This document shows positions 1-64,000 of a stretch of 64,000 bases of DNA, piece after piece. Both the position numbers and the translations under genes were made by a program. The notes below the pieces were generated by a model. The model was not told where the DNA came from and searched no databases. It saw only the letters and a program-made list of their open reading frames with translations. How positions within the stretch are numbered: position 1 is the first letter of the stretch; each line of letters opens with the position of its first letter. The DNA lies in the NCBI GenBank assembly GCA_947650285.1, contig CANTFL010000504.1:60481-124480 (forward strand). Reading direction: 5' to 3'. Source of the DNA: Hyaloperonospora brassicae. Lineage: Eukaryota; Oomycota; Peronosporomycetes; Peronosporales; Peronosporaceae.

Positions 1-341
1 TGTTATTCTTGTGAGCGTCTTTGGGGGAACCCGGAGACGAAGTACATTGAAACGGACTGTCAGAACTCTGCCGGGACAGGTAGAGGCTGCAAGGGAGCAC
101 GGGATGGATGACCGGGCTTCACCCGTTGAAAAACCTCGCAAGCACGAATGTACTTGCGGAAACAATGATGCTGTCGGGGCCAAAAAAGTCACGACTTACC
201 GTCAGGTAAGTCTTTTCACGACCACGATGACCACCTGATGGGGTATCGTCACACTCATACAAGATGCGCAAGCACAACTTGTTATGAATGGTCCAGACTA
301 CACGATGCGTGTTGCCGGCAACGGCTGTGTAAAAGAGCATC
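1..341 (-). pseudogene. Integrase N-terminal fragment (family I copy A)
   Basis: The reading frame from about 340 downwards encodes the zinc-binding start of a Ty3/Gypsy integrase (YECDDTPSGGHRGREKTYLT), which aligns with copy B from 12690. The copy B cysteine pair (CEVC) is obscured here by frameshifts. Near 42-44 the motif that reads SMDF in copy B reads SMYF, so the first Asp of the D,D-35-E triad has become Tyr. Integrase would insert the cDNA into the genome; this copy cannot encode an active one. The rest of the domain lies outside the window. Confidence 0.75.
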
Positions 342-1431
342 CCGTTGTGTGTTGTGTAACGATCTCAAGTGGATTGGGACAAAGCTGGTAAATCTTTCAA
401 GGGTTTACGAGATAGATTTACCAGATGATGCATCAAGCGCAGAAAACGTTTATCTCTGCGTAGGCCTTTCTTAAGTCGCCAAGTAAGGTTGACGACGGGA
501 CACTGAACGTAAGTGTCGCAACATTGGGCTTGTCTTCATTGTTGGATTGCACGCCCGACTCGACATCGGGTCGGCGCGATAGGGCGTCAGCGACGACGTT
601 CAGTCATCCTATTTTATACCCGACGGATAACTTGTTCTCCGCAAAGACAGACAACCACTTCGCCACTATTTGCAACCAGTGTGTAATTTTTATGGCCGTG
701 CGTTGTTACGCATGGTCCGTATAGACGATGAACAGGCTATCTACCAAGAGATAGACTCGAAATTTATTCAGTGCGTACTTCATGGCAAGGAGTACCTTGT
801 AATGTACGAAGTAATTACTCTCAGCTGCTTGCAGCTGACACGATTAATAGCAGATGACGCACTCGGCACCCATTTTATCAGTTTGCGTCAGTGCACAGCC
901 GATCGCAAAATCGCTGGCGTTAAGACCACATGGAACGGTCTGTCCTAATCTGCAATCGTCAAAATGAGCGATTTCGTCACGCTCTGCGTAATACCATAAA
1001 TCGAACGCTGACAGGCGGCGTATCATGACCACTCCACATTTATATTGGGTAAACAAGTAAGACGAACACTTATCGCAGAATTGTTGCGCAAGTACTTGTG
1101 CAAGTATGCCGCTAGCCTAAGGAGCTTACAAAGTCCCTTGATATCGTCTGACACAGGCCAGTCGGTGAGAGCCTTGATATCTTCGGGATATGAGTGTACA
1201 CCGTGTTTACCCGCAACGCCCCCACACAATGTGATCTCGCTAGCAACGAATATACACTTCTTGAGGTTGGCGTACAACTTATGCTTACGCATTAGTTGAA
1301 AAACCCGACGAGCGTGTGTTCTGTAAGCTTCTACATCTGACTTTCCGTCCATAGCTGGGCTATGGACGAACGTATAGTCATGTAACTCGGTGCGAAATCC
1401 CGCACCGGTCTCAGCTGATTTGTCACACAAT
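342..1431 (-). pseudogene. RT C-terminal part and RNase H remnant (family I copy A)
   Basis: Minus-strand segments match copy B pol: the region after the RT active site (AMDGKSDVEAYRTHARRV, then KLYANLKKCIF and AAYLHKY), followed by RNase H (ASDFAIGCAL, ECVICY). The first RNase H Asp, in the B motif VCDASD, is Asn here (LNASD). The polymerase YxDD region at about 1370-1390 is frame-disrupted. Pieces lie in different frames, so this is a pseudogene. The RT is interrupted at about 1431 by the insertion that runs to 3396. Confidence 0.75.
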
Positions 1432-3396
1432 TATTAGGAGGAGCCGAGATACTCAGTGCCTGTCTTGTGGAGTCAACGTCACGAAATCGCTTGTGTGAGG
1501 GTCGACCTTCCACTTGCCCAGACTAAGCGACTCACGGAGGGTGTACTCTGATTCGTGCCTTGCAGTATAGCCTTGTGCTCGCCTAGTGTGCCTGTCGGTT
1601 AAACTGGATTGAGCTCTTTATAATGGCCTTAGGAGATGTCGAACTCGCTTAAAGTTTGAGGTTGATAGTTCGCATTCGGTGCGGAAATCTTCACACCACG
1701 AACAGAGTTCTGCGATATTGGTATTGAGTCGCGGTGATCACTATTTGGAGACGTCGCGATATTGATCTTGGATCGCACCGATCTTGATTTGTCTTTGAAT
1801 CGGGGTTTTCGCTATGTGGAAATCTTCAGTCAGCAAATGATAGTCTTGTTTATGGGGTCGGTATGATCTGGTCTTGGGATTGTCCGATTCTTTCGGAAGT
1901 ACGCAGCTTGGGCCAGATAGGTTTCCCGTTTCTCCAAAATGACACGTGCCGATCGATCCTGCAGATTGCTTCAATCTTGCTCGGTCTTATCTTGAACTTC
2001 TTGTCCAGATCTTCTGATCACTTGAGCCGTCTTGCGATCTTGTGTCCAGTCTTTTTCCGTAGTTGCTGCTACCCTAGCAACTGAGTTTAGTATGAGTGCT
2101 TGATTGATCCGGATCAAATTTTCTGGAATCTCTCTTCTCGACCTTAGCTAACAATCCAAGACCGGTCTTTAATGTACTTGGAACACGCGTGTCTTGAGCC
2201 GCCGGGGAAGACAAACAACCTCTCCCGGAAAAGAGCGGGGGGCGCGTCATGAGCAGAAGAAGTAGAGTTCAAGATTGTTTATTAACCAACCAAATTACTA
2301 GCCAACCTATCTTTACACCTATTCGTAACAGTAGGTAGTTCTCCAAACCGGTATTACCCGTATACCGGTTCGTCCACTTGAACATGTGTCTAAATTTCGT
2401 GACTTGTGCTTCAATGATAGCGTCAGTATCCCAGGTATCGTACCTAAAACACCAAAATAGCCTAAATCTTAAATACAGCACCAGATACTCATTCTTAGCG
2501 CCACAATTCCAATATAAGATCCAAATATTGCCAAATGTATCTTAACTCGTTTTGCGACGTCAATTCCACCATCTTCCACTGGCCCTTCTGGTCTGAACTT
2601 TTTAAAACATCACTCAGGGATCTCTATCATGATTTTTTTCTCATGATCCGGAAGTCTCATCAGCGATATATCCATAATCAACAGGAAACATGACCTATCT
2701 GATGCCTAATTCGAGATTGTTGAGGATCGACACGATACAATTCAGCAGGAGATGTTCTTCTGTTCATTACACGTGCTCCGATAGCATCCTTCATGGTTTA
2801 TCTAACAAACGAGACCATTTACACGTCTTGAAATATCTCCCTGGACTTCCATGAGTATTCACACTTCCTGATCGAGCTATAATTAATCAAAATCAGTACT
2901 CCCATTATGGGACCAATAAAGCATATCACCGATCTGTAGAATGTTGCACCTTCGTTACAGAATCACATCGTATCACCTGGTCCAATATGCATTTTTCTCA
3001 GAGTAATTCTGCCACGGAATCCACGATCGCTGTCGATACCGGTCAATATGACGTTCCACACGTTCGTAAATCAGGAGACGTTCGCGTGTGCATTTGTGAC
3101 CCAGTGTTCACCTGATTAAACATCAACATTCTTGTCCTTGACCAACCTTCAGGTTACTCGCTTTACTTCACCCCTTTCCTTGTCCCAGATCGTTCCATGG
3201 AAATCATCTCTTTCTACGCCTCGTCTACGGTCGTTCCATTTTCATCATTCTGGCGATAGTTGGATAGGATCACTGATCCCCGTTTGGATCATCTTGCATT
3301 TCCTATTGAAACCCTAGATCACTTGGTATCATTTCCTTCAGTAAGTAACGTCTTAACTGGGTAATCACCGACCCACGTCCCAAAATTTTGATTAGT
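1432..3396 (-). repeat. Inserted solo-LTR-like element related to the family II LTR
   Basis: Alignment with copy B shows that copy A's RT sequence stops at about 1431 and resumes at 3397, so this is an insertion of about 1,965 bp. Its interior shares blocks with the family II LTR: near 2005-2045 the text around CACTTGAGCCGTC followed by GCGATCTTG parallels 23085-23110, and near 1855-1870 GGGTCGGT followed by ATGATC parallels 22945-22965. Both end in GATTAGT on the plus strand. No protein domain was recognised, so a diverged solo LTR of a family II relative is the best reading. Orientation is inferred from the family II LTR, and no clear target-site duplication was found. Confidence 0.5.
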
Positions 3397-4253
3397 GACT
3401 TTACCACACCTGTGTCTACACTAACCACTCTAAGAGCATACTGATGGGGGTTCTCACTGCTGCGCACGGGATGTCCCGTTCACGCATGAGGATCTGATAA
3501 AATCCATCCATCTGATCCATGGACGAAAAGATGGTACTTTTTGACATGCCATCTATGATAATGTCCTTCCTTGGTTGGGCTTCTGAGCCGGTACCGTTGC
3601 AGCATTCAACTTGTTGAATGCGTGCACTATCCGCCATCATCCAGTGGTCTTTTGCACACAGAATATCGAAGAGCTATAAGGAGAAGTTGATTCCCTCACA
3701 TGGCCTGCTGAAAAGTGATCCGCAAAGACTTTGTCGATCCCTAGTACTTGTTCACGAGACAGTGGCCACTGCTTCATGACACAGTACTACGAGCCCGGTT
3801 TGAGCTCGATCTCGTGTCGAGTGCCTTTGTCCTTAGGCAACTCGCAAGGTACGGATTCAAGGAACACATCACTGAATTCGATCAAATCCTTATACAAAGG
3901 ATTTGTCTGAAGTGACTTCCAGTATTGAGACGCGTATCGCTCAATCCGAGTCTTCTCATCGAGGACACTTTCGTCCATCGATGAGCTGCTGAGAACCCGT
4001 TCGTTCTCAGCAAATACTGTTGCCAACCGAATATCGGTCACATGCTCATCTCTGTGACGAGGATGCAGATTAGCTCGGCTTTGCTACTACGCAGGTCACG
4101 CAAGAACCGTTTCGGTTCTAGCGTTGGCAACTGAGTTATCTCCGAAGTTAACTTCGGAGGCACAATCAGATCAAGCGTATAAGCGCTTACGCGTGATCCG
4201 TCATTAACCAAGATGTTCAACGCATCGGCTATTTCCTGTGAACTTGTTTCCAC
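3397..4253 (-). pseudogene. RT N-terminal half (family I copy A)
   Basis: Minus-strand reading matches copy B 10710-11530. The segment at 4253-4038 (METSSQEIADALNILVNDGS) and that at 4041-3787, ending in ELPKDKGTRHEIELKPGS, form the connector before the RT fingers. The palm follows at 3640-3416, with FSSMDQMDGFYQILMRERD carrying the first catalytic Asp. The pieces are separated by stops and frame changes. The short inverted repeats seen in copy B survive here, for example GCATTCAAC/GTTGAATGC around 3600-3622. Confidence 0.75.
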
Positions 4254-4533
4254 AGGATGCTGAGAACCTTATCCCTCAGCATGAGACTGTTAAGGAAGTC
4301 CTTCCCAAGTACGTGATGACTTATTCCCTCGACATCTTCTGACTGTGGCTGTGCAACCACTGTCAGGTCTCGTCCTCTACGGTCGGCTCTCCAGTCGACC
4401 AGGATGGCCGTGTTGCCGCTTGTGGGCAACCGGTTTCTTTTCTCTAAGATGCTGTCCGCTAGGCATGCATCCATGTCCCGGTCCAATCGACTTATTCGAG
4501 TGGTGGACCTTCGGCGCCGCCTGTACTCCTGTA
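4229..4533 (-). CDS. Protease-RT linker segment of pol, open in this copy
   Basis: An open segment (…RLDRDMDACLADSILEKRN… through LWKQVHRK) lies between the protease and RT parts. It is not in the protease/RT frame but shifted by one base, and its 3' end overlaps the start of the RT segment by about 25 nt. Copy B has the same arrangement (frame through RDKALSNLWKQVPRK, overlapping VETSSQEI), plus one extra base and a block at 10261-10412 that A lacks. No enzymatic domain was recognised. It is probably part of a longer Gag-Pol polyprotein; the frame change may be ancient damage or a second recoding step. Confidence 0.45.
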
Positions 4534-4571
4534 CAGCCGTTGGGAGCGGCAGGCATCTTCACGGATCGATG

Positions 4572-5033
4572 CTACCAGCTCACCTTTGGCTCGTACTTTC
4601 TGAGCCAAGGTAATCCCAGGATGACATCAAATTTGTCATCCAGATCTAGTACGATGAAGTCATCATCGTACTGTTCGCCCTCTAAAGTGTAGTGGATTCC
4701 TACTACACGTTTCTCAACGGTTATCGATGCGCATGTTGCAAGGCGCACCGTCATCCTCGTGAGGGGAATGTCGCGCTCAACAAACTTGAGCCTACGACCC
4801 TCTAGTGACTGGCGTCTAACAAAGTTGTTCGACGCTTCTCAGTCTACTAGGGCACGAAGCGACAAATTATTTGTCGCTTCCAACTTCAAGGTGATGAGCG
4901 AAACGTCATCATCAGGTGCAGAGACACACAATGATTGTGTATCTGGATCAACTTTCGTCAAGAGATTTGCAAATTCTCTTGAGGTTGCTGGATCAGTAGG
5001 GCGCTCCGCCCCTACTGACCCCGACCATTTTTT
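4572..5033 (-). pseudogene. Retropepsin-type protease (family I copy A), broken at active site
   Basis: The minus-strand frame is -1 relative to gag. The flap and C-terminal part (ITVEKRVVGIHYTLEG, then FDVILGLPWLRKYEP) is intact and typical of retroviral-type aspartic proteases, which cut Gag-Pol into mature proteins. In copy B the catalytic motif is ALVDCGASNNFV. Here the codon after the catalytic Asp is TGA (4839-4841), so the active site is truncated. The segment ends in VSW followed by TAG (about 4572-4574), exactly as in copy B. Confidence 0.8.
4993..5033 (-). promoter_or_regulatory. Putative -1 ribosomal frameshift signal, gag to protease (copy A)
   Basis: On the minus strand the heptamer A AAA AAT (plus strand 5027-5033) lies in phase with the gag codons. 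After 8 nt comes a stem-loop with arms TCAGTAGGG…CG / CG…CCCTACTGA (4993-5018). The gag stop falls inside the stem, and protease is in the -1 frame. Copy B has the identical sequence at 9774-9814. The arrangement matches the canonical X XXY YYZ plus structure signal; function is inferred. Confidence 0.6.
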
Positions 5034-5926
5034 GATGGTCCGTCTCGCTGTTGCGGCTTCGTAACAGCGCTGGACCCACGCCCATTGCCCTTTCTGGAAA
5101 ATGGTCGTCCATCTCGCTCAGTACTGTATGGTACTGGGCGTGGAGCACTACACTCGTATGCGTAGTGCCCTAACTTCTGACAGCGATTGGACCTCTGCAA
5201 TCGCTTGTTGTTTGAAGAGCGAGGTCTCTCGTTCTCAACATAGCAGAGTTCCATTGGTTCTGGACCTCCGATCTCTTGTCGTCTCGGTGGACGATAAGAT
5301 TTCGAGCTAGCATGAGCCTGTCTCATGCTAAAGTCTTCCTGTTCCGCGGCTGATATCGCTTCTTCAAGCGTATTCAGCTCAAGGCGGAACAGGTGGCTCC
5401 TGACGGGCCCTTCTGCGAGCCCTTGCATGAACACAGTAATCAACGTGTGTTCATTGACCGTATTTGCAGTTATACAACTCGCAAGGAGTCGTATATTCTT
5501 AGCGTATGGGTGCACATCACGCGTAACTTGTTTAAGTTTCAGGAGCCTTGATCGAGCCCTGAACTCAGCCCGTGGCGGCTCAAACGTTCGTTTGAGCCCG
5601 GTGTTAAAGGCCTCTAGCGACTTAAAAGCGTATGTGTCGCTCATCTCCACCCCTAAGGCCCAAGTCTTGGCACGTTCTGCCAAGTGGGTTTGAGCAAATT
5701 TGAGTTTCATTTCCTCATCGTCGATGCGACGTGCTTTTTCAACTCTGTCGAGTTCGACGAACCATAACAACAAGGACTCTACCTCGACTCCCGTGTACTT
5801 GGGGATTAATATCTTAAGGGTTCTAGGACGACGCGTTTGTGTCGTCCCATCCTCAGCAGAATTGTATTGCTTCTGTCTTAGTAGCTCTGTCTGTTGAGGC
5901 CCGAGTTCTCTATAATTGCTCGGCAT
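5012..5926 (-). CDS. gag: Gag (capsid and nucleocapsid), 304 aa, N-terminally shortened
   Basis: This is the best-preserved gag in the window. Residues 35-200 match a retrotransposon Gag core (LLLWFVELDR, LKFAQTHLAERAKTWAL, RTFEPPRAEFRARSRLLKLKQ, ITVFMQGLAEGPVRSHLF). Residues 220-260 hold the nucleocapsid with a CCHC-type knuckle, but the first ligand is Ser (SNRCQKLGHYAYEC, position 246) where copy B has Cys. Gag would assemble virus-like particles and bind the RNA. Compared with copy B about 95 N-terminal residues are missing: 5927-6190 still shows homology but holds stops, so the ATG at 5926 is only the first available one. Confidence 0.8.
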   Translation of the reverse strand: MPSNYRELGPQQTELLRQKQYNSAEDGTTQTRRPRTLKILIPKYTGVEVESLLLWFVELDRVEKARRIDDEEMKLKFAQTHLAERAKTWALGVEMSDTYAFKSLEAFNTGLKRTFEPPRAEFRARSRLLKLKQVTRDVHPYAKNIRLLASCITANTVNEHTLITVFMQGLAEGPVRSHLFRLELNTLEEAISAAEQEDFSMRQAHASSKSYRPPRRQEIGGPEPMELCYVENERPRSSNNKRLQRSNRCQKLGHYAYECSAPRPVPYSTERDGRPFSRKGNGRGSSAVTKPQQRDGPSKNGRGQ

Positions 5927-6198
5927 GTTATTAACTTTGCTGTTACAGCAAGTCTACTTTCTTTCTTTAGGCGACATGTTCAATTTGAATGAACCTGTAT
6001 ATATCGGCATTTTGCTAGTCTCTGTCAATAGACTCTAAGATGGCGCTAATGGCGGTTTCGCCTGCGGTCTAACTCGTACGTTCTACTGGACTTCATTCTA
6101 TGTCATTTAAATGGTTGAAGTCTTCACGAGTGGCGTGAAAATTTTCTTTTCATCTAACACTTCTATGTTATATGAGGTGGTCGCGATCGCTGAACGGA

Positions 6199-6214
6199 CC
6201 ACACAGTGCTATTA
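6199..6214 (-). other. Primer-binding site relic (copy A)
   Basis: Two bases (CC) after the minus-strand end of the LTR, the sequence TAATAGCACTGTGTGG aligns with TGGTAGCACTTTGTAG in copy B. The same motif follows the LTRs of the family III elements at 21891 and 60621, so it is the tRNA primer site. The start has drifted from TGG to TAA. Confidence 0.5.
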
Positions 6215-6216
6215 GG

Positions 6217-6678
6217 TGTAGCGGGGCTTACTCGTACCAGATAACTGGTAAGACCTCGTTTAAACATAATACAAGACTGCGTGGTCCCGACGTCATGTAC
6301 TTATGTCGTGAGGAAGCGCAAGGAAGTAAACAGAGATCGGAAGCTCTGTTAGAGAAAAAAAGAACTTTATTCAATATAGATAATTTTCTTTGCAAATTAT
6401 CTTTTGTCTTGGTCGAACTATATTAAACTACAATCTCCTATTTAGGATTCTTGCTCACCAATCCTTGCGCGCGTCTAGAAGCGATGGGTGGTTAGCTTGG
6501 TTGATGAACCGTAAACGTCAGCCAATAAGTCGAGCACCCAAGAATATTGCCGTCTTGGGTAATATTCGGCCAACACCGCCTCTTCTCGAGTAATGTGGAT
6601 TAACCATTATCGAATTAGATAATATTCAAAAATTGATACATTCGTATCAATTTACATGTAATGGCTCACCCCGTTACA
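6217..6678 (-). repeat. 5' LTR of copy A (462 bp)
   Basis: The minus-strand sequence starts TGTAACGGGG and ends GCCCCGCTACA, the same kind of complementary termini as in the copy B LTR (TGTAACGGGG … CCCCGTTACA). It ends 2 nt before the primer-site relic, which fixes its role as 5' LTR. The interior is AT-rich and only distantly similar to the B LTR, so A and B are different subfamilies. It contains short inverted repeats, such as one around TTGATACATTCGTATCAA. Confidence 0.75.
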
Positions 6679-7684
6679 TTACCGACCTATATCCTTTCTT
6701 AAAAACCGGTCACGGATTTTTTTTGAAAGATGTGGCTAAACGAGTGCAAGAATTTTAAAGTACACCAAGTGCTTACGAAAAGGCTTTGCTCATGGACGTC
6801 AGCTGAGAGAAACAGTTATAATGTCGATGGCGGTCTTGTGTACGGCATAAACTGAGCCAGCAGTTGCGTAGATGCAGAATAGAGCCATCATCTAAATCGA
6901 TTCTCAGAAAGTGTATGATACGGCTGACATTTACTATTTTATCACTAGTGCTTCAACAATTTGGTTTCTCAGAGGCGTTTGTGGCCATGACACGCAACAT
7001 ACATGATGGTCCTGTAGCTCAATTTTGTCGTCAATGGCGAGATGTAAAGGCCGCGAATGTCCTGTCAGGCACTAGGCAATCTTTCCCGATGGATCTGCTG
7101 CTTTTTGCTATATGGGTGAAAGTGCTGTAGTAGGCGATGAATGACGATTTACAGGAGGTGGTCCTTAGCGTACCTCGAGTGGAGGGGCACGTCAAAGAAT
7201 TCGGCACACGTCGATGACCATACGTTTATATGCATGATGCACGCCAGTTGTTGCACGTGTTGAGCATATTGTATCGATGAGGTCAATTGTCTAACGAAAG
7301 GATGTACCAAAGTCAAAGCAAAATTAATATTTTAATTCATCTGCTCACAAGGACACCTTCATTAGTATGCAAATGCTAGTGCACGGCGACAAGACGAGAT
7401 ATCTGAGTACGCAGTTGGAACGACGGGTCTCACAGATGTAAACCGTGCAGCACGCATTCGTATGTTTTAGCGGCAGTTGGCGATGACGAGGCACCTGGCG
7501 AGCACTATAGAGTACCGCGTCTTGATTTTAAATGTCATAATGCTGCGGTGGTTTTGTTTATATCGCAGGTATTCTATCTTCCGGTATGGGAGCGGAATAG
7601 CAGCTTCGCAAAACGCAATATCATATATATATAGCATCAAATCTACCAGCTCCGACGCTTTCTGCCACCATATGGACCCGTCGG
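6679..7684. other. Gap between LTRs, no recognised gene
   Basis: No retroelement protein or repeat was recognised here. One short plus-strand ORF (6915-7130) is listed separately. The remainder holds no convincing coding sequence. Confidence 0.4.
6915..7130 (+). CDS. Weak candidate small secreted protein, 71 aa
   Basis: From the internal ATG at 6915 the product begins with a basic residue and a hydrophobic stretch (MIRLTFTILSLVLQQFGF) that looks like a signal peptide, with possible cleavage after FVA near residue 24. The remaining roughly 47 residues show no known motif, no RxLR and only one cysteine. The frame is also open upstream to 6864. Nothing else supports expression and no homology was recognised, so this could easily be a chance ORF between two LTRs. 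Confidence 0.15.
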   Translation: MIRLTFTILSLVLQQFGFSEAFVAMTRNIHDGPVAQFCRQWRDVKAANVLSGTRQSFPMDLLLFAIWVKVL

Positions 7685-8130
7685 TGTCGTAACAGGGTAG
7701 CCCGTTACATGATATTGTCATCAAGGCTAAAATGACAATAAAGAATAATTCGTTAAAAAATTCTTTCAACAATATCATGGAGCATGATGATGTTGTTGAA
7801 GATGACCGAAGGGTCCACTCATTGGTTGATGTCGTGATGGTATCAACCCACCAATCGCTGCTAGACGCGCGCAATGGGTGGTGAGTAGACGTCATCATAC
7901 GTTTAGTTAGATTAATATAATCAAGTGAAAATAAACAGAGACACGAGATTGATAGGACTTAGTTGTATTAGTTAAATTTTTTACTTTTATCAGAGACTAG
8001 AGTGTTCACTTAGTCTCCTTTCCTTTTTTGTGTTGGTGCAACACTTGGCAGAGCACTGACTATCACTGTTGTCAGTAGAAGTGAGCTCCGTACTGGTCAA
8101 CCAGTACGTCGTCACCAGTGCCCCGTTACA
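7685..8130 (+). repeat. Diverged solo LTR, family I type (446 bp)
   Basis: It begins TGTCGTAACAGGG then TAGCCCGTTACA and ends GTGCCCCGTTACA, matching the termini of the copy B LTRs. The interior follows the same order as 8203-8593 (TTGTCATC…ATGACAATAAAGAAT, GGTTGATGTCGTGATGGTATCAACC, GACGCGCGCAATG) with many substitutions. No internal retroelement sequence adjoins it, so it is probably a solo LTR left by LTR-LTR recombination. No clear target-site duplication is visible. Confidence 0.75.
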
Positions 8131-8202
8131 GCTGTTGCACACGCCCAAGCTGGCTAGTCGAGTTGTTCCTGGATCCATATTGCTAGCGTATCAGACCCAG
8201 AG

Positions 8203-8593
8203 TGTAACGGGGCAGCCCGTTACATGGAATCGTCACTTTAAAGAAAGTGACAATAAAGAATATAAAGTTGGATATTCTTTGAACAATATCACCAAAGTGG
8301 TGATATTGAAGGGTCGACCAAAGAGTCTGTTCATTGGTTGATATCTTGATGATATCAACCCACCAATCGCCGCAAGACGCGCGCAATGAGTGGTGACGAG
8401 ACGTCACCATACACTCAGTTATATTAGTATAATTAAGTTAAGTCAAACAGAGAGACAGTAGTTAAAAGACTTAATTATATTAATATAACAGTTCTGCTTT
8501 TACCTTACCTACGCTTCCTCGCTTGCCACTTGTACGTCTGTCGGGGCACCGAAACCCTTGCGTTAAGTTCACGCAAGGGTGTGCCCCGTTACA
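8203..8593 (+). repeat. 5' LTR of copy B (391 bp)
   Basis: Begins TGTAACGGGG and ends CCCCGTTACA, matching 15800-16191 almost base for base. It supplies the promoter and the ends for integration. It is packed with hairpins, among them TTGATATC-type arms around 8335-8360, AATATCACC/GGTGATATT near 8285-8309, and a terminal GGGGCAC…GTGCCCC stem enclosing CCCTTGCGT/ACGCAAGGG (8540-8587). Confidence 0.95.
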
Positions 8594-8595
8594 CC

Positions 8596-8611
8596 TGGTA
8601 GCACTTTGTAG
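8596..8611 (+). other. Primer-binding site (copy B)
   Basis: TGGTAGCACTTTGTAG starts two bases after the LTR end. TGG pairs with the CCA end of a tRNA, and TGGTAGCA is compatible with an initiator-methionine tRNA ending TGCTACCA (inference). The same motif sits in the same place in the family III elements. Confidence 0.65.
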
Positions 8612-8637
8612 TCCTTCCAAGGACCACATCATCCAAC

Positions 8638-9795
8638 ATGAACATGTTGGATGATGAAGAGACCTTTCACGCCACGCGTGAAGGGTTTACCCATTTGAGT
8701 GACATCGAATGGGGTGCGGTAGAACGAATGAGTTCTACCGTAGGCGAGCTCGCCATTAGCGCCATGTTGGAGTCTCTAGACAGAGACCAACAGCATGCCG
8801 CTATAGCCAAGTTCATACAAAATGAACTTGTCGCCGATAGGGAGAAAGTAGCCTTGCTTCACCAGCAAGGCTCTCAACAGGCCGAGCAGTTGAGAGAACT
8901 CGGTGCTCAACAGACAGAGCTGTTGAGACAGCAGCAATTCCATGCTGCTGTGGGCGGGACGGCGCATGCGCGTCGTCCCGAGGTCATGAAAGTTGACATC
9001 TCCAAGTACAGTGGAGTCCCGGAGGACTCCCTGTTACTATGGTTTGTCAAACTCTCGACAGAGCCCTAAGGGCTCGTCGCGTCGAAGATGAGCAAATGAA
9101 ACTCACATTTGCTCAGACCCACTTGGCAGGACGTGCCAAAACTTGGTCCCTGGGGCTTGGAGGTAGCGACCCACATGTGTTTAGGTCGCTAGATGACTTT
9201 AAGTCCCGGCTCAGACAAACGTTTGAGCCGCCACGGGCTGAGTTCAGGGCTCGTTCAGAGCTCCTGAAACTCAAGCAGGGTAAGCGTGAATGTGCACGCT
9301 TACGCACAACATACACGACTCCTTGCGAGTAGTATAACTGCTAATCCAGTCCTTGAACACACGTTGATTACGGTGTTCATGCAAGGGCTCGCAGAAGGGC
9401 CCGTCAGGAGCCACCTGTTCCGCCTTGAGCTGAATACGCTTGAAGAAGCGATATCAGCCGCGGAACAGGAAGACTTAAGCATGAGACAGGCTCATGCTAG
9501 CTCAAACTCTTACCGTCCACCGAGACGACAAGAGATCGGAGGTCCAGAACCAATGGACCTCTGCTATGTTGAGAGCGAGAGACCTTGCTCTTCAAACAAC
9601 AAGCGATTGCTGAGGTGCAATCGCTGTCAGAAGTTAGGGCACTACGCATACGAGTGTAGTGCTCCACGCCCAGTACCAAACAGTACTGAGCGAAATGGAC
9701 GACCATTTGCCAGAAAGGGCAATGGGCGTGGGTCCAGCGCTGTTGCGAAGCCGCAACAGCGAGACGGACCATCAAAAAATGGTCGGGGTCAGTAG
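8638..9795 (+). pseudogene. gag: Gag (family I copy B), two compensating frameshifts
   Basis: The first frame, 8638-9069, gives the N-terminal region and the start of the core (SLLLWFVKL). The core continues in another frame at about 9039-9332 (LDRALRARRVEDEQMKLTFAQ, QTFEPPRAEFRARSELLKLKQ). From 9286 it returns to the first frame (RLLASSITANPVLEHTLI … ITVFMQGLAEG) to the stop at 9793-9795. The nucleocapsid has a full CCHC knuckle (CNRCQKLGHYAYEC), unlike copy A. The start ATG sits in a 13-bp-arm inverted repeat (8628-8655). About 385 codons would be intact without the two shifts near 9055 and 9290-9330. Confidence 0.85.
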
Positions 9796-9814
9796 GGGCG
9801 GAGCGCCCTACTGA
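9774..9814 (+). promoter_or_regulatory. Putative -1 ribosomal frameshift signal, gag to protease (copy B)
   Basis: The gag codons read TCA AAA AAT, giving the in-phase slippery heptamer A AAA AAT (9774-9780). An 8-nt spacer is followed by an 11-bp stem with one bulge and a 3-nt loop (9789-9814). The gag TAG (9793-9795) lies within the stem. The -1 frame is open from upstream of 9783 into protease. Copy A is identical. One caution is that hairpins are everywhere in this element. Confidence 0.65.
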
Positions 9815-10235
9815 TCCAGCAACCTCAAGAGAATTTGCAAATCTCTTGACGAAAGTTGCTCCAGATACACAATCATTGTGTGTCTCTGCACCTGGTGATG
9901 ACGTTTCGCTCATCACCTTGAAGTTGGAAGCGACAAATGATTTGTCGCTTCGTGCCCTAGTAGACTGTGGGGCGTCGAACAACTTTGTTCGACGCCAGTC
10001 ACTAGAGGGTCGTAGGCTCAAGTTTGTTGAGCGCGACATTCCCCTCACGAGGATGACGGTGCGCCTTGCAACAGGCGCATCGATAACCGTTGAGAAACGT
10101 GTAGTAGGAATCCACTACACGTTAGAGGGCGAACAGTACGATGATGACTTCATCGTACTAGATCTGGATGACAAATTTGATGTCATCCTGGGATTACCTT
10201 GGCTCAGAAAGTACGAGCCAAGGGTGAGCTGGTAG
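9783..10235 (+). CDS. Retropepsin-type protease (family I copy B)
   Basis: Read in the -1 frame after gag. The catalytic motif is ALVDCGASNNFV, with Asp in a D-C-G-A version of the usual D-[ST]-G-A, and the C-terminal motif is FDVILGLPWLRKYEP (the I-L-G-x-x-W-L of these enzymes). The domain appears complete and would process Gag-Pol as a homodimer. The first internal Met is at 9846 but frameshift entry is more likely than initiation there. The frame ends at VSW-TAG (10233-10235), and the same stop in the same context occurs in copy A. Confidence 0.8.
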   Translation, partial: SGSVGAERPTDPATSREFANLLTKVAPDTQSLCVSAPGDDVSLITLKLEATNDLSLRALVDCGASNNFVRRQSLEGRRLKFVERDIPLTRMTVRLATGASITVEKRVVGIHYTLEGEQYDDDFIVLDLDDKFDVILGLPWLRKYEPRVSW

Positions 10236-10709
10236 CATCGATCCGTGAAGATGCCTGCCGCTTGTTCATCAGATGGCCATCTGATGAACATCTTGGAGCG
10301 TCCACAAGCGTGTGGATGTTCTGCGAGTGAGTGCGATGGCCTCACTTGAGGTACGGTCGTTAGCACGACTGCACAAGATCACAGTGTAGTTGATCACTAC
10401 ACTGTGGAGCAAGCTCCCGGCGGCTGTACAGGAGTACAGGCGGCGCCGAAGGTCCACCACTCGAATAAGTCGATTGGACCGGGACATGGATGCATGCCTA
10501 GCGGACAGCATCTTAGAGAAAAGAAACCGGTTGCCCACAAGCGGCAACATGGCCATCCTAGGTCGACTGGAGAGCCGACCGTAGAGGATCGAGACCTGAC
10601 TGTGGTTGCACAGCCACAGTCAGAAGACGTCGAGGGAATAAGTCCCCACGTACTTGAGGAAGGACTTCCTTAAGAGTCTCATGCTGAGGGATAAGGCCCT
10701 CAGCAACCT
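10236..10709 (+). pseudogene. Protease-RT linker of pol (copy B)
   Basis: The segment aligns with the open linker of copy A (…STTRISRLDRDMDACLADS…, DLTVVAQPQSEDVEG). It changes frame through one extra base near 10560 and carries stops near 10347 and 10671. Positions 10261-10412 have no counterpart in copy A, either an insertion here or a deletion there; they contain a perfect 28-nt palindrome (10263-10290) and other hairpins. No enzymatic domain was recognised. Confidence 0.55.
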
Positions 10710-12692
10710 GTGGAAACAAGTTCCCAGGAAATAACCGAGGCGTTGAACGTCTTGGTTAATGACGGATCACGCGTAGGCGCTTATACGCTTGATCTGATTG
10801 TGCCTCCGAAGTTAACTTCGGAGATAACTCAGTTGCCAACGCTAGAACCGAAACGGTTCTTGCGTGATCTGCGTAGTGGCAAAGCCGAGCTAATCTGCAT
10901 CCTCGTCACAGAGGATGAGCATGTGACCGATATTCGGTTGGCAACAGTATTTGCTGAGAACGAACGGGTTCTCAGCAGCTCATCGATGGACGAAAGTGTC
11001 CTCGATGAGAAGACTCGGATTGAGCGATACGCGTCTCAATCCTGGGAGTCACTTCAGACAAATCCTTTGTATAAGGATTTGATCGAATTCAGGGATGTGT
11101 TCCTTGAATCCGTACCTTGCGAGTTGCCTAAGGACAAAGGCACTCGACACGAGATCGAGCTCAAACCGGGCTCGAAGTACTGTGTCATGAAGCAGTGGCC
11201 ACTGCCTCGTGAACAAGTACTAGCGATCGACAAAGTCTTTGCCGATCGCTTAGCAGCGGGCCATGTGAGGGAATCAGCATCCCCTCACAGCTCTCCGACC
11301 TTCTGTGTGCGAAAGGCCACAGGAGGGTGGCGGATAGTGCACGCATTCAACAAGTTGAATGCTGCAACGGTATCGGCTCAGACGCCGATAACGAGGAAGG
11401 ACGTAATCATAGATGGTATGTCGAAGAGTACCATCTTTTCGTCCATGGATCTGATGGATGGATTCTATCAGATCCTCATGCGTGAACGGGACATCCCGTT
11501 CACAGCAGTGAGTACCACCAGCGGGATGCTGTGGGAGTGGCTAGTTATGCCACAGGGGCTGAGAAATGCCCCTGCATCATTCAACAGATGTGTCACGAAT
11601 CTGTTGAGACCGGTGCGAGATTTAGCACCGAGTTGCTTAAACGATGTGTTCGCCCATAGTCGGGCTATGGACGGAAAGACGGACGTTGAAGTTTACAGAA
11701 CTCACGTTCGTCAAGTCCTGTAACTTATGCGCAAGCAAAAGTTGTACGCAAACCTCAAAGAGTGTATATTCGCGGCTAGCGAAATACCACTTCTTGGGTG
11801 CATCGTGGGCAAACACGGCGTACGCCCTGATCCCGAAAAGATCAAGGCGATCACCGACTGGCCAGTGCCAGTCGATGTCAAGGGACTAAGGAAGTTCTTT
11901 GGGCTAGCGGCGTACTTGCACAAGTACTCGCGCAACTACGCCGAAATGACGGTACATCTTTCTTGTTTACTCAAGAAAAATGTCAAGTGGTCACGGAACG
12001 CTGAGTGCCAGCGTTCCTTTAAAAGTATCAAGCGGAGCTTGATGCAGTCGCCGATCTTGGCGATTGCAGATCAGGACAGACCATTTCATGTGGTCTGTGA
12101 CGCCAGCGATTTTGCGATCGGCTGTGCGTTAATGCAATTTGATGCAGATGGCGCAGAGCGCGTCATCTGTTATCAGTCGCGTCAGCTGCAGACAGCTGAG
12201 CGCAATTACCCAGTGCATGACAAGGAACTCCTTGCCATGAAGTACGCACTGGCTAAGTTTCGCGTCTATCTCCTCGGAGATAGACCGTTTGTTGTCTATA
12301 CGGACCATGCGTCACTACGCACGGCCGTAAACAGCCCACACCTCTCGCAAAGGATGGCGAAGTGGCTGTCTTTCTTCGCAGAGTATAACTTCTCCGTGAA
12401 GTATAAACCAGGACGACTCAATGTCGTCGCTGATGCGCTTTCGCGCCGGCCCGATTTCGAGCCGGATGCACAATCCAACAGTGAGGATAAGCCCACTGTT
12501 GCGACACTGAGAGTCAGTGTCCCGTCGTCAAGTAAAATTGACGACGTACGAAAGGCATACGCAGAAGATAAGGATCTTCTGCGATTGATGGATCATCTGG
12601 TGAATCCATCCAGTAAATCCATGAGGGATTTACCGGCTTTGTACCGACCCTCATCGGATCGGTATAGTACACGCAACGGATTGCTGTACTAA
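10710..12692 (+). pseudogene. Reverse transcriptase and RNase H (family I copy B)
   Basis: One frame with a single internal stop (TAA at 11721-11723, where copy A has Gln). The RT fingers and palm show FCVRKATGGWRIVHAFNKLN, FSSMDLMDGFYQI (first catalytic Asp at about residue 247) and WEWLVMPQGLRNAPASFNR. The YxDD box reads CLND (11634-11645), so the first Asp of the pair is Asn and polymerisation should be lost. RNase H from about 12085 keeps its acidic set: VCDASD, HDKELLAM, YTDHASL and VADALSRR. The frame stops at TAA 12690-12692, in line with integrase. It would copy the RNA into cDNA in the particle. Confidence 0.9.
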
Positions 12693-14533
12693 TCAGCTGT
12701 TGCCGACGACACGCCTCGTGTCGTCGTACCCGCTCATCATGATTTGCGTTTACGCATCATGTATGAGTGTCACGATGCCCCAACAGGCGGCCATCGTGGT
12801 AGAGAAAAGACTTACCTCACGGTAAGTCGTGACTTTTACTGGCCACGCCAGTATCAGTTTGTCCGCAAGTACATTCGTGCTTGCGAGGTTTGTCAACGGG
12901 TGAAGCCTAGTCCTTCATCCCGTGCGCCATTGCAGCCTCTGCCTGTTCCGACAGTGTGCTGGCAGTCCGTTTCAATGGACTTCGTCTTCGGGAAACCCGA
13001 AGACGCTCACAAGAATAATGGTATTCTTGTGTTTGTAGACCGATTCAGCAAGATGGTCCATCTTGCTGCTGTCCCTGAGTCGATCAAGGCTCAAGGTTGT
13101 GCTCGTGTCTTTCTCGACACGGTCTTTAGACTCCACGGGTTACCCCGTGAACTCGTATCCGACCGTGACCCTCGGTTCACGGCGGCATTTTGGCAAACCG
13201 TGTTCCGTACTCTCGGAACACGATTGAAGATGTCCACTTCTGACCATCCAGAAACAGATGGTCAGACGGAACGTGCGAACCGTGTCCTCGAAGAGATTCT
13301 TCGAGGATATGTCCACTCGTTTCCGAGTTGGAGCGAATTCCTACCCATGGTGGAATTCGCCATCAATAATTCGGTGCATGCTTCAACACAGCACACACCG
13401 TTTTGCGTGAATGGCCTACGCCATCCACGAGTGCCCACCCTTATAGAGTGTGACTCTTGGATAAGGGGGGAGGGACTCGCTCGAGCAAAAACCGTTTTGG
13501 CTCTTGCTCATCACGTGTCGACGCTAACGTCGTCACGTATGATGCCGATGTCGATCAAGTCGACATCGATGAAGAAGATCACCTCAATAATAGCGATGAC
13601 GCTATTATTGACTCGGATGATGATGACGATGCTGGTATATTCAGCATCGTCAACGATTATGCCAGCGAGGAAGAAGACAACCTCGCTGAAGAAGAGAGCA
13701 ATCTCTTAGCAGTGCGCACGAAGCGCACTGAAAGACAAAACAAAGAGTCAGCAGGGAACTTCCTGCTGACTCGAGAAGCGGTAGTCCGTTTCGTTCAGGA
13801 CGCCATCGCAAATGCGGTGGACCGTCAGAAACGGAACGCAGACAAGAATGGAAGAGCAAATGTTCTTTCATTTAAAGTTAACGACCTAGTACTACTGTCT
13901 ACGGTAAACTTACCTGGACATGCAGTCACTAGTGTCGGCAGTAGTAAACTACTGCCGAAGTACATTGGGCCATTTTGAGTGTTGCATCGCAAGGGCAATG
14001 CATACACGATCGAATTGCCACGTAGGATGTGCACGCATCCTACGTTTTACGTGGGGCGACTCATACCGTACTGTCAGTACGAGCCTTCTTCTTCCGATGA
14101 AGATAGCCCCCACGTTCAAGAACATCCATCAAGTTCTTGCGTTCGCGCTCCAGACGATCCGTCTGGTCGCGCAGATATGATACCTCGGAACTCAACCGAG
14201 ATATCTCCCCGCGAGCTGTCGCCAGCTCGCCGAAAAGGGAGCGGACATCCCGCTCGACCTGAAGCTGCGCTGTGGCATAATCGGCGCGATCCCTCGCCCG
14301 ATCAGCCTCGTGCTCCTTGCGGTTCTTCCGCACGGTATCAGTCAAAGCGTAGCGCCGGTCGCGCTCGTGCTTCAAGTCATCGCGCAATTCATCGATTGCG
14401 CGATCCATCTCGTAAGGGTCGAGATGGTGAGCTAGAATCATCTGGAGGAGGTCTTTCCTCCTCCACCACATCGTTTGGTGGATGCCCACGGTGGTCAACG
14501 CTTTCTAGTGGAGCGTATCTTGAATCACCGTGA
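12693..14533 (+). pseudogene. Integrase (family I copy B)
   Basis: In frame with RT after the TAA. The zinc-binding region is ECHDAPTGGHRGREKT…CEVC. The core carries all three catalytic residues: SMDFVFG (Asp near 12978), VSDRDPRFTAAFW, and DGQTERANRVLEEI. A length change in the G run at 13465-13470 shifts the frame. The continuation holds an unusual acidic insert (…DEEDHLNNSDDAIIDSDDDDD) before the C-terminal domain (NDLVLLSTVNLPGHA, KLLPKYIGPF). A TGA at 13976 replaces the codon after GPF, and VLHRKGNAYTIELPRR follows in the same frame, open to 14533. The tail overlaps the 3' end of the antisense gene. No chromodomain is seen. Confidence 0.88.
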
Positions 14534-15669
14534 CGATTGAGGATCAAGGACGAGCTACCTCGTCCAGTGGCGGGGGTATCCACCCTCTTGGAACAGCTGG
14601 GAGCCCCGCTCTCAGCTGTTGATGGATGTTGAAGGTCTCGTCCGCCAGTATGACGAGACCCATCCGATGAGTCCTCGGGCCCATCGGTAAACACGCGCCC
14701 TAGGCGCTTGTAGACGGATTGCAAGTTTGCAATCGCGTCACGCATCTCAGCCGAGATGTGTGCCCTTCCCCAGGGCGAACTTAGGGAATACACGTCCCTA
14801 TGTGCACGCTGCGAGTTGTCAACACAACTCGCACAAGGGTCTCCCCATGTGAGGCAAGGAATGTCTGCCTCACTCGACAAACAGTGCAACCGGTACCTAG
14901 CACCGGTTGGCGTTCGCCTTTCGAACCTGAGGCGTGTCGCCTCAAGTTTCTTGAGCCACCCTTCTCGTCGAAAATTCTTTACGTTTTGGACGAACGCGTT
15001 TTACGCAGCCAAAAGCGATGCTTTGTCACGCTTTTGGTTGCTGTTGTACCATCGATGTCTGAGAAAGACATCGAGATAAAAATCTTCTTCAGCGCGAAAG
15101 TTCTTCGCGCTGGAACTCAAGCCGTGAAGCTCAGTTGCATCGAATAAGGGTATTCGATGGTGTTGGCTTGTCTCGTGAGACAAGCTATTGATGATCCGTT
15201 CGGGCAAACGCCACGGCTTGAGCTCATCACGCTTCACAGTGGTACCTTTGTCGGTACCACGGCTCCCAGATTGACGACGGCTCACGCCATCGTCATCACG
15301 CTCGTGCGAAGACGCACGAGCCGGCGGTGGCAAGGAATAATATTCCCCACCGCCCTGATCATCGTCATCACTGCCGAACAGACTGTGATGCAAATCACGA
15401 GTCCGTTCGTTCGGCAGTGGCCTTGGCGAATACTGAGGCGTCGCCGGTGAGCGAGACGCCTCTGGCGCATTGCCCGAGTCAGACACGTCTGACTCGCCAG
15501 AGCAGATGACCTCAATGTCGGGGTCATCATGCGCACGCGGTGTTGTACCGCGTGCACCTGCAGCACCTGTTGCTACAGGCGAAGAAGGAGCAGCAGACGA
15601 CGAATCGTCTGCCGAAGAGGCTGGCACAGCACCGGGCTGTGTGGATCTTGAGTCACCTCGCATAGACAT
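14061..15669 (-). pseudogene. Antisense gene between integrase and 3' LTR; coiled-coil protein of unknown function
   Basis: On the minus strand a frame runs from ATG 15669 to 14389 with only one stop (TAA 15001-15003, between DKASLLAA and NAFVQNVKNF). A shift near 14450 leads into a second frame ending at 14061. The predicted product is about 535 residues. Residues 1-110 are Ser/Pro/Asp-rich, with DIEVICSGESD at 51-61 resembling a SUMO-interaction motif (inference). The middle is basic and aromatic (FYLDVFLRHRWYNSNQ, REGWLKKLEATRLRFERR), and the C-terminal 100 residues form a strong coiled coil (AIDELRDDLKHERDRRYAL, VSYLRDQTDRLERERKNL). It starts about 130 bp from the 3' LTR and converges on integrase. 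No known family was recognised. Confidence 0.6.
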
Positions 15670-15788
15670 GTTAACTATGCGAGGTCAAGCGGAAAGTGAA
15701 TGGAACGGACCCAACAAGTGCTCCCTGTCCCAATGGTGCCCAACGGGTGGCCTCCGTATTTTTGATATTCACACGGTGACTATCAGTT

Positions 15789-15799
15789 AAGGGGGGTGA
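15789..15799 (+). other. Polypurine tract (copy B)
   Basis: AAGGGGGGTGA lies directly before the 3' LTR, the position and composition expected for the plus-strand primer. Confidence 0.7.
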
Positions 15800-16191
15800 T
15801 GTAACGGGGCAGCCCGTTACATGGAATTGTCACTTTAAAGAAAGTGACAATAAAGAATATAAAGTTGAATATTCTTTGAACAATATCACCAAAGTGGTGA
15901 TATTGAAGGGTCGACCAAAGAGTCTGTTCATTGGTTGATATCTTGATGATATCAACCCACCAATCGCCGCAAGACGCGCGCAATGAGTGGTGACGAGACG
16001 TCACCATACACTCAGTTATATTAGTATAATTAAGTTAAGTCAAAGAGAGGGACAGTAGTTAAAAGACTTAATTATATTAATATAACAGTTCTGCTTTTAC
16101 CTTACCTACGCTTCCTCGCTTTCCTTGTGTACGTCTGTCGGGGCACCGAAAACCCTTGCGTTAAGTTCACGCAAGGGTGTGCCCCGTTACA
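15800..16191 (+). repeat. 3' LTR of copy B (392 bp)
   Basis: It matches 8203-8593 with about 8 substitutions and one extra A (GAAAACCC for GAAACCC). It starts TGTAACGGGG directly after the polypurine tract and ends CCCCGTTACA. The flank CAAAG resembles CAGAG before the 5' LTR. Four of the differences cluster in one spot (TTGCCACTTGT versus TTTCCTTGTGT), hinting at a local event rather than scattered mutation. Confidence 0.95.
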
Positions 16192-17460
16192 CAAAGCGTT
16201 AAACACCATACTGCAGTTCGCTCAGGTACGGGGTGGGTTCAAACTCCGGAACTAGCATAATTTGAAACATATCGACTCTAGTCGTTCGCCACAGTTTTAC
16301 AATAGTCACCTAAAGTTTGAAACCCTCTTTTAACACTAAGTCCTGGCTAGCCCCGTATATTCATGATCAGGACGATCGGCGGCATATATACTCTACGAAG
16401 CTCACCAGCTATTCCTTTACCGCCCTCAGTCGGACCAGATCATATGAATGGACGTTCACAATCGCTCATTCGCTTGTTTGGTGCACTCATGTAATGACAC
16501 ATGAAGAGGTAGACTCATGGTCGATGTATCCGTGGGCTGACAACCCTTGGATTATCTACATCGGGGAGAGCCTGTTAAAGCCACGTAAATATGACAAACT
16601 GCGGCCCTGTGCACCTCCAGATCCAGCGCATATGGGTATCAACTAGCTCATGTGCTCTTCCTACAGTCGGTGGAAAAGCGCACCAGCAGGCCAATCTATG
16701 ACGCTGGAGACTGGCAATCCTGTCAAGTCCACCTGAGATTGCCATTGGCACGCAGCTTCACGTTCACTGGCATATTCAATCACGGAACCCTCCACCTCTG
16801 GCTCATGTAAACGCCTGGGCGCACACATCGAATGGCCGCGTCCAAGGAATTTTATACGACCTAAGTTTCGAAAAGTCGAACATCATCGTCGTGGAGGAAG
16901 CAACTATTGTCATACATTGGATGTAGCTGCGGATACGATACCAGATCAGCCGACGGCGGTCGACTGTCAACTGCTTTAGGAAAGACAGCTGAAACATTTT
17001 ACAATATTTACGACACATACACGACTGCAAGGCATGCTATAGAAAGTGCTCGACATCATCGCAAAACGACATGCTCTTCTGGAATGAAAGAAACAACCGT
17101 TTCGGTATTATATTAGATGATAGAGGCACGTCAACTCCGCTGGAAGGTAAACTACAAGTTGCAGCGCGAAGTAGCGGCTGGCAAATCGCCACCCTACAAT
17201 AGACATCGGCTACATTGTGGACGCACGGCCACGAGCTCATAGACTAGGTTTGGTTCAGTTATCGCGTCGCGACAAAACAATTCAATATCCATCAGACTAG
17301 GCGTGCACTCGATCCATCTTGTGGCATGCAGCAGTGCTGCTACAAAGTGACGAAAACATTGGAAATCACCTTTTGATCCTGCCCGTGTCCCCAAGCCTGC
17401 ATGACAAAGCTTGTTTGTAATTGGACCAGTCAACGGTAGAAGATACACCCATTGCACGGA
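16192..17460. other. Intergenic, nothing recognised
   Basis: Only short, overlapping ORFs on both strands, the longest at 16317-16646 (plus, 109 aa), with no signal peptide or domain that I recognise. No LTR termini or tandem repeats were seen. Confidence 0.4.
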
Positions 17461-17529
17461 TTTCATGCGCATAGCGCCAGTCATAGGGCGCCGAAACTAT
17501 TAAGTGTGAAAATTAGACATCCTAGTCGG

Positions 17530-17865
17530 GACCATCCCGACAAAACGAAGGACTACGCCGCCGTCTGTAAGCGTTTGTGCCATATTCTTATCCGTGCTTC
17601 TCTTACCTGTTTATGGGTCCAACGAAACAGGGTCACGTTTTTACATGAACGCGCTACGATCGCCGGCAGCGTGGGACATGGGTTAATGGCAACTTCGCGC
17701 TGTGTTGCCAAGCGGGAGTATCGACACTCCGAACAAAAAACATGGGGTGGACGCTTGCTGGTATGCCAGAGCGAGCTCGAATGGACATCTTTGGGGTCAG
17801 CACCTCAGGTGCTCAGCCCTGTACAACTATCGGCCTCGAACGATAATACCGGCGTTGCTAGCTAG
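17530..17865 (+). pseudogene. Possible LINE-type ORF2 C-terminal remnant
   Basis: The translation contains CKRLCHILIRASLTCLWVQRNRVTF and GRLLVCQSELE. A Trp…ERN/QRNRxxF block with flanking basic helices resembles the C-terminal region found downstream of the RT in oomycete LINE-like elements. No RT or endonuclease domain lies nearby, and the frame changes near 17850. The assignment is from memory of the family pattern and is uncertain. Confidence 0.3.
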
Positions 17866-17884
17866 ACTAAGGATGTACCGGTAA

Positions 17885-18570
17885 CTTGCATCCAAATGGA
17901 ACAACAAACTAGTCTGTCTCTCTGTCTTATTCACGGTAACAGTTAATAATAGTATAGATCTGATATTCCTAAGCCCGGATGGAAATGCCGGTGCTCAATC
18001 GAGTTCGGTGGTTGCTCGGGGCTAACTACCGTCGACGACGCTTTCGGAATTGTCGAATTATGCTGCAGTGTCCTTGTGACGAACAGGCACCGTTTTGAAT
18101 CCGGCGCGGCCGCTCGGCCTGTCGGTTATTTAAAATGTGCAAATGCCAAAGCAAGCGTACGTGCCGCGCTGAATCCCCAAGATGACCGCTTTGTTGAAGG
18201 TGGGACACAAATGATGGGCCAATGGTGGGCTGATGCGATGGTCACTGTCACGAGTGACACAAACAAACATAGGGACACGAGGTTAAATGATTTATACCGA
18301 TTACATACATCCGGAGTTTATCAGAATAAATAACTCTTTCCATTTTCCCCTCGTACTGGATAATATCTTAGTGACTTGTCTACCCCAACACTCTTTTCCT
18401 TCGACCGAACGTGTGCGCATACCGTACCTTTGACGCGTGGCACGAGGATGCCGTCGACCGTAAACATTCCCGTCTCTACTCCGGCGCAACTTATGGCCGA
18501 GCAAGAAGAATGCCCGAGGCAGACCCTCACAGATTCTCGATTCCGAAATGGAGGATTCTTGCCAAAGAGG
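17885..18570. other. Intergenic, nothing recognised
   Basis: Short ORFs on both strands overlap one another without codon or domain support. Confidence 0.35.
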
Positions 18571-19134
18571 GGTGTCCGTAATCAATTTTTCCGAAATCAG
18601 TTGCCCGTAATTATTTGCCCGTAATCAGTCGCCGATAATAAGTCGCCCGTTGCCAATCACTCGCGGATCAGGCATTCATATTTTGACGCATGTAGTCAGA
18701 CGTCCATTAATCATTTGCCTGTAATCGGTTTCCCGTAGTCGGTAGCCCGTGATCGGTTGCATGTAAAGCGTTGCCGTAAACGGGTGCCTAAAGGGTGCCC
18801 GTGATCGTTGCATGTAATCGGTTGCCCGTAATCGGTTGCCCGTCATCGGTCGCCCGTCATCGGTTGCCAGTAATCAGTTGCCCGTAGCCAAAATTAGTTG
18901 CCCGTAGCCAAAATTTGTTGCCCGTAGCCAAAATTTGTTGCCCGTACCAAAATTTGTTGCCCGTAGCCAAAATTTGTTGCCCGTAATCAATCGTCCGAAA
19001 TCAGTTGCTCGTTCCCAGTTGCCCGTAATAGATGCCCGTAGTCAGTTGTCGTACCCAACACTCGCAATCAGGCATTCGTAATTAGACGCAAGTAGTCAGA
19101 CGTCCGTAATCAGTTGCCCGTAATCGGTTGCCCG
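18571..19134. repeat. Degenerate minisatellite, GTTGCCCGTAATCG-type units
   Basis: Tandem degenerate units of about 13-14 bp (consensus GTTGCCCGTAATCG) fill most of the interval. A sub-block at about 18878-18985 has five units of about 20 bp (GTTGCCCGTAGCCAAAATTT). A longer segment occurs twice (about 18650-18725 and 19051-19130: ACTCGC…ATCAGGCATTC…GTAGTCAGACGTCC), so there is also a higher-order duplication of about 400 bp. It lies about 650 bp upstream of the secreted-protein gene. Confidence 0.85.
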
Positions 19135-19726
19135 AATTTAGGCCGCCAGTCCGAGGGTGTGAGAGACAGATTTAGACACCCCTGTGCGCATGTCATCATG
19201 TTTCTCTGTGCTTATATGACTGGGGTGTAAGATCTCGATTGCGTTTTGGATCAATGCGTGTGGCCTCGGAAAGGACTATTTGTGCACCGGTGCCTTATGC
19301 AGCGGAGAAGTGCCGAGCGACGAATCAGGACGCTAAGCCCTGGTTGGCGACTCGTTTGCGGCCACCTGAGACAAAGCAGTGACGCGTGACGCTGAAGACG
19401 CATCCGGTCGTAGTACCCGTCTCTGGCCGCCGTCTGCGAGCGCAGCATGCACGAAGCACAACTGTATTCTGTCGGGCTTTCCACAGAATAACTTTCGCGG
19501 AAGGGCCTGTACGCGACAGGGGTCAAGTTATGAGTGGTTTGACCTCAAGTGTGAAATTTTGGGAATTCTGAAAAAATCTCAGTATATTCCGTGCGTGTGG
19601 AAAGGCTCTCACGGGTGGCGCTGCTGTCAACATTGTGTAGAATCGCGATACTTCCATCCCCATCCTGTCGCTCGGTCCCGAGTGCGTGCGCGGCGCCTAT
19701 CGCTTTCAAACTTTGCAATCTCGTTG
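19135..19726. other. Region between minisatellite and secreted-protein gene
   Basis: No recognised gene. It presumably includes the upstream regulatory region of the gene at 19787. The reading frame of that gene is open as far up as 19379, but the upstream part lacks any domain and is unlikely to be translated. Confidence 0.35.
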
Positions 19727-19741
19727 TTCATTCTGCCTTTT
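19727..19741 (+). promoter_or_regulatory. Inr-like oomycete core promoter motif
   Basis: TTCATTCTGCCTTTT resembles the oomycete initiator consensus (YTCATTYY followed by a T-rich stretch) and lies 46-60 bp before the ATG at 19787, fitting the short 5' leaders of oomycete genes. Confidence 0.4.
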
Positions 19742-19786
19742 GCCAAGCCGAGCACGGAACATCCATCAAGCCGTCCATCCAGCACC

Positions 19787-19978
19787 ATGAACATTAAACA
19801 AGTCGGCATTACTATCATGTTCTCCGCCGCCATCATTTGCACGTTGGTAGATGCGCGAATCCTAATCTGTAATGGGAAATGCTATGTGGAAGGTGGAGAT
19901 CTTGAAGCGTTCGACTTCTGCGTCAAAAATCGCGGGACTGACTGCTGTGCCGTGTGTGACCGTGTTCACCCAATGTGA
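19787..19978 (+). CDS. Small secreted cysteine-rich protein, 63 aa
   Basis: Residues 1-23 form a clear signal peptide (MNIKQVGITIMFSAAIICTL, then VDA), with cleavage likely after Ala23. The mature peptide of about 40 residues has six cysteines (28, 32, 45, 53, 54, 57; spacing C-x3-C-x12-C-x7-C-C-x2-C), enough for three disulfides. It is acidic to neutral and has no RxLR motif. This fits the small cysteine-rich secreted (SCR/PcF-like) proteins of oomycetes, which act outside the pathogen cell at the plant interface; a PcF-type assignment is tentative. The start was chosen because it opens directly on the signal peptide behind an Inr-like motif. No intron is needed. It is the only convincing host gene in the window. 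Confidence 0.65.
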   Translation: MNIKQVGITIMFSAAIICTLVDARILICNGKCYVEGGDLEAFDFCVKNRGTDCCAVCDRVHPM

Positions 19979-21411
19979 CGAGCCCACGACGCGATACCAC
20001 GTTGGATCTTCATTTGTACGAAGCGGGCAAGAGCGTCTCGTCCAGCCTTCGTTACCCACCGGATCATCAACCATCCAATCGGTAGCTGTAATGATGGACC
20101 ATAGCTCGTCGTTGTCAATTAATTGCCATTGTTACCTAATATTTTCGTGTGTCCGTACGGTTGTTGCTTCTGTGTCACTACATCATCGAAAGAGATGTAA
20201 CGATTTATCTCTCGACACTAATGTCATGAAATGATGACCATGCGCGTTACGTCTTACTTTTGATGCACACAAGCGCGTTTGACCACGTACCTCAGCATTC
20301 GGCGCAGTATTGTTGCTGTATGTCATTGTTTGTAGAACGTCCATGTGAAGTCGTGATTGCAATCAGCCCACCATGAACTTGGGCAAGCTACCTGGATTCG
20401 ACTTACTTGAAGTGGACAAGTCAATACTCTCAATGAAAGCGGTTGTTCTTCATTCAACAGGCATCGACAGTCGACCTTGTGAGAGATACATCATTGTGTT
20501 CGTCTTGTTTGAGTATCATGCATTATTGATGTCACAGCCAGCAAAGCAGCTGCCTGCTGCAGTCCGTTCATATCGTTGTCTACACCCCACCTGAATCATG
20601 GCGTGAGTGAATGAACCAACGGCGATCGTTAGAGTCGTTCACGTACATATTCCGGGAAGTCATACTTGTTTTTTGTATGCGCACATCGCCACGACATTGT
20701 GTTATAGCTGAACGAATCTATCGCCAAATTATGTCGACGGCAGCACAAAAAGATTGTGCTGTGGCTGCACAAAATTAGCACAGGTGCTGACAATGGCACT
20801 CCTCGAGATGCAGGTCCGTGACCAAAAACCTATAAGTATATGCAAGGCTCTAGCGTATGTGTATGAGAACGACCTAGCAGCGCACAGTACAACGATAGTA
20901 ACTGCGTCCAATGGTGTCAGTTTGATCGAGGTGCACAAGCAGCTAGTTTAGCTTTGCTGGAAGACATCGAATGTATGTAGTAGTGTAGCTAACAGCGGCA
21001 GACAAAACGAACGTCACTGCACGAAGTGCATGTGTCATGATCAGCAAAGATCGTTGAGACTTGCGGCTCATTCTTTCATACAAGGAACCGGTCCATCGTG
21101 GCTACATTAAAGAGCTCGTTTGTGTAGCAACAAGGAGCTGGAATACCACATGATCAGCTCTATATCAGCTTCTGCGCTTCCAAGCAACGAAATCGACGTT
21201 CAATAAACGCAAGTTATTCGAACGAACACCGACCCGTCACTAGGGAGCCGACAGCTTTCGCCAGTGTCGGCCCGTGCGCTGCTGCTTCGGACTTATTCGG
21301 AGACAACAATCAAATGGTGCCAAAACGTCTGACTGGAAGGTCGATCTCTTTCCAACGCTGGTCGTCAGATCTGTAGACGGCTGCTATCATCGATCAGGCG
21401 CAGAGCCACTC
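19979..21411. other. Intergenic, with a block shared with 61520-61770
   Basis: No gene was recognised. Within 21120-21390, several words recur in the same order and orientation at about 61520-61770: ACATGATCAGCTCT, CCAAGCAAC and ACGTCTG-CTGG. This suggests a diverged dispersed repeat. ORFs at 20373 (73 aa) and 20754 (65 aa) lack signal peptides or motifs. Confidence 0.4.
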
Positions 21412-21888
21412 TGACGGGGTTACACGTCGACTGGTAGTCGACAATTTGTGTGGTGCACACAAGGGATGGGATCCCTTGTTAAAGTAATATCAGAACACAG
21501 TATCAATTGTTGAAGACTGATGTCTGTCAACCATTGATTACGAGATCTTTTAATAGGTTTATTTAGGACAATAGCGAGCAGGTTAATTACGTTGTTCTAA
21601 GGTGTTCTTTTAGGTTACAAGAAGAAATAATACACAGTTCCCATTTCGATCCGATAGACACGTGCCTTTTGAGGCATCTTGTGATCTTTGAAGAGGTAGC
21701 AACGCCTTGATAAGGCAGCTACTCCTTGCACTCTGTGCGTTGATCGGGGGAATCGTTTGAGTCCCCCTGGAACAATGACCGTAAGCTCTCTAAGCTTTTT
21801 GACTCTTTGAGTCGGGTTCGTGGAACCAAAGTTGCTCGTAGAGCGTTAAGTCTTCCTCTGACTTAAGAAGCTGTGTAGCTCCTATTCA
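21412..21888 (+). repeat. Family III 5' LTR (477 bp)
   Basis: Begins TGACGGGGTTACACGTCGAC and ends GTAGCTCCTATTCA, followed by CT and the primer site. It matches the reverse of 60624-61099 (476 bp) in order and motifs, such as the hairpin AAGGGAT/ATCCCTT near 21460-21480, GACTC/GAGTC boxes near 21800-21825 and the CCCCCTGGAACA block. Confidence 0.8.
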
Positions 21889-21890
21889 CT

Positions 21891-21906
21891 TGGTAGCACT
21901 AGTAGT
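21891..21906 (+). other. Primer-binding site (family III fragment)
   Basis: TGGTAGCACTAGTAGT lies two bases after the LTR end and shares its first ten bases with the copy B primer site. Confidence 0.6.
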
Positions 21907-21947
21907 CAATCTACGCCTGATTTGGTAACGACTGATCCTCTGTGAGG

Positions 21948-22703
21948 ATGGAGCAATCCACACCCCTCTCTGAGGCCCAAAAGGTCGCGCTTGATAAGAT
22001 GACCTCGGCCGTAGGCCCATAGTATGAGTAGTTTCTAGCTGGACAAGGTCCCGATGTGCTCAATGCACGAGTCGAGACCTTCATGAAGTATGAAACGGCC
22101 CAGATAGGGCAGGTTCAGAACCGAGAAGCGTCGGCTATGCCAACACGCTACGTGGCGATGCCAGATGAAGAGGCTAACTTCGCCCCCTTAGGGTGGACGT
22201 TAAATGTTACTCCGGGAAAGAGGGGGAAAACCTGACCCTCTGGATCCGTGGGATTGAAATGGCCATGAACTCTGGCCTTATCTCACTGGACAACCAGCGG
22301 GTGTCGTTGGCTATCTCCAAGCTCGATGGAAGAGCTAGAGAGTGGCCTCTAACGTGTGGAACGTAGGTCGACTTGGTGTTTTCCACATGTGAAACGCTCA
22401 GGTTAGACATTTTGCGAGATTTCTCGCTGCCCAACCAGGCTTATTGCGTGCGCTTACGCTTCTTGTCTACCCGTCAGAGTAAAAATGAGTTAACGGACTA
22501 TGTCCAAGAGTTGAGAACTCTGATGACTGCGATGCAGTCTGACCCTCTCCCTGCGACAGTCTGTGTGAATGTCTTCATGAAAGGTATTCAATAATGGCGT
22601 TTCCAGGACCAAGGTGTTTCGGATCTATCCCTTTACTTTTGAGAGATCTGTTAGCATCGCTCAAAATGCTGAGCACAACTTCAAGTCGGCCAGACTTGGT
22701 TGA
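21948..22703 (+). pseudogene. gag: Gag N-terminal part, family III, interrupted
   Basis: From ATG 21948 the product aligns with copy E gag (MEQSTPLSEAQKVALDK). Several in-frame stops occur near 22018-22036. Recognisable blocks continue (GENLTLWIRGIEMAMNSGLI, NQRVSLAISKLDGRAREW, PATVCVNVFMKGI) to SARLG followed by TGA (22701-22703). The same TGA occurs at the same codon in copy E. The nucleocapsid part would lie beyond the family II insertion. Confidence 0.75.
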
Positions 22704-22711
22704 AATAGGTA

Positions 22712-23967
22712 TGTGGTGGAGTGGTGATCACTCTTTTGAAGAGTCGATCCCAACTCTCCACTGGCGCCCGGACGATCGAATAAAGGAGGGAGTACTCCGA
22801 TTCCGTGTTCTTGATTATCCTCCTCACCTTGTGTACCCTTCGGTAGGGCAATTTGCACTCTTCCAGATAGACTCGTGTCAATGGAAAACTTGACCGTGTT
22901 TGCGATGGGGGTCGAGATTCGATCACGGTGTGGAAATTTTCTCACCACGATCGGGGTCGGTGTGATCACGTGGAATTCGCCACGCGATCACTTGTATGCT
23001 TGTGGGGTGCTCGATATGAGTCACTCTGATCTGTAAAAGATCGCCTTGTCCAAATGTAGACCTTGATTCGCGAGCCTTCTGACCACTTGAGCCGTCTCGC
23101 GATCTTGGGTCCTCAACCACAAAGGGTTCCCTGGGGCCAGTCGCAGTTGGGGTGTTGTTTGAGTTATATAGATCCCTGGTCAAACAATCCAGGGATATCA
23201 CTTGATTAAAGTATGTAAACCTTTCTTTGACGTCGGGTGGCCAATGATCCACCCGGAGGAGAAGTCGACACGTATACTTTGAAGCAAATTGAACTCTGTT
23301 TGATGTTAACCAATCAAACCCAGCAACCCTATCCCTATCCCCATGTCTTGGACATCGTTTGCCACATGTCGCGCTCTCTAGACGGTAGCGATCTTGTACT
23401 TGCGTGGACCACACCTGATATACTCATCTGATCGCGATCACATACCTGATCACTGATCAGGATCTTGATCGCTTCCTGATCGTGATCGCCTTGCTGATCG
23501 CGAATCACATGGTGTGCTCCACACCAATCTGATTTCGATCATACACCTGATTTCGATCGTGTACATGATCACTGATCACGATCTCAATCACTAATCACGA
23601 TCTCGATTGCCTCCTTGATAGCGATTGCCTTGCTGATCGCGGATCACATGGTATGCTCCACACCAACTTGATCGCGATCACATACCTGATCAATGATCAC
23701 GACCATGATCACATACCCGATCCCCGATCTCGATCTCGATCTTGATCGCTTCCTGATTGTGATCGCCTTGCTGATCGCGGTTCCCTTATTTATCGACTGA
23801 TCGCCAACGTTACCTTCCGCCTCATACCTTGATCCAAGATTGCAGGTCCCAACCTGCCCGATCTAGTATACATTTCAGTGTGACTGTTCAATGGACGCGA
23901 CCTCACCAGACGTGGGATCGGGCATCCAACCGTTACCTGGCTCGGACATAACGGGAATGCGATTAGT
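22712..23967 (-). repeat. Family II 3' LTR (1,256 bp)
   Basis: Near-identical to 35308-36563. On the minus strand it is preceded by AGAGGA (about 23968-23973), a short purine run in the polypurine-tract position. A GATC-rich array lies at 23425-23790. Confidence 0.9.
23425..23790. repeat. Dense GATC array inside family II LTR (left copy)
   Basis: GATC occurs every 10-15 bp, often as TGATCGCGATCA, CTGATCACTGATCA or CTTGATCG. The longer phrase GCTGATCGCG…ATCACATGGT…GCTCCACACCAA is repeated about 140 bp apart (23493 and 23633). In element orientation it lies in the upstream half of the LTR (U3), where enhancer repeats are usual. Confidence 0.8.
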
Positions 23968-24166
23968 TCCTCTATAGCGAATTTCCATAGTCGCTTTACC
24001 ACATTCGTCCCCTGAGCCGTTAGTCGCCACACAGTGTCGATCTGACTGCGCACTTGTCTTTTTGATTGGTCAGTCCCTCGTGTTAACTTACGCCTGACCG
24101 ACGACAAAATCTTCTAGCACCTCTTCTTCTTCCGATTCGGGCGAGTCGTCTCTTGGTCTTGGTCTT

Positions 24167-25950
24167 GTGACGCACGTCCGCGGTCCCAATGAGTCGTACG
24201 CCGGGTCGTACCCGCTTCTTCCCAGTACCAAGGGGACGACCGCTGCGTACGTTGATCGACCGACGATGACCGGAATGGTCGCCGATCATTACGGCCACAT
24301 GGAGAGCTACGAGGCGATCTTGAGGCGTTACGGATCCCTTGAAGATGCTTTGAAAGAAGGGAAGCACAGCGGCGATCGCCTGGAGCAGAAGTTGAACGCG
24401 TTGCGTGAATTCGGGATCGAGTTGCGTGGATATGTCAAGCATCGCTTCGATCGTTTGTCCTCCACTTTCCAGAAGGCTCGTCAGCCCAGCAAAGAATGCT
24501 AAGGCGTCTTGAATAATAAGGAGGACCAAGTGGCGAGAATTCACGACTTGAAGAACAAGATCGAGCGCTTGAAGACATCCTGTCTGAAGCTGTTTCCTCT
24601 CACCTAGATAATAGTCGGTGTGACCAGATTGCTGTTTGTGCGTCTCTCGAGAAGCAGTATCGGCAAGAGATCAGCTCGCTTCATCCAAGTTGAAATCTCG
24701 GATTTCGCAGCTGCGGTCGATCCGGGATCTTCGGGACGCCGACGCAAAGACATACCAGGGCGCCTCTGCTCGCAATCAGCAGAAAATAGCCGATCTCGAG
24801 AAACAAATCACGTCATATTCTACGCTGCGTGATCAAAATGGCGCGGAGATCTCGGATGAAAAAGCGCGAACTGGATCGACTGCGCAAGGTGATGGCAGAT
24901 TTTCACTTCGAAAATGCGTGTCTTCAACGTAAGATCCAGGACCGGGAAAATGCTCGTGATGTCGCGATCGCCGGATGTGATCTCGCTGTAGCTGATCGCG
25001 ACCAGCTTCGGGCTCATCTAGCTTAGCTGTCATCTGGACGTCCGTTTGCTACAGCGTTAGTTCCAGCTTCTTCGAACAGCAATAGTAACCGGAGCGACAG
25101 TAACCATGGCCTCCTGTCCAAGAGTTCTCAGGTTTCCTAAGACTCCTCTCTTCCGACTCCGACCAGGTCTGCGACGCGAACTGCCCGCTCGAAGCCTTCT
25201 GCTGCGCCTACGCGATCATCGCCATCCACGCGATCAGGTGATACGGTGCAGACGGATGCTTCTAAGTCACGGGACAACATCCAGCAATCGGGCAAGCCTG
25301 CGTCGCGTACAAAGCCAAATAAGTCCACTACGTTCCCGCGATCGACCTTGCCCACGCGATCAGCTAGGTCGGCTTCGGCGAAAAATTCCGCACAATAAGA
25401 TGAGTCGCTGCAAGCGGTCGATCCTCCTAAGTCCACTGCATCCGCACCGGTAGCAACTCCGTACGATTGCCTTCTCACCGGAGGTCAGCTAGGTCAACGC
25501 GATCACCTAAGCCCAAGCTATCGTTATCGTCCGAGCGTTCACCCGGGGCGTGCCCAAATATTCCTGCTGATCCTCCTCCAGTTCAGGGGGCTCCGGTGAT
25601 CTCCACGAAGACGTCGCAAGAAGATATGGAAGGTCGAGGGAATCCGGAGAATCGGTTTTCTTCGTCATTCGACCTGAGCGATCCATCCAGTTCTTTGGGG
25701 AATGCCATCGCGCCGCGCTATGTGGTTCGCGTTTACTTCCCGTAGACGAGCTTTGACTTCTGCTAAATCGTCCAAACTTGATCGACCTGCAGCCACGGTC
25801 GTCATTGAAGAATCTAGCCCCATCTCGCGATCTTCTTCTCCGGCTCCATCGACGACTCCCAAGAAATCTCAGGTATATAAAATCAATCTTCTGAGCGAGC
25901 CGTCGAGCGATTCGTCTGGCAGTCTCAGCATATCCAGTGATGGTCGCTAG
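24167..25950 (+). pseudogene. Antisense coiled-coil / Ser-Pro-rich ORF of family II (degraded)
   Basis: Plus-strand frames run opposite to the element, starting about 200 bp from its 3' LTR. Part 1 (24167-25026, several frames) is coiled-coil: RYGSLEDALKEGKHSGDRLE then NALREFGIELRGYVKHRF; SRISQLRSIRDLRDADAKTY; KKRELDRLRKVMADFHFENA. Part 2 (about 25030-25950) is rich in Ser, Pro, Thr and Arg (TRSARSASAKNSAQ) with a hydrophobic-acidic patch (TVVIEESSPISRSSS) and ends SDSSGSLSISSDGR. It cannot be one intact protein here. Position and orientation parallel the antisense gene of copy B. No known family was recognised. Confidence 0.4.
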
Positions 25951-27213
25951 GACGTTAACATTATCTTGTCTCCCGGACAATACATCGCGCTACCAGCCAC
26001 TCGTGTACCGCGCGATCAGCGGATCCCTGGGTACAGCTGTCGCTTTTCCCGGTCAACGTTTTAGGTAAGCCCTGGTCGTCGCGTCAAGTCACCTATACCA
26101 GTGTCGCTGAGATGGAAGTAAAGTTCACGGTCAAAACTTTTTCTCAAGCCGAGATTTTTTCCGTTCACCGCGTACAAGGCCCCGAGGACGTCGGCGCTCC
26201 GGGCCGATCAATGGGCTTCTCAGTTAATTTCGTCCGCGAAGATCACGTCTCTCTACAGCCAAGAACCATGGAAAATTCTCGATCAATCGATCGAGCTGAT
26301 CTCCTTTCTAGTGACTGGGTGGTTCAAGGAGTTGATGGAAACGTATCGCGCGTTTAGAGATCTTCATCGACAGGCGCTATGGGAATAGACTCACGTTCTC
26401 CCCATCTCCAGTCGGCAGCTCCAGGCAAATCGGGGATTGGCCATGTTTTGTGAAGAGCGCCGGCAACGCCGATCGCGATCGGGACCTCGTTGGAAATATG
26501 TCCTCCGCTTTATCCTTCAAGGGATGATCGACGGACATTGCGACTTGTACATTCTGTTAAACCCCTTCTTTTTACACTTCCCGGCCTCGTCAGAATAAAA
26601 GATTGTGGTGCCCTGGTATAGGATGCAAGACGACGAAGATTCCAAACTTGATCACTGCCTTGTCGCTAGCTGACTAAGCCGATCCGTGGAGTAACCAGTA
26701 TCGGTCCGCGATCGCAAAACACCCTGCATTGTCGATCACCCATATCTCTGGTAAATTCTTCTCTTGTTGATCGTCCAAGATTTGTCAGTCTCTTCGTTCA
26801 ATATCAATTTTCCCTTGTGTTTTCATCCTCGTAATTTATTGTTGAAATCGTCTCCAAGCTTCTTCTTCTCTTTCATCAAGCTCGATCAGGTCACCCTCCG
26901 TCCAGATCGCTTGCGATCAAAGATCCACCGATGCTGATCACTGGCGATCATTAATACTGCTAGATCTTCAACTGCGCGATAACGTCGGTAAACCTTCGAT
27001 TGCCATACTCACAATATCTACCGCCTTTCCACCTTCCCATACAGCCTTCCTGTACGTAACCTCAAGTCAGCGACCTGACCCTCACTCACCCGCATCCCCT
27101 TCTTTATACGACTGCATCATTTCAAACCGATTCTTCCGCACACGATTACGGTTCCATTCTTGTATCAACGCTCTACAGTTCAAGTCAGCTTCGTCCACCC
27201 ACGACGAATCACC
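25951..27213. other. Family II internal region without a recognised gene
   Basis: A plus-strand ORF at 26112-26357 (81 aa) may be a further antisense segment. The rest to 27213 shows no recognised domain on either strand but keeps the GATC-rich vocabulary of the element. Confidence 0.35.
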
Positions 27214-27552
27214 TTATCCTTTCCAATAGAGGTTGAAGTGTCGGTGCCCCCTGCCATAACGTGTCCACCGTCCTGATCGCATATTCGTTATTCTCTCGAC
27301 TTTGAACTCGTCTTCTGCCAGATGGCCTACCCGACTGCCTTCTGGTAATAAAGCTTCGTCAAAAATAACTTGATCCGCTTCGCTTATTATCAGTTGTTCC
27401 ATCGTTCGAGCCGGAAACATTCGTACAAGTTTCATCTCTGACACGTGAACCACTGCGAAGACTTGGTAAGGCTTACATGCTATTTCCAATACCACAGCGT
27501 GATCCCCGCAGTTGTCGATCACTCGGAACGGTCCGTGCCACATATGTGCCAA
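27214..27552 (-). pseudogene. Integrase C-terminal domain with chromodomain (family II)
   Basis: The segment reads MWHGPFRVIDNCGDHAVVLE, the GPF/Y-type C-terminal domain of integrase, then VVHVSEMKLV. It continues into a chromodomain-like stretch (EDEFKVERITNMR…RHFNLYWKG). Chromodomains in Ty3/Gypsy integrases direct insertion to marked chromatin. Family I and III integrases here lack one. Confidence 0.75.
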
Positions 27553-27728
27553 TTTTCGGGCGTATGCCTCCTTGACGCGATCCAGAAATAGCGAGACTTG
27601 CGATCCGTTGCATGTGTCAGCAGATCGCGATCCTGATTATGCTGATCAGCACGATCTTGAATTGCTTCCTTTCGTCTACTGTTCACCTTTGCTCTCGCTC
27701 GTTGTTAATGGCGTTGTATGACAACCCG

Positions 27729-28501
27729 TCATCTTCGTGGATCTCGATCTCGCGACGCAGTACTCCCTAGAGGTAACGTGGCTTCCAACCTTGATTGGGG
27801 GTCCCAACCGTTGATCAAATAAAATGGGGTGTCACCGCAAACCCGATCATGTGCGGTATTGATCGCGTATGTCAATCGTTCGGCACATTCATCCCAATCT
27901 ATCTGGTTCTTGTCCAACACATACATCGTGATTCCTCTAGTTTACGTATGTACCATGCGCTCTGCTGTGCAGTATGCTTGGAGCCTATAAGCCATAGTAG
28001 CTCGTTGTTTCTGGCTCACGAATTAATTAAACGCCCGAAAGATATCAGACATGAATCCTGGCTCTCAATCGTGACGAATTGCCTCACTTGCGCTATACCT
28101 TCTGAATACACATTCTTCGGTATTTTCCGCTATTGTTTGTGCGGTTCGAGATGCACTCGCCTTCGCAACCACATATCCAGAGAACAGATCGACCCAGATC
28201 AACTACTTAGTTTCCCCTCGAAACGATCGCGGCGACGAAGGAATATGATCCATCGCTAGAATCTGAAAAGGGTCCGTCTCTTGTACGTTGCCCGGCGAGC
28301 CACTTTGATCGCAGGAGCGGCCTTTACCTGTCTCGCAATCCACACACTCTCGACATACCGTTGCACACTTCGATACAAACCTCTCCAGTAAAACTTCGCC
28401 CTGATCCTCTGGTAAGTTCGACCTATACCGTAATGGCCGCCCTCCAAACTGGTACGATCATGATGTGAAAAATCCTGCTGCAATAGCTCCGGGATCACCA
28501 A
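27729..28501 (-). pseudogene. Integrase zinc-binding and catalytic core (family II)
   Basis: The N-terminal part reads DRTSLEGGHYGIGRTYQRIR then VQRYVESVWIARQ, with the expected cysteine pair mutated. The core keeps D (IWVDLFSGYVVAKAS), D (AIRHD, followed by a stop, then EPGFMSD) and E (YCTAEHMVRT), then YAINTAHDRVCGDTPFYLI. The xTAEx form instead of GQTER sets it apart from family I and III integrases. At least four in-frame stops occur between 27900 and 28260. Confidence 0.7.
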
Positions 28502-28643
28502 CCGTCCCAGCTCTACGCGATCATCTAATTTGTAGCTGATATGGGACGATAGAGCAACAAGCCGAATTGATCAACCTCATAGTCTGACACGATCAAGGCA
28601 CATGATTTTGCATCCGATGATGCAATCGTAGATACGTCTCCAG

Positions 28644-29270
28644 TCAAAAATATCTGTAAGTTAAAAATCCAATTCTCATCATTCTGCGCTTATTGATCGG
28701 TTTGATTCGTATCTGTTGTACGATCTCCTCTGGAAGAATATGTGGCGAATGGCGTCGTTGTACGGCAGCAAGGGTAATCGCAGCTACTCGCACCCTCGGA
28801 TTTGTCTTGCGGGGTAACATCAACTCATATAGCCGATATAGAGTCACTAGGTCCTGGCGATCTTGATCATCCACCACTATCCCACCTTTCTCTTTCCGCA
28901 GAGTTTCCCTTGCCAATCGATCTGCGCTTGATTTCCAATCGCGTTTTACATGTAAGAAATCATGTTTAGGCCAGAATCGAAGAGTAGTTATCTCTCTATT
29001 TCTCAGCAAATTTAGACCTGGCGCCTTGCTATCAACCTCTCCACGCTATTGCTTGATTACTAATTTGAATTTCCACATGTGATTACCCTTCTTTCGGTCT
29101 GATCAGTCACCAAATTAAAACATAGAAGTAGTCCTTTATATTCTGCTTCGTTGACAGTTTAATCAGGGACGAACTCAGACGCGGCAGCCACAGCCTTCCG
29201 ACCTGGTAATTCATACGATCGCGCTGCATGCTACACACTTTCTCTTTACTCTAGCAGACGTATAAAAACT
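28644..29270 (-). pseudogene. Second (archaeal-like) RNase H remnant (family II)
   Basis: After the first RNase H comes SFYTSARVKRKCVACSAIV, which resembles the first strand of an additional RNase H (family pattern SFDGSARxKR, from memory), with the Asp now Tyr. Further down, 29009-28644 reads HDFLHVKRDWKSSADRLARE, the C-terminal end of such a domain, then a linker (LVTLYRLYELMLPRKTNPR). A second RNase H of this type is described for plant Tat elements and for some oomycete Ty3/Gypsy elements. Confidence 0.5.
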
Positions 29271-29807
29271 AGTCATCCAGAGATTTTCTGCCTCTTTAAC
29301 CTTAGGTGGACGCATACTAATCGTTTGTCGTGGTTGTTTCTTTGGCGCAATCGCGATTAACATCTCATCAACTTTCTGTCGAGGAGTTATACTCGCTGCC
29401 AGAGTACCCAGTATATCATCTTCACCCTTCTCACATCGACGGATCTCCAGTGTCCCGTTCAATAATAATGCAGCCCATTCGCCTAATCCCCATTTGAGAC
29501 CGGAAGATTGGATCAACCAGGCTAAGGTTGAATAACGCGTCATCACGGTGTTATCATGAGACACCGGCATGGTATAGCATATATCTGGCATCCTTAGCAA
29601 TGCTAGTACCTTATTCTCCACCATGTTATAATCAACTTCGTTTGGCTTCAGCGTACGGCTTGAAAAATTGACCGACCAGTACACCTCCTCATGTTTCTTC
29701 AGCAATGCCGCCGACACAGCCCACTTGCTGGTGTACACCACAGTCAATGGCGGTCGATCCGGGTCAAATCGTTTTAAAATGGATGTAGTCGCTATCTTCA
29801 GTTTCAA
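29211..29807 (-). pseudogene. RNase H (connection) domain, family II pol
   Basis: A 198-aa open segment starts KLKIATTSILKRFDPDRPPL and continues VVYTSKWAVSAALLKKHEE, VNFSSRTLKPNEVDYNMVENKVLALL and RYSTLAWLIQSSGLKWGLG. The order is that of the RNase H following a Ty3/Gypsy RT, but the catalytic Asp positions read YTS and TRY, so it is likely a non-catalytic tether. The second RNase H follows. Confidence 0.7.
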
Positions 29808-29849
29808 GAAAGTGAACGCGATCGTTGCTTTTTCCCAGCGAATCCTGCC

Positions 29850-30015
29850 TTCCGGATCCTGATCGCCCCAGCAATTGGGTGTGATTTCTGATCGCCCCCA
29901 GCGATTGTTTGGGTGTGATCCTGATCGCCCTCAACAATTCGGTTTAATTCCTGATCTACCCCAGCAGTAGGATGTAATTCCTGATCATCTTTAGGGATTG
30001 GGTGCACTTTCTGAT
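29850..30015 (-). repeat. In-frame tandem repeat in family II pol
   Basis: Roughly four units of about 40-45 bp with the core CTGATCGCCC / CAGCAATTGGGTGTGATT on the plus strand. On the minus strand they translate into 12-14-residue repeats of the type xGDQxxHPIAG (KSDQKVHPIPK, DDQELHPTAGV, GGDQKSHPIAG). It sits between RT and RNase H, where a spacer is tolerated. Confidence 0.75.
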
Positions 30016-30019
30016 CGCT

Positions 30020-31198
30020 TTTATGGACATAATGACATAGCCGATTTTGCCCCGCAACCTTCACTGTTCTTGGGACGTTATACGCTCGACGGATCTCATG
30101 GAAATCGGATTCTCGTAACTCGTACAGTACTGAGGCGCACACTAAAAAGCCTTCGATGAATCGACTGTAATGGTTGAGGATCTTCAGAAACGATTGCATG
30201 GACCGTAAGGAGCGAGGAAATGGCATGTTGACCAATGATCCTGGATCCTTTAAGTCCGCTTCAAATCCAGCAAAAGACACTTGATGACACAGCCAGTCGA
30301 CCTTGCGTCGTCCCCAGAAGCTCTTAGCCAGGATGATTGATAAATTCGATTGATTACACACGTTCAACAATCTGCCCACTTTGCGGTAGAGAGGTTCCCA
30401 CGACGGGGCTGGTAATAGTATATCGTTGATGTATGACCTTCGACCAAGGACCGACGTCTTCAGTTTGAATCCAATTTCCAGTCGATAAACACGTCGATAA
30501 GATCTGGTGATCCCGAAGTGATCGTAGTTGGACGTGTACCAATCTTCAAATGTCCATATAACGCATTGTCAATCAGTCGCTGGTAAATCTGCGGTTCGTT
30601 GTTCATGCCAAACGGCATCCTTAGCCATTCAAACAGGCCTGATGGTTTCGTAAACGCCGAAATTTCTCTGGCTCGCTCCGTCATATCCACCACCCAAAAA
30701 CTCTTGCCATGTCTAAGGAATAGTACCACACGGCTTTATCTATATCCTGCGGCAAGTCGCTGATCAAATGCATGGGGTAAACCATCGATCTCGTCAGATG
30801 ATTCACTCGTCTATTGTCGATGCATAATCGAATATATTCTCCTTTTTTATTAATGATCACAACGATCGGTTATGTTCACCGAGAAGTGGACGAGAGAATT
30901 ATCTGCGCCGTCAATATTTCCTTCATCAGATCATCTAGCTTCTCGCGAAATTTGGGAGCGACCGGTCAACTCTTTGTGCGATCAGGTTAGCGCCTCCGAC
31001 ATTATCACAGACCGCTCCACAAGCCGCAGGGGGTAGGGCATTACCTTTGCCATTTAACAGATGTTGATTCGCCCATATTAGTTGTCGCAACTTCTCTTGA
31101 TCACTCGACAGTGACTCCTCTGTGCCACCCACTTGAATGTCTTCTAAAGATATGTCGGCCGTCATTGTAACATCTTCCGGTAGGATCGCCATGTGCAA
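30020..31198 (-). pseudogene. Reverse transcriptase (family II)
   Basis: The N-terminal part at 31198-30935 includes NQHLLNGKGNALPPAACG. The palm is at 30729-30460 (FWVVDMTERAREISAFTKPS, GLFEWLRMPFGMNNEPQIYQR), with a frame change. The active site, about 30420-30440, reads SYINDILLPAPSWE: the YxDD box is YIND, so the first Asp is Asn. The thumb continues in 30379-30020 (SFWGRRKVDWLCHQVSFAGF, LRSMQSFLKILNHYSRFIEG). The domain is recognisable but broken into at least three frames. Confidence 0.8.
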
Positions 31199-33066
31199 TT
31201 TAAAATCCTCAGCCTACATCTCTCCACTTAGATTACGATACGTCGACGCGGAAGGCGGTTCTGCCTCCGTACTTTCCTCACCAATTACTCCGATGCTTCT
31301 CAATTCCAGTAGTCGATAGTACTTTTCCTGTAAATCACAATCTCTGATCGCACTCCCGTCGGTCTGAAAGCCGTTTCCTTGCAGCAAATCGTTGACATTT
31401 CGCTCGATGTATTAGCCGTCGACTATCTTCACTCCAGAGCTGGACTTCTCATGCCGGGCTTGCGACTGATCGCCCTCCGTACACTTTGGGATCGTAGGGA
31501 TCGACGAAGATGCCTTCATTGGTAGATGTGCATCTTCCTCGTGCTGTACCTGCCGCTCTTCTTCTTCCCTCGTGGTCATGTCAAACTAATTTCTGGACTG
31601 TTTTTGTCCGTCACCATCCATGGTGGAAATTACTCCTGGCTGATAGATGGATCGTCTTTGCCTCCGATCAGTTTCCTCGCAATCGGTCCTTCCTGCCACT
31701 GTCGGCGTCGCTACTCTGCTAGACTCTTTTGACATGGTTCGCACCTGCTCGTCGTCGAGAATCTTGCCATTTGTATGACTTGTCACTAGTATCTTCACCG
31801 ATCGTGGGTCATTTCTTTTACTCTCGTCTATGTAGTGCATCAAATCCTCGTCTATCACGTTTTGATTAGGTTGTAACCTGTCAGCACTGCAGTCGTTCGC
31901 CTTTTTTAAGTATCTTCACTTCTTGGCGTTTTTAAATCTTTCTCGGCGTAGGATATGATCGCTGATCAACCAATGGCTCTTCAAACGTTGCGGGTGAGAC
32001 TTCTTCTCGATCAGTTGTAGCTTCGAACGCTAATTTCTGCTACTCGTTGTAACGTCGCGACCCCACAGACACGCACCCCTGCGATCGGAGTATCGTGTCC
32101 GCTACCATCCACAGCTCAAATGAAGTTTCCCAGCGTAAAATCACCTTGCGATCACATAGGTTTGTGAGCTGTAGATAGTTAATCTTACCAGGCCCGGTAG
32201 TCACAGTTGGTACACACTCCACGTCTCCTCTTACCCACAGTTTATATCTTGATGGCGCGATGTCTATCCTCACTTCTTTTGGTTTGCCAATCGGTATCAC
32301 CACGTGTTGATCATTCAGGTTGATCGCTTGGATGGTCGATCTATAAAGTGGCTTACGCCCCGCTCGACCAATGCGGACTTCATCGGGTTGACATAGCGTT
32401 CCGTCCTTTCGATCCAAGTGAATTCTGCCAATTATGAATTCCATATCCATTATAGCCCTTGACCGACTTGATCACCGACCCATACGTAGAAATAATACAC
32501 CAGTGAGCCGTCCAATATAATCTTAATCTTCGTGCGCTGAATTGTCATGTATGCGTTTTACCCTATGCGGACACATTCTTGAGTCTGGATTTCGTCGATC
32601 ATGCACCCTACCTTACAAGCAAAGGTGGTGTCGATGATTGACACTTCAGCACCGGAACTAACAGCATCGTGTCTTTTTCATTGTTGATCTTGCCAAACGC
32701 TTTAGCCTGCTTAAACTATTTTCCAGGAGTATGATATTTACAATGCCCCGTGATTCCCCTGGTGCGAGATTGAGCTCCATCTTCACGGATGATCGAGTGT
32801 ATTCATCAATATGTTGCACAATTGCAATCGCCGGGACACAAGTTGAATCTATACGTATATTAGCGATCGGCTCGGCATGATCGTTAGCTTCTTGATCCAT
32901 CACTTGTCTTTTAACGAATGCATATATGCATAGCCTAGAACTCTCGGCTCGTACCAGGTTCCATCCTGGCGAGCGTCCTCGTTTAACATCTCCTCCTCCT
33001 CAGACGGAAACATTCCTGCGTGCTTAATATGCACATACCATTGGCGCATCAGATTGTATTACTTTT
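31199..33066 (-). pseudogene. Protease region and linker (family II)
   Basis: Near 32560-32660 the minus strand reads VSSGAEVSIIDTTFACKVG, matching the retropepsin active-site strand with SSGA where D-[ST]-G-A is expected, so the catalytic Asp is lost. Downstream segments at 32450-32040 (GRIHLDRKDGTLCQPDEVRI) and 31858-31586 look like the rest of the protease domain and a linker to RT. Several frames are involved. Confidence 0.5.
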
Positions 33067-33399
33067 TCAAAGGGCACTTGCCACTCTCATGCACTTTCCC
33101 ACAAGGTGCACACGCGTAAAACACTTGTCCGATGGATATCCTTTACCGCCGCACTTCTGGCAAGTCAATCTCTTCCAGTAGCCACGATCATTATGCTGAA
33201 TCGATCCACAGTGAGTGCACAATTTCAATCGCTCTCCGTGATCGAGTAACTCCACCCGATTTGCTTCCTCATGCAGCATACAATGATCTTGATTTGATTG
33301 CACTAGAATGGGGACGGTAGTTGCACAAATTGTGCGCCGGTCCACGTCATCTTCCGCTCCGCTTGGATCCGACCCCGAACTACTGCTTTCGCTTTCCAC
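33067..33399 (-). pseudogene. gag: Gag nucleocapsid with two damaged zinc knuckles (family II)
   Basis: The segment LCTHCGSIQHNDRGYWKRL then TCQKCGGKGYPSDKC contains two CCHC-type knuckles. In the first the last Cys is Tyr, in the second the His is Tyr. The N-terminal side is acidic (SGSDPSGAEDDVDRR). The nucleocapsid would package the element RNA. Confidence 0.6.
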
Positions 33400-33808
33400 C
33401 CTGATCTCGCGGACGGCTTAGGTTAATTTTGACGGCACCTAATCAGAGTTAACATTTGATCGATGATGAAACTTTTTCGACCTCATCAACGCCTTCTTGT
33501 ACCGTTTTTACATCTGCTGATACGCACGCAACGTTTCTTCCATGTCTTCGGCGTCCGACAATCGCAGTAGAGTCAAGTGTTTTGCTAATCGCGAATTTCA
33601 AGCGTAAAAATAAAATGTTCCACATGTTCACGCCGCATAGCGTGTCTTTCTTCTCGAATAGCGGCCTTGGCTCGGATCGCTGCTCCATTCAATCGGTGTG
33701 ATTTATTAGCGGGGTTTCATCCGGTCGTTTGCGTGCGTGGTAATACTTTCTGGCATTTGACACGCCGTACTTTCCATATTGCACCATGAAATCTTCCAGC
33801 AGATGTTT
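33400..33808 (-). pseudogene. gag: Gag region between capsid and nucleocapsid (family II)
   Basis: A minus-strand open segment at 33688-33449 is rich in charged residues and ends VQEGVDEVEKVSSS. It lies between the capsid and nucleocapsid parts and is probably the intervening Gag sequence; I see no domain signature. Confidence 0.3.
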
Positions 33809-34165
33809 TCACGTACGACGAGTAGTACGATTCGAATGACTGTGCCATTTCTGTGCCGGTGCCGTCAGTAGATCACCGAACACCAGGCGTTTCTCTTCAT
33901 CTGGTATTTGGTCCTTTAGAAAACCCGACTTGACCTTGCTGATCCAGCTTCTCGCGCGATCTTCCTCCCGATCCCTACCATTGAATTCTTTCAGCTCGCC
34001 GATCACCGAGAAACGGATACGCTGGGGAGATGGACCTTGATTCATTGACAATTCTGTAGGCGCTATATATGGCCGCCTCGGGTCTTCCTGCTCCAATTCG
34101 TACGGGTTATGTCCTCCGGGATCGCCAAAGTCTGATTGACCTTGATGCGATTCGATCGAGTTCAT
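33809..34165 (-). pseudogene. gag: Gag capsid core (family II)
   Basis: The segment contains IGELKEFNGRDREEDRARSW, ISKVKSGFLKDQIPDEEKRL and GDLLTAPAQKWHSH, the typical retrotransposon Gag pattern of an aromatic-Gly-charged helix followed by LxGxAxxW. It is preceded by an acidic-Pro-rich part (GGHNPYELEQEDPRRPYIAP). The frame ends at 33809 while homology probably continues. Confidence 0.65.
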
Positions 34166-35281
34166 CTTAACATCCGGGAAGTATGTATCTCGAGCTCTTG
34201 GCTTCTTGATCGCTTGACTTGGATAGATCGCTTGACAGGCTTGAATCCGCTATTTCTTTTCGAATCGATCCATTGCGTTTTCGATATAAGACGGTAGATG
34301 TCTTGTAAGGCCGCTGCGTCATCTCCGGTCGCGCGTATTGCTGTAGATCGCGGCTCAGCCCCGATTTCTTTGGCGCAATCATGCAGATGGGCGGATCCAC
34401 TGGGGCCTAGTGACTCTCTTTAAATGCCGATCGAGGTTTCGAGTCGATCTTGGGCTCCGCTGAGTCATACTGAGACGATCCGGTGTGGTATACATCGTCA
34501 TGTCCGCGATCGTGGTACCCGCTTGACCTTCAATCTTGGTTTTGCCTGTGAGAGGGATCAGCATCTTGTACAACGATCGACTTGCGCAGGTAATTTGATT
34601 TTGATCATAATTCCACAACCTTTTCACACCGATCATCTCCGCCACGAATCCAGCTTCATGCTAAAGTCGCATAATCCCATAGATTCCTTCCGGCGTGTTC
34701 GATACATTAGCCGGGGCTGATACCGGACCTTGAATCTCGTCGATCAACTTTAGCTTCAACACTTGGAGTACTGGGTCACTTAAAAGTAGGTCCTTAAGCA
34801 TCTTCCGCTCGTGCGCATTGACCGATTATTCATATTGCCACCCTTCCATCTTGATCTCGTCTTTTACAAACTTGAACGGCTTCGAGATCTTGTTCCCAAC
34901 TTGATCACGTTGATCGGGCTTGGTCGTTGTTTCTTACACCCTCACCGTCCTCGATCAATCTTTTCTCGAGATCGCGGGTGTGAACTGGGGCAACTTCTGC
35001 TCGTTTTTAACTGATGGGTTTTCAACCTGCACATTACGCTTTGTAGCACGATCCGCGGTGGTCCCCGACTGATCTCATAAGGGGGTCGAGGTTTTTTTTA
35101 GAGTCGAGCGATCAATTTTTCTCTTCTATTTTCTTGTCATTAGAGCCCCTCCCAGAACTCTGATCAACTGGGAATCTTTCAGACTCACGTGTCTGTGGCG
35201 ATTCCTTAGCCTTCGACGCTTCTATCCCAGGTTCAGTTTTTACCTTCACATCTTCACTCAAGGACTCACGTTCAAATCCCT
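34166..35281 (-). pseudogene. Gag N-terminal and leader region (family II)
   Basis: Minus-strand segments at 34645-34379 and 34400-34167 are Ser/Arg/Lys-rich and in different frames. They probably form the degraded N-terminal part of Gag. Between 34650 and 35281 no domain is seen. A frame continuing from the LTR through ERESLSEDVKVKTEPG and SKAKESPQTRESERFPVDQ to 35112 may be an upstream start of Gag. Confidence 0.35.
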
Positions 35282-35306
35282 GGTTTGAATCTGGGCACGC
35301 GCTCCA
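35282..35306 (-). other. Primer-binding site of family II, 25 nt of tRNA complementarity
   Basis: The plus strand reads GGTTTGAATC then TGGGCACGCGC then TCCA: a tRNA 3' end with T-arm/T-loop (GGTTTGAATC), acceptor strand, U73-type discriminator and CCA. One base separates it from the LTR. This fixes the element's orientation as minus. Confidence 0.85.
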
Positions 35307-35307
35307 T

Positions 35308-36563
35308 TGTGGTGGAGTGGTGATCGCTCTTTTGAAGAGTCGATCCCAACTCTCCACTGGCGCCAGGACGACCGAATAAAGGAGGGAGTACTCCGATTCC
35401 GTGTTCTTGATTGCCTTCCTCACCTTGTGTACCCTTCGGTAGGGCAATTTGCACTCTTCCAGATAGACTCGTGTCAATGGAAAACTGGACCGTGTTTGCG
35501 ATGGGGGTCGAGATTCGATCACGGTGTGGAAATTTTCTCACCACGATCGGGGTCGGTGTGATCACGTGGAATTCGCCACGCGATCACTTGTATGCTTGTG
35601 GGGTGCTCGATATGAGTCACCCTGATCTGTAAAAGATCGCCTTGTCCAAATGTAGACCTTGATTCGCGAGCCTTCTGACCACTTGAGCCGTCTCGCGATC
35701 TTGGGTCCTCAACCACAAAGGGTTCCCTGGGGCCAGTCGCAGTTGGGGTGTTGTTTGAGTTATATAGATCCCTGGTCAAACAATCCAGGGATATCACTTG
35801 ATTAAAGTATGTAAACCTTTCTTTGACGTCGGGTGGCCAATGATCCACCCGGAGGAGAAGTCGACACGTATACTTTGAAGCAAATTGAACTCTGTTTGAT
35901 GTTAACCAATCAAACCCAGCAACCCTATCCCTATCCCCATGTCTTGGACATCGTTTGCCACATGTCGCGCTCTCTGGACGGTAGCGATCTTGTACTTGCG
36001 TGGACCACACCTGATATACTCATCTGATCGCGATCACATACCTGATCACTGATCAGGATCTTGATCGCTTCCTGATCGTGATCGCCTTGCTGATCGCGAA
36101 TCACATGGTATGCTCCACACCAACCTGATTTCGATCATACACCTGATTTTGATCGTGTACATGATCACTGATCACGATCTCAATCACTAATCACGATCTC
36201 GATTGCCTCCTTGATCGCGATTGCCTTGCTGATCGCGGATCACATGGTATGCTCCACACCAACTTGATCGCGATCACATACCTGATCAATGATCACGACC
36301 ATGATCACATACCCGATCCCCGATCTCGATCTCGATCTTGATCGCTTCCTGATTGTGATCGCCTTGCTGATCGCGGTTCCCTTATTTATCGACTGATCGC
36401 CAACGTTACCTTCCGCCTCATACCTTGATCCAAGATTGCAGGTCCCAACCTGCCCGATCTAATATACATTTCAGTGTGACTGTTCAATGGACGCGATCTG
36501 ACCAGACGTGGGATCGGGCATCCAACCGTTACCTGGCTCGGACATAACGGGAATGCGATTAGT
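35308..36563 (-). repeat. Family II 5' LTR (1,256 bp)
   Basis: Direct repeat of 22712-23967 with about 16 mismatches and no indels. It adjoins the primer site. The right edge (GATTAGT, 36563) is followed at once by AT-rich DNA. Confidence 0.9.
36021..36386. repeat. Dense GATC array inside family II LTR (right copy)
   Basis: The same array as at 23425-23790, about 180-540 bp into the LTR in element orientation, that is in U3 upstream of the expected start site. Confidence 0.8.
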
Positions 36564-39500
36564 CGGTGCTCGATGATAAGCGCGGTTTAGTCCATATGTA
36601 AGAACGCCTAAGCCTGTTTTTGGCGATGTCGAGAGATTCTAATATATGAACATTTCTTTTATAGAATTTCGTGCAAATATTGGTTTCAAAGTCTGTCCGG
36701 AAAATTCTTTGTTTCAATTTAAAAGCATGTTGACATGACCGGTGACGCAAACAATCTCTTTCGGCTTTTAATAGGCAAACAGGTCGATACAGACATGTGA
36801 AATGACCCATTAATGACTCGAAATGGACTTCGGTGTGTTTCTATCGCGTTGAATTGCCGAAACCCTAAAAAAAGGAGGAAACTTTTTTAATGTTATCACT
36901 TTAATTTATGTCGTGGTTACGAAATGAACAGTCTAAAATAGCTGACTGAAGGTCTGCTATTGAATACGCTTAGACTTGCCGGCTCAAAAGAGGCAGTCCA
37001 GTCCGTCAGCACTCAATATGTTCTGCTTACATTTTTGCCGTTAATTCATGCTAAAAAGCTATTTCTAACGATCACAGAATGAACCGACCAAAATTTATAT
37101 CAGGAGTGTGATTAGTTTGATTGATGCACGAAAATTAATTGCATAGCGATCAAAGAACGTCATTTTAATTTCAGGTCACACACTCTGTCTCTTGACAAAT
37201 TATGTCGCTTCGATGCCTGGTTTTACTAAATCCTAATATTGGACCGCCTAAACGAGCCGAAATATGTCAGGACGGTCTCTGCTGAGTCAGCTGGTCGATC
37301 TTGTCCGTATATTCGTCTACTGCTTGTTGCATCTTGTCACTGTATGTGTCGTCTATGAACTATGCGTTTCTGAATATATTATTAAAAGTTTTAAAATATA
37401 GGCACGTAAAATATCCACCATCGAGGTGCTAGGAGGATATCGCCCAAAGTACGGGAACACGTGTCGTGAAGTGAAGTAAAGATAGCAAAATACTTTAATT
37501 AATTACCAAAACAATGTCCAACCTATGACAGAACCTTTCTATCTATAAAACAATCTTAGAATCGAAATATGTTTTAATAAGGTAGCCTCTTAGGTATCGC
37601 GATGGATCATCGTGGCTCATTCGATAATTGAGACGATTATACTTTCAGTATTTTGCATAGCGTACTTAAATACAATTAAAATCATAATTTATCATATATT
37701 GTACAAGTAATTGTAATCTTCGAGTTCCGTGATATCTGATAGATTCATGGGTTTAGTTAAGATACCCTTCACTAAATATTTGATCTATATTATTTGGCAT
37801 ATCATCTCCAACCCTTTCAAAAACAGATTGATCGTAATTGCTACGTATACCAAGCTTGGTGTGCTATTCGATAATATGTGACACTGACCTCAGATATGAT
37901 CTTGATATATAGTATATGATGTCTGCATGGGCATTTAATCTGATTTTGAGTGAACAAAGAAAACTTCGTATTGTATATTAAAAGATAGGTTGACAAATAC
38001 TCACATTTATCTACAGTCGGGGTATTTAATGCCTAAATGTCACTTTAAAACTATTTTTTGTAATAATTATTACTCCTTTATCTCTCTCGTATTGCAACAG
38101 CAAGTTGAACATCCATGTGATCGTGTAGATCCGTAACATCTGGAACTAAACCTATAGTTGTCGTTGATATGTAGTATTTCCATTCTGAGTGAAGATATAA
38201 ATGTTTTCAATCGTGATTTTATATTATCTTCGAAAGTGCTAAATCGCTTAACGATATTGGGCTGATCCCAATTACAACGACCCGTCTCCGATCTAACCGG
38301 TCATTGTTTAAAAACGTCACCAGATCTAATTGTGTCATATTTAAATTTTTACACGCCATTTATATACTTGAGACATTTTGCCTCCAAAATGTCGTGACTT
38401 TTATACCGTTATAAGTCCTTTTGGTGTGACATACGGTCGCGAATACAGGTCGTTATACTTAATATCTTTTCTATGATCGATAACATTGCAGTATCATAGG
38501 TAGAAATCAATATCATTCTCATTTTTGCTAATAAATAATCCGCAACAGCTGCATTTCGCTCAATTTCGACATGTGTTTGGATATCGTATGATATAACGAC
38601 ACAGATATATTGTCGGTCCAGATAGTGAGTAGTCGTGTAAAAGATGATATAGCCGTGTCACTGCTATGCGATAAGACAGTAGATTGAGTATTGCCACCAC
38701 TACAACCTCGCCGAGTAAAAACTACTGTACATGCCTTGCTATCATTTAGTGCAATTAAATTACTAGAACGTCCACGTGCCTTTTAGTCAGTAAACATTTT
38801 TGTCAGCCGATGTTTATAGAGCCATCGTCACACTGGTAGATATCGACGGTCGGATTTAAAATATGCCATTGTTTGAATATAAGTGGTGTCAGCATAAGGA
38901 CATATCTGTTCAATGTATTTTGTGTTTAAATTTTTGATCTGGCATAGATTAGTAAAATCGTGGGCGGGATTATGTTTGTAACATGATGCAAGCCAGCGGC
39001 TAACGTCCGAAATATATTTAGTAATCAAATTTACTTTGTGACATGATAGGCTTTTAATTATACTAATGTCACTATCAAATACAACGATTATCGAAGATGA
39101 GATGGTAAAGCGTGTATGAACTTATTATAGGCTTGATGTGTGGTCCGATACTGGAATATGATCTATCATGTGCTGGAAACCAAACGTATTCAAAGTTGTA
39201 ATGTGCCGTTCCCCCTTTTTAAAGACATAGACAAACAACGGCTCTTTTACGCCGACATGTAAAAAGTGGGTTATAGCAACGTAGATTAAAAAAGTATAGT
39301 CGATACTAAATCATATTGTTTCTAAAGGGTATTTCTGGAGGAGGTAATTAACAAGGAAAATTCACGAACTAGAATTAAAGGTATTGGGCTCCGCAAACTT
39401 GTTAGAAAGGATTGTGGAGTCTTTGGAAAGAAAGATAAATAAAGCAGCATTCATAAAATGTACCGTGTGTAAGACCTGCAGCTGCAAGATCGTCGTCCCA

Positions 39501-42500
39501 TGCCAACGGCATTTAACGCTTCTAGTAGCGACGCATCTGCACATCTATAACCTCGACATTCCAAATAAGCTCTACTAAATAGCGGACATGCTCGCGCAGA
39601 CGATGGGAGAACATGAGCACACTTTCATATCGTCGCTTTGCCATCGTCCATAGCTCATATACATATCGTTGCAAAAGCCTTCTGTCACGGAAAGCAAACC
39701 TACGGCTGTAAGGAATTATCCAAAATGCCACGTTTCAGATCTTGCTTTAGCCACCCAGATGACTGCATCAGGAGTAATGTCCCACTAGTGTATACAATCA
39801 AGTTAATTATTCTGTTCCTCATTCGAATGCTGCTTCGTTTCGAGACTCTAGATTCGCAACTTCACCTTAGGGAGCTACGCGGACTTTCAGTCTTTAACTT
39901 TCGCGTTTTCTTTTGCATGATATATACATACACGACATACCATATATCCGTGTTTTTTGGATACGAAATAAAATGAAATGCCATATCTCAGGGTATTAAA
40001 CACCTAGATATCACATGACTCCACGATTCTGTTGCTTAATAAGTAAGGCGAGTATGGATTAGAATGACTTGGATTGGGGACTTGATGCATCTGAAGATGT
40101 CCATGATATTGAAATTATTTGCAGCTTAGTCTATATTATTAAGTTCATCATTCATGCGTGTACATGAAGCCAAGGAGCCAAAAAGGAGGTTAATCTCAGA
40201 AATTATAAGACATGAGGGCGCTAATTGACTTTATATACGATAGTAAGTCCATACCTGCAAATTTAATATCGACCAACGCCGCCGTTTCGAATGATAGTGT
40301 TGAGGCAACTTTGACTATACCCATTACTTTGCATACCGGAGATGGAACAAACGACTATCCTGTCGTACGGAAAAAATATTAACCACTCAAATTGTGCGAT
40401 TGTGATCTCCATTAACTACTCTAACTAGTTATTCACATATTGGTAAATGACTTGCCGATGTTAAAAATGCAAAGTAGATGATAAAAAGTACTCTTTGTAG
40501 ACCAAAAAAAATATCTTCTCATTTACATGCGACCAGCTTCTGGCACCTTGAACGAATGTTAAATTTGCATAATGATGCTACCTTAAAAGGGATGTCATCC
40601 CCATTCAGCGATTAAGAGAAGAGCCTAAGGGTTTCACTTAAAGTACAATTGACGATGCCGAGGGACGAGGTGATTGGTCAAACCGTACATATCTCCGATT
40701 AAAGACCCATTTTGTGCGCTTTTGGCGCGTTTAAGAATGACAGGCTAATGTATAGCCGTAATATTTTACTAGTGGACCATGAGTTACATAGATGCCCGTA
40801 AAACACTGTTTTTATTGTCGATATTTATTGACGTAAACCCCGGAAATCCCACGCTTATAAAAAAAACACTATTAATGGATCTTGTACCAAAATTTTGTAG
40901 CTTGCCATGAAATCATAATATTATGTGCATCCGCTGGAATAGCCCTTTATGCTCATTCGAATGTGTCAAAAAATGCGATCTTGGGGCATTAATACTTGAA
41001 TTATAATATCGATTTTACATCCGATTTCAACGCAAATTGCAATCACGGTATCCTTCAATATCGCCTACGCAGAGTTTACAGAAGTGTAACATAATAAGAA
41101 ATCAAAACCATCTAGAACTTTTCCCTCAAGTACTGTTTGATCAAACCCCCTTACTTATCGGAAAAAGTACTGATTGATTATAAAACCTATTTGCTTTTGT
41201 ATTTTGAGGCATAAGACCATACAAAATACAAATTTATTGAAAAGAGGCTCGTAACCGGTTGGAGTTGATGCTTTTCCCCGAAAACTACAGACTAGTCATC
41301 AATACAATCAGCAAGATGTGGGTACTATACGGTTGCGTGAATCTAGGTTCTCTTTCAGTTCATGTGGTTCTGAAACACGGCGCGTATAAGCACAATCGCA
41401 GAGAAATCGTAAAATGTAACGATTAGTCAACCATTTCAAGTTTCAGAAGAAGGGGGGTGTGTGTTTAATCGATCCTCATTACACAGATACGGGGACGTCG
41501 TGCTAGCATGCAGCCTCGTAATGAGCTTACGTAATCCGTAAGATGTCAAACTGAAGTAGAGCTGACCAGAGAAACCCCAGTTTCCTTTTTAACATAGTAT
41601 GTTATGTCGTGTAAAGTAGCACTTATGAAGATACATGCGTTAATGGGTAGATAGTGGTCAAGACACTCGTGATAATATGCAATGCAATAACTATAAAATC
41701 ATTAAATTACCAATGATTTATGTTATCCTATGTTTTCAATTCTCTATCTTGATGCGCCTTTAATGTCGACATAACGCGCATTGATACTGTTCAAAGAAGT
41801 AGTAATATATCTTACATCGTACATAAATACTCGTATCGAACACATTATTTATATCCACACCGCGCACTAGTTCTAATGTCGAGGCGTTTCGATATCAGCA
41901 AATACCGTATCCATTATCGTCCATATCCCCTTTTAAATTGTGTTTGACAGTGCACGAGGCCTCACTACAAAGTTTGCTATGTGGGCCAATTTTGTTGGGA
42001 TCATTTCGCCATCATCTTTTAAAAAAAAGCAGCAATTTGAAAGCTAAGAAAAATAGTTCCGTAGCCTATCGTATGTAACAAGAATGAAATGAAATAAATC
42101 GTACTTAAGGCTTACAGGAATGGGAACGGTCATTGGGAATCACTATACTTGTTTGCTGATACGCAGCAAAGCTGAAACTAGTCCAATCCTGTTGTCGATG
42201 TATAAATCATAATTAAGATCGGTGGGTACCGCTTTGTGGTGTCGGATGGGGTCATGAAGGGTCGTGACGACTTAAGATTTTCTTTCTTTGACGATAAATT
42301 ACTGTAGTCAGCGAGAGAAAGTAATTGCTTAAGCTTTATCGATGCAAACTTCTTGGATAGGCAGAGTAATGATATTTTGTGAAATACAAATTAATTGACA
42401 CATCAGTAATACCCGATCACAAAACACGTTCATGTAAGTGTATTCTTAAAATTAGAGCAGAAAATTGATGCTGCATAAGGGTCATGCGATGTTCTGTGCG

Positions 42501-45500
42501 CGAATGAGCAGCCGTGTTAGATTATACTGAGAAAAGACCTGGAAGTACGAAAGAAATGTTGAACTAGCCGATCAACATGTGTCATCCACTTTGAGTTTCT
42601 AATTTGACGAGAGCGCTTCCTAGATGACGCTTGTTGCCAAAGGAGTATGACCAAAAGTGTATTGTATACTGAATGTTGTGTCTCATCTTATGTGCACGCA
42701 ATATGTCGCTTTCTGTCTATTCCTCTTCATCTCTTTGGTTAAACCAACTATTTAGCTGACCGATCATTAGTTGTTGTCGCGCTCCCTTTCTTTCTTAGTG
42801 GGCCACAAGAATTCGATTGGACAACTGTCAAGAAATGGGGAGGCTTCACTGTCGGGAAGAAAAATGCATTTGAGCCCCGTCACAACAGGATCCGAAGATT
42901 ATCTTTCTTGCTGATACCGGTTATCGAGCCCTAGACAACTAGTATAATTATGCCAAGGTCTATTAATCGAGCTACTGCGCTATAGGTCGATCATTTGTTT
43001 AATTAATTATAGTAATATTACTCACTTTGCACAATCCTTTACCCACATTTACACGCAAGAATAGAAACATCCTTCAATGCACAAGCCGCATCACCTTATC
43101 CCAAGAATCCTTAATTGTTATACATGATAACAGTTTTAGTGCGCTTAATAATGAGAAAACGCTGTTTGAATATCTCTAAAATACGACAGAGTCGTGAACG
43201 CCGTTGCGTTCACATTATCGCCGACTCGTCAAATACATGTTTGCCTTTGGCATATCATAGTTCTTAAACTCGGCCGATATGAATAGTTTAAGCGCGATTC
43301 GTTTTAGAATTGTGAACAACCAGATACAAATTGGTATAATACTACATCCAGGTGGTTGACTTATATTGACCACCTACACGTCTCCTAAAGGGACGCTACG
43401 AGCTTCAACTTATAGTACCGAACCAAATGAAAGCAATAGCTCGTTCGCCTACAACACAATAATTAACCACAAAATAAAGTACAACTTCGTCGTCCACTTG
43501 TTGCCTAAGCGCTCACGCGTCGACTAATCTAGATTAGCAAAGGTAGAGTCTCTATTTTTACTATGAGTCTCAGCGGCATGAAGGAATCATGTAGACGAAT
43601 TAGCATGCAACAAATTATTTTGCCACAACCAATTTAATCGCTCAAAAATTATATTAAGAAGGATTATATAAAACATAAGCGCGTTCGCAGCTAAAAATTA
43701 CGTACGCAAGGTATCATACCATGCTCATGAATTACAATGTAGTCGCTTTCATGTATATATGTAAATTAGCTGGATCAATGAGTGAACCTAATTAATGGAT
43801 AGTAATTCGTATGGAAACCTTGCACAATTTAATACTTCAAAGTTCGTTTTGATGATGTTAAAATCTAGTATCAAGATGAAAATTCTACAATCGGGCTAAT
43901 AACCGCGAAGTTTTAATGCCCTTTTCAATTTTTATATTTCTTTCTTTTATGTATCAAACCATTGGAAGTCGGGTGAGAAGGATCTGACAAAAAGCAAATA
44001 TATTTCTACCCTTATTTGGTCAATTTGTAAAGTCAGGGTGGCTCAACTCCAATCCTTTCGATAGATCTCCTCCGAGGCCGATTTAATACAGCCGTGTATG
44101 TATAATCTGTTACATATCTCGAATTGAGTTTGATTACTAGAGTATATGTCTAAAATTTAAGGTTTGTGACCTAGAAAATGTGCGCTTCTGCGAGCATAAT
44201 CGATATTAAACTAGCAACTTCGACTCAGCAAACAATGGTCCTGAAAAATATAAGGAGCAAGCGTTCGACAGATTACAAGCATTTCATTTGCGAAGTAATG
44301 TACTTCTTTGTCGTGGATGCCACTCCGCAGATGGTAGAAAATGACATTGTAGTCCTTCAAAGATTTCAGCAATACTTCGCCGTTCCTATACAGCTCATAC
44401 ACGTTTCTGTATTATGATACATCGTTAAATAAGTGGACGATTTGTATACGCCTTTACGGGTCGCGAAGCCGTACATATCGTCCGAAGCATATTTGTATGC
44501 GTTCAAAAACTTAAAATTCTGAGTTTTCACTTACCGGGCTAGCCAGATGAGTACCTGCGTCATTTTGCTCTGGAGATAAGCGTATAAGGCCACTTTACTG
44601 CGATAGAGAACGTCGTACACTACCATGTACCCCGGATCTAAGACATTCGCCACTCTTGTCACCACAAGTCTATTGATTGCACTTTCTAACGACATCTAAG
44701 CTGGCTCCGATCTCACCAAGGTGTTATTAGTTTCACAGCGTGACAATCCACTTGGATTCCAGATGCATTGAGTTCATTCAGGCATTTTATCTATCATGCA
44801 AGATGAATACGGTGTACAAGCGCCTCTTGTCGATTTCAAATTGATGTCTGGCCATCTTAATGACGAAAACAACTCGTCGCGGTCGGTCAATTCAACATAC
44901 AAAGAAAGTAAAAAAAGAAAATTATTATCATCGACATAAGTTGTATTTGTTTTAAAAGTGATTACTGGGATCTCTGATCACGTCTGTTAAATAAGCTGTG
45001 GAAAGATGACGTTACAAATAATTAATCAACATTCAGTGACCCGGTCTTTTTATCAACACTGAGACGTCTACCAATTAAAGAGGTCAATCCGAATTAGCTT
45101 AAATTTTTTGATGACAAAGTGCGATATTAGTGGTAATGACACGGTCTCGTCAGATCTGAGGTCTAAGCATAATAATATATTGATTCAAGATATAGGCATT
45201 TTGAAAACACTATAATATTAAATTGGAAAAGACGTCGATAATATGAAAAATTGATTTACCGTGTCGATGTACTTCGGGTTCACAATTGGAGAGGCTCAGT
45301 ATCTGCCTGCCGGTCAGTGCGAGCTGATACCGCAGGCATCAACACTTATGTACAAATTACCAATGGAAGAGCGGAATAAGTTTTATGATTTTCAACTGGC
45401 AACAAAATTGTTAAACGCCATTACAAATTTAAATATTCGTTTGCAATTGTACAATCCTATTATATCCAGTAATAGTTATACAATAAAAATCACTGTAGGT

Positions 45501-48279
45501 GAACTGGTGTCTAGAGCTTTAACCTGTTTAATTTTGATATTACAATAAATTATTGAGTGCCATTTCTGTAGTGTAGCATCACCACACATTTACACAGGTA
45601 TGGTGCTATTACGTTCTGTGGGTTGTTTACATTAAAACGGACAAGGCGACATTGTTATCTCTCGTCGATCACCGCCTTTGGTTCGTCCACCTTTTTTGTC
45701 TTCGATAAATCCATCGGTTATAAGTGAGAGAACCTTTCAAATTTAAAACTTAAGATCGCAATTGACTTTAGCACGAGCCGTTACAGGCTCCATTTGATCG
45801 GGTAGAAAAGTCACTCACCTCTCACGCCACGGCGTGGATACGCGTAACCTTCAGAAAACCGTTATCCGTCGTCAGTAAAATGACTTTGCAACGCCAGTAA
45901 ACCGGATGATATCGTGCACGTATGGCTTCGGCCGAAAAACTTCCATCAACTAACATTTGATGAATATGGGCTAATATAAACCCCTCCTGACAAGCGAACA
46001 CAGTAATTACGCTCTCTACGCCAATTAGGGTTAGCTTGATGATTCTACAAGCAATGAAGCCAGTCTTCTGATGTCCGACGCCAAGTCTGGATCAAATTTA
46101 TTTACGCATCACTGAGTATACATTCGTTTAAATAGGTGGAAATATACGATAAGATACATTACGAGATCAGGATAATAGTTGGCGGATGAGAAATTTATCT
46201 CGGAGTCATAATATGGAAACCCTTCAGCATTTTCATCCCAAGGACACAATTGCCTATAACATACTAAACAGTTAAGCCATATGATCGTTAAGATCGGATC
46301 AAATTAGCAGATAGCTTTATAAAAGTGCGTAAGACAATCTTATTTTTGGTCTGGCTGAGGTGTTGGGTGTTGTGGTACATCAAGCCGTGCGTGAGGTGTG
46401 TAGACCAATTATTTAGATAAAAATTCCTGGTGAGGATCAGGTTGCGGTGTTGGTGGAAGGTCCGCGATTTAAGTTATAAATGTTTTATGCTACCTGCCCT
46501 ACCGTATCCGGCAGCTATTACACTTGGAGATTTTGCCTTGCCGCCTAAATCGTTAGGTTTGAAATGTACAATAAATGGTTTAGGCCCTCGGAGGCTGTCA
46601 GCTTTTATTTCTTGACTTTAATGTCCCAGTTCGCGTATTTGCGCACCCGTGAAGGAACTCGTCCCTACCTAGGGTCTTGCTTATGATTGCACTGTAAATA
46701 TTGAAGTCGGAGACCAGCGTTGTGGTATCTGTATATACACCACAAAAAGCTGATACAAGAATTCATGGCGACTAGTGCGACATTTACAAAGCTTACGCAT
46801 AACGTTTTCGATGTATACGCCCGACAATATTAAGGGCGTGCATATATGTAGTTCGACTGAACTTCGGGCTGTATTTTGAAGCTTTATGAGAACGCAATAC
46901 TTTCTTTCTCTGTAAATATATAAGTAGCTTTAAATCGAACAACAGTAGCAGCTTAGAAAGTGCCGGTAGTCGATACAGGTGCCGCTGAACAGACCAGACC
47001 TAACGTCGCTCCGACTGATACGCATTGTTAGCAAGTAAAATCGATCAATCAAAGGTCTAAGTGCGTGCGTCCTAAATCAATTCTTTTTTTTAACCAAAAT
47101 ACTTTTTTGGATGGAACTTGTGGAGAGGTAGCGCATAATACATGTCAAATTCTAGCAGCTAGTATGGTCCGATAGAATGAACTGCAACATCCCCACCGAC
47201 ATAAATTATTTTTAATGTGATGGTATGAGAGGGTCAAAACCGCTTAAAATGTACTTATCACGTTTTATGTGCGGTGCATTGCCCGATTTAATTATCTTAC
47301 TAAGGATAGTGAGAAAAAGATGATCCTTTTTGGTTGAGACGAACAGAGAAAGCAATGTATCCGAGAATGAGTGATGTTTCAATATACTTTTGAAGACAGT
47401 GTGCAATCTCGCATTTGTCCCTTTCGATAATAACACACATAAGTACTGCTATCCTAGCCGTTAAAGGATTTTATCTCCTTCTCCGACAATGTGGGAGGGT
47501 CGAATATGTTTTTTTGCAAAAACAATATACATATTATGCTTCTACTGCCTTACCCGACCTGAATCCTTCACGCAATGCATAAAGCTTAGTGCCCTGAAAT
47601 ACTTATTTTTGCTTATCATGTTGTGTATGACCTCCTCAAAGGTCCATTAAGTGAGTGAAGTATCATTGCTGATCATACGAGGCAGTTGTACATCACTCGC
47701 ATAAGCAGATATGGTTCCACAAATTTTTATCGAAAAACATGTAATAGGCAGTCTATAATTAAATAAAATTATATTTCTTCATTTTACTTGCTTTATCAAA
47801 CGTTTAAGCATAATAAGCATCATCAACTAAACGTTCGATAAGTATTGCACGGTATCAAGTCTTGCGTGCACAAGAACCATACGTATAGATTACTACATCG
47901 CCTCGATAAGGCGTCCAACGATTCTCGAAAAAATCCTGATATTATTATAAGCAATTTGTATCGCTTAGATTTGCGAAGATCTCGATCACGAGCGGTACCA
48001 TACTAATCTATATAGATTTCGTCGAAAAAGATTCGCAACAGTCTATCGAATGATCGTGCAAAAATACGAACCAAATTTTCTTTTGCTGAATGAACATTAA
48101 TCTGTAGATGGTTTTTTATGCGTCAAGATTACTTTATATATTTTTTAAAAATTATCCTTCATGAAGATGACTCTTCTCTAGATGACTGGACTAATAATTA
48201 TAAGCGTGAATGCCAAAGAACATGATGAGGTATATCGAGCAAAGTGAATTTGTTCACCATTAGAAGCTAGATCGCCTTG
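36564..48279. other. AT-rich block, almost no ORFs
   Basis: Composition becomes visibly AT-rich right after the family II LTR. ORFs are sparse and short. Two minus-strand segments, 39731-39522 (YVYELWTMAKRRYESVL then MFSHRLREHVRYLVEL) and 44402-44211 (MYELYRNGEVLLKSLKDY), resemble each other and faintly a Copia-type Gag, but this is weak. An isolated ORF at 45261-45548 (95 aa) is unrecognised. No satellite-like tandem array, rRNA or tRNA was seen. Confidence 0.5.
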
Positions 48280-51200
48280 ACAGTGTTAGCAATTATGCAT
48301 ACCGTAAAATGTGAGATGCGTGCTTACTCTTCGTGGCAGCTCTTTTGTATGTGCGTTTACTCGGCGACGCAACTCACAACTCGGAATTATATCTTTGGAT
48401 ATTATTCTAATACTTAGCGTGTTAGACATTATGTACTTAAATTGAGTCTCGTAGCTATCAAAATCAATCGAAATGATAGCGATATAATTGCTATATAACA
48501 TGAAGTAAATATGTTGCGGAAAATGAACCTCTTCATACGAGGTCGCCCACCATAAGTAATTATCCAATTTAAACGATACGAAAAGCGACCTACCTATTTA
48601 TTTATGTAAATACATGTATGTTATCCATAGTCATGGAATTTGATCCCATTGCCTCCCATATTAATCTTGACAAATCTCAAAATGAAGAAATCGTGCCCCT
48701 CATGATGAAAATATCTTTCATCTTCACGATGAATTCATATCGCCTAATCATGAAGGCATATATTACGTAAGGAAAGCTCGCAGTCTACAAAAACAAACCA
48801 CTTGAAGAAATATGAGCATTAAAAGTGATCTCGACCCATAGCGAAGACGGTGTATTCGTCTTCATCTTCAATAGAGGACCATATCTATCTTGATATATAT
48901 AGGAGCGTTTGTCTATTCCTAGTTGTCTGCATTTCGATTATTTCGATTCAACACTTCCGTGATGAAATCTTTGACAAAACTGACGCCTGCTTCTTGAGTT
49001 TGTCAGCAGAATTTATACTTCAAATTTGCCTTTATTTATGCCAGTGCGCATTGTGTACAATGTGGAAATTATCATTATTAGTTGTGTTGTTATAGTTCCT
49101 GCAGGTAATGGGGGCGTGGGATGCTATAGTCATTTGCTTCATTTCATTAGTATCCGGGTCAAAATTGAACTCAATGATGTGTCTGTATTTTCTTCTACGA
49201 TTCCAAAACAGCCCTATCCATTTACTGTGCGTAGACATTATCGTTGCTGAGTGATGCCTATCATATACAAACTATTAAGATTAAATATCTATTGATTAAC
49301 ATCATATTAATTCTCAATCCAGACACGAATTCGTGTATGTATGATGCGTGGACTAATTTATAGATGGCAAGTTTAGCCATAGAAAATATTTTACTTCCAA
49401 TTTAACGAGTAATCGTAATTTTTTATTGAGTATACGATGGCACGTACCGTAAAAGACTCTTTTGCTAAGTTCGGAAAGTCGACATCTCTAACCGCGTCTC
49501 TATAGAACAAAACGCTGATTTTGATAGGACGAGGTAAATAGAGATATCGATCAGCAACAAGGCTAGAAGATGTATCTTGGACAGAATTATTAGACTGATG
49601 CAGACAACAACACGAATTCTGGCTGCATCATCTCTAAGACAGATACAAGAATAAACGCCTTTTTCTCTGATCAACAGGCGTAGGGATAATCCTTTTATCG
49701 CTTTTAAAAAATTCGATACAAAAATTATCGATACGGACTACAAGCGCTCTGCCGGATCCGGTGCAGGCTGTAATGATGCACAAAATGAAGGCGTAAGAGT
49801 CATTTGTTGTCAAAAACTTGTAAGTAACAATGCACTTGCGTACAGACTAAAAATAAATTGGATAGAAAAGGCCGTGACTAAAATCTTTTCACGTTTAAGA
49901 TGACTACTTATTTGATCATCGTTTAATGCATAAATGATCATTATAAGTGTGAAATAAAGCCAATTGTTGTATCGATGATAAATTTACATCGTACAGTATC
50001 TGGTTGCGGGTTGAGTGTAGATTTGATGAAGAATAATATGCGTCTTCTAATATATACAAATCTTGCTGATATGGTTTGGTAGGTATGCATACTTAACAAA
50101 AAAGTCTGGCATACTACGCTCACTTTTATTACGCGTTGTCAGGTGGACTACACGACAGTAGACTGCGTATATGCAATTCAAGGGTGATTTGATACTCACT
50201 GTTGGGACGAGTAGCCAACTCATTACGAATGGCGCACAATTGCATCAATGACGATGTCCATCCATCCTATTTATGTTACTAGGATAACATGTACATGTAA
50301 AGAAAGAGAGCGTTCGATTCACGTTTAAAAAATACGGCTCCTATTGACACCCGTGCTTCATCACAAATACGTTTGATTAACAATAAATGATATCTTCGAT
50401 AGATGTAAGCTACCTAAGCCAGTGCATACTCCATGTTAAAGAAGTTATTGATCTGCACTGCGTACATTGAATCCCTCGATTTGCAGCAAAACCGAATAAT
50501 TCAATTAGATGAAGCGCTCGGAGCCGTCTGTGTCGTACTGCATCAATGCGTAGCGATCGTAAAATCCCTGGCGACACATATAATATGATTTTGTCGGTAA
50601 CGGATATAAAAAATAATTCAGCGAAAGCCAACAAATCGATCTGGTATTAAGACTTTATCCAGGGTGTTGATTTTCACATTCTAAGATAGTTTATCGTTAA
50701 GATTAAATATAGAATATATTGTAAGAACGGTGTTTTTGGCGCGTTCAAAAATAAATAGTGCAAGTACGCCTTATTTTCAGTAAAACCTTGAATTTATTCG
50801 ACAGAAATTTGCACAGACCATTGGTGATCGTATCCACCTCATATAGAGCGTCGCCATGGCTACCGAATTGAAGCCCTTGAATTAAGAACTTTCATATTGA
50901 TACAACCTGAACTTTTTTTAGCTAGCAAGTTCTATAATCTTGACGAATGGTAGTAATTCTTAAGCTCGAGATTAAACGCGAGAACCTTACAGACGTGAAA
51001 TCGCTGTATCACTGCAATTGTATTTCCGCTTTTATGATGTCAATCGACGAATACATCGTCGACGTAGCTCGATGCGCAACATCGCGCACCGACCTAAAAT
51101 AACATGTGATATATATCTTTAAAATTGTGGCAAATTAGTTTCCATCCTTTGTGTCATTACTCGCCTTCCTCGACCATTTCCCTAAAAGAGTTATATTGCC

Positions 51201-53470
51201 AAGTACGGAAATTTTCGTTCCTGCAGAAAATCAGACATACTTATATATTAGAGGCTTGAACAAAATACAGTAAATATTAACATATCATGGAAGATGTCAA
51301 CCTACATGTACAGCTCCGTACGTGCAGATACCGGCGCACCATTCAATTTGTTGAATGCGCGCATATTTGGCAGCCTCTAATAATATTTTGCGCACATATG
51401 TTCGGAGATTGATGGGTCGATTCTCTTACACACACACTCTACTAAGCGATCAGCATATATGTGGTCATCCCTTGGACTTTTTTACGTTTCAAGAGCTACT
51501 TCTGCGTGATACACTGCTTCAAGCTCGAGTTGAGCTCGATCTCATGTCAAGTGCCCTATGATTAGGGCAAATTATACCGCTATCTTACAATAAAAAATGC
51601 ATCCATTTAATCAAACGTGTATCGATTACTTAATCAAGAATGCTCGGTATGCAGAAAGGTTTTAGCATGTACTGAGTATCTCACAGATATTTTTGGTCTA
51701 CTAATAATTCTCAGATATAATAAAAGTATTCTTATAATCGATGCCGACCAAATATTGGCAGCGCACATATCCTTTTAGACGAGTGCGTCGATCGTTTGAA
51801 TCTTGTCACGACGCAGATCTATCCTGTAACGTTTTATTTCATTCGTTACGAACCACAGTATCTCCAAATTGGAATTTCGAGACTCTATCAGATCAAGCTA
51901 TAAAGCGACTACACTAGGTCTGTCACTTATTGTGACTTGCAATGTTTCATTGTTGTCACGATAACAAATTTACTCAGAGAACAGGGTAGTCTTTCACTTG
52001 TATAATTTGCTCGAAGGATTTCTTATGTTATCACATCGTGACGCATTCCCTTAACGTCTTGGTGATGTGATAGAGTTACCGCAGCCAGTCACATGATGAT
52101 AGACTCTTCGGTAGACCCAGATTTTCCTTTGGTGCCGCTTCTAAAAAATGATATCTTTTTTTAATAAATGTTCTTTCTTTTAGAATGCCTCGATGGCCCG
52201 GCCATATAAAATCATCCGTGTGCTGAACCTTAGTCCATGCGAAAGTTATCACATCAACTAGTAGCTTGCCGAAGCGTAGCGGGGAGCTAAAGTGGGGTCT
52301 TGTGTGTTCGATCTCAATGTTGTACCACAGAAGAGACCAACGTATCAGTCATAAAGCATTGTAAGGCTTATAACCGCTCCATATATGACATCGGTTTAGA
52401 TATGCGCTACCAGCTGGTCCATGCCTCCAACTGCTTGGGCTATTGAAGGTCAATGATGACATCGAATTTATCATCTGAATGTAGGACAGTATTATCACAA
52501 TGTAGCGTTATTCAGCGAAGCGTATATTAAAGCATGAATGATTGTATATCTGCTTTTACTGATAAGCATGCTGTAGGGCGCAATGATGTCCTCGGTTGAA
52601 GGGTCTCGCGCTCAACAAGCAGTAGACTAAGGTCCTCCAGCGATCGGCGTCGAAATACATTGCTTGACGTGTAACAGTAAGTTAGGGCTTGACGTGGCAT
52701 GCCTTTTGTCAATATTATCTGCAAGAAGGTGAGGGACATTTTTTCACCAGGGGCAGCAACACGTTAATTCGGCATGTTAATATTTACCTTCGTCAAGAAG
52801 CCTACAGAGTCTTGACGTCGTTCGATCAACAAGGTGATCCACTCTGCTGCCCTCGACCAGGTTTGATAGATCCGCTACCTTATTGTGACATCGCATTAGC
52901 TTCGGAATCGCTTCTTGGCCCCGTATTGGTCGACGGAAGTTCGCTACGTAATACTGCTGGCAGCATTTGATTCGTGCAATACGTATGTAGGCATGGTACC
53001 CTGTGATTTAAATGATTTAATGGTAAAATCTTTTACATTTAGGAGTGACAATTTCTCTATTCGTCACGTAGGATTGAACTAGTTGTTTCGAACTCCGCCC
53101 ACTTGTAGCATCGGGGGACGATAGGACCTAAATTCGATGCTAGGCTATTTCAGAATAAATACATTCTGTTCCACCACTCAGAATGCGTATTCTTCCGTAT
53201 CTATTACGTAATAGAACAAGTAAGTTTATAGGAAGATAGACTATATACATTGAATAAACCTTGTCATCAACTCGTATATATGAAACGTATTGGCTGTAAG
53301 GTGGCGAATGGTCTGAACGTGAGCATGCACGCCACGATTGAGCTACCTGAGGATAAAGAGCTCTGACTATAAATGAATCTGGTTTGCGGCGACTAAAACG
53401 TTGGTCCGAGATAGGGTTAATAATGCCTCTTTTTACTCAATCGTCAAGGTTCGTGAAGCTAAAATTTAAG
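48280..53470 (-). mobile_element. Very decayed family I retrotransposon, copy D
   Basis: Islands of homology appear in the order of a minus-strand family I element. 48290-48385 reads RRRVNAHTKELPRRVSTHLT (integrase C-terminus, compare HRKGNAYTIELPRRMCTHPT in copy B). About 50570-50625 reads MLAFAELFFISVTDK (RNase H end, WLSFFAEYNFSVKYK in B). 51340-51365 keeps the CATTCAA…TTGAATGCG hairpin of RT, and 51525-51560 parallels 3793-3845. 52420-52640 parallels the protease region 4575-4830. Spacing is broadly collinear with B. The copy has drifted to the AT-rich composition of its surroundings and is truncated by the family III LTR at 53471. Confidence 0.55.
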
Positions 53471-54003
53471 TGTAGCGGAGCTACACAGCTCCTTAAGTCA
53501 GAGGAAGACTTAACGCTCTTACGAGCAACTTTAATTCTACAAACCCGACTCAAATAGTCGACAGCTCCGAGAGCTAAGGGTTGGTTCAAAGAACCCGACT
53601 CAAAGAGTCGAACAGCTCCGAGAGCTTACGGTCCTTGTTCCAGAGGAACCTGAACGATATAGAGAATCAAACACACAGAGTGCAAGTAGTAGCTGCCTTA
53701 TCAAGGCGTTGCTACCTCCTCAACGATCACAAGACGCCTCAAAGAGACACGTGTCTATCGGATCAAAATGGGAACTGAATTTTATTTCTTCTTGTAAACT
53801 AAAAGAACACCATAGATACAAAGTAATTAACCTACTCGCTAAAGTCCTTAATAAAGCTGTCAAAAGATCTCGTAATCAATGGTTGACAGACATCAGTCTT
53901 AAACAATTGATACTGTGTTTTGATATTACTTTAAAAGCGGATCCCATCCCTTGTGTGCACCACACCTATTGTCGACTCCCAGTCGACGTGTAATCCCTTT
54001 ACA
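53471..54003 (-). repeat. Family III 3' LTR of copy E (533 bp)
   Basis: The plus strand starts TGTAGCGGAGCTACACAG and ends TAATCCCTTTACA. It is longer than the other copy because of a tandem duplication of about 50 bp around 53542-53626 (AACCCGACTCAAA-AGTCG…AGCTCCGAGAGCT twice). Confidence 0.85.
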
Positions 54004-54070
54004 ACATCCCCCACCAGACTGACGCCACCACAAAACGTGAATCGAATTCTTTTCTTACAGAGGACGGTGT

Positions 54071-55363
54071 GTGTGCGCTTCAACCTTCACGGTTGGCAAA
54101 ACACAAAACACCAAGGCATCGCCATCGCATACATCCAAGACTCTCTCTTCCTACCTCGGCATTGATGTGGGGGTGAATGACGGCAGCGGTACCGATATCC
54201 ATGGTGAAGAGAGGACAAAGTCCGACTCACCAGTACAAGGGCAGCGCCTCATATTGCACCAAACCTATATGCCGAACGTGGCAAAGTTAACGCACCATCA
54301 GCGCTGCATCAAACACTTATCGTGGGCGATGCCATCATTACCAATCCGCTTGATGATCAACAACAGTTAACTATACAACAAGAGGAGTGCGCTCAGCATC
54401 GTATGCAGCTTGCTTCAACGCTTGAGGGTCGTCGTGGCTATCTGTTCGCACCACTCAATGTATAAGAGCGTATACCCCAAACGACAGGTCATTCTTTGGC
54501 AACGTGGACCATTGGCGCTGAGCCAACATCTTCTGATGAGATAGCAAGTCGACAGGCACTACGTGAGAGGTACCTGCAACCTTACTTGACTACTCAGAGT
54601 CAATTCAAGTTGCGACTTGACACGCAAGCACGGAGTGCACCGGTTCCATCGATGAAGGGTATATCCATCCTCTTATTCGCGGGCGAATCTCAGGAGGAAG
54701 AAGAAAACGCTTTTTTCGCTGGATGCATCGGAAACGACACCTCAGCAGCGTGTTCGCTCTCAGAGCAAGCGCCGATGTGGCAGATGTTCGGCTAGAAATA
54801 AATCTTCGGTATGATCACGCCAAGCTTAAGGCCCGTGGCAAGTTGCGAACTTGAACAAGCTATGCTCCGGCTGAGCTGATTGATGTGGGTGTTGGTCAAG
54901 CGGTTCCCAACTACCCACCCGCCCCCACCACTATTAGTGAGAAGAGCTCTCGGTCAAGGGATGACCCCTGCCATGATGTTCAAAAAACCAACGGCGTATA
55001 GGCACTCCTGCCTAAGGGGTATCTTGAACTCCCACGAGTTCTCCAACTCCGGGTACCCTCGACACTTTACCATATATGGTATTGACCCTGACGACGGGGT
55101 CGTTTTAGGTGTCGCTCAAGATGGAACTGGTGGTCCCTTGCTCATCGAGCAGCGTCGGAGGTGGTCGGTATACCAAAGTTGGGACACGAGAAGGTGCTTC
55201 TCGAGCTGAGTAGTCTCCGCGAGACATTGGGTAAGCCTTAGAGTGCTGTTGACGCGATGCGAGCCTGTGTCGAGGTGTTGGAGTTGGACCAAGCCCGTGT
55301 CCAGGCATTCGAGCTGGGCCAAGCTCGGATCGAGGCTCAGGTTTACTCCCTTATAAGTATTTA
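54071..55363 (+). pseudogene. Antisense ORF of family III, C-terminal coiled coil (degraded)
   Basis: Plus-strand segments between the 3' LTR and integrase. 54496-54795 is open (TTQSQFKLRLDTQARSAPV, acidic ESQEEEENAFFAG), as is 54880-55209 (Pro-rich, then GIDPDDGVVLGVAQDGTGG). A frame shift leads to about 55182-55363, which reads HEKVLLELSSLRETLGKP, a stop, then MRACVEVLELDQARVQAFEL and GQARIEAQV, a heptad-type coiled coil ending at tandem TAA codons beside the integrase end. Start near the LTR, coiled-coil end near integrase: the same layout as the antisense gene of copy B. Confidence 0.4.
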
Positions 55364-55551
55364 ATAAATGATGGCAAAGCCGACCTATCAGACGCAAGCG
55401 CATCCAAGTTCACGTGGGAAGGATCCCAATATGGCTTAATCAATTCAACGTAAAACACAGGGGGTGTGCGCAATTTGCGCGGAAGGTTGAGCGTGTACGC
55501 ACGTCTCTTCTTGGCGACGACCGTGAGTGGTCCAATGAAGCGCGGGCGCAA
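55351..55551 (-). pseudogene. Integrase C-terminal domain (family III copy E)
   Basis: The segment reads MRPRFIGPLTVVAKKRRAYT then LNLPRKLRTPPVFYVELIKP, the GPF/Y-type C-terminal domain, matching KYIGPF…VLHRKGNAYTIELPRR in family I. No chromodomain is seen. Its end abuts the 3' end of the antisense coiled-coil ORF. Confidence 0.7.
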
Positions 55552-55626
55552 CTTTGTCTTGAAGACAGCAGAGACTACATTTGTAGGTAAGTTTTTATCA
55601 TTGAGTCGAACTTGGTCTCCGCACTC

Positions 55627-56697
55627 TTAACGTTCAATACATCCTCTGCCTTTAGCATCAGCTTGCTCCTTTTGTCTATCTTGTCTATCAGCCAGTGAGT
55701 CACGCACATGTCGTAAGACTGTCAAAAGCGTTGCGAGAAACTCGCTAACCTGTTTTTTAACACTAGCAGGGATGATATAAGCAAGCCGATCGGCAATTCC
55801 TCCCCTTCCAAGCCCTAAACTACGCCGTGGTAGCGTTAATGGTAAACCAGGGTGTGTGAGGCCATTCACATAAAACGGTGTGTAGCCGGTGAAGGCATGC
55901 ACGGCGTTATTCAACGCAAACGCAACGACAGGGAGCATCGAACTCCAACGCTTAGTCTTTTCAGCGCAAACACTGCGCAAGATGTCACCGATGATGCGAC
56001 TCAATCGCTCGGTTTGACCATCAGTCTGAGAGTGATCCGCTGAGGACATTGCTAAACGTGTGCCGATCACCTGGAGGATGTGTCTCCATAAATTACCAGT
56101 GAAGAGAGGATCTCGATCCAAGACAATTGACAACGACAAACCGTGTTGTCGAAACACTCGATCGATTAACAGCGTAGCTGTACCTTCACCATCCATGGTA
56201 TCCGGCACCGCCGTTAAATGAGCCATCTTGCTCTAACGGTCAACAAAGACCACAATACCCGTATTGCCTTGCCCATCTTCCGGCAGACCGAACATTAAAA
56301 TCATGCTGATGGACTCCCAGCACCCAAAGGGTATGGGGAGACTAGCGAGCGGCGCAGCCGCATGAGGTGAGGGTTTCACCCGTTGACACGTTTCGCACGT
56401 ACGCACATATGTGCTTACCCATTTGTAAAGCTTGGGCCACCAATAATATTGGCTCACGGAGCTATAGGTCTTTTCTCGACCGAGATGACCGCTCACCGCA
56501 GTATCATGCGCCTCATAGAGGATGCGATACTTCAATTCCTTATCATGAGGGACATCGATACGGGGAGTATCCTCCATATCTGTGCTATAGCACAACAGGC
56601 CTTGATCGATGGAATATCGATGTAGCCGCGCACGCAAACGTGCCGACAATTTAATGTCTGAGTCGTTAAACTCCTCGCTCCCCAGAGCACGTAGCAA
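55627..56697 (-). pseudogene. Integrase zinc-binding and core (family III copy E)
   Basis: One frame with a single TAG near 56230 (VFVDR-stop-SKMAHL). The zinc-binding part is complete (EAHDTAVSGHLGREKT…CETC). The first catalytic Asp is lost: SMILMFGLP stands where family I has SMDFVFGKP. The second Asp (VLDRDPLFTG) and the Glu (DGQTERLSRIIGDI) remain. The C-terminal side reads VVAFALNNAVHAFTGYTPF and a basic linker. Confidence 0.85.
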
Positions 56698-56699
56698 AG

Positions 56700-57294
56700 C
56701 TACACAGTGTTTATCTTTGGCATATGCCGAACGAATGAGGTCCGTGACCGATGATGACAGAGTCGTAACATGAGCAAGCTCATAGTCAGGCCTGCGTTAC
56801 AACGCATCAGCCAAAGCATTCTGCTTGCCCGGCTTATACTATACCTTAAAGTTGTATTCCGCAAAGAATGAAAGCCAACGGGCCATTCTCTGAGAGAGGT
56901 GTGGCGACTAGGTCGCAGTTCGTAGTGACGCATGATCGGTGTAGACCACAAAAGGCTTAGAGCCAAGCAGATGAACTCTTCACTTAACTAAAGTGTACTT
57001 CATTGCAAGTAGCTCTTTGTTATGAGCAGGATAGTTTTTTATCGCTGCTTTTATTTGTCGATACTCAAACGCAATGACGCGTTCCCGTCCATCATTATCT
57101 GTTTGTAACAGAGCACTGCCGATGGAAAAGTCAGATGCGTCACAGACGACACTGAATGATCGATCAGTATCAGATAAAGCCGAGATTGGCGCATGAAGGA
57201 GACTCTCTTTTACCGCCGTAAAGTCTTCCTGCTCGGTGTTCGTCCAACACCATTCCACATCCTTTTTAAGGAGATTGGATAATGGTCGAGCCAT
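56700..57294 (-). pseudogene. RNase H (family III copy E)
   Basis: 57294-56980 reads VVCDASDFSIGSALLQTDND, IAFEYRQIKAAIKNYPAHNK and ELLAMKYTLVK, followed by a stop. The next acidic motif (VYTDHASL in family I) appears in the continuing frame as FVVYTDHA near 56935-56955, then the frames degrade. It would remove the RNA strand during cDNA synthesis. Confidence 0.75.
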
Positions 57295-57295
57295 G

Positions 57296-58464
57296 TCTGC
57301 ATAGTTTGCACTATACTTGTGTAAGTAATTGGCAAGGCCAAGCCAATTACGTAAATCCTTTTAATTCTTTGGAACCGGACAATCAACTATGGCTTTTATA
57401 TTAGCGGGATCCGCTCTAAGGCCACGCTTCCCAATGAAGCACCCTAAAAAGGGAATCTCTTGTGCACCAAAGATGCACTTAGAGGTGTTGGCATACAACT
57501 GGTTTGTGCGCATGCACTCGAGCACTGCTCCTAAATGGTCGATGTGATTGTATACATCTGACCTACCGTTTATAGCACGACAGTGAACAAAGATGTCATC
57601 AAAGTACGTCTGTGCATATCATCGGTGAGGTCTAAACAACTGTGTCAAAAGACGATTGAATGCAGCCGGGGCATTTGATGACCCGTGCGGCATAACAAGC
57701 CACTCCCAGAGAATACCGCTCGGAGTGCTGATCGCCGTCAGCGGAATATCGTTTTTTTCGCATGAGCAGTGACCATTGACTAAGTCGAGCGCACTTTAAA
57801 TTGTACATCCCATCTTATTGTTCTGAAGAACATCCTTCCTCGGAAATGGTGTCTGAGCCGGGATGGTAGTCGCATTAAGCTTATTGTAAGCATGAACAAT
57901 GCGCCGCTTTCCATTAGGCTTTTTGACACAAAATGTGGGCGTAGAATGAGGAGATTCGCTCTCACGAACCATGCCCGCTGCGTGCTTTGCAAGAAAGAAG
58001 TCGTCAATGACGTCGCACTGTTCCTTCGGTAAAGGCCACTGCCGTGTTACGCAGTATTTAGTTCCAGGAACCAAGTCAATTTCATGACGTACACCTCTAT
58101 CGGGAGGTAAGACGGACGGTGGGTTGTGACACACCACGTCCTGAAACTCCTTTACCAAAGGATAGAACGGATCAAGAGGATCCTTAAGGATCGAATATCC
58201 ACTACGGGCATCCAACGCCGCCTTTGTGTCCTCAAGGACAGACTCGTCGAATAACGAGGATGATTTCAGCTCAATATCCGGCCGAATGACCACTAACTCG
58301 GATAATTCTCCTGCCTGTAAGGCTTGGCTAAATTCGCCGTCAGACATTTCGTCGAGTTCGAAGAGAGCGTCCATGGACGGAAGAGTTGCGAGACGTATGT
58401 TACCATCAACATGACCAGTAACTCCATTAACAAGTGTGTATAGTGTATTATCATTTTGTACCAT
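57296..58464 (-). pseudogene. Reverse transcriptase (family III copy E)
   Basis: 58464-57796 holds the connector and fingers (DRGVRHEIDLVPGTKYCVTR, FCVKKPNGKRRIVHAYNKLN, QTPFPRKDVL), followed by a stop. The palm continues with AISTPSGILWEWLVMPHG and the intact active site TYFDDIFVHC near 57600, with a TGA four codons before it, then LGCFIGKRGLRADP. It is the only RT in the window with an unaltered YxDD. Confidence 0.85.
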
Positions 58465-58507
58465 GTGACGTTTCTGACGTGGGGCGCTTAACAGTTGCCA
58501 CCCGATG

Positions 58508-59420
58508 CTAAAATTGTTTACTCAAAGAAACCTTACGCCTCCTAGAGGCCGGGACAGAAGGGTCCCCGTAGTTGCTATTTATCTTAGCACGCTCTATACG
58601 AGAGCTCATGTCTTGAACGACATCTGGCGATGTGTTACGTAATTCGAACACTTCATCCAGTGGATTTACACGGACCACTTCACGTACAGCATTCGGGCCT
58701 AGCCCTGAACGCTCTGGCTTCTCGCCATCAATGTCATTACCGACATTCAGCAAGGTGCCATCACGGCCGCCCTCACTTGGTGGGATTTCACGTGCCAACC
58801 CACTCCCATCTGAGGAATTACCTTCTTGATGTCTCGGTCCTAGGCCAACCATGCTTGACGCATGCAGTGACTCATTATCACAACGAGTATCACTCAACGG
58901 AGTATAGCTCTCTTCACATACGGTAAAAGAGCTCCGCTCCATATTGATGTCATTGACATTCGAGTTAATCAACTCAGACATACCAATGTCCAGCACATTG
59001 ATATCTTCCGTCAATGGCTCGCGCCAACAGCGAGTTTGTTGCCTAGCAAAGGTGGGTTTATGACTCTCCAAAGCTTCGATAGAAACATTGCGCGTTGCGC
59101 CTAAGGTCTTAGACCTCCAATCAATCCATGGTTCATGGCGTTCAAGCCAAGCCATACCCAGGACGAAATCGTATCTCGAATCCAAATCGAGGACAAGACA
59201 GTGTTCAATGCTTTCAAAGTCCAGAAAACGACGCGACTACCAGTCGCTAAATGAACGGTGATTAAATCACCCTCATGCCCCTTGAGTGCTTCAGCGTATC
59301 GCTGACTTCCCTCAAGGGAACGACGTCGAGCATAATTGCATGACACCCCACAATCGATTGAGGTCGACCAATGCTTCTGAAAGCCTTAAACCTTCTCCTC
59401 GACGACTAACAACAAGGCTT
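58508..59420 (-). pseudogene. Protease and Ser-rich linker (family III copy E)
   Basis: The active-site strand is ALVD then, after a small insertion that changes the frame, DCGVSCNYARRRSLEGSQ near 59320-59375, so the motif is D-C-G-V where family I has D-C-G-A. The C-terminal motif is YDFVLGMAWLERHEPWIDW (59185 onwards). A long linker follows to 58508, rich in Ser, Glu and Asn and ending ASRRRKVSLSKQF. Confidence 0.7.
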
Positions 59421-59530
59421 GTATCCATATTCTGTGCAGGCGGGCACAGAGCTCAGTAAGGCTAATTCTGTTTCACTAAACCTCGTATTGAAGTGACAGA
59501 ATTCAATTCTCCCCAATAGGGCACCCGCGC

Positions 59531-60571
59531 TCACTGGGTGTCGACGTTTCCCCGTGCCATACCAGGTTTCTGGTTGGGGATCGGGTTGCGACCCATAGGG
59601 TTCAGTCGCTGTTTACGCAAAGCACAATAGGGACGCAAGTGTTCAGTGCTTCCACATATATAACATCGTCTCACTTCCTGTCGTTGCTCTGCAAACAGAA
59701 GTTCCGCTTCAACTTCATCTTCAGCATGGCTAAGATTTATCACTTCAGGCTTCCGGTAAGCTGAGCTATTTGCTGAAGTTGCCCCCGCATAGCTTGGGTT
59801 GTACCCATTTCAACCAAGTCTTGCAGATTTAAAGTTATGCTCCGCATTCAAAGCGTTGCTCACATCCGCTTCATAAGTAAAGGGATGGACCCGAACCACC
59901 TCGGTCGTGGCAACGCCATTACGAAGACCTTCCATGAAGACAGTCACACAGACTGTCTCAGGGAGAGGGCCAAACTGCATAGCAGCCCTCAGAGTTTTCA
60001 ATTGTTGGACATAGTACGTTAACTCATTCTTACCCTGACGGTTAGACAAGAAGCGTGAGCGCACGCAATAAGTCTGGTTAGGCGGCGAGAAAACTCGCAA
60101 TAGGTCTAACTTGAGCGTATCCCATGTGGGAAACGCCAAGTCGAACGACGTGCCACACGTCAGAGCCCACTCTCTAGCTCTTCCATCGAGCTTGGAGATA
60201 GGCAGTGAGACCCGCTGGTTCTCAAGTGAGATGAGACCAGAGTCCATGACCATCCCATTCTCACGGATCCAGAGGGTCAGGTTTTCCCCCTTCTTTCCAA
60301 AATAATGTGTGACGTCCACCCGAAGGGGACGACGCTTAGCCTCTTCTGGTGCCATAGCCACATAGCGTGTTGGCATGGCCGATGCTACTTGGTTTTGAAC
60401 CTGGCCCAACAGGGCCGTTTCACACTGCATGAAGGTCTCTACTCGTGCGTTGAGCACATCGGGACCTTGTGCAGCGAGAAACTCCACGTACTCAGGGCCT
60501 ACGGCCGCGGTCAGCTTATCAAGCGCGACCTTTTGGGCCTCAGAGAGGGGTGTGGATTGCTCCATCCTCAC
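59531..60571 (-). pseudogene. gag: Gag (family III copy E), one internal TGA
   Basis: From ATG 60571 (or Met 60565, used by the other copy) 253 residues are open: MEQSTPLSEAQKVALDK, ENLTLWIRENGMVMDSGLIS, QRVSLPISKLDGRAREW, TVCVTVFMEGL, SARLG. A TGA (59810-59812) follows; the same frame continues with NGYNPSYAGATSAN, a nucleocapsid with an intact CCHC knuckle (CYICGSTEHLRPYC) and a stop at 59531. The fragment at 21948-22703 has the TGA at the same codon. Confidence 0.85.
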
Positions 60572-60605
60572 AGAGGATCAGTCGTAACGACTCAGGCGTA
60601 GATTG

Positions 60606-60621
60606 ACTACAAGTGCTATCA
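60606..60621 (-). other. Primer-binding site (copy E)
   Basis: The minus strand reads TGATAGCACTTGTAGT two bases after the LTR end, one substitution from TGGTAGCAC in the other family I and III elements. Confidence 0.6.
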
Positions 60622-60623
60622 AG

Positions 60624-61099
60624 TGTAGCGGAGCTACACAGCTCCTTAAGTCAGAGGAAGACTTAACGCTCTTACGAGCAACTTTAGTTCTCAAACCCGA
60701 CTCAAAGAGTCAACAAGCTCAGAGAGCTTACGGTCCCTGTTCCAGGGGGACCAAACGATTCAAGAGAATCACAGCTCAGAGTGCTCAAGGAGTAGCTACC
60801 TTTACAGGCGTTGCTAGCTCTTCCGATCAAGACGCCTCGCAAGGCACGTGTCTTATGTTGATCAAAAGGGGAACTGAATTTTCATTCCTCTGATTAACCT
60901 AAAAGAACACCTTAGAACAACGTATTTAACCTGCTACCTAAATAACCTCTTAAAAGATCTCGCAATCAATTGATGACAGCCATCGGTCTTCAACAATTGA
61001 TACACTCACTGTGTTCTAAAATTACTTTATAGGGTAACCCCCTCTCTTGTGTGCACCACACCTATCGTCGACTACCAGCCGACGTGTAACCCGGTTACA
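60624..61099 (-). repeat. Family III 5' LTR of copy E (476 bp)
   Basis: The minus strand begins TGTAACCGGGTTACACGTCG and ends GAGCTCCGCTACA. Order and length match 21412-21888. It contains GACTCAAAGAGTC and AGCTC…GAGCT inverted repeats. Confidence 0.85.
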
Positions 61100-64000
61100 T
61101 CCCAATTCATTTTTGAGACTTGACAAATTTGAAGGCTACAATTGACTTTCGCAAATAATCAACAAGGTCCATCGGATTAAATCAGCATCGCCTCCATTGG
61201 CACGTCCGTGGCTCGGAGCATCAATGTATGAGATGCTGCGTCAATCATACGTATGACTGCCGAGTAGACTCTCTACAACTGCGGCTGCTGTGTTCGGTAC
61301 GCAATCTGGACGAAATGGTGGCAGTACTTCTCTTTGCTGTACGATATCAAATGCATCCGGATAAACTGAGCATCGACTGGCGCAGGGTAATGCTAGGTGT
61401 GCCAAGTACGCTTACCATCATCGTAATTTACCGTTTAGACTTATCAGTAAGCTATGAATGAGATATTGGAATGTAGGACAGGCGTCGCTGTCAAATCCGT
61501 GTGCACAATGACTAGAGGGTGCTGCAATTTACATGATCAGCTCTCCGTTGCATTCTTGATGCCAAGCAACTTGATATGCAATGTCAAGAATGAAATACTG
61601 AAACAACAGTCACGTTAATCACCAAGAAGACAGCAGCTTCCGTTTGTGTTGACCCCCTGCCATTGGTAGAATAGAAACGTTTGCTGAGCGGATCATCAAA
61701 TGAGTGTTGGAACGTCTGGCTGGGAGGTCCCATTCGGGCCCCAGACGTCAGTACTGCGCGTAGGTGCGACGATTGCCATTCAATACGTAGTGCAGGTGTA
61801 TAAATCTACACATATTCGTTTCTCAGAACACGTTGATCTACCGTAGTACATGCATGATGTAGTTGCAAAGGATAGGCAGATCTTGACACTTCACATAAAT
61901 AACGCCACGACTTCAGATACAAAACGGCAGCGAAGTATTGTGCATCAGATGAGTAGCTTCCGATACGCTTCAAATGACACGCAACACTTGCAGTCCTGCC
62001 TCTTGCAATACAATGAGCTAGCGTGCCTGACGTGGTCAATAGACGAAGAGCAGTACTCAACCATTTTGTTTGTCGATAGCTAAGTGCAGCTACGACTCGC
62101 TAGAAATAATATATTATAGTCAGAATGCCCCGATAAGAACAAGCGGCATCCCTTCATCGCCGCGGTCCACTACGATCTCATCAAGTATCGAAAAGTGGCA
62201 ATAATGGAAACGCTGCCGAAGAAAAGTCCTTGACCGCAGGTGTTGAGACTATAACTGTCTTGTTAAGCTTCACACTCAGTGTTCCAACGCCTTTTCTCTT
62301 CTCCAAAAGACAGGCAAAGTTCATCAGCGCGGCAGCTACATTCCAAGTAAGTGACTTGAAAGGCACGAAGCGTGTTGAGTCGGTGGCTCTACTCACCTGA
62401 GTCACGGAGACCTGGACAATAGCTTGCCGAGAGCTTCATAGCGTAGTGGTGGCTCCTCTCGTGTATAAAGTCTCATCTACGCTGGTGGCCCAATCGCCTC
62501 GTCCCGGCAAGGTCGGGAAGTTCAACAGTGCGTCACTGAGACCATAACATTTTAAATTCTTATCTGGGGAATATACATTTACGTTCTACGAGGACCTTGA
62601 GGTTTATAAAGGTTTTGGACTAAGCGCCTTGTGATGTCAGTGCAGGTTACATCGATATTACGTCGATGTACGCACCGCTGCCACGAGTAGCCGTAGATTG
62701 AGTAACGGATCATCGATGGAACGATCCCTTAGTGAGAATCGCAATGCGAGTGTAATATAGCTGCAACGGGAGCGTGCAGGCCGTGTGACTCACTGCACAG
62801 ACGAAGAGTCAATTATACTGAGCGTGTGATGGATCACAGCGCTGGCAATTAGAGCAAAAATTTGGCCGATTGGCACGTCTTATATTTTCTTTACATTTGC
62901 TATAATAGGCAGTGCATCACCGAAACTGTCAAAAATTACGCCATTGGGTCCCATCAGCGCGTACTTCAGTAATTGACTTGAATGACCACGTTCCTTCTAA
63001 TCGTAGAGCCACTGGATGCGGCTAACAGCTGCAACGTGATATTTCGCAACTTCTTTGCAAGAACATTGCACCTATTCTGCATCCTTTCTTGGGGCTGCGC
63101 TGATCGAGCACACTGGTAGCCTTTACTGATATCGGAAAGCTACGAGCATATTGCTCAACAAGCGTGTGAAAGCGCTCGAGACGGGACAGATGCTGCAGAT
63201 GTGACCAAGCCGAAGCTCGCTAATTCATTGAACAAATTAAATTCAGCAGGACTTGTAGTCGGTGGTTGAGAAGATTAGTTTGTTTCGTGTAGTTCAAACT
63301 AAAATTGGGTCAATATGAATATCGTCTTAAAAATTATATTCTCCAATACGTACCTCGCAAGCCTAATATTATAGGAGTGTAAACTGCATTGGGTAATATC
63401 GACACCTCTCTACTTACTGGTTAGTGCCACTGAATCTGGTACCGGGAGGAGTACCTGGATCGATACCCACGGGGGCGGGTACGGTTACAGGCGCCGGGGA
63501 TAGACAAACATATTAGACGAGCAAACAGCCAACGGGTGACCGCCCTACCAACCCGCACCTTAGGTATGTATTACTTTGGGTCGGATGGAAGCCCTACTGA
63601 CCTCAAATTCCCACAGTGGAATACGGGGTGAGGACCCTCTAAGAAATTATAACAGTGTCACTGCACTCGTAGCCCACACCGGGGTGATCTGAAGGACTAC
63701 GCCGCGTAAAATCGTACTTTTTAGTGCAGTCCATCATATCAAGTAACTTAGCCATTAATCGCTGCTAGACACGCAACAATTGGCGTTCAACGAAATAATA
63801 ATTTGGAGTTTGCAGTTGATCCATTTGACTAGAAGAAATTGTGCTATAGGATATTCGACTGCATTGAACACAATTATAGTCTTACCTTTCTATGTATGCG
63901 TCCGTATAGAAGATAGGCCTTCCTATGCACATGCCGTGGACGTAGGGTTGCGAGGCACGTTCCGTCACTGTTTCAGTGTAGGCAGCTTGTTCTGTGCGGT
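61100..64000. other. Right end of window, no recognised gene
   Basis: Short ORFs only, the longest minus 62060-61806 (84 aa) and plus 61228-61461 (77 aa). Minus 62405-62181 (74 aa, with CLLEKRKGVGTLSVKLNKTV) looks protein-like but I cannot assign it. Blocks at 61520-61770 recur at 21120-21390. Nothing else is recognised. Confidence 0.4.

Follow-up and report, generated by a model that had tools for sequence, protein, structure and literature searches.

Genome-scale ordered RNA structure (GORS), the folding described for plus-strand RNA viruses that persist in their hosts (hepatitis C virus, pegivirus and murine norovirus), extends throughout the coding sequence and is detected as an excess of folding energy (MFED) over shuffled sequences. 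According to PMC7566573, the MFED of hepatitis C virus is 6.0-10.9% and that of structured data sets 7.7-12.0%, and stem-loop conservation between subtypes of hepatitis C virus is poor. MiRNA-like hairpin regions are reported in maize genes and LTR elements in PMC10760457, and imperfect inverted repeats (quasipalindromes) appear in PMC7202029 as hotspots of template-switch mutation. No earlier description of a hairpin-tiled retrotransposon was found in searches of the open-licence PMC literature.

We analyzed such an element, copy B (8203-16191, plus strand), in the window, which is the whole 64,000-nucleotide stretch of Hyaloperonospora brassicae DNA. As in GORS viruses, it folds all along its sequence, with MFED of at least 29% on the sense strand in all 22 fragments of one family member, L026. 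The MFED of the family was 45-49%, compared with 6-12% in structured RNA viruses in PMC7566573, a comparison in which fragment lengths differ and programs may differ. In contrast to these viruses, the family is an LTR retrotransposon whose two strands fold equally and whose stems are short and perfect. Whole-genome folding as known from RNA viruses is found in a transposable element in a several-fold stronger and strand-symmetric form. Local hairpins are common in LTR retrotransposons and tied to small RNAs in the maize data, but the maize regions fold like miRNA precursors, whereas the tiled family carries about 140 short stems over the element. Quasipalindromes are mutation hotspots, whereas the pattern here is element-wide and its stems are conserved.

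Hairpins along the Ty3/Gypsy element

Copy B was assigned to the Ty3/Gypsy (Metaviridae-type) elements by its flanking LTRs of 393 bp (8203-8594 and 15799-16191, 97.7% identity) and by the order of its Pfam domains, with protease, reverse transcriptase (RT), RNase H and integrase along 9690-13709. The gag region (8638-9795) has a weak CCHC knuckle match that scores under Pfam's cut-off, and its frame is disrupted between 9069 and 9268. It is followed by the aspartic protease (9690-10235; PF08284, 2.7e-8), RT (10695-11723; PF00078, 4.4e-14), the RNase H region (11727-12692; PF17917, 4.4e-34) and integrase (12696-13709; PF17921, 2.4e-21, and PF00665, 3.9e-10), all on the plus strand. A hairpin-tiled antisense gene (14061-15684, minus strand) is split into three broken frames in copy B, is a single frame of 540 aa in L026, and has 13 relatives at E≤0.001. 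By general LTR-element anatomy, the TGG-containing segment directly 3' of the 5' LTR (8596-8613) is a candidate primer binding site, and the segment adjoining the 3' LTR (15788-15799) a candidate polypurine tract. In the hairpin list of copy B, no hairpin with arms of at least 9 bp lies in the former, and the only one touching the latter is that which starts the LTR at 15799.

The preliminary description had claimed far more short perfect hairpins than chance allows. With arms of at least 9 bp and loops of 0-10 nt, the limits it had used, copy B contains 66 inverted repeats compared with a mean of 0.37 (maximum 3) in 100 dinucleotide shuffles, which bears this out; with arms of at least 7 bp and loops up to 15 nt, there are 132 compared with 6.4 (maximum 13) in 50 shuffles. 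The local-fold z was between -9 and -21 in all eight 1-kb bins from position 8001 on either strand. All eight hairpins that it had listed were found in place and perfectly complementary, but its spacing of one every 25-40 bp was too dense, since the 130 non-overlapping hairpins cover 38% of the element at an average of one per 61 bp. They include a 14-bp hairpin that spans the gag start codon (8627-8656, ATG at 8638), a perfect 28-nt palindrome with arms of 14 and no loop (10263-10290), and two neighboring hairpins with arms of 10 and 11 bp and loops of 4 nt each that open the 3' LTR (15799-15851). The two LTRs each contain 8 inverted repeats with arms of at least 7 bp, where 0.4 (5') and 0.3 (3') were expected. 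All 20 long copies of the family that were fetched are tiled, and tiling is therefore a property of this Ty3/Gypsy family.

Codon-preserving shuffles (100 per segment, arms of at least 7 bp) reduced the number of hairpins to about one tenth of the observed number in most frames. The observed numbers and shuffle means were 9 and 0.7 for the first part of gag, 7 and 0.6 for its second part, 10 and 0.9 for protease, 17 and 1.0 for RT, 15 and 1.1 for RNase H, 11 and 0.9 for integrase, and 7 and 0.7 for the segment 13454-13978; only the short segment 13982-14110 gave 2 against 0.4. For the three antisense frames, they were 13 and 1.1, 11 and 1.0, and 8 and 0.5. Hence the proposal that codons are picked to pair with their neighbors was upheld. 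The codon register in which position 1 faces position 2 was used by 22 of the 122 coding hairpins (18%), a modest bias relative to the 24-36% seen with codon shuffles. The idea that base composition, codon bias or chance makes the hairpins is rejected by the dinucleotide and codon-preserving shuffles, in which the hairpins are lost; the Copia and flanking controls are near zero and the stems are conserved among copies, and we give this idea practically no weight.

Geometry, stability and pairing rule of the hairpins

The stems average 9 bp and the loops are at least about 4 nt long. Bases separated by 1-4 nt pair at the background level, and so do those separated by 28 nt or more. The spread of stability among hairpins was 3.37 kcal/mol compared with 4.42 kcal/mol, and none of 200 permutations was equally narrow, which shows that stability is homogenised to a roughly constant value. 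A span set by small-RNA length was rejected because loops of 1-9 nt all go with mean arms of 8.3-9.3 bp, so that the span grows with the loop. The hairpins are not regularly spaced (CV 0.63, compared with 0.59 for random placement).

MFED was 49.1% on the sense strand and 49.8% on the antisense strand. G.T and A.C defects were about equally frequent in several counts: 12 and 10 interior stem mismatches in L026, and 7 and 6, 4 and 6, and 3 and 5 transmitted inner changes with three reference copies. In pol, with arms of at least 7 bp, the excess over codon shuffles was 70.2 with GT allowed and 73.6 with AC allowed. Among the varying stem pairs, 18 were with GT and 26 with AC. An early count over cells (119 GT and 235 AC), which had weighted shared changes by copy, was replaced by counts per change such as those of the transmitted inner changes. 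The pairing rule is therefore Watson-Crick and strand-symmetric. A G.U pair corresponds to an A.C mismatch in the complementary strand, so that only Watson-Crick pairs suit both strands. This rule is different from that expected of selection on sense RNA alone, under which G.U would be tolerated and the sense strand would fold better; that these two features define GORS is our own reading.

The hairpins might serve the genomic RNA alone, as Gag packaging sites or in translation control or stability, as in GORS viruses. The very strong folding (MFED 49%), the steric limit seen in the background pairing at 1-4 nt, and the candidate primer binding site free of hairpins with long arms are in keeping with such a role. 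However, G.U should then be better tolerated than A.C and is not, the antisense strand folds equally, and no common motif was seen by eye in the loops of 4-6 nt, only an A share of 0.32. We regard this explanation as quite improbable. The suggestion that genomic RNA is selected for local folding thus holds as to selection but takes too narrow a view, since G.U has no advantage over A.C and folding is equally good on the antisense strand.

Strand symmetry would come naturally to a function at the DNA level, in which hairpins or cruciforms, or folding of the minus-strand cDNA along with the plus RNA, aid recombination, strand transfer or integration. Selection for such DNA-level folding is termed fold pressure. 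Identities between the copies are uneven and some copies may be recombinant, which would fit. On the other hand, the stems, at 9 bp, are short to be extruded from a DNA duplex, and the hairpins are missing from three Copia elements, whose replication cycle is similar. A DNA-level function is, in our judgment, fairly unlikely.

Variation of stems among copies

Of the 32 mapped copies, 21 long ones (20 fetched copies and copy B) entered the counts of variation, which left out copy A and 10 partial loci; L001-L008, L030, L031 and L036-L038 are repeats of other mapped places, and L029 is copy A. A site was skipped if fewer than 16 copies had a letter there (private changes, LTR counts) or if less than 70% of the copies did (stem conservation), and L009 and L019 are absent from the LTR comparison.

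When stems were set in one copy and variants were scored only in the other copies, 0.8-1.3% of the inner stem sites were variable, compared with 7-9% of the loop sites and 5-6% of other sites (odds ratio 0.23-0.35, p from 1e-11 to 2e-15), and hence the loops are at least as variable as the remaining sequence. At third codon positions of pol, 8 of 254 sites in stems and 49 of 662 outside were variable. Stem conservation in this family can thus be measured copy by copy, and the between-copy variants are depleted in stems, as expected if selection keeps the stems during element replication. Differences between the two LTRs of a copy, which are expected to be neutral, were also rarer in stems (1.6% compared with 2.5%). 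Some of the depletion may therefore have a source other than selection before insertion, or else this control is blurred by recombinant copies.

Watson-Crick perfection, steric loops and the lack of a preference for G.U would all follow without any function if one arm were copied from its partner when reverse transcriptase, or else a polymerase of the host, snaps back, making imperfect inverted repeats perfect. Private paired changes were in excess: there were 7, whereas 12 slid controls gave 0.67 on average (range 0-2). One of the 7 lies in L025, a copy with just 23 private changes; in this copy, one pair of the 12-bp hairpin with a 4-nt loop at 13584-13611 has changed from A-T to G-C on both sides. 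The excess is equally expected from selection for compensation. Arm-to-arm repair would have spread about half of the stem mutations to the partner, yet only 6 of the 61 variable stem pairs had two Watson-Crick types that both occurred two or more times, and stem variation was depleted to 70 sites from about 188 expected at the non-stem rate. Paired changes are therefore above chance but not the main class of stem variation. When 65 pol hairpins were compared with family D, a second Ty3 family of the genome, no arm was clearly overwritten (29 against 24, with 12 ties); amino-acid identity to family D was 0.49 for the left arm and 0.45 for the right, and no clear asymmetry of the arms was found. 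Copying may contribute at a low rate, but template switching as the sole maker and keeper of the hairpins, as had been suggested, does not agree with the few paired changes and the unclear arm asymmetry, and we consider a copying origin distinctly unlikely.

What is kept, on both strands equally, is Watson-Crick self-complementarity in stems of about 9 bp, with near-constant stability and loops no shorter than about 4 nt. That this strand-symmetric local folding is selected is well supported, and we hold it with high confidence.

Other elements of the genome and RNA silencing

Most of the non-element DNA in the window is not tiled. In its other blocks (6.5-14.5 kb each), the numbers of inverted repeats with arms of at least 7 bp were 18, 10, 24, 14 and 9, compared with 6.2, 10.5, 16.8, 5.5 and 4.8 expected. 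Copy A contains 41 compared with 6.6, a decayed form of the pattern, in agreement with the earlier remark that it carries the hairpins imperfectly. The hairpins had also been called mostly lost in copy D; a weak version is indeed kept, but "lost" simplifies matters, as copy D is a member of a different Ty3 family with its own weaker folding. The DNA of family D is 65% identical to that of the tiled family, and its better-kept members show strand-symmetric local folding with MFED of 12-22%. Its stems are shorter, less perfect and placed elsewhere: hairpins at homologous sites were rejected, as only 2 of 18 positions are common to both families, with 1.6 expected under the null. This resembles the poor conservation of stem-loops between hepatitis C virus subtypes described in PMC7566573. 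BLASTP brought up no family D sequence convincingly related to the antisense gene (best E 0.002, gag frame against P0129), and since family D folds nevertheless, the antisense gene is no requirement for folding. An unrelated frame of 472 aa lies on the antisense strand of L039, a member of family D. The three Copia elements are essentially unfolded, and escape by folding is therefore no general need of elements in this genome. No relatives were confirmed in further viral and genome contigs (13 and 26 pattern matches), and the comparison stays within one genome.

The purpose of the folding may be to resist RNA silencing, a reading from the sequences to which we give somewhat less than even weight. 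It takes up the earlier suggestion about small-RNA processing in the form of protection, and is the purpose that we favor. Sense genomic RNA would have to fold at once with antisense RNA, whether the latter comes from the antisense gene or from read-through, with each strand tied up in hairpins too short for Dicer. Sense and antisense RNA folded in this way would anneal poorly, guide RNAs would meet few open sites, and the element would thereby evade host silencing. Put more broadly and tentatively, the whole sequence of this Ty3 lineage, coding and noncoding, may have evolved for simultaneous short-hairpin folding of both strands, a self-occlusion against sense-antisense pairing and guide RNAs that is achieved largely through synonymous codons and kept by selection, to a varying degree in two or more families of this genome. 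If escape from silencing is indeed what the folding is for, transposons would here have a counter-defence based on sequence. Ty3 elements that are tiled or half-tiled and Copia elements that are unfolded stand side by side within one genome, which offers a direct contrast for this question.

In Phytophthora infestans, small RNAs lie along whole Gypsy elements on both strands with no obvious antisense bias, according to PMC3522703. The small-RNA yield per Mb is highest at inverted and tandem repeats in PMC3804510, and hairpins can hence also feed silencing. The two papers disagree on the size of LTR-element small RNAs in Phytophthora, which are mostly 24-30 nt in PMC3804510, whereas 21-nt species are twice as many as 25/26-nt species in PMC3522703. 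As to the host of the tiled family, silencing genes are present, with Piwi-domain matches at three places and an RdRP match at one.

Hairpin content of the copy-B family

The whole element of the copy-B family is in a conserved, strand-symmetric state of short hairpins, which is best explained by selection. In copy B (window 8203-16191, + strand), 132 perfect inverted repeats were found, compared with 6.4 (maximum 13) in 50 dinucleotide shuffles (arms ≥7, loops ≤15). At arms ≥9 and loops ≤10, the numbers were 66 and 0.37 (100 shuffles). Non-overlapping hairpins cover 38% of the copy. All eight hairpins named in the preliminary description were exact, and the codon-preserving shuffles it proposed left about one tenth of the observed hairpins in the gag, protease, RT, RNase H, integrase and antisense frames, except in the short segment 13982-14110 (2 vs 0.4). 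Each of 20 long fetched copies has 129-151 inverted repeats, a few hundred flanking bases being counted too. The decayed relative copy A, in the opposite orientation (window 1-7990, − strand), has 41 hairpins at arms ≥7, consistent with stem loss with age. No earlier report of a hairpin-tiled retrotransposon was found in the literature searched.

Pfam matches in copy B follow the Ty3/Gypsy order (protease, RT, RNase H, integrase), and the LTRs bounding its coding part are 97.7% identical. A 2-kb pol query gave at least 40 genome matches at 95-100% identity, counting the window copy, when the best 40 of 2454 first-look candidates were scored (100.56 Mb, 898 contigs); the closest named protein, at 82% across the entire query, comes from Peronospora effusa, which makes a downy mildew or a near relative the probable host. 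Pairwise identity among 21 long copies is 93-99.9%. In one of them, L026, gag and pol lie in long open frames, and an antisense frame spans 540 aa. This antisense gene (about 540 aa, − strand; window 14061-15684, L026 6063-7682) lies between pol and the 3' LTR. A search with its protein gave 13 relatives at E ≤ 0.001; downy mildews are represented, with entries from Hyaloperonospora arabidopsidis and Peronospora matthiolae. Scans of pieces of the protein and of two relatives gave no Pfam match above the cut-off. Public names given to its relatives include 'Core-binding domain-containing' and 'RxLR effector candidate'; these entries resemble transposon frames with wrong labels.

Stem conservation and copying between arms

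Stems were set in one reference copy; only the other copies were then used to count variants, each of which had to occur at least twice. With copy B, L026 and L010 (another long copy) as references, and 20, 15 and 18 other copies, respectively, variable sites were 28/1476, 37/1715 and 21/1704 in stems (inner sites: 13/1154, 18/1344 and 10/1332), 41/482, 52/553 and 39/554 in loops, and 359/6023, 340/5708 and 298/5723 elsewhere. The depletion in stems was seen separately in the LTRs, gag-pol and the antisense region, except for the 3' LTR with reference L010 (p = 0.08). At third codon positions of pol, 8 of 254 sites varied within stems vs 49 of 662 outside. As a post-insertion control, the LTR pairs within 19 copies were compared, and their differences were rarer in stems too (46/2857 vs 113/4455, ratio 0.63; the long copy L011 alone supplies 52 of the 159), which makes this control less clean. 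The depletion was nevertheless weaker within copies than between them, where stems and the rest varied at 4/151 vs 30/241 sites in the 5' LTR and 7/153 vs 30/240 in the 3' LTR. Ten copies had more than 15 private changes; in these, the rate in stems relative to that outside ranged from 0.23 to 1.57 between copies.

One of the ideas in the preliminary description was that template switching makes the stems perfect. Private changes that were paired and kept complementarity numbered 7, compared with a mean of 0.67 in slid controls (8 summed over 12), so that either compensation or snap-back copying between arms at a low rate is possible. However, two Watson-Crick forms, each seen twice, were present in just 6 of 61 variable stem pairs, too few for such copying to be what keeps stems intact. 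Neither arm was clearly more divergent from family D, a second Ty3 family of this genome (29 vs 24 with 12 ties, of 65 hairpins); amino-acid identity to that family is 0.49 in left arms, 0.45 in right arms and 0.55 outside hairpins. Selection in the replicating lineage is a better account of the stems than arm-to-arm copying.

Strand symmetry and hairpin shape

A single RNA strand tolerates G.U pairs and does not tolerate A.C. Interior stem mismatches in L026 were 12 GT and 10 AC, and in five further copies at the same setting ranged from 11/15 to 14/10. The excess over shuffles with GT or AC allowed (arms ≥7) was 70.2 and 73.6 in pol, 16.1 and 18.0 in gag, and 34.0 and 34.8 in the antisense region. 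Depending on which of three copies served as reference, transmitted inner stem changes were 7 GT vs 6 AC, 4 vs 6 or 3 vs 5; in another count, varying stem pairs had a GT form in 18 and an AC form in 26. The energy excess (MFED) of 350-nt fragments was 49.1% sense and 49.8% antisense for L026, and 44.9% and 44.6% for copy B. Perfect stems make such equality automatic, so it is the counts of mismatches and variants that carry information. The earlier suggestion of selection for folded genomic RNA holds as to selection, and the similar GT and AC counts point to both polarities. A role of the hairpins in DNA or cDNA is also possible.

L026 has 139 non-overlapping hairpins covering 41% of its length. 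Around centres selected for 7 or more consecutive pairs starting 7-18 nt apart, pairing of positions 1-4 nt apart was at background (0.16-0.34); it was 0.5-0.7 at 5-6 nt, and back to background from 28 nt. Such a small unpaired loop is a requirement of a folded strand. With loops of 1-9 nt, the mean arm is 8.3-9.3 bp long. G+C content is higher in short arms, and hairpin energies were spread less widely (3.37) than in all 200 permutations (mean 4.42, minimum 3.81), which together point to a particular stability being selected. In 22 of 122 coding hairpins (18%), the pairing register sets third codon positions opposite one another, vs 24-36% in codon shuffles.

Possible escape from silencing, and folding of other elements

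If RNAs of both polarities must fold, protection from RNA silencing would be the likeliest reason. Stems of about 9 bp are below the length Dicer needs, and two complementary self-folded RNAs would anneal slowly, with few open sites. Piwi-domain and RdRP genes are present in the genome. Three Copia elements of the genome, however, count against silencing protection: they showed near-zero folding (z -2.2 to 1.7, MFED -3.9 to 5.0%), with a slight hairpin excess in one, L048 (9 vs 4.2, maximum 8 in 30 shuffles; arms ≥6).

In the literature, MFED is 6.0-10.9% in hepatitis C virus, 7.7-12.0% when this virus is taken together with three further structured data sets, and 0.7-1.6% in unstructured viruses (PMC7566573), with a GORS threshold of 3% in use (PMC3950689); copy B and L026 reach 44.6-49.8%, although the fragment lengths differ from ours and the programs may. 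miRNA-like regions are frequent in maize LTR elements (PMC10760457), and Phytophthora infestans small RNAs map to whole Gypsy elements in both orientations with no obvious antisense bias (PMC3522703). Retrotransposon small RNAs are described there as mainly 21-nt, unlike the 24-30-nt of PMC3804510.

Long perfect stems are scarce in family D, which is 65% identical in DNA to the copy-B family (19 vs 6.7 and 8 vs 3.3 in shuffles). Both strands of two loci were nevertheless folded, with codon-shuffle z of -4.3 to -11.9 and sense/antisense MFED of 17.6/21.6% and 12.2/17.0%, and the hairpins lie at other sites (2 of 18 coincide with the copy-B family, 1.6 expected). Its member copy D (window 53468-61099, − strand) belongs to a common family with at least 150 genome matches, and shows moderate folding of the two strands along most of the copy, the part at 54-56 kb being unfolded.

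In the 1-kb scan of the window, the bins with strong folding corresponded to copies A, B and D (all Ty3), to a Ty3 fragment at about 51.5 kb and to two repeats (21-24 and 35-37 kb); in nearly all remaining bins z was within about 2.6. No folding was seen in a degraded Ty3 fragment (29.2-30.6 kb). The repeat at 21414-23967 and 35308-36563, with 98.7% identity between its two sites along 1256 bp, has internal repeated stretches, moderate folding that is alike on both strands (z about -3 to -6) and a 166-aa frame with no Pfam match. The block at 36500-51000 is low in G+C (about 0.35-0.40, vs 0.47-0.50 on either side), with a small hairpin excess (24 vs 16.8).
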